Positions 1-38,015 of a stretch of DNA of 38,015 nt are shown here, in pieces; position 1 is the first letter of the stretch, and each line of letters opens with the position of its first letter. A model generated the notes under the pieces. That model worked only from the letters and a program-made list of their open reading frames with translations, did not search any database and was not told where the DNA came from. Source of the DNA: a virus. The stretch is taken from the IMG/VR virus record IMGVR_UViG_3300043783_000025, positions 1-38,015 of that record. One strand, given 5' to 3'. The position numbers were made by a program, and so were the translations under genes.

Positions 1-127
1 AGCGATGTCTGGATTGAGCGGCAATGCGACCTGATCGCGCGCTATAAACCGCTCATCTGGTTCGGCGAGTCCGGGCCGATCAAGCGGGCCATTGAGCCAT
101 TCCTGCGCAAGCGCATGCAGGAGCGCG
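1..127. repeat. Terminal direct repeat, left copy (circle overlap)
   Basis: These 127 bases recur exactly as the last 127 bases of the window (37889-38015). The repeat lies inside the large terminase gene, and the reading frame continues through it without interruption. An overlap of exactly 127 bases is the usual signature of an assembler joining the ends of a circular or circularly permuted genome with its largest odd k-mer, so it is probably not a biological terminal repeat. The unique genome is therefore 37,888 bp. Confidence 0.95.
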
Positions 128-429
128 AGACTTTGTGCCGCCTTGAGTGGCTGCCGAGCATCGCCGACAAAGTGGTGCGAGCCCGTGCAATCCAGGCCCG
201 CTGCGCGATGGGCAAGGTCTATCTGCCGAAGTCGTCGCCGTGGAAGGCGGACCTTTTCTCACAGCTCATGCGCTTCCCGGCTGGCAAATATGACGATGGC
301 GTGGATGTGCTATCTCTCATCGGCCGCGGGCTTGAGTTTGCCAATGCGCCGAAGCTGCCGCAGCAGAATACGAACGGCGTGCACATCAATCGGCCGCGCG
401 GGCCGAATTCTTGGATGAGGACGATATGA
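1..429 (+). CDS. Terminase large subunit, C-terminal part (continues from 36851)
   Basis: This is the nuclease-side end of the packaging motor ATPase; its N-terminal part is the gene starting at 36851. Joined across the circle, the protein is 488 residues. This segment holds residues 347-488. It includes the WFGES segment (acidic E369) and the late KYDDGVD motif (about residues 442-448), whose acidic residues match the last metal-binding position of RNase H-fold terminase nucleases. The stop codon at 427-429 overlaps the ATG of the next small gene (ATGA). It carries no start of its own because the window cut falls inside the gene. Confidence 0.93.
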   Translation, partial: SDVWIERQCDLIARYKPLIWFGESGPIKRAIEPFLRKRMQERETLCRLEWLPSIADKVVRARAIQARCAMGKVYLPKSSPWKADLFSQLMRFPAGKYDDGVDVLSLIGRGLEFANAPKLPQQNTNGVHINRPRGPNSWMRTI

Positions 430-581
430 AGCCGCGCATTTCTGTTGAATGGCGCGGTAACTATCGCGGCTGGAAGTGCGTCGGCGGTGCGTGGGCTTGG
501 GGACACACCTATCGAGACGCATACCTGTCATGGTTGAATGCCATGACGTTTACTCCAAGTTGGCGCGATCTCTATGGCTGA
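426..581 (+). CDS. Small tryptophan-rich protein between terminase and portal, 51 aa
   Basis: A 51-codon frame whose ATG overlaps the terminase stop (ATGA at 426-429) and whose stop overlaps the portal start by 8 bases. The protein is short, soluble-looking and aromatic-rich, with tryptophans at residues 9, 16, 23, 25, 36 and 46. No domain is recognised. Its exact fit between two late genes with coupled start and stop codons is the evidence that it is translated. Small open frames at this position are common in P22-like genomes; function unknown. Confidence 0.6.
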   Translation: MKPRISVEWRGNYRGWKCVGGAWAWGHTYRDAYLSWLNAMTFTPSWRDLYG

Positions 582-2772
582 GACTGATCGAGCCGCCGTC
601 CGCACCGAAGAAGACCGCGAGTTCGCGGCGATCACCGACGCGGCTATTTGGGAGGAAGCCAAAGACCGCCTGAACATCTTCAACGAGCACGAAAGCGACA
701 ACCACAAGCGCGCCAAAGCCGCCGCGCTTTTCGTCGAAGGCGATCAGTGGGACCACGATGTCACCACGACCGCCTCACAGGATGAGCCGGAACTCACCAT
801 CAACCTGACCGGCGCGATGGTGACGCGCGTGCTCAACAACATCAAGCAGCAGCGCCCGCGCGGCAGATGCCATCCGGTCGGAGAAGGCGCCGACATCGAG
901 ATCGCCGAGATCTACAACGGCATCGGGCGCCACATCGAGACACGCTCCGAGGCATCGGTTGCCTACGACACGGCCGCCGACTGCGCGATCACCGGCGGCG
1001 TCGGCTACTTCCGCCTGATCGCCGAGTACATCGATGCGCGCTCGTTTCAGAAGGATCTGCGCATCCTGCCGATCCGCAACACGTTCACGGTGGCGATGGA
1101 TCCGAGTGCCATCATGCCCAGCGGCGCCGATCAGACTTGGTGCCTCGTGTCGATGAAGATGAAGCGGCAGGAGTACAGGCGCCGCTATCCGAACGCGAGA
1201 AATATCCAATGGACTGACATCGGGCGCGACGAGGAGCGCACGAACTGGGAGGACAAGGAAGACCTGCGCCTGGCCGAGTACTTTCGCATTCGTGAGCGCG
1301 AAGAAAAGCTCTATTCGATCCGGGCCGCTGACGGCTCAGAGATGACGCGCTACCGCTCCGAACTGCCGCGGCGCAGGCGCGAGAGCGACGGCGCGATGAT
1401 CGTCGATCTCGATGATGTGGCCGAGCGCTTTAAGAAAGCCGGCGCCCGCATCGAAGGCTCGCGCGATTCTGTCAAGCGCCAGGTGGAATGGTTCCGTCTG
1501 AACGGCCTCATCGTGATCGATCGCCAGCAGATCCCCGGCAGCTACATCCCGATCTTCCGCGTCGAAGGCAACGTGCGCGACATCGACGGCAAAGTGCGCC
1601 GCCGCGGCATGGTCGAAGCCATGATGGACGCGCAACGCATGGTGAATTACGGCGAGGTCGCCAAGATAAAGCGGCTGGGACTTGCGCCTAAAGCGCCGTG
1701 GACCGCCTATGAAGGCGTCACCGACGGTCACCCGGAGTGGGACGACGCGAATCAGAAGTCGTATTCGATTCTGGTCGGAAAGGCTGTCGTCATTCCGACC
1801 GCGCAGGGCGATCAATTGCTTCCGCTGCCGACACGCCAGCCGCCGGCCGGGATTGAGCAGGGCTTTGCGGAGTTCGTGCAGGGCATGCGATCGAACCTCA
1901 TGGCCGTGGCCGGCATGCCGAATGAGCCGGGGCAGGACGAAAAGGGCGTTGTGGTGTCCGGTCGAGCGATCAAGCGCCGGCAGTGGCTCTCCGATCAGTC
2001 GCATTTCCAGTACTACGACAACCTGACGCTTGGGATCGCGCAGCTCTGGCGCGTGATGGTGGAGTGGATCCCGTTCTACTTCCCGGAGCCGGGCCGGCTG
2101 CAGCGCATCATCGGGGAGGACTCCACGCCCACGATGGTCAAGCTCAACGAGAAGACGCAGGAGCAGGGCGCGGACGGCCAGGCGATCGAGCGCATCAAAA
2201 ATGATCTATCGGTTGGCCGCTACGACGTGGTAATGGACACCGGGCCGGGCTACGAGACCAAGCGCGAGGAAGGCGCCGAGAACCTGGTTGACCTCCTGAA
2301 GATCGGGCCGCTGGCCGAGATCATTGCCAAGCAGGGCGCCGACCTCGTGTTCCGCTCGATCGATCACCCGTACATGCAAGAGCTCGCCGATCGGCTCATG
2401 GCGGCCAATCCGGAGGGCCTGCAGAAGATCATGGAAGGGCTGTCGAGCCGCGCGCGCTCAATCGTGCAGTCGCTGGCGAATCAGGTGCAATCGCTCCAGC
2501 AGCAGTTGCAGGCTGCGCAGCAGGATGCGAAGGCCGGCATCACCAAGGCCCATCTGGCCGCGACCGTGAAAGCGCACGACACCAACGTCATGGCGCAGGC
2601 CAAAATCCACGACACCGAGACGCGCGCGCACACCGCGTTGGCGGTCGAAGAAATCCGCGCCGGCGGCAAGATCCTGGACACGCACGCGCAGGCCGGCCAT
2701 GACGCAGCCGCTGCCGATCGCATGGTGCAGGCGGGGCTGAGCGCCGAGAACAAACCGAACGGGGGTATCTGA
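574..2772 (+). CDS. Portal protein, P22 gp1-like
   Basis: A 732-residue protein, close to the 725 residues of P22 gp1. Portal proteins form the dodecameric DNA entry ring of the procapsid and dock the terminase. The N-terminal third has the family features: a basic helical start, a FVEGDQW segment, then PELTINLTGAMVTRVLNNIKQ and a GGVGYFRL strand. The C-terminus (about residues 620-700) is alanine- and glutamine-rich with heptad-like spacing and probably helical, like the barrel of P22 portal. It is followed by scaffold and coat in the P22 order, and its stop overlaps the next start (TGATG). Confidence 0.93.
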   Translation: MAETDRAAVRTEEDREFAAITDAAIWEEAKDRLNIFNEHESDNHKRAKAAALFVEGDQWDHDVTTTASQDEPELTINLTGAMVTRVLNNIKQQRPRGRCHPVGEGADIEIAEIYNGIGRHIETRSEASVAYDTAADCAITGGVGYFRLIAEYIDARSFQKDLRILPIRNTFTVAMDPSAIMPSGADQTWCLVSMKMKRQEYRRRYPNARNIQWTDIGRDEERTNWEDKEDLRLAEYFRIREREEKLYSIRAADGSEMTRYRSELPRRRRESDGAMIVDLDDVAERFKKAGARIEGSRDSVKRQVEWFRLNGLIVIDRQQIPGSYIPIFRVEGNVRDIDGKVRRRGMVEAMMDAQRMVNYGEVAKIKRLGLAPKAPWTAYEGVTDGHPEWDDANQKSYSILVGKAVVIPTAQGDQLLPLPTRQPPAGIEQGFAEFVQGMRSNLMAVAGMPNEPGQDEKGVVVSGRAIKRRQWLSDQSHFQYYDNLTLGIAQLWRVMVEWIPFYFPEPGRLQRIIGEDSTPTMVKLNEKTQEQGADGQAIERIKNDLSVGRYDVVMDTGPGYETKREEGAENLVDLLKIGPLAEIIAKQGADLVFRSIDHPYMQELADRLMAANPEGLQKIMEGLSSRARSIVQSLANQVQSLQQQLQAAQQDAKAGITKAHLAATVKAHDTNVMAQAKIHDTETRAHTALAVEEIRAGGKILDTHAQAGHDAAAADRMVQAGLSAENKPNGGI

Positions 2773-3872
2773 TGGCCGTAGTCACGATCGACAGCAAAGC
2801 CGAACTGGAGCAGATCCGATCCGATCTGGACGTGGCCCAAGCGTTGCAGGATGGCAAGATCCCGGAGTCAAAAGCGGCGCCGGCCGATGAAGCAGCGGCG
2901 AAACCGTCCGGTGAGGGAGCATCCACCGAAGACGCCGAGGAAGCCGAAGGCGAGGACGGCCTGACCTCCCGCGAGCGTCACGATCTGCTGGCCGTAGGCC
3001 GCAAGGAGCTGCCGGATTCGGTCAAGCGCGTGATCGGCAAGCGGGTCGCGCAGCGCAAGGCAGCCGAGGAGTTCGCCGCAGCGCAGTACAGCGAGCGCAA
3101 GCTGGCCGAATCCCGCCTGGCCGCGACGGAACGCGAACTGGCAGATCTGAAGGCCAAGGCCAAGCAGCCAGAGGAAGCTGCCAAGCCGGATGCCGGCAAG
3201 CCGCAGCGCGACAAGTTCCCGGCCGGTGCGGAAGGTGACACCGCCTATTGGGAAGCGGTCATCGATTGGCGGGCCGATCTGCGGGCCGATGCGAAGCTGC
3301 GCGAGAAGGAGACCGAGCGAGCTGCCGAAGAAGAACAACAACGCATCAATGAGATGCTTTCCATTGCTCGTCAGAAGTCAGCCCTCGTTCCTGATTTTGC
3401 GGACGCGCTGCGACAGGCCACAGAACTCGATCTCAGGATCCCGCCGATCGTCCACGATTACATGCTGCAGACCGAGATGGGTGCTGAGCTTTCCTATCAT
3501 CTGGCGAAAAACCCGAAAGTCTTGGAATCGCTATGGAAATTGAAGCCATCCCAGCAACTCGTGACAATCGGCAAAATCGAGAGTACCCTTAAACCATTCG
3601 AGGCCAAAAAGCCGGCCACGAAGGATGAAGACGGCGCAACGCCGAGCAGCAAAGCAAGCACCAACGGCACGCGGCGCGAGGCCGCACCGAGCGAAGACGA
3701 GACGGGCATTGTCCCGGGCCGGGCCCGCGATACGGCGCCTGTGATACGGCCATTGAACGGTAGTGGTGCCTCTCCCGCCGAGGTCGCCCCAGCGGATATG
3801 AACATCCGCGAGACGATCCGCGACTACGAGCGGCGCAATCATGCCAATCTGGCCTTGCGCAAGCGACACTGA
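2772..3872 (+). CDS. Scaffolding-like protein
   Basis: A 366-residue, highly charged protein between portal and coat, the position of the P22 scaffold (gp8, 303 aa). The first 60 residues are Ala/Glu/Asp-rich and likely disordered. Residues about 95-215 are Ala/Glu/Lys/Arg-rich with coiled-coil character. A more ordered segment around 220-260 (SYHLAKNPKVLESLWKL) resembles a conserved stretch of phage scaffold proteins. The C-terminal 40 residues are basic, as expected for a coat-binding tail. Scaffolds direct coat assembly and then leave the procapsid. Assignment rests on position and composition. Confidence 0.75.
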   Translation: MAVVTIDSKAELEQIRSDLDVAQALQDGKIPESKAAPADEAAAKPSGEGASTEDAEEAEGEDGLTSRERHDLLAVGRKELPDSVKRVIGKRVAQRKAAEEFAAAQYSERKLAESRLAATERELADLKAKAKQPEEAAKPDAGKPQRDKFPAGAEGDTAYWEAVIDWRADLRADAKLREKETERAAEEEQQRINEMLSIARQKSALVPDFADALRQATELDLRIPPIVHDYMLQTEMGAELSYHLAKNPKVLESLWKLKPSQQLVTIGKIESTLKPFEAKKPATKDEDGATPSSKASTNGTRREAAPSEDETGIVPGRARDTAPVIRPLNGSGASPAEVAPADMNIRETIRDYERRNHANLALRKRH

Positions 3873-3894
3873 TTCGCGGATTTCGTTTCCGTTC

Positions 3895-3911
3895 GCGCCC
3901 TGTGTGGGCGC
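3895..3911 (+). promoter_or_regulatory. Hairpin between scaffold and coat genes
   Basis: A perfect 6-bp stem, GCGCCC (3895-3900) with GGGCGC (3906-3911), closes a 5-base TGTGT loop. It ends directly before the GAGGTG ribosome-binding site (3914-3919) of the coat gene. There is no T-run after it, so it is not a typical terminator. It could affect mRNA stability or raise coat yield over scaffold; this is inference from position. Confidence 0.4.
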
Positions 3912-3926
3912 TGAGGTGCATCGCTC

Positions 3927-5288
3927 GTGGCAAACCAGCTCCTGACGATCAGCATGATCACGAACCGGGCATTGCCGGTGCTCGCGAACATGTGCGTGCT
4001 CACCGACAAGTTCAACCGGCAATATGACAAGGAATTCGGACAGAAGGGCCGCAAGATCGGCGCGACCTGCAATGTCCGCTTGCCGCCTCGGTACCTGGGC
4101 ACCTTCGGCCCGGCGCTGAACGTGGAGCCGAGCACGGAAAACTACGTGCCGGTGAACATCCTGTACCAGTTCCACGTCGATATCCAGTTCAACACGATCA
4201 ACATGCTGCTCGACATCGACGAGTTCGAGGAGCGGTTCATCCACCCGGCCTGCATCGCTACGGCAAACCGAGTGGACAACGACGGCGCCTACTTCGCCCT
4301 CCAAAACACCGCGAACCGGCTCGGCACGCCCGGCACAACGCCGACGGCGTTCAAGTCGTTCTCCGATGCTCGCGCGATTCTGGTGTCCGAGGGCATGCCC
4401 AAGGGCATGATGCCCACGGCGGTGCTGCACCCGCTGGCGTCCTCGAGCATGGCCGATTCGCTCAAGGGCCTGTTCAACCCGCAGGCGAAGATTTCGGACC
4501 TGTACGAGACCGGTATGGTCGCGGCCAAAACAGCGGGCGCGGACTGGTTCGAGGATCCGAACATCGCCAATTACACGACCGGGACACTCTCCAGCACTCC
4601 GGTGCTGGCCGCGGCCACCTCGCCCACCGGCGGCACGGCGCTTCTCACGTCGGGTTGGGCGCAGACCGGAACGCTGGAGATTTCCAACGGCACCTCGAGC
4701 GCGGTCGCTCAGTGCTATGTGGGCGACACCCTCCAGATCCTGGGCTGCTACCCGGTGAACCCGCAGAACCGCGGCCGGTACGGCAACACCCTGAAGCAAT
4801 TCGTGGTGCTGCCGCCGGGCGGATACGCGCAGATGACCGGCTCGGCGGGCCCGGGCGGACCGGCCTTCGCGGCCGCGACGCTGAACCACGGCACCTTCAA
4901 CGCGGCCACGGGCCTTTATACCTGCAGCTCCGGGGGCCTGCTGACGGTGACCATCGGGGAATGCGTCATCTCCGGCGGCCAGTTCCAGAATGTGTCCGCC
5001 GCCCCCGCGTCTCCATACACGGTCACGATCAACGGCGGGGCCGCTTCGGCCACGGCCTCGACGGAGAACCTGTACTTTCACCGAGATGCCTATGCTCTGG
5101 CCTTCGTTGACCTACCGCTACCGCGCACCGCGGTCGAAGCGAGTCGGGCATACGATGAGGACTTAGGCATCTCGATCCGGATCGCAACGCAATATACGAT
5201 AAACAACGACGCGGAGCCGACCCGGATGGACATTGCATACGGGTTCGCGAGTCTGTACCGCTCGCTCGGCGTTCGGATCTCGGGCTAA
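3927..5288 (+). CDS. Major coat protein, P22 gp5-like
   Basis: A 453-residue protein that starts with GTG behind a GAGGTG ribosome-binding site. P22 coat (gp5) has 430 residues and the HK97 fold with an extra I-domain. The N-terminus (NQLLTISMITNRALPVLAN), the central KGLFNPQAKISDLYETG region and the C-terminal DIAYGFASLYR closing follow the P22 coat family pattern. The middle, about residues 220-390, is Gly/Thr/Ala-rich and would contain the I-domain-like region. Coat subunits build the icosahedral shell around scaffold and portal. It is the most probable abundant virion protein in the window. Confidence 0.92.
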   Translation: MANQLLTISMITNRALPVLANMCVLTDKFNRQYDKEFGQKGRKIGATCNVRLPPRYLGTFGPALNVEPSTENYVPVNILYQFHVDIQFNTINMLLDIDEFEERFIHPACIATANRVDNDGAYFALQNTANRLGTPGTTPTAFKSFSDARAILVSEGMPKGMMPTAVLHPLASSSMADSLKGLFNPQAKISDLYETGMVAAKTAGADWFEDPNIANYTTGTLSSTPVLAAATSPTGGTALLTSGWAQTGTLEISNGTSSAVAQCYVGDTLQILGCYPVNPQNRGRYGNTLKQFVVLPPGGYAQMTGSAGPGGPAFAAATLNHGTFNAATGLYTCSSGGLLTVTIGECVISGGQFQNVSAAPASPYTVTINGGAASATASTENLYFHRDAYALAFVDLPLPRTAVEASRAYDEDLGISIRIATQYTINNDAEPTRMDIAYGFASLYRSLGVRISG

Positions 5289-5297
5289 GGAGACGAC

Positions 5298-5708
5298 ATG
5301 GCCTTCCCTGCTGTTACCAATGTCGATGGCTCCAACCCCGGACCGCAGAGCGCGACGCTGCCCGATACGGTGCAGACGCCGGTCGGCAACATCTGGAAGA
5401 TCGGCAGCTTCTCGCTCGCGCTGGCGCCCGCCTCGGTTGCTACCGCGACCATCGTCGAGCAGACCTTCACGATGACGGGCCTGCTGACTACCGATCTGAT
5501 CGAGGTATCAATGCAGACGCCGGTCGCGATGGTGGCGATCGTGAATTCTCGCTGCTCAGCCGCCGGCGTTCTGGCGCTGTCGTTCCTGAACCTGTCCTCG
5601 ACCACGACCGGCGCGGCCGCCTCGCTCTCGCAAAGCTACAACGTCGGGGTTATGCGCGTGCAGCCGAACTGGACGGCACCGGCCAGCGGCGCGCTGATGG
5701 ATTGGTAG
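5298..5708 (+). CDS. Small virion-like beta protein, family A copy 1
   Basis: A 136-residue Ala/Ser/Thr-rich protein just after coat, with a GGAG ribosome-binding site. Its middle (about 40-125) aligns with the gene at 6409: both contain VAT-x5-EQTFT-x-TGL, then V-x-S-x2-GVLA-[LI]-SF, and then SSTTT. Such domains occur in phage structural and decoration proteins and are likely beta sandwiches. A role as a capsid decoration or minor virion protein is inferred from position next to coat. No transmembrane or signal segment is seen. Confidence 0.65.
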   Translation: MAFPAVTNVDGSNPGPQSATLPDTVQTPVGNIWKIGSFSLALAPASVATATIVEQTFTMTGLLTTDLIEVSMQTPVAMVAIVNSRCSAAGVLALSFLNLSSTTTGAAASLSQSYNVGVMRVQPNWTAPASGALMDW

Positions 5709-5715
5709 GGCCTCG

Positions 5716-6399
5716 GTGAGCGGCCCGAAAAAGACGGTCTTTATCGCCACGCCTGCTTACGACGAGTGGGTGTGCATCGAGTATGCCTCCTCTCTTTTCG
5801 AAAGCGGGGCGTATCTGGCGTCCTGCGGGATCGGGATGCATCACGCCATCGCGCCCGGCAACCCGTTCCTGGACATGGCGCGCAACAAGCTCGTAGCGAG
5901 TTTCCTGTCCACCGATGCGACCGATCTGCTGTTCGTCGATGCCGACGTGGGCTGGGATGCCAAGGCGCTCACGCGCGTGCTGTCCCACCCGCAGGAGATC
6001 GTCGGGGGTCTGGTGCCCAAGCGCGATGCCAAGCGCGACGATTCCTATCACATGAATGCACTCACCGGCGTGATGAGCGCGAACGGTCTTTTCGAAGCGA
6101 AGGAAATCCCGACCGCATTTGTGCGGATCAAGCGTTCGGCCTTGGAGCGGCTGCAGGCGGCCGGCATTGGCACCGAGGATCGGCCGTTTTTCAAGATCGG
6201 CAATGCCCCGGACGAATTCGGCGAGGACATCTACTTCTGCCGGCGCTGGTGCGAGACGGGCGAGCGGGTGTGGATCGATTCGGACATCGCGTTCACGCAC
6301 CGCGGCAGCAAGGTCTGGCGCGGCAACTTCTTCCAGCACTGCATCAAGACGGGCGTGCTGGTTCAGCCCGAAACTTCGCCGGTGAGCCTGGCGGCATGA
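5716..6399 (+). CDS. Glycosyltransferase (GT-A-like)
   Basis: A 227-residue protein with features of a nucleotide-sugar glycosyltransferase of the GT-A type. An N-terminal Rossmann-like strand (VFIATPAYD) is followed by MARNKLVASFL and LLFVDADVGW, where D75-A76-D77 is a DxD metal and sugar-nucleotide motif. Later come FGEDIYFCRRW (E170, D171, candidate catalytic acids) and a histidine near the end (H195). It starts with GTG at 5716. It lies between two paralogous virion-like proteins, so its acceptor may be a virion protein rather than DNA or host surface. The acceptor is unknown. Confidence 0.75.
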   Translation: MSGPKKTVFIATPAYDEWVCIEYASSLFESGAYLASCGIGMHHAIAPGNPFLDMARNKLVASFLSTDATDLLFVDADVGWDAKALTRVLSHPQEIVGGLVPKRDAKRDDSYHMNALTGVMSANGLFEAKEIPTAFVRIKRSALERLQAAGIGTEDRPFFKIGNAPDEFGEDIYFCRRWCETGERVWIDSDIAFTHRGSKVWRGNFFQHCIKTGVLVQPETSPVSLAA

Positions 6400-6408
6400 G
6401 GTGAGCAC

Positions 6409-6759
6409 ATGAGCGACGCCCCTTCAACGATCCCGCGCGGAAACGTGCGCAATGCCTGGGTGCTCGCCGTGACCCTTTCGCCGGCGACCGTGGCGACCAA
6501 CACGTCGGCAGAGCAGACGTTCACCGTCACGGGCCTGCAGCTCGGAGACGTGGTCATGGTGAACAAGCCGACCTTTCAGGCCGGGGTCGCGATCACCGGC
6601 TCGCGCGTGTCGGCCTCTGGCGTGCTGGCCATCTCGTTTTCCAATGACTCCTCGACCACGACGGCGGCGCCCACGGCGAGCGAGGTCTATAGCGTGTTCG
6701 TTTCCCGCCCCGAGAACGTGTCCTCGAACGTATCGACGATGACGCAGATCCCGACGTGA
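6409..6759 (+). CDS. Small virion-like beta protein, family A copy 2
   Basis: A 116-residue paralogue of the 5298 protein. Shared landmarks are ATVAT-x3-AEQTFT-x-TGL, then RVSASGVLAISF and SSTTT. It lacks the longer N- and C-terminal arms of copy 1. It is separated from copy 1 only by the glycosyltransferase gene. The stop overlaps the GTG of the next gene (GTGA). Likely a beta-sandwich structural or decoration protein; no enzymatic motif is visible. Confidence 0.65.
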   Translation: MSDAPSTIPRGNVRNAWVLAVTLSPATVATNTSAEQTFTVTGLQLGDVVMVNKPTFQAGVAITGSRVSASGVLAISFSNDSSTTTAAPTASEVYSVFVSRPENVSSNVSTMTQIPT

Positions 6760-7322
6760 TCATCAGCCGCAACTCTTCGGAGGCTGACAGCTACTACCAG
6801 CTCGCGCGCGCCGGGCAGGTGTTCGTCGCCACCGCTGCCCTGACCGGCATGACCGTGTATAGCACCGCAGCAGCGACCGGCGGCCCGCTGCTATGGAACA
6901 ACACCGGCGTCAGTGCTGGCACGAGCAAGGTGCTGGCGATCATCCTGGGCGTGTCGCTCGGGTGGACCACCGCTCCAGGCGCGGCCGGCGTCGTGGGCTT
7001 GACCTGGGGCACCGGGCAGACATCGGCCCCGACCTCGACCACCACGATCACCGGCGTGGGCTGCACGCGACCGGCCGCTAATCAGACGCCCGCCTGCAAC
7101 GTCTACAACAAGGGCACGGTGGCGACCGCCGGCGCGACGTTCCTGTCCACGCACGAGGTCGATGCGACGGCTACCGCCGGGATCACCGGGGGCCTGTACG
7201 AGCCGCTGGACGGCCTGATCATCGCGAGCCCGGGCGACTGGGTGTCGGTGGCTGCAGGGGCGACGATCTCGACGATGGTCGCGGACATTTCGCTGGTTTG
7301 GGCCGAGCTGACTTTCAAATGA
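6756..7322 (+). CDS. Virion-like protein, family B copy 1
   Basis: A 188-residue Ala/Gly/Thr-rich protein starting at GTG 6756, coupled to the previous gene. It is related to the 13426 protein: both have a G-x4-WN turn near residue 45-70, a central STAPTSxT or TSAPTSTT element, and end in [VI]WAEL. This suggests a single beta-rich fold used twice in the virion. It has no signal peptide or membrane span. Function is unknown; minor capsid or tail decoration is inferred from its setting. Confidence 0.6.
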   Translation: MIISRNSSEADSYYQLARAGQVFVATAALTGMTVYSTAAATGGPLLWNNTGVSAGTSKVLAIILGVSLGWTTAPGAAGVVGLTWGTGQTSAPTSTTTITGVGCTRPAANQTPACNVYNKGTVATAGATFLSTHEVDATATAGITGGLYEPLDGLIIASPGDWVSVAAGATISTMVADISLVWAELTFK

Positions 7323-7329
7323 TGCGCCG

Positions 7330-7602
7330 ATGCCTACGATGCCAAACGTCGTCGGGCTCGAATATCCGGCCGCTCTGACCGCGCTCGTGGCCGCCGGTGT
7401 GCGCGTGCTGCCGCTGGGCTACTTTCAGGCCGATCCAGTGTCGATCATTTGGGTGCAGACGACAGCGGCTAAGCCGAACTTCGTCACCGCGCAGTCACCC
7501 GCCAGCGGGACGACCGGCGTGCTTGCCAATTCCCCGATGACGCTTACCGTGTCAAACTTGCCGGTCGGAGTCGCCTATCCGGCGGGAGGGACCAACGTAT
7601 GA
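7330..7602 (+). CDS. Single PASTA-like domain protein
   Basis: A 90-residue protein that is almost entirely one PASTA-like module. It opens with MPNVVGLEYPAALTALVAAG, the PNVVGL-x4-A-x3-L-x2-AG signature, and continues to VTAQSPASGT and MTLTVSN, the classic Q-x-P-x2-G-T and LTVS ending. PASTA domains are best known from bacterial Ser/Thr kinases and penicillin-binding proteins, where many bind peptidoglycan. Here it lies between family B copy 1 and the gp4-like connector, so a virion-attached cell-wall contact is plausible. The stop overlaps the next ATG. Confidence 0.7.
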   Translation: MPTMPNVVGLEYPAALTALVAAGVRVLPLGYFQADPVSIIWVQTTAAKPNFVTAQSPASGTTGVLANSPMTLTVSNLPVGVAYPAGGTNV

Positions 7603-8594
7603 CCATTGGGGTCACGAACGCGCTTAACCTCATTCAGGGCGCACTGCGCCGGATCAACTCTTACCAGTCGGGAGAGCAGATCGCAGCGCCCGACGAGGCT
7701 GACTGCCTCGATACGCTGAACGACTTGCTCGATTCGCTCTCGATCGACAAGCAGTACGTGTTCGGCTCCAACGAGAACATCCTGACGTGGACCGCGCAGA
7801 AACGCCTGTACACGGTAGGGAATCCCATCATGACGCTGCTAGGCTCCGGACCGTTCTCCGGCACGCTGACGAGCGGCTCGCCCACGATCACGGCGATTAC
7901 GAACATACCGGCCAATCTGGTCGCTGGCGCCACCGCGGCCTACACGGTTGGTTCAGGCTCGATCCTGACCGACGTGCAAGGGCTAATTCCTGCGCTCACG
8001 ACGGTCACAGCGATCGGGTCCACGACCGTCACTATGTCGGCCAATGCGACCGCAAATTCCAACAGCGCAGACAGCTTCAGCTACACGGTGCCGGGAGATT
8101 TCCCGATCCCGCGACCGCTGCGGATCACGCACGGGTTCACGCGCTTTAACGCGCTCGATTTCACGCTGGACGTTGCCTACACGGAATCGCAATACACGGA
8201 ATTGCTGTACAAGGCGCAGCCTGGGCCGTGGCCGACGGTCGCCTGGTACAACAACCAGTTTCCGTACGGACTGCTCAACGCATACCAGACGCCAGGGAAT
8301 AACGCCGAGCTGCATCTTTTCACCGATACGATCCTGTCGAACCTGACGTTGAATCAGGTTCTCGTCATGCCGCAGGGCTATTCCAGAATGCTCAAGTGGC
8401 TGCTGGCGAAAGAATTGTGCGCCGAATATGGCTTCCCGCTTTCGGAGGCGATCAAGACCAATGCTCAAGAGGCGTTGAGCTTTGTCAAGGCGCTCAACGC
8501 GAAGCCGGCGAATGTCGCTCGCTATGATCGCGAGCTGGTAAGAGGGAACCGCGTTGACGGAGGTTGGGTTCTTAGCGGCGGCTACCAACGATAG
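7599..8594 (+). CDS. Head-to-tail connector, P22 gp4-like, with insertion
   Basis: A 331-residue protein whose first 70 residues (a helical NALNLIQGALRRIN segment, then DEADCLDTLNDLLDSLSID) and last 165 residues look like the tail accessory factor gp4 family, which sits under the portal. P22 gp4 is 166 residues. The extra length comes largely from residues about 75-165, a Thr/Ser/Gly-rich beta-like insertion between YTVG and GDFPIPRPLRI. The gene lies upstream of the gp10-like gene as in P22, though here two fibre-like genes separate them. Confidence 0.75.
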   Translation: MTIGVTNALNLIQGALRRINSYQSGEQIAAPDEADCLDTLNDLLDSLSIDKQYVFGSNENILTWTAQKRLYTVGNPIMTLLGSGPFSGTLTSGSPTITAITNIPANLVAGATAAYTVGSGSILTDVQGLIPALTTVTAIGSTTVTMSANATANSNSADSFSYTVPGDFPIPRPLRITHGFTRFNALDFTLDVAYTESQYTELLYKAQPGPWPTVAWYNNQFPYGLLNAYQTPGNNAELHLFTDTILSNLTLNQVLVMPQGYSRMLKWLLAKELCAEYGFPLSEAIKTNAQEALSFVKALNAKPANVARYDRELVRGNRVDGGWVLSGGYQR

Positions 8595-8609
8595 ATACCG
8601 GAGACTGAA

Positions 8610-9224
8610 ATGGCATACCCGAACCCGAACGTAAGCAGCGGCTCGACTCCTGGGCCTGCGAGCGAGACGCCATCGACTCCAATACCGATTCTCGCCACGT
8701 TCAACGCCGATGGGACGCTGGCTCAGGCATACGGAGCAGGCGGCATCGCGATAGCGTTCCCACAAAATCCGATGACCACGGCCGGCGACATCATCATCGG
8801 CGGCACGGCCGGAGCGGAACAGCGTCTTGGCATCGGTACGACAAACTACGTCTTGACCGTCGTCGCCGGTCTTCCTGCATGGGCAGCGGCTTCCGGTGGT
8901 TCTGGTCCGACCGTGAACGCGCAGACCGGCACGACTTACACGCTCGCCTTGACCGACGCGCCGGCCTCGTCGGCGAATCAGGGCATCGTGACCATGAACA
9001 ACGGATCGGCCAACACATTGACGATTCCGGCTAATGGAACAGTGGCATTCCCAGTCGGGACGGTGGTACAAGTCGTGCAGCTTGGAGCGGGACAGACCAC
9101 CATCGCCATCACGACAGACACGCTCTTGAATGCAAGTTCGGTAACAGCTCGGGCGCAGAATTCAACTCTGACGCTGACGAAAGTTGCAACCACTACCTGG
9201 GTTCTCAGCGGGGACAACACGTGA
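8610..9224 (+). CDS. Tail fibre-like protein with beta-rich C-terminal domain
   Basis: A 204-residue protein. The first 95 residues are Gly/Ala/Pro-rich and include MTTAGDIIIGGTAG, a motif seen in phage fibre shafts. Residues about 103-204 form a compact beta domain beginning TGTTYTLALTDA and continuing MNNGSANTLTIPANGTVAFPVGT and VVQLGAGQTTIA; this module is common at the ends of phage fibres and tail proteins. It precedes a lectin-like protein, and its stop overlaps that start (GTGA). Receptor contact is inferred. Confidence 0.65.
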   Translation: MAYPNPNVSSGSTPGPASETPSTPIPILATFNADGTLAQAYGAGGIAIAFPQNPMTTAGDIIIGGTAGAEQRLGIGTTNYVLTVVAGLPAWAAASGGSGPTVNAQTGTTYTLALTDAPASSANQGIVTMNNGSANTLTIPANGTVAFPVGTVVQVVQLGAGQTTIAITTDTLLNASSVTARAQNSTLTLTKVATTTWVLSGDNT

Positions 9225-10120
9225 TCCCAGCGGTTGCCAAGCATCGAGGCGGGCTCGTCCTCGATTCATTATCGATCAGCGCGAGCGCCGCTTGGGGTCT
9301 GCGAAAGCTGCGTTCCGCCTATGCCGGCAACTGCATCCAAGTTCGGCGTAGCTCGGACAATACGACGCTGAACATTGGATTCGTCAATAATGCATTGGAT
9401 ACAGCCTCGCTCGCGACGTTCGTCGGCGCCAACAACGGCTTTATCACGACGTGGTACGACCAGTCCGGCAACGGCTACAACGCCACTCAGGCCACCGCAG
9501 GCAATCAGCCGCAGATTGTCGCATCAGGCACGCTCAAGACGATCGGCACCAATAATAAGCCAGCGATCCTGTGCATCAGCGCGAACAGCACGCAACTCAA
9601 TTTCGCCAATGGGCCAGTCGTAACCGGCACCAATCCGAGCACCCTGGCGGCGGTCGCAGAGCAAACGGTGATCGGAAACTCTAGCTCTACTCCGGGCTGG
9701 CTGTGCTACGGAGATACCGGTACGGGCGCCGGACGCGCTCAACTTTCATTCGGTGTGGTACATGGGAACATTGTACCGACGCCGTTCGCGTATGCGGGTC
9801 ACTCAACCTACGGCTCATTCCACGATTCGGCCAGCACGGTGCAAATCTACAACACCGTGCTCTCCGTCATAGGCACATGGGCAGCCACGCCGCTGGTGGC
9901 TACCTACATCAATGGGGTATTGAACGACAGCGCGCCGGGATCTAATCCTGGGCAGGCGTTCAGCACCACGACGGTGTCGCCCTCGAATCAGATTGGCTGC
10001 ATCGCAGGATCTGTTTTTTGGGACGGCCTGCTGCCGGAGGCGATGCTGTTTTCCTCCGTAATGGGGTCAACTGACATGGCGACGCTCGTTGCTAATCAGC
10101 GCAGTTATGTGGGATTTTGA
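9221..10120 (+). CDS. Tail-associated arabinofuranosidase-B/LamG-like protein
   Basis: A 299-residue protein starting at GTG. The segment from about residue 23 (AAWGLRKLRSAYAGN, QVRRSSDN, then TTWYDQSGNGYNATQ) matches the pattern of the concanavalin-like arabinofuranosidase B catalytic domain found in many phage structural proteins. In phages this fold probably serves for carbohydrate binding, and hydrolase activity is uncertain. The remainder reads as a LamG-type beta sandwich. It lies between a fibre protein and the tail hub, so it is probably a virion receptor or polysaccharide-binding component. Confidence 0.65.
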   Translation: MIPAVAKHRGGLVLDSLSISASAAWGLRKLRSAYAGNCIQVRRSSDNTTLNIGFVNNALDTASLATFVGANNGFITTWYDQSGNGYNATQATAGNQPQIVASGTLKTIGTNNKPAILCISANSTQLNFANGPVVTGTNPSTLAAVAEQTVIGNSSSTPGWLCYGDTGTGAGRAQLSFGVVHGNIVPTPFAYAGHSTYGSFHDSASTVQIYNTVLSVIGTWAATPLVATYINGVLNDSAPGSNPGQAFSTTTVSPSNQIGCIAGSVFWDGLLPEAMLFSSVMGSTDMATLVANQRSYVGF

Positions 10121-10123
10121 CGG

Positions 10124-12610
10124 ATGGCTGGCGAGTCTGCCCCGCTTCAAATCTTCGGAGACTTCGGATTCGTCGGAGGAGAGGATACCGCGCCGAATCC
10201 TTTGCAGAACAATCAGACCTGCATCAACTGGTATGCCGAGGTCGATAAGCAAAACGCGAAGGAAGTCGTGGGGCTGCTGGGCTGTCCGGGACTCGTGCAG
10301 CTTGTCGCTGCGCCTGGAGGGGGCAGTCCGGGTGGCCCTATTTCTGTCATCATTGATGCGCATCCGCTTGTCAAGATATGGGAGAACGACGCAACCGGCT
10401 TCCCGTTTCAAACTCTCGGCGTTAATGGACCCTATCCGATCGCGACCGCCTTTACGGGCGGGACAGTGCGCGTCAACGGCTGGAACAGCGGCTCCAGCAC
10501 ATTGCTGCCCACCACCTACCGGTTGAGTCTTGCCAACGGCTCGGTACTTCCGACCGACATACCGAATACGGTGGAATCACTGCTGCGGCCGGGAGGGTCA
10601 GGATTCCTGGACCCGGGCAGCAACGTGATGGGCCAGGTGATGCAGCAGGCCCAGGGGCTGGGCGGGATATACGGCCACTTGCCGGGCGGAAGCTTCGGTA
10701 CCGGCAATCAGATCGTGAGTCACCAGAGCAACGTGGGCAACGCGCAGCTTTACGGATTCAAGTTCACTGGCGGCAGCGGTGGCACTATCAATTCCGACGT
10801 GCTGGCGGCGCTGACGGCGCCGGGCGCGGGCAACTGGTACCTGGAGGCGCATTTCCCGTGCGCGGATATGGCTCATCTGTGGGTCATCACGTCCGACAAT
10901 TCCACCAACCGCTGGGCGCATTTGTGCTCGGTGGATCCGCTCGGCGTAACGGTTGAGATGGCGCGGTACTCGTTCGCGAGCGTGAGCGATTGCGACACGT
11001 ACCTGAACGCAGCGCGCACCTGGTGGGCGAGTCCGGGCTTTGTAGGCGGCACACCGCCGGCCGGCATGGGGGAATCCGACCTGGTGCATTTCTGGGCTGT
11101 GGGCACGAACGTGGCCCGCTTCGCCATCGTGAGCAACGTCGCAACACTGCTCGGGCATATTGTTGCCATCAGCGGGGTACCGGCAGGCGGCACGCTGTGG
11201 GCCGATAACGGCTCGGCGGTCCAAGTGTCGGCCCAGGCCGCGGCATGCTGGAGCATCGGCGGCACGACTATCCAGCAGTGGCCGCCGCCATCTGCGGTGA
11301 CCAATCTGCCGGTGCGTGGACTGTGGGAGCTCCCGAACGATCAGACCGCGCTTGCGGTGATTGGCAATACCTGCTATCTGGTGACGGTCGCGACGCCAGC
11401 AACTGCCACGTCTTTTGCGACGCTGGCTTTGACCTCGGTAGGTACGCTGCTCACGAACATCGGGCAGGTCAGAATCCGCGACAACAACATCGGCGGGTAC
11501 GCGGTGATTGTCGATGGTGCGTATGGATACCTCTACAACATCGCCACGCGCGCGTTTTCGCAGATCACCGATCCGGCCTTTCTCGGAGCCGATACGGTCG
11601 CCTTCATCGATGGCTGGTGGATCTTCAATCAGCCAGGCACGCAGACCTTCTACACGAACGGCGTGCAGTACGGGATCACATTCAACGGGACCAACTTTGC
11701 GCTCAAGGACAGCTCGGCCGACAATCTGGTCGCGGTCATGGAGAACAAGGAGCAGCTCTGGCTGATCGGCGACAAGACGACCGAGATCTGGTACGACGCG
11801 GGCGGCCAATATTTCGCGTTCCAGAGATTGGTCGGCACGCCGATTCAGGCCGGCTGCAAGGCGAAGTATTCGGTTGCGCGGTTCGGCACTGAAGGTTTGA
11901 TCTGGTTCGGCCGATCCGAGCGCGGCGAAAACGTGATCCTTCTGTCGAGCGGGTTTGCCGTCAACGTGGTATCAACGCCGGCTTTCAGCACAGAGGTCGC
12001 GCAGTATCCAATCACCTCGGATGCGATCGCCTACACCTACCAGGAGGACACGCACGAGTTCTACGTGCTCACCTTCCCGACGGCGGACGTAACCTGGTGC
12101 TACGACTCGCAATCGCAACTACTGCACAAGCGCCCATCCTACGATCCGTACCTGCAAAAGTTTCATCGGCACCGATCGAATGCGTTCATGAATTTCCAGG
12201 GCATGCGTATCGTTGGGGACTATCAGTGCGGCTCGATCTATCAACTCACGCGCAATGCCTTCACCGATTCCGGCTGGCCGATTCTTGCCAAGCGCCGCTC
12301 GCCGCACATCTGGGATAAAGGGCAGCGCGGGCGCGTCTTCATGGCGAGCCTGCAGCTCGACTTCCTGCCGGGCGTGGGCAACGCGAGCGGCCTGGGTTCG
12401 AATCCGCAGGCGAGCATTGCGATATCGCGCGATGGCGGGAAGACCTTCGGGCAGCGCTGGTCCGCCCCCATCGGGCAGATCGGCCAGTACAAGACGCGCA
12501 CGATGTGGCGCAAACTCGCGTTCGGGCGCGACAACGTGGTGGATCTTGAAGTGATCGATCCGGTCAAGCGCGATCTGATCGGCGTGACGTTGCGGGCGTT
12601 CAGCGCATGA
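10124..12610 (+). CDS. Tail hub / packaged-DNA stabilisation protein, P22 gp10-like, enlarged
   Basis: An 828-residue relative of P22 gp10 (472 aa), which closes the head after packaging. Family landmarks are the N-terminal NQTCINWYAEV and LLGCPGLVQL, a later PVRGLWELPNDQTALAVIGNTCYLV, and the propeller-like repeats through ENKEQLWLIGDKTTEIWYDAGG and GLIWFGRSERGENVILL. Between about residues 68 and 392 lies an insertion of roughly 325 residues rich in Gly, Ser and aromatics, which accounts for most of the size difference. The insertion could project from the tail hub as an added binding module. Confidence 0.85.
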   Translation: MAGESAPLQIFGDFGFVGGEDTAPNPLQNNQTCINWYAEVDKQNAKEVVGLLGCPGLVQLVAAPGGGSPGGPISVIIDAHPLVKIWENDATGFPFQTLGVNGPYPIATAFTGGTVRVNGWNSGSSTLLPTTYRLSLANGSVLPTDIPNTVESLLRPGGSGFLDPGSNVMGQVMQQAQGLGGIYGHLPGGSFGTGNQIVSHQSNVGNAQLYGFKFTGGSGGTINSDVLAALTAPGAGNWYLEAHFPCADMAHLWVITSDNSTNRWAHLCSVDPLGVTVEMARYSFASVSDCDTYLNAARTWWASPGFVGGTPPAGMGESDLVHFWAVGTNVARFAIVSNVATLLGHIVAISGVPAGGTLWADNGSAVQVSAQAAACWSIGGTTIQQWPPPSAVTNLPVRGLWELPNDQTALAVIGNTCYLVTVATPATATSFATLALTSVGTLLTNIGQVRIRDNNIGGYAVIVDGAYGYLYNIATRAFSQITDPAFLGADTVAFIDGWWIFNQPGTQTFYTNGVQYGITFNGTNFALKDSSADNLVAVMENKEQLWLIGDKTTEIWYDAGGQYFAFQRLVGTPIQAGCKAKYSVARFGTEGLIWFGRSERGENVILLSSGFAVNVVSTPAFSTEVAQYPITSDAIAYTYQEDTHEFYVLTFPTADVTWCYDSQSQLLHKRPSYDPYLQKFHRHRSNAFMNFQGMRIVGDYQCGSIYQLTRNAFTDSGWPILAKRRSPHIWDKGQRGRVFMASLQLDFLPGVGNASGLGSNPQASIAISRDGGKTFGQRWSAPIGQIGQYKTRTMWRKLAFGRDNVVDLEVIDPVKRDLIGVTLRAFSA

Positions 12611-12867
12611 GCCTCTTGCCTCAGACCATCCCGCCTCAGACCGAACCGTTCGGAGAGGTGCAGCGTGATGCAGCCGGGAATCCGACCGGGAAAATGATCA
12701 TAGGGATCAACTGGTACCTGTTCCTGTACAACATCGGCAAGCAGACATTGAGTGGGCCCGGTACGCCGATCATCGTGCCGCCGGCTGTGTTCCTGTCGAT
12801 TCCAGAGGATGACACCGTGCCGCCGAATCCGGTGACTCCGAACACGCTCATCTGGCTGGATGTCTGA
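12607..12867 (+). CDS. Small conserved virion-like protein, 86 aa
   Basis: The ATG overlaps the stop of the gp10-like gene (ATGA) and its stop overlaps the next ATG (TGATG). The protein has a proline-rich start (PQTIPPQTEPFGEVQ), a central INWYLFLYNIG segment and a proline-rich C-terminal half. No catalytic motif or signal peptide is visible. Small proteins of this pattern often follow gp10-like hub genes in podoviruses; a minor structural role is inferred. Confidence 0.6.
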   Translation: MSLLPQTIPPQTEPFGEVQRDAAGNPTGKMIIGINWYLFLYNIGKQTLSGPGTPIIVPPAVFLSIPEDDTVPPNPVTPNTLIWLDV

Positions 12868-13196
12868 TGGCCGCCTTTCAGATCGTCACGCCCACCAAGC
12901 TCGCGCAGGGCGCGGTCGGCCTGGCGCAGACCGTGATCTACACGGTTCCGACCAACATGGTCGCGTATCTGAAAGACATCGACATTTCGAACACCGGCAC
13001 CGCGCCCATATCGGTGACCGTATGGGCCGGCGTTGGCCTGAGCGCATCGACACAGTTAATCCCTGGCTCATCGATTCCAGCGACGAGCATCTTTCAGTGG
13101 ACCGGCACGCAGATCCTCAATGCAGGCGATACGATCGCGGCGCAGGCCAGCGCGGCGGGATGCAACATTTTCGTGAGCGGAGCGCAGGCGGTCTGA
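12867..13196 (+). CDS. Small virion-like beta protein, family C copy 1
   Basis: A 109-residue protein related to the 14058 protein. Shared features are an N-terminal P-x-[KQ]L segment, then VIYTVPT or AIYTAPT, a [IF]-x-NT strand about 20 residues on, the PGSSIPA or ARTIAPG turn, and a late QILNAGDTI or QVLPAGHQI hairpin. The pattern suggests a jelly-roll or Ig-like beta sandwich. It probably belongs to the virion. No signal or membrane segments. Confidence 0.6.
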   Translation: MAAFQIVTPTKLAQGAVGLAQTVIYTVPTNMVAYLKDIDISNTGTAPISVTVWAGVGLSASTQLIPGSSIPATSIFQWTGTQILNAGDTIAAQASAAGCNIFVSGAQAV

Positions 13197-13197
13197 C

Positions 13198-13416
13198 ATG
13201 CCGATCACCATTTTCCCGCCGATCCAATCTGCCGCCACGCCAGTGCTGCCGCCGAACGCCGCGCAGGAAATGAACGGGCAGCTTCAGAAGATCGCCGATC
13301 TGATGGCGGCGTCGCTGCATGAACTCAAGGTGATCAGCACGTCGATTGCGCTATTGAACGATCCAGAGATAGATCCGGAAGATATTCGCGCGGACGAGAA
13401 TCTCTCAACCCAGTGA
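13198..13416 (+). CDS. Hypothetical protein, 72 aa
   Basis: A short protein with a proline-rich start and a helical middle (residues about 22-58, EMNGQLQKIADLMAASLHELKVISTSIALL) that could form a coiled coil. The last 15 residues are acidic. It begins two bases after the preceding stop and lies in the virion gene run. A trimeric or dimeric linker role would fit the helix but is speculation. Confidence 0.5.
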   Translation: MPITIFPPIQSAATPVLPPNAAQEMNGQLQKIADLMAASLHELKVISTSIALLNDPEIDPEDIRADENLSTQ

Positions 13417-13425
13417 GGAGATGAC

Positions 13426-14061
13426 ATGCTAGTTCAAGGTCAAACAGTTGTAGCCCTCACAAAAGCGCGACTGACCGGTACACAGAACGCCCTTCAGTTG
13501 TGGTTGGGCGAATTCGGCGTCTCCGAGGTCATGCCGCGCTATTCGGCGATGGCGAAATCCGGATTCGTCTACACGGCACGGGGCGCATTGCAGACGCTAT
13601 CGGCGGCCGGAACCGCCATGACTGGGCTGGTTGTTTGGAATTCGAGCAGCTCAAGTGGCATCAATGGCGTTGATCTGCACCTTCTGAAAGTGTCCGGCAA
13701 TGTGGCCGTCACATCGGCCAGCCTGACTGGGATCGCGCTGGCGCGCGGCATCGCGCAATCGACGGCCCCGACAAGCATTACCGCAGCCTCATCCTATGGC
13801 AACAATTATTTCGGAGGCGCGGCCGGTGCGGGCATCGCGTACACCGTGGCGACCGTTGCGGTGGCCCCGGTGGCGATGTTCGACGTGATGCATAACACGG
13901 CGGCCATCGCGACCACCGGCGAAGATCTTGGCTTCTACGAGGACTTCGAGGGCTCGGTGGTGGTGCCTCCGGGCGGCATCATTACCTTCGTCGCTCTGGG
14001 GGGCGCCTCGGCTGCTTCTGCGGTCAATCTCGGAATGATATGGGCTGAGCTGCCAGTGTGA
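13426..14061 (+). CDS. Virion-like protein, family B copy 2
   Basis: A 211-residue paralogue of the 6756 protein, with a GAGGAG ribosome-binding site. Shared elements are G-x-VVWN near residue 67, the IAQSTAPTSIT segment, and the terminal MIWAEL. It is slightly longer and has an acidic loop with EDLGFYEDFEG around residue 166. The C-terminal VVPPGGIITFVALG hairpin is typical of phage beta-sandwich proteins. Function unknown; probably a minor virion subunit. Confidence 0.6.
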   Translation: MLVQGQTVVALTKARLTGTQNALQLWLGEFGVSEVMPRYSAMAKSGFVYTARGALQTLSAAGTAMTGLVVWNSSSSSGINGVDLHLLKVSGNVAVTSASLTGIALARGIAQSTAPTSITAASSYGNNYFGGAAGAGIAYTVATVAVAPVAMFDVMHNTAAIATTGEDLGFYEDFEGSVVVPPGGIITFVALGGASAASAVNLGMIWAELPV

Positions 14062-14396
14062 CCACCGTACTGCAGGTTCTTCTGGTCGCTCCGGCGCAGC
14101 TTGGCAGCGCCGATGTTGCGATCTATACTGCCCCCACGCAGACTACGGCCAAGGTCGGCCGCGCGGTGTTCACCAACACCACGGCGGGCGCAATTCAGAT
14201 AACTGCCGGGATCACTCCCGGTGGAGCGCTCGGACCGGGAACGATCTTGATTTCAGCCAGAACCATCGCACCGGGCGAGTCCTACGTCTCGCCCGAGCTG
14301 TCCGGTCAGGTCCTGCCGGCAGGGCATCAGATCCACGCCTTTGCCGCCGCAGCTGCGGCGATCACGTTCACTGCATCCGGGCTGCTCATCCAATGA
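14058..14396 (+). CDS. Small virion-like beta protein, family C copy 2
   Basis: A 112-residue paralogue of the 12867 protein that starts at GTG 14058 and is coupled to the preceding gene (GTGA). The shared strand pattern is AIYTAPT, VFTNTTAGAIQI, APGESY and VLPAGHQIHAF. Together with family B copy 2 it forms a second B-like/C-like block downstream of the tail hub. Likely a beta-sandwich virion subunit. Confidence 0.6.
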   Translation: MTTVLQVLLVAPAQLGSADVAIYTAPTQTTAKVGRAVFTNTTAGAIQITAGITPGGALGPGTILISARTIAPGESYVSPELSGQVLPAGHQIHAFAAAAAAITFTASGLLIQ

Positions 14397-14866
14397 GCAA
14401 GATCAGCTTGCGCATGGAGGCGCGCGTGGCGGCCAGGCGCACGAAAGAGCAGCTTGCGCATCTGCAATCCGAGCTTCTGAAACTTCCGCAATACGAGCCG
14501 AAGACCAATCATCATTTCGCCGAGGGCCTGTATGCGCGCACGGTCTGGTCGCCGGCCGGAACGGTGATCGTCGGCAAGGTCCACAAAACCGAGCATTTGT
14601 ATGCGGTCCTGACTGGGCGGGTGCGGGTGACGACGGATCAGGGCGTGCGCGAGCTAGATGCCACGCGTGACGGTCCCCAGGTTCTGACTTGTCCGGTCGG
14701 CACTCAGCGCGCCGTCTTCGTGATCGAAGATGCTTGGCGTATGAACGTACATCGCAATCCGGACGGTATTCAAGACATCGAAACGCTCGAGCAAATGCTG
14801 GTCGAAGAAGATGAGGCCTCGCCATTTCTACCGGGCAACAAGCTCAAGCAGGAGCTACTGACGTGA
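14393..14866 (+). CDS. Cupin-like protein
   Basis: A 157-residue protein with a basic helical N-terminus (about 1-30) and a cupin/RmlC-like barrel. The barrel runs through EGLYARTVWSPAGTVIVG, HKTEHLYAVLTGRVRVTTDQG and VGTQRAVFVIEDAWRMNVH. H65 and H69-type positions lie in the usual first cupin motif, but the metal set is incomplete. It occupies the place just before the ejection genes, where P22 has gp14. Cupin-fold proteins at this site are common in podoviruses of unknown role; enzymatic activity cannot be judged. Confidence 0.65.
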   Translation: MSKISLRMEARVAARRTKEQLAHLQSELLKLPQYEPKTNHHFAEGLYARTVWSPAGTVIVGKVHKTEHLYAVLTGRVRVTTDQGVRELDATRDGPQVLTCPVGTQRAVFVIEDAWRMNVHRNPDGIQDIETLEQMLVEEDEASPFLPGNKLKQELLT

Positions 14867-15573
14867 GTTTCTGGGTTGCTGGCGCTATGGCGGGCTCTGC
14901 GCTCATCGGCGCCGTCGGCTCTAATATGGCCGCCAATACGCAGGCGGGCGGTCAACAGAAGGCTGCGAACACGCAGCTCGGCATGTTCAACACGATCAAT
15001 GCCCAGGAGCAGCCGTTTATCCAAGCCGGCTACGGCGCGACCTCGCAATTGAACAGCATGCTCGCACCGGGCGGCCAGCTCAATCGAAGCTTCTCTCCGA
15101 CCGACTTCCTGAACAACCTCGACCCCGGCTATCAATTCCAGCTGCAAACTGGAGGCCAGGCAGTGCGCAATGCAGATACGCCGGGGGTCGGGGCTCTGTC
15201 GGGGCCGGCGCTGAAGGATCTGATGTCGTTCAATCAGAACATGGCGGCGACCGGCTATCAGAACGCTTTCAACCGCTTCCAGACACAGAACAATGCGATT
15301 TTCTCGCGGCTCTCCGGTATCGCCGGCTTGGGTCAGAACGCTGCGAGCAATGTCGGGACATCCGGCACGCAGCTCGGCACCGGGATCGCGCAGGCGCAAG
15401 CTGGCGCTGCCGCATCGACTGCCGGCGGCATCGTTGGCAGTACCAATGCGATCGGCCAGTCAGGCGTTCCATTGGCGTATTTGCTGAGCGGCCAAGGTCA
15501 GACGCCGAGCTACCTGAACACGCCCACGGTTGACTCGTCCGCTTTCGGCGTCGGCGCTGGCGCGGGAGCATAA
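14863..15573 (+). CDS. DNA ejection protein, P22 gp7-like by position and size
   Basis: A 236-residue Ala/Gly/Gln/Asn-rich protein starting at GTG 14863 (P22 gp7 is 229 aa). The N-terminus has a glycine-rich hydrophobic stretch (AGAMAGSALIGAVGSNMAAN). The centre (NNLDPGYQFQLQTGGQAVRN, then SRLSGIAGLGQNAASN) matches a pattern common to podoviral ejection and internal virion proteins. It opens a three-gene block whose sizes parallel P22 gp7, gp20 and gp16. These proteins leave the virion with DNA and help form a trans-envelope channel. Confidence 0.7.
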   Translation: MSFWVAGAMAGSALIGAVGSNMAANTQAGGQQKAANTQLGMFNTINAQEQPFIQAGYGATSQLNSMLAPGGQLNRSFSPTDFLNNLDPGYQFQLQTGGQAVRNADTPGVGALSGPALKDLMSFNQNMAATGYQNAFNRFQTQNNAIFSRLSGIAGLGQNAASNVGTSGTQLGTGIAQAQAGAAASTAGGIVGSTNAIGQSGVPLAYLLSGQGQTPSYLNTPTVDSSAFGVGAGAGA

Positions 15574-17070
15574 ATGCCGGACTTCGGCGCACCGATCGCA
15601 CAGAACGTTGATGTCAACCCGAACAAGGGTCTGACGACACTATCGGACTTGATGGGCCTGCAGCAGAAGCAGATCGGCATCCAGCAGGCACAGCAGACAC
15701 TTCAGACCGGCCAAGCCGTTCAGGCGAGCGCGCAGGCCGAAGCTCAGAAGAATCAGCAGGCGATGGGTGAGCGGCAACTGCTGCAATCGTCCATGCAGAA
15801 CGGCAAGGATCCGGACGGCAATCCTCTGGTTGACGCGAATGGCGAGGCTGATCCAGTTGCTATGGGAAAGTTCGCGACTAAATATATGCCGTTGACTGGT
15901 CAAGCAGTCGTGCAGAATTTGCTGAAGACAACGAATGATAAGTTGAGCGTTCAATCCGGAGCGCTCAAGTTAGATGCGCAGCAGCGCAATATGATCGCCG
16001 GCCCGATGCAGGCGCTGAACCTGGACCCATCCGACGACAATATCACCAATGCGCGCGGGGCGATCACCGGACTTGTCACGGCGCACCCGGAAATGGCGAA
16101 GACCGCAGCGTCAGCCAACGCCTTGCTCGACCACGTACAGAACACACCGGATCCGCAACAACGCAAGAGAATGGCGAATTCATTGTCTGCGTTGTTTCAA
16201 CCGGGCGCAGCGATCGAGACGCAACCGAGCGCTGCTCAGGTCGATACTGGCCCGACCATCCAGCCAGGCGTGCGTGAAGCTCCCGCTGCTGGCGCTGGCT
16301 TCACGCCAACTGGCGCACCTATCACCAAGGGCGTCGCGCCCGGCATCGTCATGGACCTGCAGGATCAGCCGCATTACATCGGCGGCGCCGCTGGCTTGGG
16401 TGGTGGCGGAGCGACCGGCGGAGCCACTTCACCGTGGCCGACGCCGGCCGGTGTCCAAGCCCAAAGCGGAGTGGCAAAGGACATGTCGGACCATTTCACG
16501 GGCCTGAACGCCAGCGCGCAGAGCCTCCCGCTGGTGACCGGTCTGACCAAGACAATCGAGAGCTTGGCACCGTCCGCCTTCACCGGCCCGGGCGGCGACA
16601 AGAAACAGTACATGGCGGGCATCCTGCGAGGCTTCGGAGTCAACGCTACCGGAGACGCGCAGACCGATACGAACCTGCTGAACAAGGCGATGGCGCAATT
16701 GAACATCTCCACGCCCGCCGGCACGGACGCGGCCCGCGCGCTGGTCGAAGCCGGGCAGCCGAACTCGCACATGGATCCGGACGCCATCAAGGAAGCCGCC
16801 GGGACGCTGCGCGGCCAGGTGATGATGAACCAGGCCGAACGCAATTTCCTGCAGACCACGCGCCTGTCGAATCGCGGCGCGGGCGATCCGCAGGCCTACC
16901 AGGAAGGCCGGCAGGCATTCGAAGCTCAGGCCGACCCGCGCATCTGGCAGTACCAGGACCTCGCCAAGAGTAACCCGGCCGCAGCGCGCGCCTTCATCGC
17001 CCGGCAGCCTGACAAAGCCGACCTGGTGCGCAAGGCTGGCGCGCTTGAGCAGATGGGATTTTTCCGGTGA
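15574..17070 (+). CDS. DNA ejection protein, P22 gp20-like by position and size
   Basis: A 498-residue protein (P22 gp20 is 471 aa) that begins directly after the previous stop (TAAATG). The first 75 residues are strongly Gln/Ala-rich with coiled-coil character (LQQKQIGIQQAQQTLQTGQ). A Pro/Gly-rich region at about 210-290 separates it from a helical C-terminal part. Internal virion and ejection proteins have this low-complexity, helix-rich makeup. The assignment rests on gene order and length, since sequence motifs are weak. Confidence 0.65.
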   Translation: MPDFGAPIAQNVDVNPNKGLTTLSDLMGLQQKQIGIQQAQQTLQTGQAVQASAQAEAQKNQQAMGERQLLQSSMQNGKDPDGNPLVDANGEADPVAMGKFATKYMPLTGQAVVQNLLKTTNDKLSVQSGALKLDAQQRNMIAGPMQALNLDPSDDNITNARGAITGLVTAHPEMAKTAASANALLDHVQNTPDPQQRKRMANSLSALFQPGAAIETQPSAAQVDTGPTIQPGVREAPAAGAGFTPTGAPITKGVAPGIVMDLQDQPHYIGGAAGLGGGGATGGATSPWPTPAGVQAQSGVAKDMSDHFTGLNASAQSLPLVTGLTKTIESLAPSAFTGPGGDKKQYMAGILRGFGVNATGDAQTDTNLLNKAMAQLNISTPAGTDAARALVEAGQPNSHMDPDAIKEAAGTLRGQVMMNQAERNFLQTTRLSNRGAGDPQAYQEGRQAFEAQADPRIWQYQDLAKSNPAAARAFIARQPDKADLVRKAGALEQMGFFR

Positions 17071-19124
17071 GCCTTGCCGAGCAGATGGCGGCTGACGCCG
17101 GCCCTTCTGCCGCGCCGCAGCAACTGCCGCAGTCGCTCAGTGCCAGCATGGCGCAGGATGCTGGCGCCACGCTCAGCAGCAGGATGGCCCAGGACGCCGC
17201 GCCAGCGGCCAATGACGAGGCCGCAAAGCCCACCGGCTGGACGATGGGCAAGCCAGGTGTTGGCGTAACGACCGGGCTGGGCGAGGGCGCATTGGCGCTC
17301 GGTACTGGCGCTGCGGGTGCGCTGGCAGCCGGCGGCATGGGGTTGATCGAGCGTGCCACCGGCAAGTCCTGGGACGAGATTGCGGCCGATCAGAAGGCAT
17401 TGCAGGAGCGCGTGCAGTACCAGCCGCAGACCACCATCGGCAAGGGCATTGCGCAGGCCGGCGGCTGGGTGGGCGGCAAGCTGGACGAACTGGGCGCCTG
17501 GGCGGCCGAGCACGCAGGGAACTTGGCCGAGCAGGCTGGAGCCGATCCGACGACCGTGGCTGCCATCAAGACCGGGGTGCATGCCACGACGATGGCGGTT
17601 GCGCCAAAAGTGGCCGGTCCTATTGTTGGCGGGGCGGCGCGCGCTGTTAAGGCTGTAGGGGGCGCGACGGCCGACGTCGCATCCGGCATCTCCCCGTTCA
17701 ATCGCGGCGCCGCGCCGGCACCGCTCTTTGAGGCTGAGGGAGGAGGCGCAGCGCCGGCCGGTGCCTCTGTCGGATCTGCTGCAGTAACCGCAGCCGGTCG
17801 CATGTCTACGGCTACGCCAGAAATGGCAGCCTCTGTCGCTGGTGAAATCGCCGACGCTCAGCAGCGATACGGGCCGGCATGGAAAGAGCATTTCGACGCC
17901 GATGCAATGGACCGCCATCTGGAGGCCGATTCGCTGCCGATCCCGGGGCGCCTGTCGAAAGGGCAAGCCGCTCAGGACCCAGTGATGATCTCCAACGAGA
18001 TGAACAACCGTGCAACCGCGACCGAGCACGCGCAGCGCCTACAGTGGCAGAACCAGAACATGGCGCAGAACCTGGAAGCGATCCGGGAGCAGTCGGCGCC
18101 GGATGTCACCACGACCACACCGACCGAGCATGCGCAAACGCTGATCGATAGCTACAAGGCGCTGGATGCGCCGAAACAGGCCGCTATCGATTCGAGTTGG
18201 GATGCCATACGTGCGCAAACCGGCGGCGCTGCGATCTTCGACGCGGGTCGCATGCTCCAGGACGCGCAAGCTGCACTGAAGGCGAAGCTTCTGAGCTCTC
18301 AGGATCCAGGCGGCCAGCTTGCCGAGCTTACCGATGCGGCGCGGCGCGGCGGCCTCACCGCAGACGGCTACAACGCATTCCGTCAGAACCTGGGAAAGAT
18401 CGCCATGAAGGGCGGCACCGAGGGCGATGCGGCCTCGACCGTCATTAAGGCCACCAACGCTTCGGAGCTACTTCCGGAAGCCGCGCAGTTCCGCGGCATG
18501 GTGAACGATGCTCTATCCAAGGGCCGCGCTCGGTACGCTGACCTTGAGGCTGATCCGGCATACGACGCAGCAGTCAACGGCACCGTAAGCGCGAATGATT
18601 TCGTCAATAAGTTTCTGGTTCGGGGCAAGGTCGAAGATATCGCGCAGATGGCTAAAAATCTCGGGAATGATGATGTCGCAAGTCAGACGATGCGTGCGGC
18701 TGTGATTGACCATCTTCGAGATTCGGCGCGGTTGGATAACCAGTATGAGGGTAATTTCGCGTCCGACAGCTTTAACAAACAACTCGCAGCGGTAGGGCAG
18801 CGAGCTGGGCCGATATTCCAGGGCGGTGAATTGCCGACTCTGCAAACCCTTGGGAATTATGCGAGGAATGCCACTCGTCAGCCCAAGGGAAGTTTCGTCA
18901 ACAACTCGAATACCGCCGTTGCCGCCAAAGGGATGCTCAGTCACGCTGCCGGGATGGCGGGAGGTGCTGCCGAGTCTCTTGTCAACAGAGTGCCGGTCCT
19001 CGGGCCGATCATCACGGGCGGCGTCAGAGCGCGTGCTGCCGCGGTTGCGGCAGCCCAGCAGGAACTGGAGAATGCCCGCTTTATTCAAGACACGTGGCGG
19101 CCAGGTGCCGGAGTGATCAAGTGA
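17067..19124 (+). CDS. DNA ejection protein, P22 gp16-like by position and size
   Basis: A 685-residue protein starting at GTG 17067 (P22 gp16 is 609 aa). It opens with repeated Met-Ala-x-Asp-Ala segments (residues 7-12, 28-33 and 40-45), followed by a Gly/Ala-rich hydrophobic stretch at about 63-96 that could enter a membrane. The rest is mainly helical and Ala/Gln-rich. Such proteins act during genome entry. No lytic transglycosylase motif was seen. It is the last of the three coupled ejection genes. Confidence 0.65.
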   Translation: MSLAEQMAADAGPSAAPQQLPQSLSASMAQDAGATLSSRMAQDAAPAANDEAAKPTGWTMGKPGVGVTTGLGEGALALGTGAAGALAAGGMGLIERATGKSWDEIAADQKALQERVQYQPQTTIGKGIAQAGGWVGGKLDELGAWAAEHAGNLAEQAGADPTTVAAIKTGVHATTMAVAPKVAGPIVGGAARAVKAVGGATADVASGISPFNRGAAPAPLFEAEGGGAAPAGASVGSAAVTAAGRMSTATPEMAASVAGEIADAQQRYGPAWKEHFDADAMDRHLEADSLPIPGRLSKGQAAQDPVMISNEMNNRATATEHAQRLQWQNQNMAQNLEAIREQSAPDVTTTTPTEHAQTLIDSYKALDAPKQAAIDSSWDAIRAQTGGAAIFDAGRMLQDAQAALKAKLLSSQDPGGQLAELTDAARRGGLTADGYNAFRQNLGKIAMKGGTEGDAASTVIKATNASELLPEAAQFRGMVNDALSKGRARYADLEADPAYDAAVNGTVSANDFVNKFLVRGKVEDIAQMAKNLGNDDVASQTMRAAVIDHLRDSARLDNQYEGNFASDSFNKQLAAVGQRAGPIFQGGELPTLQTLGNYARNATRQPKGSFVNNSNTAVAAKGMLSHAAGMAGGAAESLVNRVPVLGPIITGGVRARAAAVAAAQQELENARFIQDTWRPGAGVIK

Positions 19125-19153
19125 ACATACACGGTATCACAGGAACAGCGTAG

Positions 19154-20149
19154 ATGGCCGCCACCGTCTCCCTCTGTTCTGTCCCGACCCTGCAATTTCT
19201 CGACAATCGCGGAGTGCCGGCCGCAGGCGGGACGGTCCTAACGCAAGTCGGCGGCGTCAACTATCCGACCTATCAGGATTCGGGCGGCACCACCGCCCTG
19301 CCGAACCCGATCCCGCTGAATGCTCGCGGCGAGATTTCGAACGCGACGGGCGCGACGTGCCAGCTATTTCTGGTGAGCGGCCAGATCTACACGTTCACCG
19401 TTTACGACGTCAACAGCAATCAGCTCGACAGCTTCGCCTACATGGTGGCGAATGCGACCTCGGCCGACATCGCCAATCTGCAATCGCAGATCACCGCGTT
19501 TGCCACTTCGTTCACGACCGGCACGCTCACGGTCACCGGGTCCACGAGCCTGGAGGCTCTTACAGTCGATGCGATCACCGCCGACTCGATCGCTGCGGCC
19601 GGTGCATCGTCGCTCGGAGCGCTCACGCTCAGCGGCAACCTGGCGATGGGCGGCAACTCGATTACGGGGGCCGTCAATGGAACGTTCAGCGGCGCCGTCA
19701 CCGCCGCGAGCTTTTCAACGACCGCGCCCAATGCGGCCTCGTTCCTGACGAGCGGCATCACCAACAGCGGCAGCATCGTCAACTTCAATGTGAACGGATC
19801 ATCGATCGGCAGCGGCATCACCAATTCGGCCGGCACGATCACCTTCGCCAATGCCGGCACCTATGAGGTGATGTTCAGCGGGCTTTTTTCTCAACCGTCC
19901 GCATCGATCAACATCAACACGAATATCTATTTCGGCGGAACGGCGAACACGATCGTCGGGCCCGTAGCGGCGAATGGACAGCAGTTGTCGATCACCGGGG
20001 CCAATGGTGACGTGGGCGCGGCCTACAGCATGCGTGGCATCGTCATCACCAATGCCGCCAATCAAACGCTCACGGTCGCCTCTGCGCTCGCGTTCAGCTC
20101 AACTTATCAGGTCACGGCTGGGGCCTACCTCACCATCAGCCAGCGATAG
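19154..20149 (+). CDS. Tail fibre with head-binding-like N-terminus and jelly-roll C-terminus
   Basis: A 331-residue protein. Residues about 10-98 (FLDNRGVPAAGGTVLTQVGG, then LPNPIPLNARGEI and YTFTVYDVNSNQLDSFAYM) resemble the virion-binding domain of P22-type tailspikes. The middle has repeats of the LTVTGSTSLEALTV type that suggest a trimeric shaft. Residues about 210-331 read as a C1q/TNF-like or BclA-like jelly roll (TITFANAGTYEVMFSGLF). P22 tailspike is 667 residues and enzymatic. This one is half as long and has no visible beta-helix hydrolase, so it is probably a receptor-binding fibre. Confidence 0.7.
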   Translation: MAATVSLCSVPTLQFLDNRGVPAAGGTVLTQVGGVNYPTYQDSGGTTALPNPIPLNARGEISNATGATCQLFLVSGQIYTFTVYDVNSNQLDSFAYMVANATSADIANLQSQITAFATSFTTGTLTVTGSTSLEALTVDAITADSIAAAGASSLGALTLSGNLAMGGNSITGAVNGTFSGAVTAASFSTTAPNAASFLTSGITNSGSIVNFNVNGSSIGSGITNSAGTITFANAGTYEVMFSGLFSQPSASININTNIYFGGTANTIVGPVAANGQQLSITGANGDVGAAYSMRGIVITNAANQTLTVASALAFSSTYQVTAGAYLTISQR

Positions 20150-20158
20150 GAGGTCAGC

Positions 20159-20296
20159 ATGAACACCTTTCTTCCGTACGTGATCTGCTTCATGGCCGGT
20201 GGTGCGCTGGTGGGCGCATGGTGGTGGTGGATCAATCACAGAGCCAAGGCCAGAGCGTTGCTTCAAGGGGCCGAGCAGGTCGCCAAGAAACTCTGA
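20159..20296 (+). CDS. Small single-span membrane protein, 45 aa
   Basis: A 45-codon gene with a strong TAGGAGGT ribosome-binding site at 20147-20154. One membrane span covers residues about 4-25 and ends in four consecutive tryptophans, followed by a basic amphipathic tail (HRAKARALLQGAEQVAKKL). It stands at the head of the lysis region and its stop abuts the next ATG. It could be a pinholin, antiholin or lysis accessory peptide; this is inferred from location and topology only. Confidence 0.65.
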   Translation: MNTFLPYVICFMAGGALVGAWWWWINHRAKARALLQGAEQVAKKL

Positions 20297-20572
20297 ATGG
20301 TCGAGCAGGTATGGACCGTCGTGCAGGCGCATCCGGAGACCGATCAGGTAGAAATCATCGCGATGCTGCCGAAGGGCCTGGAGCACCACGCGCGCACGCT
20401 CGCGCAGACGCTCTCGATCGGCGCCCCGCACAATCGCGCCTCCGCGTTGCTGATGAGCAAGTCGGACGCCGTGCGCGCGCTGATGCTGACGCAGTTCGGG
20501 ATGGAGCTCACTCTTAAGGCGGTCGAAAACTCACGGACAGATACCGGATCGCCCGGACCTCTTTTCGAGTGA
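20297..20572 (+). CDS. Hypothetical protein in lysis region, 91 aa
   Basis: Begins with no gap after the small membrane gene. The protein is soluble, with no signal peptide, and is predicted to be alpha/beta (MVEQVWTVVQAHPETDQVEIIAMLPKG is cut here by description: strand, helix, strand in the first 27 residues). No family is recognised. It may be translationally coupled to the membrane protein before it. Confidence 0.5.
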   Translation: MVEQVWTVVQAHPETDQVEIIAMLPKGLEHHARTLAQTLSIGAPHNRASALLMSKSDAVRALMLTQFGMELTLKAVENSRTDTGSPGPLFE

Positions 20573-20630
20573 TTGGCATTAGCGCGAATCGGGTTACTGT
20601 GCGCGCTGCGGCGTCACAGGAGCTAAGGCG

Positions 20631-21080
20631 ATGGCCGATTCCATACCGGCGGCCGAGGCCCTGACCGCCGCGACCACCAGCCCGGCACTGCTGCAGCTCG
20701 CAGCAACAGTCGAGGCGCTGGCCGTCCAGTGGTTCCAGCCGCTGAACGTCGTGCTGCTGATCGGCATCGTGATGTTCGCCCGCTTCATGCACAAGGCGAA
20801 CCAGCGGACCGACTTCAGTCTGGTCGATGCGCTGCGTGGGCCGGATGGCAAAGCCTCGATGAAGCTCGTCGGATACGTGGTCGCCCTTATTCTCGGCTCC
20901 TGGGCGCTGATGAATTGCGCCACGAGCTGGCAGACGCAGCCGAATCAGTTCGTCGAGGTGTTCGGCATCTACCTCATCGCGCTCGTCGCCCCGAAGATCC
21001 TGGCCGAGTACATCCAGGCGAAGTATCGCGGCACCGGCAAGGAAGAAGACCGCAGGAAAGACGATGACCACCGACCATAA
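20631..21080 (+). CDS. Holin candidate, three membrane spans
   Basis: A 149-residue protein with an AGGAG ribosome-binding site (20619-20623). Three hydrophobic spans lie at about residues 37-54, 79-97 and 106-124, followed by a charged tail (KYRGTGKEEDRRKDDDHRP). This topology and the acidic-basic tail fit class I holins, which open the inner membrane for the endolysin. A weak promoter-like pair lies upstream (TTGGCA 20573-20578, TACTGT 20595-20600, 16-base spacer). Other phage membrane proteins share the topology, so the call is tentative. Confidence 0.55.
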   Translation: MADSIPAAEALTAATTSPALLQLAATVEALAVQWFQPLNVVLLIGIVMFARFMHKANQRTDFSLVDALRGPDGKASMKLVGYVVALILGSWALMNCATSWQTQPNQFVEVFGIYLIALVAPKILAEYIQAKYRGTGKEEDRRKDDDHRP

Positions 21081-21336
21081 CGACGGCCTCACCATCGCGC
21101 AGCTCGTGCGCGTGGCAGCCGCTCAGTTCGTGCGCGAGGCGCGGCGCGGGGCCGATCCGATGGGATTTCGTTTCGACCTGTACCGTCAGGTGGAAATGCC
21201 GGATAGGGCGCTCACCGTGCTGAACCGCGCGCACCTGGTCGCGGTGCGGATCAAGGTGACGTGCGAATCGATGGTGTTCGAAGGGCCGGCGGCCAGCAGC
21301 GCGGTCATCCCGCCGGCTTCTTTGCCGTCACGGTGA
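21064..21336 (+). CDS. Hypothetical protein, 90 aa
   Basis: Overlaps the end of the holin candidate by 17 bases and converges with the leftward spanin gene ending at 21305, so the two overlap by 32 bases. The protein is soluble with alternating helix and strand. The segment FRFDLYRQVEMPDRALTVLN has no recognised family. It is the last rightward gene before the inverted lysis cassette. Confidence 0.5.
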   Translation: MTTDHNDGLTIAQLVRVAAAQFVREARRGADPMGFRFDLYRQVEMPDRALTVLNRAHLVAVRIKVTCESMVFEGPAASSAVIPPASLPSR

Positions 21337-21847
21337 TCCGCTGGGTCCGCTCAGCGTAGCGCTGCTGCCAGCCGGCGACCTGGCTGGCGAGCTTGCGATT
21401 CGCTTCTGCAAGTCGCTGATTTTCCCGTTGAGCTTCTTCAAGTAATCCGGCACCTTCGCCGACAGCATCGAGGAGGGCTCCGACGGCTTCGGCGATTCCA
21501 GCAGCTCGGGCGATGCAGGCATCTCCGCTTCTTCGACTGTCGTCAAGCATGGTTTCGAGCTCGTTGCGCATCCGGCCTGTCCGAGCAGTAAAAGCAGCCA
21601 GATGAGTGTCTCGTTGGCGAAGCGCGTCGGCATGGTGAAGCCTTTCGGTCTCGATGATTTCGTTCAGATGCGCCTCGCGCAGCGCCGCAGCATCGCGCTC
21701 GCGCTGCCGGTCCGTCCGGATCGATTCGGCCGTGGCCTTGGCGAGACGCGCGTCCATCTGATCCTGCGCCAGCATGCCGGCGCCGGCGCCCAGTCCCAGG
21801 ACCACCAGGGCGCCCACTGCCAATTTCAATTTACCTGCGCCGTCCAT
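21305..21847 (-). CDS. Inner-membrane spanin candidate, Rz-like (leftward copy)
   Basis: A 180-residue leftward protein with a GGAGGG ribosome-binding site. It has one N-terminal membrane span (about 8-27, AVGALVVLGLGAGAGML) and then a long charged helical periplasmic part (about 35-95 and 135-170) with heptad character, the architecture of Rz i-spanins. A second protein is encoded inside it in another frame (21633-21328) with a lipoprotein-like start, the usual Rz/Rz1 arrangement. A second such pair exists rightward at 23383. It is co-directional with the membrane gene at 22151 and overlaps it by 17 bases. Confidence 0.7.
   Translation of the reverse strand: MDGAGKLKLAVGALVVLGLGAGAGMLAQDQMDARLAKATAESIRTDRQRERDAAALREAHLNEIIETERLHHADALRQRDTHLAAFTARTGRMRNELETMLDDSRRSGDACIARAAGIAEAVGALLDAVGEGAGLLEEAQRENQRLAEANRKLASQVAGWQQRYAERTQRITVTAKKPAG
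21328..21633 (-). CDS. Outer-membrane spanin lipoprotein candidate, Rz1-like (nested, leftward)
   Basis: A 101-residue protein wholly inside the leftward Rz-like gene, in a different frame, with a GAAAGG ribosome-binding site ahead of its ATG. It begins MPTRFANETLIWLLLLLGQAGC: a charged start, a short hydrophobic core and a cysteine at residue 22. The lipobox is imperfect because glutamine stands at -3. The mature part is Pro/Ser-rich and ends in a low-complexity tail, like other Rz1 proteins. The call is less secure than for the rightward copy. Confidence 0.5.
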   Translation of the reverse strand: MPTRFANETLIWLLLLLGQAGCATSSKPCLTTVEEAEMPASPELLESPKPSEPSSMLSAKVPDYLKKLNGKISDLQKRIASSPARSPAGSSATLSGPSGSP

Positions 21848-22151
21848 CCACGTAGCCCTCCAGGATCGCCACCCGCCTGGCGAGCTCGGCGATGCGATCG
21901 TCGCGCAGGGCGAGGTCGCGCGTGGCGTCGTTCTGATGGTAGACCTCGGCCTTGATTTCCTTCTGCTGCTCGATCACGGTGTCGAGCTTGTCGGACTGCT
22001 TGCCGACCCACAGCAGGACTGCGGCCGTCTGCACCAGAAGCGTCGCCACGATCGGCAGCGGCACGCCGAGCGCGCCGATCGACCACGGCTGGCGCGTCGG
22101 GCCGCCGCCCTGGTCCAGATCCATGTCCACCGCCCGCAATCGCTCGCCCAT
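21831..22151 (-). CDS. Membrane protein with coiled-coil tail, leftward lysis cassette
   Basis: A 106-residue protein reading from ATG 22151, preceded by AAAGGCGAG. A longer form from 22274 is open but lacks a good site. One span lies at about residues 32-51 (LPIVATLLVQTAAVLLWVG), followed by a charged helix with heptads (LDTVIEQQKEIKAEV, then DRIAELARRVAILEGYV). This resembles small phage holin-like or holin-accessory proteins. It is first in the leftward cassette and overlaps the Rz-like start by 17 bases. Confidence 0.55.
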   Translation of the reverse strand: MGERLRAVDMDLDQGGGPTRQPWSIGALGVPLPIVATLLVQTAAVLLWVGKQSDKLDTVIEQQKEIKAEVYHQNDATRDLALRDDRIAELARRVAILEGYVDGRRR

Positions 22152-22222
22152 GCCGAAATACTCGCCTTTCCCCGCCCGTTTGAAGGCTTTAGCAATGCCG
22201 CGAACACGGTACAGTCCGAGCA

Positions 22223-22510
22223 ATGGACTGGGACGCCATCTACGCATCGAGCCTGCCGGCCTGGCAGCCGGCAAAACGCCGTCCGTTCCGTGAGGGGATC
22301 TACCGGGTGCTGGTTGTCGCCCGCGATTACCCGAGCGGCGCGGCCATATCGACTGCCGAGCGCTTCGCCCGCTGGAACGGGGCGTACTGGTGTTGCTGGG
22401 GGCTCACCCCGGACCGCGCGGCTCTGGCCTACTTCCCGGGGCCGATCGAGGGCTACCCGTGGCGCCACCTTGAACCTGCTGATTTGCCCCTGAAGGAGAC
22501 ATCGTGCTGA
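22223..22510 (+). CDS. Hypothetical protein, 95 aa
   Basis: A rightward gene that starts 71 bases from the leftward 22151 start, so the interval could hold a divergent promoter, but I see no convincing boxes. The protein is aromatic-rich with a run of Trp and Tyr residues around 51-59 (WNGAYWCCWG). It lacks a signal peptide. The region matches the look of small phage proteins of unknown function in lysis clusters. Its end overlaps the next gene by 7 bases. Confidence 0.5.
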   Translation: MDWDAIYASSLPAWQPAKRRPFREGIYRVLVVARDYPSGAAISTAERFARWNGAYWCCWGLTPDRAALAYFPGPIEGYPWRHLEPADLPLKETSC

Positions 22511-22938
22511 AACGCATCGCTTTGTTCGCTGCCGCACTTACAGCCTGCGCCACCGTCTACGCCCAGAGCTGCGGCCTGATTCCGTGCTTATGGGTGCCTA
22601 CGTTCGCTGTTGGCCCTACGGGCGCGCAGTTTTCGGTGCCCTGCTCACCCACGCCTGGCACGCCGATCAACGATGCGCAGGGCGTCTTTTCGGCTACCGG
22701 CGCCTCGACGCTCGTGCAGATCAACAGCGTCGATCAACTGATGGGAACGTCGTACGTGCTGAATCAGAACGGCACGCAGTACCCGGGCTTCGCCTGCGCC
22801 CGCAACACGCATACTGGCACCTACGGATGTCACCTCACCGTGACTACAACCCCGGGTGTGCTGTACGGCGTGGTCGTGAAGGGCACCGCGACCTGCAACC
22901 CGGCCGGTAGCAACAAGTATTGGGTGGGCGCACAATAG
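22504..22938 (+). CDS. Secreted or lipidated cysteine-rich protein
   Basis: A 144-residue protein starting at GTG 22504 behind AAGGAG. It has a clear signal peptide (MLKRIALFAAALTACATVYA). Two processing routes are possible: signal peptidase I after VYA (residue 20) or lipoprotein processing at C15, since LTAC is a good lipobox. After residue 20 there are six cysteines (23, 28, 47, 98, 109, 131), enough for three disulfides in the periplasm. It sits between lysis genes. Roles in superinfection exclusion or envelope modification are possible but not shown. Confidence 0.65.
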   Translation: MLKRIALFAAALTACATVYAQSCGLIPCLWVPTFAVGPTGAQFSVPCSPTPGTPINDAQGVFSATGASTLVQINSVDQLMGTSYVLNQNGTQYPGFACARNTHTGTYGCHLTVTTTPGVLYGVVVKGTATCNPAGSNKYWVGAQ

Positions 22939-22942
22939 CTGC

Positions 22943-23383
22943 ATGATTACCAGCCGCAGCCTCGACGATCTGCTGCCGGTCGTGCAGAACATGGCCGAGC
23001 AGCTGATTGCGGCCTGCACGGCGGCCGGAATCGACCTTCTCGTCACGTCCACCTACCGCGATCTGGAGGCCCAGGCCGAGCTCTACGCCAAGGGGCGGGG
23101 TGGCGCGCCGGGGCCGATCGTGACCAATGCGAAGCCGGGCGAGTCCTACCACAACTGGCGGGTCGCGCTGGACTTCTGCCCAATCGAGGACGGCAAGTGC
23201 GCGTGGAACGATCTGGCGGCATTCGAGCGCGTCGGCGTGATCGCCGAGGGCCTTGGCTTCGAATGGGCCGGGCGCTGGACCGGGCCGCTTAAGGAAGAGG
23301 CGCATGTCCAGTACACGGGCGGCCTGACCCTGGCGCAGCTGGAAAGCGGCCAGGAGCCCGCCGCGGCACCGCCAGTGGCCTGA
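22943..23383 (+). CDS. Endolysin, M15 family peptidase (VanY/L-Ala-D-Glu type)
   Basis: A 146-residue zinc peptidase that cuts the peptide part of peptidoglycan. The family pattern is clear: TSTYRDLEAQAELYAKGR, then SYHNWRVALDF with zinc ligands H70 and D77, then FEWAGRW and K-E-E-A-H, where E118 is the likely catalytic base and H121 the third ligand (ExxH). There is no signal peptide, so release would depend on a holin. The C-terminus is a short Ala/Pro tail. The stop overlaps the Rz-like start (TGATG). Confidence 0.88.
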   Translation: MITSRSLDDLLPVVQNMAEQLIAACTAAGIDLLVTSTYRDLEAQAELYAKGRGGAPGPIVTNAKPGESYHNWRVALDFCPIEDGKCAWNDLAAFERVGVIAEGLGFEWAGRWTGPLKEEAHVQYTGGLTLAQLESGQEPAAAPPVA

Positions 23384-23940
23384 TGAGCCTCCTATCCCTG
23401 ATCCCGACGCCCGTGCTCGCTGGCGGCGCTATGGTAGCCGCTGTGGCCGCTTTTGCGGGTGGGGCGAAGGTGGAAGCGTGGCGCGACACGGGAGCGCTGG
23501 ACGCCGAGAAGGCCGCGCACGTCGCCGACGTTACTGCGCTGCAAAAACAGTGGCAAACCAAGCTCGACGCCGCCCAGGCGCTGCTGACCGAAGCCATCGC
23601 CGAGCGCGACGCCCAGCGCCAGGCCAACGCCACCGCACGGGAGGACGCAGCCAATGTCTACACGAAGCAGATCGCTCAGCTTAAGGCTGCCGCCGGCGCT
23701 GCTGATGCTCGCGCTCAGCGGGTGCGCGACGAGCTCGCCGCCGCCATCGCTGCCGCCGGGGCCGCTGGCGGTAACGGTGCCGTGCCTCAAACCGGACCCG
23801 GCTCCGCTGCCTGCAGTGGAAGCGGCGCGGAGGCCTGCCGACTTCTCGGGCGAGCTATCGACCTTGCTCGACGATGCACAGAAGCTGCTGCAGAGCAGCA
23901 CTCAGCCCTCGCAGAAGCCGTAGCGAGCTGGCCGCGCTGA
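23383..23940 (+). CDS. Inner-membrane spanin, Rz-like (rightward copy)
   Basis: A 185-residue protein directly after the endolysin. It has an N-terminal membrane span (about 8-27, PTPVLAGGAMVAAVAAFAGG) and a long Ala/Glu/Gln-rich periplasmic helix (about 35-125). A Gly/Ser-rich stretch and an Ala-rich end follow. The Rz1-like lipoprotein gene lies wholly inside it in another frame, as in lambda-type embedded spanins. Spanins join inner and outer membranes for the last lysis step in Gram-negative hosts. It is the last rightward gene before the gap at 23941. Confidence 0.82.
   Translation: MSLLSLIPTPVLAGGAMVAAVAAFAGGAKVEAWRDTGALDAEKAAHVADVTALQKQWQTKLDAAQALLTEAIAERDAQRQANATAREDAANVYTKQIAQLKAAAGAADARAQRVRDELAAAIAAAGAAGGNGAVPQTGPGSAACSGSGAEACRLLGRAIDLARRCTEAAAEQHSALAEAVASWPR
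23654..23923 (+). CDS. Outer-membrane spanin lipoprotein, Rz1-like (nested, rightward)
   Basis: An 89-residue frame nested in the Rz-like gene, with a good GGGAGGA ribosome-binding site at 23639-23645. The signal peptide MSTRSRSLSLRLPPALLMLA ends in the lipobox LSGC (C24). The mature protein is strongly proline-rich (SSPPPSLPPGPLAV) and then helical, the standard Rz1 makeup. It is expected in the inner leaflet of the outer membrane, bound to the Rz-like partner. Confidence 0.82.
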   Translation: MSTRSRSLSLRLPPALLMLALSGCATSSPPPSLPPGPLAVTVPCLKPDPAPLPAVEAARRPADFSGELSTLLDDAQKLLQSSTQPSQKP

Positions 23941-23959
23941 TCCGTCCGGCCGCTGGACA

Positions 23960-23980
23960 GGTGCCTGAAAAATAGGCATC
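23960..23980 (+). terminator. Weak hairpin after the lysis operon
   Basis: A 7-bp stem with one G-T pair (GGTGCCT 23960-23966 with AGGCATC 23974-23980) closes a GAAAAAT loop, 20 bases after the Rz-like stop. No T-run follows on the rightward strand. A role in ending late transcription is possible, but the signal is weak. Confidence 0.25.
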
Positions 23981-24352
23981 ATCAGCGATGGCCTGTCCGG
24001 TCTATCCCTGTTTTGCCCCCGCCCCGTAAGCCACCAATTGTGGATATCCGGGGCGGTTCTATTTTGGGGACCGGCCACGTACTCCGGACGAACCAAGGGC
24101 TGCCCGGCCGCGCGGAGCAAGAGGGCGAGCACCGTCGAGGGCTCCATATCTCGATTGCGCTTCCCCGGACAGGCGGCGCATGGTGTCGAGGTTGGCATAC
24201 CAGGCACCAGCAAAACAGGGACGAAAGCATCTAGTTGCCGGTCGTAACCGGATGGCGCCTCACCCCACGATACGGGGTCCCTGACAATTCAGAGAGCTGC
24301 CGAGGTCACGCGTGCCTGCCAGATGGATGCACGAGGCCTGTCCTATGGGACG

Positions 24353-24396
24353 AAAAAAGACCGCCCCGAGAGGCAGCCGAAGAGAGCGGAGCTCTC
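24353..24396 (-). terminator. Possible terminator of the leftward early operon
   Basis: Read leftward, a perfect 6-bp hairpin (GAGAGC/GCTCTC, 3-base loop, 24396-24382) lies just after the last leftward stop (24406). A run of six T (24358-24353) follows. The T-run is about 23 bases past the stem instead of directly next to it, with only a weak small stem between, so this is not a classic intrinsic terminator. Confidence 0.3.
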
Positions 24397-24405
24397 AGGA
24401 GAATA

Positions 24406-24576
24406 TCACTGCCCCAGCAGCCAATCCACGATCCGCTCGCATGACCAGGCGACGAGCCGATGCAGCAGCCGGATCGAGGCAAGAATCGGCGCCAACACGA
24501 TGAGCGCGACGATACCAAACGGCGCGAGTATCCACCAAAGGGTGGAGCGGCGCGGCGCTTCTATCGGATGAGCCAA
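24406..24576 (-). CDS. Small membrane protein, 56 aa (TTG start proposed)
   Basis: The last leftward gene. An open frame extends to 24753, but the best-placed start is TTG at 24576 with GGAG five bases upstream (in the sequence GGAGAAAACTTG). That start overlaps the end of the preceding small gene. The protein has one span at about residues 13-34 (LWWILAPFGIVALIVLAPILAS) and a basic amphipathic C-terminus. Function unknown. The start is uncertain. Confidence 0.45.
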   Translation of the reverse strand: MAHPIEAPRRSTLWWILAPFGIVALIVLAPILASIRLLHRLVAWSCERIVDWLLGQ

Positions 24577-24662
24577 GTTTTCTCCAATGCCGCCGCGATG
24601 GCGACCGGCAGATACATCACGGTCAGCGTGAGGGCGCACCAGAACCATCGGCGCAGGATCAT
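24561..24662 (-). CDS. Membrane micropeptide, 33 aa
   Basis: A 33-codon frame whose ATG overlaps the stop of the preceding gene (ATGA at 24662-24659). It is almost entirely one hydrophobic span (about 6-25, WFWCALTLTVMYLPVAIAAA) with two arginines at the start and a short charged end. It fits between two leftward genes with coupled codons, which is the main support. Function unknown. Confidence 0.45.
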   Translation of the reverse strand: MILRRWFWCALTLTVMYLPVAIAAALEKTWLIR

Positions 24663-25000
24663 TTGCCGCCCGGTGCGGATTGCTCGTGGGAGGAGACCAT
24701 GCGGCTGAGTATGCCAAGGACGAACGAGCAATTCGGCCTGTCTTTATACTCAACTGACACCCGCTCCATAGCCTCCCTCAACGCCTGCGCCTTGGCTCCC
24801 GCCAGCGCGCGCTTGGCTGCTTCGGCGCGCTTTTGGTAGCCGCTCGACAATCCTTGATGCGCGATCACCTCAGCGGCGCGGGCGTAGGCAATGACTGCCA
24901 GACGTTGCGGGCCCGGAAGCGTCACGAGATTAGGCGGCAGATTGGGCAGCAGGATCGGCTGGTCACGGCTTCTCCCGCTCGACTTTAGCCTGTGCGCCAT
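24659..25000 (-). CDS. Hypothetical protein, 113 aa
   Basis: The first 25 residues overlap the previous small gene, so the true start could lie later. The body is helical and Ala/Arg-rich (AVIAYARAAEVIAHQG, KRAEAAKRALAGAKAQAL). The end has RPNCSFVLGILSRMV. No family is recognised. It belongs to the 3' part of the leftward operon and its stop overlaps the next ATG. Confidence 0.5.
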   Translation of the reverse strand: MAHRLKSSGRSRDQPILLPNLPPNLVTLPGPQRLAVIAYARAAEVIAHQGLSSGYQKRAEAAKRALAGAKAQALREAMERVSVEYKDRPNCSFVLGILSRMVSSHEQSAPGGK

Positions 25001-25127
25001 TCGGTTTCGTCCAAATGTTATGGCGAGGTCGATACCCTCTCAGCAACAGACAGACACGCTGTCCAAGTCCTGAAGGCCGCACGAACACGCGGGCAAATTT
25101 ACCGATGCGCAGATGCCAAGGTTTCAT
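24963..25127 (-). CDS. Small basic protein, 54 aa
   Basis: Starts at ATG 25127, which overlaps the previous stop (ATGA). The protein is basic and tryptophan/arginine-containing (MKPWHLRIGKFARVFV, then RGYRPRHNIWTKPNG). It may bind nucleic acid, judged by charge only. A longer frame to 25184 is open but would lie inside the upstream gene. No domain is recognised. Confidence 0.45.
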   Translation of the reverse strand: MKPWHLRIGKFARVFVRPSGLGQRVCLLLRGYRPRHNIWTKPNGAQAKVEREKP

Positions 25128-25942
25128 GATTCGGAGGCCAACTGCTTGAGCCTTTCCATGCGATCCGCTGGCTCCGTATTCCATAGGTCTTTGTACGCGA
25201 CTCTAAGAGCTTCTCGGCGCGCCTCTAGCAGCAACCTGTCGTGGATCTCGCGGGGGATGGCGTCGTTATCGAAGTAGCAATTTTCGATGACCATTGGTTT
25301 GCTTGGATCTAACGGCGACACCACGACAGCATCGCGATTGCCGGCTGGCGGTTGAGGAGCGGCGTACACAGGGATGGCTCTCTGCGCTACCCCGTTCGGA
25401 TCCAGCGGATTGAGCGTCAACCATTGGCCGCCGCCACCCTCACGGGCACGCATTTCGTACAGCATAGCGAACGCCTTCGCCTCCTTGATCTGTGCCAGCG
25501 CGCGCTCGGCTGTTGAGGCGCGCTCTTTGAGAGCGAGCACTGCGCTGTTTCGACCATTAGGTTGCGGAATGCCGTAGAAACCAGCTTCGGCCTTGAACCA
25601 AGAATCTTGTTCAGCTTTCAGCCGCTCAATCTCCGCATCCTTCTCCGCGATCAGCGCAGCGGCGGAGGGAGGGGCGGCGTAGACCTTGAACTTATCGGTC
25701 GGCATCTTGAAGTCAGGATGCAACTGGCCGACGAATGTATGGTGCTCACCAGTGCCACAAACAAGTCCGACCTCCTGATGTTGGGCCGGGGCGCTCGAAT
25801 CGACAAGACGGTCAAACGTGAATTGCATTGTCTTCTGCTTGGCGTCCTCGTAGTCTTCCGGATTATCGACGTGCAGCCACAATTGCAGCAACGCCATCGC
25901 CTCGTCGATCGTGGTCATAGCCCGAGCGCTTTCTTCGGTCAT
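25124..25942 (-). CDS. Ea22-like hypothetical early protein, 272 aa
   Basis: ATG 25942 overlaps the NinB stop (ATGA), which favours it over the longer frame to 26134. The protein has an N-terminal helical part, a central coiled coil (about 110-160, ALIAEKDAEIERLKAEQDSW) and two VYAAP segments, one before the coil and one near residue 195. VYAAP repeats and short coiled coils are typical of Ea22-like and similar early proteins of temperate phages. No enzymatic motif is seen. Function unknown. Confidence 0.55.
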   Translation of the reverse strand: MTEESARAMTTIDEAMALLQLWLHVDNPEDYEDAKQKTMQFTFDRLVDSSAPAQHQEVGLVCGTGEHHTFVGQLHPDFKMPTDKFKVYAAPPSAAALIAEKDAEIERLKAEQDSWFKAEAGFYGIPQPNGRNSAVLALKERASTAERALAQIKEAKAFAMLYEMRAREGGGGQWLTLNPLDPNGVAQRAIPVYAAPQPPAGNRDAVVVSPLDPSKPMVIENCYFDNDAIPREIHDRLLLEARREALRVAYKDLWNTEPADRMERLKQLASES

Positions 25943-26334
25943 GCCAACTCCAACGCGAGTTCTGTCGCCGCGTACGCTTCCACTTGTCCCATATAGTGCG
26001 CGAACTCGCGCACCGTCAGCGTCGTGGTGCTGACCGGGAACATCTCCCCATGCGGGCCTTCGATCTTCGGCAGCAGCAGGCCGACGAAATGCGCGTGCCA
26101 CGCGTCTTTCGAGAACTGCTTGCCATCGACCCAAGCGGACGCTGCGATGTCCGCCAGCAGCGCCCAGTAGCGCCGGTTCTGCTCCTGCGAGCGCGTGGCT
26201 GCTTCGGTCGATAGATGCACGACCATCGGATGCGCGGACGCGGCCATCGCCTGCCAGTTTCCGCGAATCATGGCGAGCGCGCGCGCCAGGATCTTCTCGT
26301 CGCGCACGATGTAGGAGGCGGAGAACTCGCTCAC
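25939..26334 (-). CDS. NinB-like recombination protein
   Basis: A 131-residue protein starting at GTG 26334, which overlaps the ERF stop (GTGA). The NinB pattern is evident: LARALAMIRGNW near the start, RSQEQNRRYWALLADIA at about 48-64, KDAWHAHFVGLLLP at 76-89 and a late VREFAHYMGQVEAYAATEL. NinB (lambda Orf) acts as a recombination mediator with single-strand-binding protein. Its pairing with an ERF-type annealing protein supports a role in phage recombination and repair. A longer upstream frame exists but lacks support. Confidence 0.82.
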   Translation of the reverse strand: MSEFSASYIVRDEKILARALAMIRGNWQAMAASAHPMVVHLSTEAATRSQEQNRRYWALLADIAASAWVDGKQFSKDAWHAHFVGLLLPKIEGPHGEMFPVSTTTLTVREFAHYMGQVEAYAATELALELA

Positions 26335-27011
26335 GCTGCCGCCCTCGCGCGTGCGCTGGCGTTCTTCAATGCAGCGCGCGTCTTGCTGTTCGGGCCCAGC
26401 AGGCCCCACAGCGCCGTCTTCTGATCCGAGTCCAAGTTCTGCGCATCGATGTGCATCTGCGCGCCGCTCGCGTTGCCATCGGCCTCGACCATCTGCACCA
26501 CGTCGGCGGCCAGCTCGCGCAGCGCATCCATCTGCTCGGGCGGCAGATTCACGCCTCGCAGTGCATTCGGCACGGCAGCCACGCGGACCTCGTGCGTGGT
26601 CTGATCAGCATCGTTGTCGCCCTCGGTCGGGATTGAGAATGCCTGCATGCAGGCGTACTTGTAGGCGGCGCTCATCGCCTTGTTGGTGGCCTTGTCGCCG
26701 CTGTCCATCGCCTCGCCGAAAGTAACGACAGTGTGCTTGGATGCGTCATCGCTTGCAACGAAGTCGAATTCCATGTGCACGGTGACATAGAACAGCGCCG
26801 CGCCCTGCTTGCTCTCACGCTCGACGCACTCACGCGTCAGAACGCGCGGCAGGATGCACAGACCGTGCTTTGCCAGGAGCGGCGACAGGGCGTTGTAGAC
26901 CTCATCGATCCCGCGGAACTTGTAGCGCTGCTGCTCGTTCGTTCGATCCTTGCTGATCCCGGTCTTCGCCAGTTCGGCCTGCACTGCGTTGATCGCTTTG
27001 TAGACGCTCAT
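26331..27011 (-). CDS. ERF-family single-strand annealing protein
   Basis: A 226-residue protein with an AGGAAG ribosome-binding site. The family core is clear: VYKAINAVQAELAKTGISKD at the start, YKFRGIDEVYNALSPLLAKHG at 30-50 and GEAMDSGDKATNKAMSAAYKYA at 99-120. The C-terminal half is acidic then Ala-rich. P22 Erf has 204 residues. The family anneals complementary single strands and supports circularisation of permuted, terminally redundant genomes, which fits headful packaging here. It is followed at once by NinB. Confidence 0.88.
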   Translation of the reverse strand: MSVYKAINAVQAELAKTGISKDRTNEQQRYKFRGIDEVYNALSPLLAKHGLCILPRVLTRECVERESKQGAALFYVTVHMEFDFVASDDASKHTVVTFGEAMDSGDKATNKAMSAAYKYACMQAFSIPTEGDNDADQTTHEVRVAAVPNALRGVNLPPEQMDALRELAADVVQMVEADGNASGAQMHIDAQNLDSDQKTALWGLLGPNSKTRAALKNASARARAAA

Positions 27012-27053
27012 ATTCTTCCTGCTCCAAGGTGTCCTGCTGTTGTCGGTCGTCTG

Positions 27054-27290
27054 TCATCTACGATTCCCCATCCGATTCGATCCTTGCAGGCACAACGTCT
27101 GCGTCCCATCCTGCCGCACGAACGCGACCTCGCCCGGTTCGCACTTCTCGGCGGCAAGGCTCTGCACGGCCTTGGCGTCGCTGTAGGACGACCACGCGCC
27201 CATGCCGAATGCGGCCATCAGCATCAGCAGCGCGAAGGCCACGACGCCGAGCCAGGAGAGCTTGCGGTCTTCTTCGTCGAAGAGGGTCAT
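27054..27290 (-). CDS. Small membrane protein, 78 aa
   Basis: ATG 27290 overlaps the stop of the 47-residue gene before it (ATGA). One membrane span covers about residues 13-33 (WLGVVAFALLMLMAAFGMGAW). The periplasmic-side tail has two cysteines (about 50 and 67) and ends in a basic stretch. The short acidic N-terminus would stay in the cytoplasm. No family is recognised. Confidence 0.6.
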   Translation of the reverse strand: MTLFDEEDRKLSWLGVVAFALLMLMAAFGMGAWSSYSDAKAVQSLAAEKCEPGEVAFVRQDGTQTLCLQGSNRMGNRR

Positions 27291-27430
27291 GCCGTCTCTC
27301 CGGCTGTCAAGCCTTGCTGCGTCCTACTGGCTCGGCTTTCTTCCGCGATTGCTGTAGACGCTTCAGTCCTGCGGGCGACGGCATTCCCCCGCAAGCCGCA
27401 CTCTGTCCGCTGCCGCTGTGCCAAATTCAT
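27287..27430 (-). CDS. Small hypothetical protein, 47 aa
   Basis: A 47-codon frame that begins directly after the previous stop (TAAATG) and ends in an ATGA overlap with the following gene. A GAGGAG site lies upstream within the previous gene. The protein is Ala/Arg/Thr-rich and low in hydrophobic residues. Perfect packing and the ribosome-binding site are the only support; no domain is visible. Confidence 0.45.
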   Translation of the reverse strand: MNLAQRQRTECGLRGNAVARRTEASTAIAEESRASRTQQGLTAGETA

Positions 27431-27703
27431 TTAGAACCGCTCCTCAATCGATTGCAGGAATCCCGGCTGTCGTTCCTCCCGCCAGCACAGCCAATCTTTC
27501 AAATCCTCATCGGTATCGCGTCCGATCGCAGCAGAGGTCGCACGCATGACGGCGAATATGACGCCAACGTCCTGCTTGCCTTTGCACCGACCCAGCATCT
27601 CTTCGAAATTCCGATCGAAGCACTCAAAGAGGCGAGCATTGTTGACGTGGCGTCGCGTGTGCGTCCCTACGGCGAACAGCTTGCCGCAATGCGGACACTT
27701 CAC
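27431..27703 (-). CDS. Zinc-ribbon-like protein, 90 aa
   Basis: Starts at GTG 27703 (GTGA overlap). The first 30 residues carry CPHCG (C3, C6), two histidines (15, 19) and C28, consistent with a small zinc site. The rest is helical with an acidic DTDEDLKDWLCW stretch. It could bind nucleic acid or a host protein. No family name can be given. Confidence 0.6.
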   Translation of the reverse strand: MKCPHCGKLFAVGTHTRRHVNNARLFECFDRNFEEMLGRCKGKQDVGVIFAVMRATSAAIGRDTDEDLKDWLCWREERQPGFLQSIEERF

Positions 27704-27861
27704 TGCTGCCCATCCCGCTCATCCCTTCGGCGAACGTGCGCGAAGGTCAAAGCAATATTGACGGGCTCGTACAAGCTGTGCCACGGCGTCTCTTCGAGCC
27801 GATATTTCGGGCTCAGGACGTAGCTGTCTCCGAGGTATTGCTTCGCTTCTTCCAAGGTCAT
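27700..27861 (-). CDS. Small hypothetical protein, 53 aa
   Basis: A 53-codon gene with ATGA overlap at its start and GTGA overlap at its end. The protein begins MTLEEAKQYLGDSYVLSPKY and has a central HSLYEPVNIALTF and a basic-acidic tail. Small phage proteins of this type, with a YVL-x-P motif, recur in early operons. Function unknown. Confidence 0.55.
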   Translation of the reverse strand: MTLEEAKQYLGDSYVLSPKYRLEETPWHSLYEPVNIALTFAHVRRRDERDGQQ

Positions 27862-28085
27862 CTGTTGTTCACCACGAGCCGAAGCTTTGTCAATCTTTGG
27901 GCCGGAGTTTTCTTAACTACTACGACGCCATGAGGGAGACGTAATAGCTTGGCCCGAAGACGCGCGGCCTTACGGCTGATTCCACAGCCAGAGCAGGTAT
28001 CCGAGTACTGCCCTGGCACGCCAGTCGCCCAAGAGTGCGGCCCTTCGCTGAACCAAGACGGACACGGATCAAGATATTTCGGCAT
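27858..28085 (-). CDS. Small CxxC protein, 75 aa
   Basis: ATG 28085 is chosen over TTG 28091 because GGAG stands 7 bases upstream of the ATG. The first 40 residues contain C8, H17 and a CSGC pair (31, 34), a plausible zinc site, in the pattern of small phage zinc fingers. The C-terminal half is basic (RKAARLRAKLLRL). Overlaps its upstream gene by 17 bases and the next one by ATGA. Confidence 0.55.
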   Translation of the reverse strand: MPKYLDPCPSWFSEGPHSWATGVPGQYSDTCSGCGISRKAARLRAKLLRLPHGVVVVKKTPAQRLTKLRLVVNNR

Positions 28086-28392
28086 TTGCAAACTCCCGCC
28101 GAAACTCCGCCCCGCGCCTGGCCCCGATGCGCCGCTCCTCGCCGTCCCATTCGCCGAAGAGGACGATCACCATCGGACGCATCGAGCCGTCCTCGCGCTG
28201 GGCATGTGAAAGCCTCGCCCGATGGCAGCGACCGACGCGGGAGAGCTGGTTGAAGGCGCGGATGTCCCAGGCGTCGATGCTCTGCGTGTAGCGGACGTGC
28301 TGCTGATGCGGCAGGCGGGCGACTTGCGGCAGGTACGCGGCCCAGTCATCGGAGCCGGCTTCGATTGCGGCGGTGACGGCGGCGACGATCAC
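28069..28392 (-). CDS. Hypothetical protein, 107 aa
   Basis: GTG 28392 overlaps the preceding stop (GTGA). This start leaves a sensible protein: a helical start, a SDDWAAYLPQVARLPHQQHV segment, and a beta-rich end with MVIVLFGEWDGEERRIGARR. A longer frame to 28626 lies mostly antisense in style inside the upstream gene and is rejected. No family is recognised. Confidence 0.5.
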   Translation of the reverse strand: MIVAAVTAAIEAGSDDWAAYLPQVARLPHQQHVRYTQSIDAWDIRAFNQLSRVGRCHRARLSHAQREDGSMRPMVIVLFGEWDGEERRIGARRGAEFRREFANAEIS

Positions 28393-28799
28393 GCCGGCTC
28401 TCCGCGTTGCTCCTTCGCGCACTTGCGCAGATCGGCGAGCGCGCCCTCGGTCGAGTCGAAGAACCACGGCGCGGGCTGACCGGGCCTGGACGCCTCGTAG
28501 ATCAGCGTGCCGGCCATGTTCGGACCGAGCTTGTCCTGCAGCGCCTTGCCCTTCTCGCCGCCTAAATGGATCGCCCAGCCGGCGCGGCAGTGGGTCGTGC
28601 CGCACCATCCGCCTTCGCCATGCCAATCGCTCATGTCGAGCACGCCGCCGGACTCTATCGCGGCCAGGATCGTGTCGTCGATGTTCGGGATGACCGGGAT
28701 CTCGCTCGGGTCGATTTTCAAGGCGCCAGCGAGGCCGGCGCCAGCGAGGTTCGTCACCTGCGCGTCGCCCGTGAATCGATTCTTAATCTCGAATTTCAT
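28389..28799 (-). CDS. Conserved phage protein with HCRAGW motif, 136 aa
   Basis: Begins MKFEIKNRFTGDAQV, a start seen in several small phage proteins. The centre has LDMSDWHGE, then C66, and H70-C71-R72-A73-G74-W75, followed by IHLGG. The spaced Cys and His residues (H60, C66, H70, C71) may bind metal or form an active site. I recall this pattern from uncharacterised phage proteins but cannot name a family. Confidence 0.6.
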   Translation of the reverse strand: MKFEIKNRFTGDAQVTNLAGAGLAGALKIDPSEIPVIPNIDDTILAAIESGGVLDMSDWHGEGGWCGTTHCRAGWAIHLGGEKGKALQDKLGPNMAGTLIYEASRPGQPAPWFFDSTEGALADLRKCAKEQRGEPA

Positions 28800-28803
28800 G
28801 CGC

Positions 28804-29229
28804 TCACCTTCTCACGTCGAAATCTTCATATGAAAAATCCGTGTGCGGATGCGCCCGCTGCAGCCGCACATCGGCCCGCTCGCGCTCGATGCGCTCATGC
28901 TCGGGCCAGCACTTCGCGGCCAGCTCGAAGATGATGCCGAAGACGCAATCCTCGATCGACTCCGGATCGTCCATCGCCACGTCGTTGTCGAAGTAGGCGA
29001 GCGCGGCGCCATCGTCGGCCAGGGCTTCGACTTCGACGGCGACCATCGCGCCCCACTTCGGATCGGGCGTGGTTGGCGTCAGGCGGATGCGATAGCGGTG
29101 GGGCCCGTGGGAGAGGACGGAACCGTCGGTTATGAGGGACGGCGACGGCTGGACTTGCGATCCATGCGAAGGCTCAAGGGGATCAGGACCTAAACCCTCT
29201 ACCGTCCCCGAAAACTTGTCGGTGCTCAT
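28804..29229 (-). CDS. Acidic hypothetical protein, 141 aa
   Basis: ATG 29229 overlaps the previous stop (ATGA), so the longer frame to 29325 is not needed. The first 45 residues are Pro/Ser/Gly-rich. Then follow a beta strand region (HRYRIRLTPTT, AMVAVEVEAL) and an acidic helical end (DDPESIEDCVFGIIFELAAK). No catalytic motif is visible. It may act through protein contacts, judged by charge only. Confidence 0.5.
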   Translation of the reverse strand: MSTDKFSGTVEGLGPDPLEPSHGSQVQPSPSLITDGSVLSHGPHRYRIRLTPTTPDPKWGAMVAVEVEALADDGAALAYFDNDVAMDDPESIEDCVFGIIFELAAKCWPEHERIERERADVRLQRAHPHTDFSYEDFDVRR

Positions 29230-29654
29230 GGCCGCTTTCCTGCTTCCAGGATCGGCATGTTCGCTTCGGTCGGAACGTAGACGACTGTGTTGCCCTTGAT
29301 GTTGGAAGCCACATCCGTAATCCACAGATAGCGTAGGTACGCTTCGTTGGATTTGAGTGATTCACCGATGATCTGGTTGGCTTGGGCCACGCCTTTGGCG
29401 CGCGCAACCTCGGCGTTCGCGAGCAGTGAGGCGGAATCCATCTTCGCCTGCGCTTCCTGGACCGTGATGCGTCGATCCTGTTCGGCGCGCTTTAGAGCCG
29501 CTTCTCCTACAAGCCCTTGCTGCCACACGTTGTAGATCGGACAGCCCCACATACCGGCCAGAACGCATGCGAGAATCAGAAGGATCGGATCGCGGATCAG
29601 AGCGAACTTAGGATCTCCCGATGCGGTGAAATATCGACCGTCTACGTTGGCCAT
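29226..29654 (-). CDS. Membrane protein with SPFH/prohibitin-like tail
   Basis: A 142-residue protein from ATG 29654. A membrane span lies at about 20-37 (IRDPILLILACVLAGMWG). Residues 50-115 form an Ala/Glu-rich coiled coil that ends in AKGVAQANQIIGESLKSNEAYLRYLWI, followed by VVYVPTEANMPIL. This matches the end of stomatin/prohibitin/HflK-type proteins; the globular SPFH domain itself seems missing. Host HflKC controls the FtsH protease, so a contact with that complex is a reasonable hypothesis. An N-terminal extension to 29741 is open but unlikely. Confidence 0.6.
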   Translation of the reverse strand: MANVDGRYFTASGDPKFALIRDPILLILACVLAGMWGCPIYNVWQQGLVGEAALKRAEQDRRITVQEAQAKMDSASLLANAEVARAKGVAQANQIIGESLKSNEAYLRYLWITDVASNIKGNTVVYVPTEANMPILEAGKRP

Positions 29655-29658
29655 TTGC

Positions 29659-29796
29659 TCACCGCCCCAGCAGCACCCAGCGGATGAACTCGGTTTGCAG
29701 CCCGAGCGAGCGCAGGTAGTGGATAGCACGAGTACATCCATTGCGCAGCGTGGTCATCATGCTGCGGGCGAGGGAGACGATTTGGGCGAGGGTCAT
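29659..29796 (-). CDS. First leftward early gene, 45 aa
   Basis: A 45-codon frame with a clean AGGAG site (29809-29805) and a 30-base leader from the predicted leftward promoter. The protein is basic and helical (MTLAQIVSLARSMMTTLRNG, then AIHYLRSLGLQTEFIRWVLLGR). As the first product of the leftward operon it could be regulatory or a host take-over peptide. No family is recognised. Confidence 0.6.
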   Translation of the reverse strand: MTLAQIVSLARSMMTTLRNGCTRAIHYLRSLGLQTEFIRWVLLGR

Positions 29797-29832
29797 GGCG
29801 GTTTCTCCTGTGTGTGATGCTACTGTTTCGGC

Positions 29833-29861
29833 ATCCTATCCGCAGACTTGACGTTTGTCAA
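29833..29861 (-). promoter_or_regulatory. Leftward early promoter
   Basis: Read leftward: -35 TTGACA (29861-29856), 17-base spacer, -10 TAGGAT (29838-29833). The -35 is a perfect sigma-70 box. Predicted transcription starts near 29826, giving a leader of about 30 bases before the ATG at 29796. It abuts the rightward -35 box. Confidence 0.7.
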
Positions 29862-29876
29862 TTGACAATTGTCGAA
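29848..29876. promoter_or_regulatory. Tandem operator-like sites over both -35 boxes
   Basis: Two adjacent copies of the pattern TTGAC-N4-GTC: 29848-29861 (a perfect TTGAC-N4-GTCAA inverted repeat) and 29862-29876 (ending GTCGAA). The repeat period is 14 bases. Across their junction runs a 14-base perfect palindrome, TTGTCAATTGACAA (29855-29868), which holds both -35 boxes. A second palindrome, GACAATTGTC, lies at 29864-29873. Dimer binding here would block both promoters. The small helix-turn-helix protein at 29899 is the likely binder. Confidence 0.6.
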
Positions 29877-29890
29877 TGATTGCCTACCAT
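29862..29890 (+). promoter_or_regulatory. Rightward early promoter
   Basis: -35 TTGACA (29862-29867), 17-base spacer, -10 TACCAT (29885-29890). The predicted start falls at about 29896-29899, at or next to the ATG at 29899. The mRNA would therefore have almost no leader, and no ribosome-binding site is visible ahead of the ATG. Confidence 0.7.
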
Positions 29891-29898
29891 TTCGGCCT

Positions 29899-30045
29899 AT
29901 GGCACTGAAGCTGACCGAGGACCTTAAGCGGAAAATGCTGCGCTGGCGAGAACTTGGCATTCCGGACGCTGAAATTGCGCGTCGCGTTGGCAAGAGTCGG
30001 GAATGGGTCGGCCAGGCGCTCGGGCGCAAGAACGGGCGTAAGTGA
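29899..30045 (+). CDS. Small helix-turn-helix regulator candidate, 48 aa
   Basis: A 48-codon gene, too short for most gene finders. Residues about 20-42 (GIPDAEIARRVGKSREWVGQALG) read as a helix-turn-helix: helix, tight turn at the glycine, and a recognition helix. The basic ends suit DNA binding. It is the first rightward gene, directly downstream of the tandem operator-like sites, and probably translated from a leaderless mRNA like lambda cI from its maintenance promoter. Its stop overlaps the methyltransferase GTG (GTGA). A role as repressor or switch of the divergent operons is inferred. Confidence 0.65.
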   Translation: MALKLTEDLKRKMLRWRELGIPDAEIARRVGKSREWVGQALGRKNGRK

Positions 30046-31007
30046 CCACTTACGCTAACCGCTGCATGATCGGCGACTGCCGCGACTCGATGCGCCAGAT
30101 GATCGCCGACGGCGTGCGCGTGCAGATGTGTGTGACGAGCCCGCCGTATTGGGGCCTGCGGGACTACGGCTCGCCTGGTCAGATCGGCCTTGAGCCAACC
30201 ATCCGGGATTACGTCGATGCGATGGTCGGTGTGTTCGGCTTGGTGCGCGAGCTGCTGGCCGATGACGGAACAGTCTGGCTCAACTTAGGCGATTCCTACG
30301 CGCAAGTCGGCGGTCCTGGCTGGCAGGGAAAGAAAGAACAACGCGCCGATCGTAGATTCACCCTTGTGCGTGACACCGTTCCGATGCGCGAGATTGGCAG
30401 GAGGCCTCCCGACGGCTTGAAACCTAAGGATCTCATGATGATGCCAGCGCGCGTTGCTCTGGCGCTGCAGTCCGATGGCTGGTATGTGCGGCAGGACATC
30501 ATCTGGCACAAGCCCAATCCGATGCCAGAGTCCGTGACCGACCGCTGCACCAAGGCGCACGAGTATCTTTTCCTGTTGAGCAAATCGGAGCGGTACTACT
30601 TCGACGCCGATGCGATCAGCGAACCAGTCAACGGTAACGCGCACAGTCGCGGCAATGGCGTCAATCCCAAAGCCGCTGTTGGCGAAATCGGCCGCGAAAA
30701 GCAGAACGCGTCTTTTTCCGTTGCAGTGCGCGAACTGGTCTCGCGCCGTAACAAGCGTTCGGTCTGGACCATCGCCAGCGACCCGTACTCGGGTGCCCAC
30801 TTCGCCACATTCCCGCCCGCACTGGTCGAGCCGTGCATCCTGGCCGGCTCACGTGCAGGCGACGTCGTGCTCGATCCATTCTTCGGAAGCGGCACCGTGG
30901 GCGAGGTCGCGCAGCGCCTGGGACGCAAATGGATCGGCTGCGATCTGCAGAAAGCGTACGCACCGCTACAGGCTCGCAGGACGGCGCAGCAAGGATTCGA
31001 GCTGTAG
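30042..31007 (+). CDS. DNA methyltransferase, N4-cytosine/N6-adenine type
   Basis: A 321-residue SAM-dependent enzyme starting at GTG 30042. Motif IV is TSPPYWGLRDYG (residues 32-43), where SPPY favours N4-cytosine but also occurs in N6-adenine enzymes. Motif I is DPFFGSGTVG (278-287) near the C-terminus, so the motif order is IV then I, as in the beta class. No restriction endonuclease is adjacent, so it is an orphan enzyme. Protection of phage DNA from host restriction is the usual role. The target site cannot be read from the sequence. Confidence 0.88.
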   Translation: MTTYANRCMIGDCRDSMRQMIADGVRVQMCVTSPPYWGLRDYGSPGQIGLEPTIRDYVDAMVGVFGLVRELLADDGTVWLNLGDSYAQVGGPGWQGKKEQRADRRFTLVRDTVPMREIGRRPPDGLKPKDLMMMPARVALALQSDGWYVRQDIIWHKPNPMPESVTDRCTKAHEYLFLLSKSERYYFDADAISEPVNGNAHSRGNGVNPKAAVGEIGREKQNASFSVAVRELVSRRNKRSVWTIASDPYSGAHFATFPPALVEPCILAGSRAGDVVLDPFFGSGTVGEVAQRLGRKWIGCDLQKAYAPLQARRTAQQGFEL

Positions 31008-31017
31008 CGTAAACCGG

Positions 31018-31060
31018 TTGACTGTCCCCGTTGTCAAGGCGGACACTTCAGGCGGATAAT
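31018..31060 (+). promoter_or_regulatory. Second rightward promoter with TTGAC/GTCAA inverted repeat
   Basis: -35 TTGTCA (31031-31036), 18-base spacer, -10 GATAAT (31055-31060), in the 157-base gap after the methyltransferase. An inverted repeat TTGAC (31018-31022) and GTCAA (31033-31037), 10 bases apart, overlaps the -35. The half sites match those at 29848-29876 but with wider spacing. Predicted transcripts would have a leader of about 98 bases before 31165. Confidence 0.5.
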
Positions 31061-31164
31061 CCGGGTAGCGGGGACGCAGGGACATCCGGCCGGCCGCCGT
31101 CGGACTGCCCTGAACGGTCCTTACCTGCTTACCCGCCCGCTTTTCGGCTTTCAGGGAGTCGCCC

Positions 31165-31356
31165 ATGTCCAGCCTTTCGGCTCTTCCCGTCTTCATCCCC
31201 GGCCGCCCGTACACGGCGCTGGCCGATCGACCGCGGGCTTTGCATCTTCTCCGAGTGGCTGAGTTCCTGTGGGACGACGCGCATCCGGAGCCGGCGCCGG
31301 GCGAGCGGGCCCAGGCGTTTGCGGTGATGGCGCAGCGGCTGGGGGTGGCGGCGTGA
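31165..31356 (+). CDS. Small hypothetical protein, 63 aa
   Basis: Preceded by an AGGGAG ribosome-binding site. The protein has a short Pro-containing N-terminus (LPVFIPGRPYTALADRPR) and two helices after it (ALHLLRVAEFLWDDA and GERAQAFAVMAQRL). It comes before the HNH gene and overlaps its GTG (GTGA). No domain is recognised. Confidence 0.55.
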   Translation: MSSLSALPVFIPGRPYTALADRPRALHLLRVAEFLWDDAHPEPAPGERAQAFAVMAQRLGVAA

Positions 31357-31844
31357 GCACCTACAGCGAGAAGCTACGCGATCCGCGGTGGCAGCGGCGA
31401 CGGCTGGAGAAGCTGCAGAAGGCGGATTTCCACTGCGAGAGTTGTTCCGATGGGAAATCAACCCTGCATGTGCACCATCGGATTTATCGCAAAGGTGCTG
31501 ATCCTTGGGAGTACACGGACAAGGAACTTGTTGTGCTGTGCGAGTCCTGCCACGACGATGAACACAGGACCGAGCAGCTCATGCGTGAAGCGATTTGCGC
31601 GGTTGATCGACATTTTTACGACCCCAGCATCGTTACACTTCTCGTTAGCGGCTACTGCTTAGCGACTCTGCCGCCATATTTCCGAACTCGGGCGCACGTC
31701 GAATTTTTCGTCGACATCGCAAGGAAACTATCCGAAGAAGGCGAGAGAGACGAATTCTTCCTTGCCGGCTTTATGGCCGGATCGGGCCTGCCCTCGGCCG
31801 ATCCGTACAAGGCCGCGATAGCCGAAGCGGTCGTACTTCCATAA
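31353..31844 (+). CDS. HNH-type protein
   Basis: A 163-residue protein from GTG 31353. The N-terminus YSEKLRDPRWQRRRLEKL and the following C28-x2-C31, LHVHH (H41, H42) and LCESCHDDEH (C63, C66, H67, H71) are the HNH nuclease core with a structural zinc. The C-terminal half (about 75-163) is a helical extension without a known domain. Many phages carry this short HNH type near replication or packaging genes. It may be a free-standing homing or recombination nuclease; there is no intron nearby. Confidence 0.8.
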   Translation: MSTYSEKLRDPRWQRRRLEKLQKADFHCESCSDGKSTLHVHHRIYRKGADPWEYTDKELVVLCESCHDDEHRTEQLMREAICAVDRHFYDPSIVTLLVSGYCLATLPPYFRTRAHVEFFVDIARKLSEEGERDEFFLAGFMAGSGLPSADPYKAAIAEAVVLP

Positions 31845-32696
31845 ATGCCAAACCGCTACGTGCGCGACGCCTGCTTGGACAGCGACCACTACCATGCGGT
31901 CGGTCTGACAGGCAGGCTGGCATTCCTGGAGCTGCTGCTGAACTGCGATGACTTCGGCCTAGTGCCGGTGCATCGCGTCTTCCTGCAGCGCAAAACGACC
32001 GTGTTCGTCGGCCTGAGCCCGGAAGCGATCGGCGCTGAGCTGCTGTCCATGGACCAAGCGGACCTGATCCGCTGTTACACGGTCGGATCGAGCCCATTTG
32101 CCTACGTTCCCCGTAATGGCTTTGTCATCCGTGCAAAGCGCCCAAAGTATCCGCTCCCCGATTTTTCAGCACCCCACAACCGCACAAGATTCAAAGAGTT
32201 AGCGGAAATCTGCTATGCACGTGCGCTACACATACGCCCGACTTCGACTTCGACTTCGACTTCGACTTCGACTTCGACAGGTAAAGACATGTCGCCGTCT
32301 CCAGCCAGCGGCCCGGAAAATCAGCAACCGGCCGAACTCGAGCTGGCCCTGGCGGGGCCCCAGTCGGCCGCTTTGGCCGACTGCCCAGCCGACGCAATCC
32401 TGCAGCTTTTCCAGCGCGTGATCCCGGAAAGCCCGCGCACCGTGATCCTGAACGAGCGCCGGCGCGCCGCCCTACGGCTTCGATGGAAGGAGCTCGCCAA
32501 GATGCGCGGCTATGTCACGCGCGCGCAGGGTCTGGCGGAGTGGGAACGCCTGTTCGAGTTCTGCCGAGAGTCGGCTTTCCTAATGGGCAAAACCAAGCCA
32601 TCGAACGGCCACCGCCCGTTCGAACTATCGATCGACTTCCTGCTGCAACCTGCTCGCTTCATCGACACCATCGAGGGCAAATACCATGGCTCGTAG
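31845..32696 (+). CDS. Replication initiator-like protein (lambda O-like architecture)
   Basis: A 283-residue protein that follows the HNH stop directly (TAAATG). The N-terminal 115 residues look like a winged-helix DNA-binding domain of phage replication proteins (RYVRDACLDSDHYHAV, LAFLELLLNCDDFGLV, FVIRAKRPKYPLPDF). A (Thr-Ser)6 linker at about 133-144 leads to a C-terminal helical domain with LRLRWKELAK and SIDFLLQPARFIDTIEGKY, often seen in helicase-loading partners. There is no phage helicase or polymerase, so it likely recruits the host replisome. Confidence 0.7.
   Translation: MPNRYVRDACLDSDHYHAVGLTGRLAFLELLLNCDDFGLVPVHRVFLQRKTTVFVGLSPEAIGAELLSMDQADLIRCYTVGSSPFAYVPRNGFVIRAKRPKYPLPDFSAPHNRTRFKELAEICYARALHIRPTSTSTSTSTSTSTGKDMSPSPASGPENQQPAELELALAGPQSAALADCPADAILQLFQRVIPESPRTVILNERRRAALRLRWKELAKMRGYVTRAQGLAEWERLFEFCRESAFLMGKTKPSNGHRPFELSIDFLLQPARFIDTIEGKYHGS
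32241..32276 (+). repeat. Six ACTTCG hexamers inside the replication gene
   Basis: Six perfect tandem copies of ACTTCG encode the (Thr-Ser)6 linker. The unit is in frame, so slippage would change linker length without breaking the gene. In lambda-like phages, origin repeats lie within gene O, so this could also be part of an origin; the flanking 32160-32215 region is somewhat AT-rich. Confidence 0.9.
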
Positions 32697-33144
32697 ACCA
32701 TACGGACAGACGGCGCAGAACCCATTCATCGCACCCGATTCGCAGTACCGATGCGCAGTCCCGGATTGCACCGCTCACGGCGTATGGTCGCCTACCCTGA
32801 ACGGCTCGATCTGGTACTGCCGGCAGCACTCCGATCCAAAGTTGCCGGATCCGCCACAGCGTTGGGAGCCAAATGGGCGGGAACGCACGTCGGCGGAGAT
32901 TTTGGCGGCGCGGGCCACGCTTGCCGATTTCGCCGCATCGGGGGCGATCCAGCTCGAGCCGCCCTCAGACGCGTGGTGGCATCGCCTTCTCCAGCGCTGG
33001 CGCGACGGTGAGCAATTACTCCTGGTGCAGCGCGAGATGGTGACGCGCGCGTGGAGCAACTCCGGCCGCCCATCCGACTGGACCCCGCCCGACATCGAAG
33101 CCCAGCTTGAGCGCGAAGCGATCCAAGCCGAGGGCGTACCATGA
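32686..33144 (+). CDS. Zinc-binding hypothetical protein, 152 aa
   Basis: Starts inside the end of the replication gene. The N-terminal 50 residues have C23-x4-C28 and C45-x2-H48, a likely zinc finger (YRCAVPDCTAHG, then WYCRQH). The rest is helical (SAEILAARATLADFAAS, then WWHRLLQRWRDGEQLLLVQREM). It could be a DNA- or RNA-binding accessory of replication. No family name is known to me. Confidence 0.6.
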   Translation: MARRPYGQTAQNPFIAPDSQYRCAVPDCTAHGVWSPTLNGSIWYCRQHSDPKLPDPPQRWEPNGRERTSAEILAARATLADFAASGAIQLEPPSDAWWHRLLQRWRDGEQLLLVQREMVTRAWSNSGRPSDWTPPDIEAQLEREAIQAEGVP

Positions 33145-33368
33145 CCGAGGACTGGAACGAGAAGCCACCCAATGCGGCTGAGCTTCGCACTGCGCGCCGC
33201 CTTCAAAACTTCGGCGAATCCAACGAGCCAGCGGACTGGCCGCGCAGCGCTCGTCTTTTCACTGCCGAGCAAGAGGATCACATCCGAGAGATGATCGAAA
33301 AGGCCGTCGATGCAGCGGTCGAGGAGTTGCGTGACCGGATCGAATCGGCGCTTGGGATGCGCCCATGA
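33141..33368 (+). CDS. Small hypothetical protein, 75 aa
   Basis: ATGA overlap with both neighbours. An acidic N-terminus leads to a helical C-terminal half (about 42-72, AEQEDHIREMIEKAVDAAVEELRDRIESAL) that could form a coiled coil. No signal or membrane segments. Function unknown. Confidence 0.5.
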   Translation: MTEDWNEKPPNAAELRTARRLQNFGESNEPADWPRSARLFTAEQEDHIREMIEKAVDAAVEELRDRIESALGMRP

Positions 33369-33484
33369 TTCTGCTTCGCATCCTGCGCTCCTTCCGCCGC
33401 TGGCGTGAGCTCGGCTGCTCCCGCCGCGTCGCGCTCGAGGCCGCTCTGGTGTGTGCCAAGTTCGACGCGCCCAGGCCCAGATGA
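33365..33484 (+). CDS. Basic micropeptide, 39 aa
   Basis: A 39-codon frame starting and ending in ATGA overlaps (33365-33368 and 33481-33484). Arginine-rich with an amphipathic helix (MILLRILRSFRRWRELG). Coupling to both neighbours is the only support. It could act as a small nucleic-acid or membrane-binding peptide; this is speculation. Confidence 0.45.
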   Translation: MILLRILRSFRRWRELGCSRRVALEAALVCAKFDAPRPR

Positions 33485-33651
33485 ACGCATTCCAGCTCGA
33501 GCAGGTACGCGCCGACATCCTGCACATGGTCGAATTCATCGATCGGCTGCGCGAACACGGCGCCACCGAACAGCAGATGCAGGCGGTGCGCGAAGAGGTT
33601 GCACGCCTGAAGATGCGCGCTGCGATTGCTGTGGCTGCGGACACGCGCTGA
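33481..33651 (+). CDS. Small coiled-coil protein, 56 aa
   Basis: From ATG 33481 (ATGA overlap) to a TGATG overlap with the nuclease gene. Nearly all helical with heptad character (QLEQVRADILHMVEFIDRL and EQQMQAVREEVARLKM). Perhaps a dimerising partner of a neighbour. A longer frame to 33451 is open but less well placed. Confidence 0.5.
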   Translation: MNAFQLEQVRADILHMVEFIDRLREHGATEQQMQAVREEVARLKMRAAIAVAADTR

Positions 33652-33932
33652 TGCGCCACCTTCACCGCGTCGACGCCAATCAAGCCGCCATCGTCGAAGC
33701 CCTGCAGCGCGCCGGCTGCACGACGCTGAGCCTCACGTCGATCGGCCAGGGCTGCCCCGACCTGCTCGTCGCCCGCGCTGGCGTGAACTACTTGCTGGAG
33801 CTTAAGGCCGACAGCGAGCTCGCCCAGTCGCAGATCGCATGGATCAACGCTTGGAACGCGAAAGTCCACGTTGTGCGCAGCGTCGACGAAGCCCTCACCG
33901 CAGTGGGCCTGGCAAAACCTCCGAACCGGTAG
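33651..33932 (+). CDS. VRR-NUC-like nuclease
   Basis: A 93-residue protein with the compact PD-(D/E)xK core: CPDLLVAR (P36, D37), then YLLELKAD with E50-x-K52, and Q61 in the following AQSQIAWINAW helix. The first helix has E16. Stand-alone VRR-NUC proteins of this size occur in phages and can act on branched or nicked DNA. It lies near the replication gene, which supports a DNA-processing role such as junction resolution. It starts at the TGATG overlap at 33651. Confidence 0.75.
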   Translation: MRHLHRVDANQAAIVEALQRAGCTTLSLTSIGQGCPDLLVARAGVNYLLELKADSELAQSQIAWINAWNAKVHVVRSVDEALTAVGLAKPPNR

Positions 33933-33938
33933 CGCAAA

Positions 33939-33957
33939 GGCGGATATCATTTCCGCC
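33939..33957 (+). promoter_or_regulatory. Hairpin just before the 33959 start codon
   Basis: GGCGGA (33939-33944) pairs with TCCGCC (33952-33957) around a 7-base loop, and the GTG start follows after one base. The left arm includes the only ribosome-binding-like sequence (AAAGGCGG). The structure could hide or reposition that site. No T-run, so not a terminator. Confidence 0.4.
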
Positions 33958-33958
33958 C

Positions 33959-34219
33959 GTGACTCCGCCACCGGCCCCGCTGCACACCTTCGGCGAAATC
34001 GCGGTCATCATCGACCACACGACCACGCACCGGCCGTTTTCCTCGCGCGAGTTCATCTTCCGCGTTCGCACGCCATCGAAGGACAGTTCCCTGGTCAAGG
34101 TCTACCGCATCGAGATCCTGGACGCCGAAATCGCCGACATGACCGAGCGCCAGATCGCCGAATTCCTGCTGCGTGGTCCGCGCCGCAAGTCGCTGCTTTT
34201 CACCTACCGCGAGCCCTGA
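33959..34219 (+). CDS. Small beta-rich hypothetical protein, 86 aa
   Basis: GTG 33959 is chosen because the reading frame upstream overlaps the nuclease gene. The protein has strands FGEIAVIIDHTT, REFIFRVRT and VKVYRIEILDAEI and a helix (MTERQIAEFLLRG). No family is recognised. The unusual hairpin before the start may control it. Stop overlaps the next ATG (TGATG). Confidence 0.5.
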   Translation: MTPPPAPLHTFGEIAVIIDHTTTHRPFSSREFIFRVRTPSKDSSLVKVYRIEILDAEIADMTERQIAEFLLRGPRRKSLLFTYREP

Positions 34220-34416
34220 TGCCGCTGCGCTGCATCGGCTGCGGCGAACACTTCGCATCCGGCGAGGCTTTCGACCTGCATGCCACCGGCAAACGTCGAC
34301 CGGAGCGCGACGCACCAAAGCGCTGCCGCACGCCGGAGGAAATGCGCGCCCTCGGCATGAACCAGACGCCTGGCAACCACGCCTGGCGCATGAAGCCGCG
34401 CAATGGCAGCCGATGA
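34219..34416 (+). CDS. Small zinc-finger protein, 65 aa
   Basis: C5-x2-C8, H21 and C36 form a C2HC-like pattern (LRCIGCGEHF, FDLHATGKR). The C-terminal half is basic (PERDAPKRCRT, NHAWRMKPRNG). This is a recurring phage zinc-finger type whose C-terminus often carries TPEEM and MN-x-TPG segments. Probable nucleic-acid binder; no direct evidence. Confidence 0.6.
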   Translation: MPLRCIGCGEHFASGEAFDLHATGKRRPERDAPKRCRTPEEMRALGMNQTPGNHAWRMKPRNGSR

Positions 34417-34540
34417 GATCATCATCGCCCTCACCGTCGGCGCCATCGCCGTCTTCGGCATCGCCGTCCTCGTGCTCGTGGCGATCTGGCTGCCGCCGTT
34501 TCTTCGCCGAATATGGGAGCGCGATGACGATGAAGAGTGA
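34403..34540 (+). CDS. Single-span membrane protein, 45 aa
   Basis: Overlaps the preceding gene by 14 bases. One membrane span at about 6-30 (IIIALTVGAIAVFGIAVLVLVAIWL), then PPFLRRIWERDDDEE. The basic then acidic tail suggests a cytoplasmic C-terminus. The stop overlaps the GTG of the next gene (GTGA). Function unknown. Confidence 0.6.
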   Translation: MAADEIIIALTVGAIAVFGIAVLVLVAIWLPPFLRRIWERDDDEE

Positions 34541-34755
34541 CCACTTGCGCGTCCGAGTCAATGGGCATAGGCTTCGCGCCTACCGTCAAAAAAATCTTAA
34601 GCCAAATGCCAGAACGCCATCGTGGTGAACCGCTGTCCAAGTTCATCGGCAGGTTTGTCGGCAGCAAGCGCGAGCAGAAATACCCGATCAAGCAGCGCCT
34701 TGCGATCGGTTATTCCGAAGCGAGACAGCAAGCGAAGAAGGAGCGTCGAGCATGA
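34537..34755 (+). CDS. Small conserved basic protein, 72 aa (start uncertain)
   Basis: From GTG 34537 (GTGA overlap) to ATGA overlap at 34755. The body, EPLSKFIGRFVGSKREQKYPIKQRLAIGYSEARQQAKK, has the KYP-x-KQRLAIGYSEAR pattern I recall from phage proteins of unknown role. The first 20 residues look unlike the rest, and an internal ATG at 34609 is another possible start. A 34-codon frame from 34524 overlaps in another frame through a run of seven A (34588-34594). Confidence 0.55.
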   Translation: MTTCASESMGIGFAPTVKKILSQMPERHRGEPLSKFIGRFVGSKREQKYPIKQRLAIGYSEARQQAKKERRA

Positions 34756-34937
34756 GCAAGCGTGACGAGCGCGGCGAGTCGCGCGCCCAGCCGAACCAAC
34801 GGTTGCCCAAGGGCCACTTCACGGATGACGGCCTGAGCGAAGGCGCGCAAACCGGCTGCGTGCGGCGCTCCCCCGACGCCTACCAAGGCCCGCGGCCAGA
34901 AGGCGGCGAGTCGTCCATGCCGAAGGAGAAGAGCTGA
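34752..34937 (+). CDS. Small hydrophilic protein, 61 aa
   Basis: ATGA overlap at the start, TGATG at the end. Very polar (MSKRDERGESRAQPNQRLPKG) and Gly/Pro-rich, so probably disordered. No family. Confidence 0.45.
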   Translation: MSKRDERGESRAQPNQRLPKGHFTDDGLSEGAQTGCVRRSPDAYQGPRPEGGESSMPKEKS

Positions 34938-35203
34938 TGCCACGCGACCAGGCCGGCCGGCCGCAGGAAACCCTGAAGATGCCAGCCGCCAGCAAGGTGG
35001 CTCCGGATTCAACGGCCACGTCCGCCCATTGCCCGCACTGCTCCGAGCACCGCGACCGCTTGGACACGATCGAAAAGCACCTGGGCCTTACCCACAAGGC
35101 CGATGGGATGAAATCCGAGGACCAAGCCGGCAGCGGGAAGACGGAAAGCGCCGGCAAGGTGACGGAGAAGGCTGGCGCGAGTTACGGGCGGAAACGCCAT
35201 TAA
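34937..35203 (+). CDS. Small zinc-binding-like protein, 88 aa
   Basis: TGATG start. C32-x2-C35-x2-H38 (HCPHCSEH) followed by HLGLTH resembles half of a zinc finger; the tail is Lys/Glu/Gly-rich and disordered-looking. Probably nucleic-acid or protein binding. It is the last gene before the structured 35204-35568 region. Confidence 0.5.
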   Translation: MPRDQAGRPQETLKMPAASKVAPDSTATSAHCPHCSEHRDRLDTIEKHLGLTHKADGMKSEDQAGSGKTESAGKVTEKAGASYGRKRH

Positions 35204-35269
35204 AACCGGGGACAGACAGTGGGGGGCCACTACCACATCAACCGGGCCGCGAAAATCGATTCTGGGCGG

Positions 35270-35288
35270 CTTCCTGGCCTCCAGGAAG
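35270..35288 (+). promoter_or_regulatory. Hairpin covering a ribosome-binding site
   Basis: A perfect 8-bp stem, CTTCCTGG (35270-35277) with CCAGGAAG (35281-35288), closes a 3-base loop. The right arm contains AGGAAG, the only ribosome-binding-like sequence for the ATG at 35291. The hairpin would block initiation unless opened, for example by a protein or upstream ribosomes. Confidence 0.5.
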
Positions 35289-35290
35289 GC

Positions 35291-35569
35291 ATGTACAGCG
35301 TCCCACAGACAGCGCACAGCGTGCGTACTGCGGCCGGTAAGGGGTACATAGCCACCCAACCCAGTGCCCTGTCCACGCGCACTGGAAATCATTCCGCGCC
35401 GTCTAGCGCTCGCCGCACCGGCCTGAACCGCAAGCCGAAGCGAGCCCTGAAGCCAGTCGAGATCCGCGAGGTCTTGGCGCTTGTGAAACTTTGCGTTTCA
35501 CAGCGCCGTCCTCATCTTCGGCGAATGCACGATATTTCAATCACTTGGGGACGAACGAGCAGGTTCTGA
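35291..35569 (+). CDS. Possible protein of 92 aa, uncertain
   Basis: An open frame from ATG 35291 that ends in a TGATG overlap with the GroES-like gene, the operon's usual junction. Composition is basic (SSARRTGLNRKPKRALKPVEIREV), and no domain is recognised. A GTG at 35219 would extend it to 116 residues. The alternative is that 35204-35568 is a non-coding structured region; the start lies inside a hairpin context and another strong hairpin lies within the frame. Confidence 0.35.
   Translation: MYSVPQTAHSVRTAAGKGYIATQPSALSTRTGNHSAPSSARRTGLNRKPKRALKPVEIREVLALVKLCVSQRRPHLRRMHDISITWGRTSRF
35476..35507 (+). promoter_or_regulatory. Strong 13-bp hairpin upstream of the GroES-like gene
   Basis: GGCGC-T-TGTGAAAC (35476-35489) pairs with GTTTCACA-GCGCC (35495-35507) with one bulged T and a 5-base loop TTTGC. 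It is among the longest near-perfect stems I noticed. It lies 62 bases before the ATG at 35569. No T-run follows, so rather than a terminator it may be a processing site, stability element or protein-binding site. Confidence 0.5.
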
Positions 35570-36060
35570 TGGGCGTCCGTACAACTTCCGGCCGATCTGC
35601 CGAGCTTTCCTGGGATTCGGTCACACGCATCCCGGCCGATTACGCGATCCGCTGCCGGCGCGACTACCTGATCGTCGAGCCGCGGAAGGTGGATCACCGC
35701 GTGAGCTTTGAGGTCATCGAGTACACCAAGCCGCTGCGCGGGATCGTGAAGGCGGTCGGGCCAGGCTGCTATCCGAAGCGCTATGACCACCCGGACAAGC
35801 ACCGGCGCACCAAGACTTGGGACAGCAAGACCTTCCTGCCGACGCAGGTCAAGGTCGGCGATGTCGTGGAGCTGGGCGGCTATGAGTACGGCGGGTATGC
35901 GTTTCAGACGTTCCTGTGGGGCGACGTGCTGCATCTGATCTGCCGGGAGCTCGACGTGTCAGGCGTGGTTGACCCGGACGAGGATGACGAGGACGACACC
36001 GCGCAGCTGGACCAGCCGGATCTGGCGCGGTTCGATGAGCCGGCGGAGAGCCGGGCATGA
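35569..36060 (+). CDS. GroES-like (Cpn10-fold) protein
   Basis: A 163-residue protein. Residues 31-132 follow the co-chaperonin pattern: DYLIVEP, then LRGIVKAVGPGCYP, a loop of about 20 residues, VKVGDVVELGGYEYGG and WGDVLHLICRELDVSGVV. This is the DRVLV, GIVVAVGPG, VKVGD and EDILAVL framework. The 30-residue N-terminal extension and the acidic tail (about 135-163) are not in standard GroES. It precedes terminase and coat genes. P22-type coats fold with GroEL, so a phage co-chaperonin for coat folding is plausible, but not shown. Confidence 0.65.
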   Translation: MGVRTTSGRSAELSWDSVTRIPADYAIRCRRDYLIVEPRKVDHRVSFEVIEYTKPLRGIVKAVGPGCYPKRYDHPDKHRRTKTWDSKTFLPTQVKVGDVVELGGYEYGGYAFQTFLWGDVLHLICRELDVSGVVDPDEDDEDDTAQLDQPDLARFDEPAESRA

Positions 36061-36278
36061 AGGTCAAGCCGACGTTGATGCTGAGCATGCACTGCCCGGA
36101 AGGGCGGGCGATGGTGCAAGTCGGCTTGGACGACCTCACGGAGCCCGAGCGCGCGTGGCTCTTCGACAAGCTCAAGAAAGCCGAAAAGGGCCGATCGATC
36201 AGCTTCGGCGTCGATAGCGAGGGCGACGCGCAGATCATCAAGTTCACGCTGGGGGCAACAGCCGAGGCGGTGACATGA
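36057..36278 (+). CDS. Small hypothetical protein, 73 aa
   Basis: ATGA overlaps on both sides. The protein has strands and helices in alternation (VKPTLMLSMHC, MVQVGLDDLTEPERAWLFDKLKKA, SISFGVD, QIIKFTLG). No family is recognised. It sits between the GroES-like gene and the terminase genes. Confidence 0.5.
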   Translation: MKVKPTLMLSMHCPEGRAMVQVGLDDLTEPERAWLFDKLKKAEKGRSISFGVDSEGDAQIIKFTLGATAEAVT

Positions 36279-36610
36279 ATGGCACCATCGGCCTGCGCTC
36301 CAAGAATGCGGTCGTACTACCGATACCGATTCCGGGGCCCGCGGCCTTATCACCCGACGAGCTGATGAATGCGTCCGACGGAACGCATCCGGAGGAATCC
36401 GTCAATATCCCCCCGTCCTGGACAAAGGGCCAGCTCCTGAACGTGCGCAACCGTGGCGAGTTCTATGTCATCACGCTCCTGGGCGAGGAAGATGAGCCGC
36501 CGCTGAAGCCAGCGCCGAGCGGCGCGCTGCGGTTCACCAACACCGCGCTATGCCAGGACTTCGTGAGCCGCTGGTACGCGCGCGAGCACTACGACCCGAG
36601 GGCGCGCTGA
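36275..36610 (+). CDS. Hypothetical protein, 111 aa
   Basis: Starts at an ATGA overlap and ends at TGATG with the small terminase gene. The N-terminal 50 residues are Pro-rich; then a beta part (QLLNVRNRGEFYVITLLGEE) and a helical end (TALCQDFVSRWYAREHYD). No domain is recognised. Confidence 0.5.
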   Translation: MNGTIGLRSKNAVVLPIPIPGPAALSPDELMNASDGTHPEESVNIPPSWTKGQLLNVRNRGEFYVITLLGEEDEPPLKPAPSGALRFTNTALCQDFVSRWYAREHYDPRAR

Positions 36611-36960
36611 TGGCTGGCAACTGGAATTCGGGCGGTCGAGCGCCGCCTCCTGCCAAGCCTGGCCCTGGCCGCCCGGCAGGAACGCCGAACAAAATCGGCG
36701 CGCAGGTCAAAGAGAACTTAATCGATGTGTTCGAACTGCTAGGCGGGAAGATCGCCATGACAGAATGGGCACGTGAAAATAGGACTGAGTTCTACAAGCT
36801 CTACGCGCGGCTGATGCCGACGCAAGTGATGGCCACGGTGGAATTCCGAGATGCAAGTGAATACAGCGATGCTGAGCTCGTGCGCTTTATCGCCAGCGCA
36901 AGCGGCGCAGGAGCTGCTGGCCAGGAGACAGGCGGCGAGGTCCCTGACAGCGTTCATTGA
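36610..36960 (+). CDS. Terminase small subunit
   Basis: A 116-residue protein from ATG 36610 (TGATG overlap). It begins with a basic Gly/Pro-rich motif (PGPGRPAGTPNK) typical of many terminase small subunits and related phage proteins, followed by a helical core (VKENLIDVFELLGGKIAMTEWA, TEFYKLYARLMP). It recognises the packaging start and feeds DNA to the large subunit. The last 110 bases overlap the large terminase start. The identification relies on position and the basic motif. Confidence 0.7.
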   Translation: MAGNWNSGGRAPPPAKPGPGRPAGTPNKIGAQVKENLIDVFELLGGKIAMTEWARENRTEFYKLYARLMPTQVMATVEFRDASEYSDAELVRFIASASGAGAAGQETGGEVPDSVH

Positions 36961-38015
36961 GTATCTGGACCTGGGATTCGCGCCGGCCAAGCATCATCTG
37001 CTGTTGATAGAGCACCTGGAGGCGGTTGAGCGCGGCGACATTGAAAGGTTGATGGTGCTGATGCCGCCGGGCAGCGCCAAGAGCACGTATGCTTCTGTAC
37101 TGTTTCCGCCCTGGTTCCTCGGCTGCGAGCCGCAAGCCGCAGTGCTGGGTTGTTCCAACACGTCGGACCTGGCCGAGCGCTTCAGCCGGCGGGCCCGCAA
37201 CATCGTCGACAGCCAGCGCTACCGCAACGTCTTCGGCTTCGGCCTGTCCGAGTTCGCACAAGCCTCCAGCAACTGGGAAACCGCCTCCGGAGCCGAATTC
37301 TTCGCTGCTGGCGTCGGTACCGGCATTGCAGGCCGCCGTGCTGACCTGGGACTGATCGATGATCCGGTCAAATCTCGCGAGGAAGCCGACAGTGACCGGT
37401 TCCGGCAGAAGCAGTGGGAGTGGTACGTCAACGACTTCCTGCCGCGGCTCAAGCCGGGCGCGCGGCAGATCCTCATACAAACTCGATGGCACGAAGACGA
37501 TCTTGGGGGGCGGATCCTGGAACGGGAAGCCGCTCGGTGGACTGTTGTAAAGCTGCCAATGGTCGCGCGCGCCTCCGATCCCCTTGACCGCCAGCCAGGC
37601 GAGCGCCTGTGGCCGGAGTGGTTCACCGAGGAAATGGTGGAGCAGGCCAAACTCGATCCGCGTGCGTGGAATGCGCTCTACCAGCAGGATCCGGCGCCCG
37701 AAGATGGCGACTTTTTCCAGCGGGACGACTTCAACGACTACATCGATCTGCCAAAGCAATTGCACTTTTACGGCGCCTCCGACTACGCGGTGAGCGAAGG
37801 CGAGGGCGACTACACCGAGCACGGAATTTTCGGGCTCGACTTCAACGGCGACCTGTACGCGATCGACTGGTGGCGCGAGCAAGCCAAGAGCGATGTCTGG
37901 ATTGAGCGGCAATGCGACCTGATCGCGCGCTATAAACCGCTCATCTGGTTCGGCGAGTCCGGGCCGATCAAGCGGGCCATTGAGCCATTCCTGCGCAAGC
38001 GCATGCAGGAGCGCG
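36851..38015 (+). CDS. Terminase large subunit, N-terminal part (continues at 1)
   Basis: Open to the window end and continued at base 1, giving 488 residues in total. The ATPase domain has a Walker A-like PPGSAKST (72-79), a Walker B strand ending in DD (LGLIDD, 166-171) and an ATPase coupling segment near QTRWHEDD (210-217). The RNase H-like nuclease starts at about residue 306 (FYGASDYAV, D311). It cuts and pumps concatemer DNA into the procapsid. ATG 36851 is used; ATG 36869 is an alternative. The frame overlaps the small terminase gene. Confidence 0.93.
   Translation, partial: MQVNTAMLSSCALSPAQAAQELLARRQAARSLTAFIEYLDLGFAPAKHHLLLIEHLEAVERGDIERLMVLMPPGSAKSTYASVLFPPWFLGCEPQAAVLGCSNTSDLAERFSRRARNIVDSQRYRNVFGFGLSEFAQASSNWETASGAEFFAAGVGTGIAGRRADLGLIDDPVKSREEADSDRFRQKQWEWYVNDFLPRLKPGARQILIQTRWHEDDLGGRILEREAARWTVVKLPMVARASDPLDRQPGERLWPEWFTEEMVEQAKLDPRAWNALYQQDPAPEDGDFFQRDDFNDYIDLPKQLHFYGASDYAVSEGEGDYTEHGIFGLDFNGDLYAIDWWREQAKSDVWIERQCDLIARYKPLIWFGESGPIKRAIEPFLRKRMQER
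37889..38015. repeat. Terminal direct repeat, right copy (circle overlap)
   Basis: Identical to bases 1-127. The coding frame of the large terminase passes through this repeat in register, which confirms that the ends join. Because of it, any count of genome length should subtract 127 bases. Confidence 0.95.

Follow-up and report, generated by a model that had tools for sequence, protein, structure and literature searches.

The early control region and its neighbors

The window analyzed here, a virus record of 38,015 bp, begins and ends with the same 127 bp (positions 1–127 and 37889–38015). Because of this terminal direct repeat, the window most likely represents a complete, circularly closed genome; the record was probably cut inside the large terminase gene. 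A P22-like portal gene occupies positions 574–2772, and its nearest counterpart among GenBank phages is that of Xanthomonas phage PBR31 (36.5%). The leftward early genes include those for a 45-aa protein, a protease/SPFH-like membrane protein, an Erf annealing protein, and NinB; the rightward early genes include those for a DNA methyltransferase, an HNH protein, and a replication protein. The locus was compared with L002 (IMGVR 3300021559_000022), L059 (3300050821_001186, also G002), and L087 (3300021171_000033, contig G003). Its features are as follows:

29226–29654, minus strand: protease/SPFH-like membrane protein (phrog_11227), second leftward gene
29659–29796, minus strand: 45-aa protein, first gene of the leftward early operon, with SD AGGAG
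29797–29898, no strand assigned: divergent control region, 102 bp, between the 45-aa leftward gene and the HTH gene, aligned across four phages
29812–30040, no strand assigned: putative exchangeable regulator-operator cassette, ~230 bp, bounded by the limits of DNA similarity to G002
29833–29861, minus strand: leftward early promoter, −35 TTGACA (29861–29856), N17, −10 TAGGAT (29838–29833), with its start expected at 29826–29828
29848–29861, plus strand: operator-like dyad 1, TTGACGTTTGTCAA, which holds the leftward −35 box; same in L002; L087 counterpart TTTACATCCGTCAA
29855–29868, no strand assigned: 14-bp perfect palindrome, TTGTCAATTGACAA, product of the two abutting −35 boxes
29862–29875, plus strand: operator-like dyad 2, TTGACAATTGTCGA, which holds the rightward −35 box; same in L002; L087 counterpart TTGACTTCTGTAAA
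29862–29890, plus strand: rightward early promoter, −35 TTGACA (29862–29867), N17, −10 TACCAT (29885–29890), with its start predicted from spacing at 29896–29899
29899–30045, plus strand: 48-aa HTH protein, the proposed repressor, without an SD and probably leaderless; three helices at 7–18, 23–30, and 34–41
30042–31007, plus strand: orphan N4/N6 DNA methyltransferase, passenger of the rightward operon, overlapping the HTH stop by GTGA

Divergent promoters and operator-like dyads

The original prediction had placed two sigma-70 promoters here, with −35 boxes touching inside a 14-base perfect palindrome. Direct reading and a scan both confirmed them at their positions, as two of the three promoter-like sites in 26000–38015. 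In 1500 Markov shuffles of the 102-bp region, promoters this good never appeared on both strands. In the four-phage alignment the motif GCCGA, directly 3′ of the leftward −10, is common to the window, L087, and L059; its presence there in all of the phages compared supports the assignment of the leftward promoter. The central palindrome was considered as a separate operator and dropped, because it is lost in L087, where the dyads stand 9 bp apart; TTGTCAATTGACAA is therefore probably a by-product of the abutting boxes.

Two 14-bp dyads, TTGACgtttGTCAA and TTGACaattGTCGA, lie in the control region. Dyad 1 is the sole perfect TTGAC-N4-GTCAA in the 38 kb, and dyad 2 departs from this pattern by one mismatch. 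The tandem TTGAC-N4-GTC sites with a 14-base period that had been proposed are present as placed, and are better described as 14-bp dyads. Not one of 20,000 Markov-shuffled versions of the region had two such dyads, a count in which the −35 boxes, half of each dyad, are not discounted; a looser, rough conditional estimate that discounts them is ~1e-3 for the window and also ~1e-3 for L087. A search with the operator sequence TTGACNNNNGTCAATTGACNNNNGTC across viral contigs returned only the L002 contig and two chance matches inside ORFs for SMC-like ATPases. No Rfam match was found in the window. As a set of sequence features, the compact divergent control region with tandem operator-like sites was borne out.

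Two other features of this region were noted. A 13-bp near-repeat, CTACTGTTTCGGC at 29820–29832 and CTACCATTTCGGC at 29884–29896 (85%), gives the rightward −10 and the bases 3′ of it a likeness to the stretch where the leftward transcript would start. Two CAATTG sites (29859–29864 and 29866–29871) fall within the operator-like dyads, near the methyltransferase gene.

The small HTH gene

The ATG of the HTH gene lies 8 nt past the rightward −10, and of the 46 gene starts in the window only this one and one other lack an SD match of at least 3 nt at −20 to −4. The gene has 48 codons and no SD-like triplet, in agreement with the original description of a small HTH protein without a ribosome-binding site. 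Spacing predicts that the rightward transcript starts at or next to this ATG. A short gap between the −10 and the ATG recurs in L002 (8 nt) and L087 (6 nt), which supports the prediction of a probably leaderless first gene; in L059 the gap is 18 nt with the best promoter, and a leaderless geometry is not clear. A longer reading of the gene from a TTG at 29869 (58 aa) was rejected, because its start codon precedes the −10, so that a transcript from this promoter could not encode it.

Apart from one 3-nt indel, 20 bases separate the HTH gene from that of L002; third codon positions account for 17 of them and first positions for 3. Because the substitutions fall almost only at third positions, this comparison indicates that the ORF is a real, translated gene. 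A three-helix HTH fold was predicted for the protein (pLDDT 79), and the best Foldseek E value was 0.32. Its sole Pfam match was to the homeodomain-like HTH_23, at 20.0 bits and thus under the curated cut-off of 24.6 bits; no Sigma70_r4 or CRP/FNR domain match was found in Pfam. The recognition helix is CRP-like (48% over 23 residues), and the protein more distantly resembles sigma region 4 (38% over 37 aa to the L059 HTH protein). Matches to sigma proteins in the PDB were due to the presence of L059 in the alignment and were gone once it was removed, so this line of likeness was abandoned. We conclude that the protein is a generic three-helix HTH, and that its resemblances to CRP and sigma do not make it a member of either family. 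When viral and bacterial genome collections were searched with it, L002 was the only viral match and the rest were generic HTHs; no cultured phage with this HTH was found. No dimerization region is visible in the 48 aa, yet a 14-bp dyad calls for two monomers.

Comparison with related phages

L002 shares 88% DNA identity with the window over 29656–30054. In the 66-bp core at 29833–29898 there is 1 difference, whereas the flanking genes differ at 20 of 138 positions (45-aa gene) and 23 of 150 (HTH gene), or ~14% around the core. The core appears to be under purifying selection or constraint; a recombined tract may account for part of the low divergence, since few changes fall in the first third of the HTH gene as well. 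The gene joined to the HTH gene through GTGA has been exchanged: it is the methyltransferase in the window and in L059, and in the L002 region 1797–4135 an SNF2-type helicase (named by reading its motifs rather than by a family search) takes the methyltransferase's place and is followed by another methyltransferase, unrelated to that of the window.

DNA similarity to L059 extends to 29811, is then interrupted, and returns at 30041, within the methyltransferase gene, with 82–83% on either side. The intervening L059 block encodes a 54-aa protein that is a lone Sigma70_r4 domain (3.8e-10; 39.6 bits vs. a cut-off of 24.1); among the window, L002, L087, and L059, a match above this cut-off was found in L059 alone. 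Its small HTH gene again overlaps the methyltransferase gene by GTGA. TTGACA occurs twice in the block, in direct orientation and pointing leftward, at a distance of ~12 bp; a clear N4 dyad is absent. Most of the 61 relatives of the L059 protein are longer (sigma factors, HNH-type, and others), and this layout is absent from them.

L087 resembles the window in Erf (93–95%) and the 45-aa gene (89%); the HTH proteins are 38% identical, and DNA similarity ends at 29814. Its promoters are TTGACG-N17-CAGAAT (leftward) and TTGACT-N17-TAAGAT (rightward), and its dyads, TTTACATCCGTCAA and TTGACTTCTGTAAA, are again of the 5-4-5 type with one −35 box in each. These dyads fit TTKAC-N4-GTMAA twice; the only other match to that pattern in the 33.9 kb of L087, a third TTGAC-N4-GTCAA, was set aside as an operator because it is inside a tail-spike ORF. 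No methyltransferase follows the L087 HTH gene. Because this contig has left early genes near-identical to those of the window and no portal homolog was found in it, early and structural modules appear to be shuffled between these phages.

Proposed matching of regulator and operators

In both L059 and L087 the regulator and the control sites have been replaced together while the flanking genes stay. This joint swap between conserved flanks is what chiefly leads us to pair the dyads with the small HTH protein. We think it probable, though well short of certain, that the ~230-bp block with its promoters, operators, and HTH gene is a self-contained exchangeable cassette, in which the 48-aa HTH would be the cognate repressor of both dyads. 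A further comparison points the same way. The recognition helix reads SREWVGQ, with an Arg-Glu pair, in the window and L002, and TRARVGQ in L087, a change of Glu to Ala. The half-sites that do not serve as −35 boxes are TTGAC and TCGAC in the window, and both are TTTAC in L087, with the third base changed and the fifth kept. In sigma-70 the corresponding residues are E585, which reads base three of TTGACA, and R584, which reads base five; E585Q relaxes recognition of base three (PMC2613000). The apparent covariation of HTH residue and site base is a second, weaker reason for the matching; it is one contrast, and the alignment with sigma is by helix similarity.

We infer the transcription starts, leaderless translation, binding, stoichiometry, and repression in the following scheme. 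Upon infection, host sigma-70 RNA polymerase would start both early operons, from back-to-back promoters that could not be fully occupied at once. The rightward mRNA would begin at the HTH start codon or a few bases from it, so that the repressor would be produced first, probably from a leaderless message, and the coupled downstream gene next. As the HTH protein accumulated, two monomers would bind each TTGAC-N4-GTCAA dyad; because each dyad includes the −35 box of one promoter, binding would block polymerase at both. The leftward early genes and the HTH protein's own operon would then be turned down. The protein is thus most likely an autorepressor of the Cro or C-protein kind that shuts both early promoters.

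Alternative explanations

The cassette exchange between conserved flanks is also the classic pattern of an immunity region, and leaderless cI messages are known (PMC4488713). The HTH protein could therefore be a CI-like, prophage-maintenance repressor of a temperate phage kept without a recognized integrase, either plasmid-like or through an unrecognized or host recombinase. We consider this unlikely. The complete genome gave no match to Phage_integrase, Resolvase, HTH_3 (PF01381 at E ≤ 0.1), or S24, a result to be read with the many small window proteins that have no assignment; a CI partner is not recognizable, and the HTH protein is the one regulator found, with no second regulator or maintenance promoter. 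Furthermore, the HTH gene heads the very early operon that such a repressor would need to silence. Because of these negative searches a lysogeny switch is unsupported, and the phage appears to be non-integrating. The compact control region and small HTH protein of the original prediction stand, but its switch, in which a 48-residue regulator would replace a CI/Cro pair, is not supported: one regulator was found, and nothing points to two stable states. Negative-feedback shut-off of the Cro or C-protein kind fits better.

FNR boxes are 5-4-5 dyads of the form TTGAT-N4-ATCAA, and the window dyads share this geometry. A host regulator of the CRP/FNR type might bind them, tying early phage transcription to host physiology, with the small HTH protein doing something else. 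From the coordinates, the center of each far dyad lies ~41–44 bp away from where the other promoter is predicted to start transcription, the distance of a class II activator, and because the HTH protein's own recognition helix is CRP-like, the type of site alone does not name the binder. This reading is nonetheless quite improbable to us: it leaves unexplained both the TTTAC change exactly where the phage HTH changes and the joint replacement of sites and HTH between conserved flanks, and the two −35 boxes, which match the consensus, have no need of an activator. Least of all do we expect the HTH protein to be a controller of the downstream methyltransferase, in the manner of restriction-modification C proteins. 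The GTGA overlap of the two genes speaks for such a role, as do the tandem dyads in the gene's own promoter together with a predicted leaderless mRNA; tandem operators and a leaderless mRNA are C-protein features (PMC4824078). However, the almost identical L002 HTH gene precedes a helicase, with only an unrelated methyltransferase further on, the L087 gene precedes no methyltransferase, no paired endonuclease was identified, and the protein is not an HTH_3 member. Its mode of action may resemble that of C proteins; its association is not with the methyltransferase.

A doubtful extension of the autorepressor reading takes these small proteins for free-standing mimics of the sigma domain that recognizes the −35 box. 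Their recognition helix would read the TTGAC of that box itself, and a second TTGAC, inverted and four bases away, would complete the operator. It is equally speculative that the 54-aa protein of L059, an outright Sigma70_r4 domain, would play this part there. If the mimicry were real, the repressor would compete with sigma for the same bases, and one added 5-base half-site would make any consensus promoter repressible.

Likeness to known systems

The locus shares with lambdoid Cro and early operator regions a small early HTH protein, divergent promoters under operators, and the swapping of regulator and operators between conserved flanks; the divergent early promoters overlapped by operators are present as sequence features. 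It differs from them in that the protein has 48 aa, has no HTH_3 domain, and lacks a detected CI partner or integrase, and in that the −35 boxes abut, one inside each operator-like dyad. Like type II restriction-modification C proteins, for which leaderless transcripts are common (PMC4824078), the small HTH protein heads its operon, with two operator-like dyads in tandem in its own promoter; a leaderless mRNA is predicted for it. Unlike those systems, the window has an HTH protein that is not HTH_3, dyads that also cover a divergent early promoter, and a downstream gene that varies between phages; no linked endonuclease/methyltransferase pair was found, the window methyltransferase being an orphan and the downstream genes of L002 and L087 being others. 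In PY54, cI and cro are likewise phage regulators expressed from divergent promoters on leaderless mRNAs (PMC4488713); PY54 differs in that it has CI as well as Cro and forms a lysogenic plasmid prophage, and its Cro binds a single operator, OR3. Because PY54 cI/cro and C proteins have leaderless mRNAs, one for a regulator is not unusual in itself. Sigma-70 region 4.2 and the CRP/FNR helices share the Arg-Glu pair that opens the recognition helix and TTGA-type half-sites, whereas the phage proteins are free-standing and 48–54 aa long.

The kind of system is therefore known; what is new is its small size and the operators that embed the −35 boxes. If the autorepressor reading is correct, 48 residues without a visible dimerization domain and ~100 bp of DNA would suffice for the early divergent circuit of a phage, and immunity-like specificity cassettes would be exchanged also in phages that appear not to lysogenize. 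The block would provide a minimal divergent repressor part and a natural case of an operator and a −35 box sharing bases.

Repeats outside the control region

A perfect hexanucleotide microsatellite (CGACTT, 6.7 copies) at 32239–32278, inside the replication-protein gene, encodes a Thr-Ser repeat and is a possible slippage site. The counterpart in L002 of the gene region at window positions 28389–28799, which has no such array, contains a 15-bp tandem array of 22.7 copies of GGCGCCAGCGAGGTT (L002 positions 236–575) that appears to be a rapidly expanding repeat.
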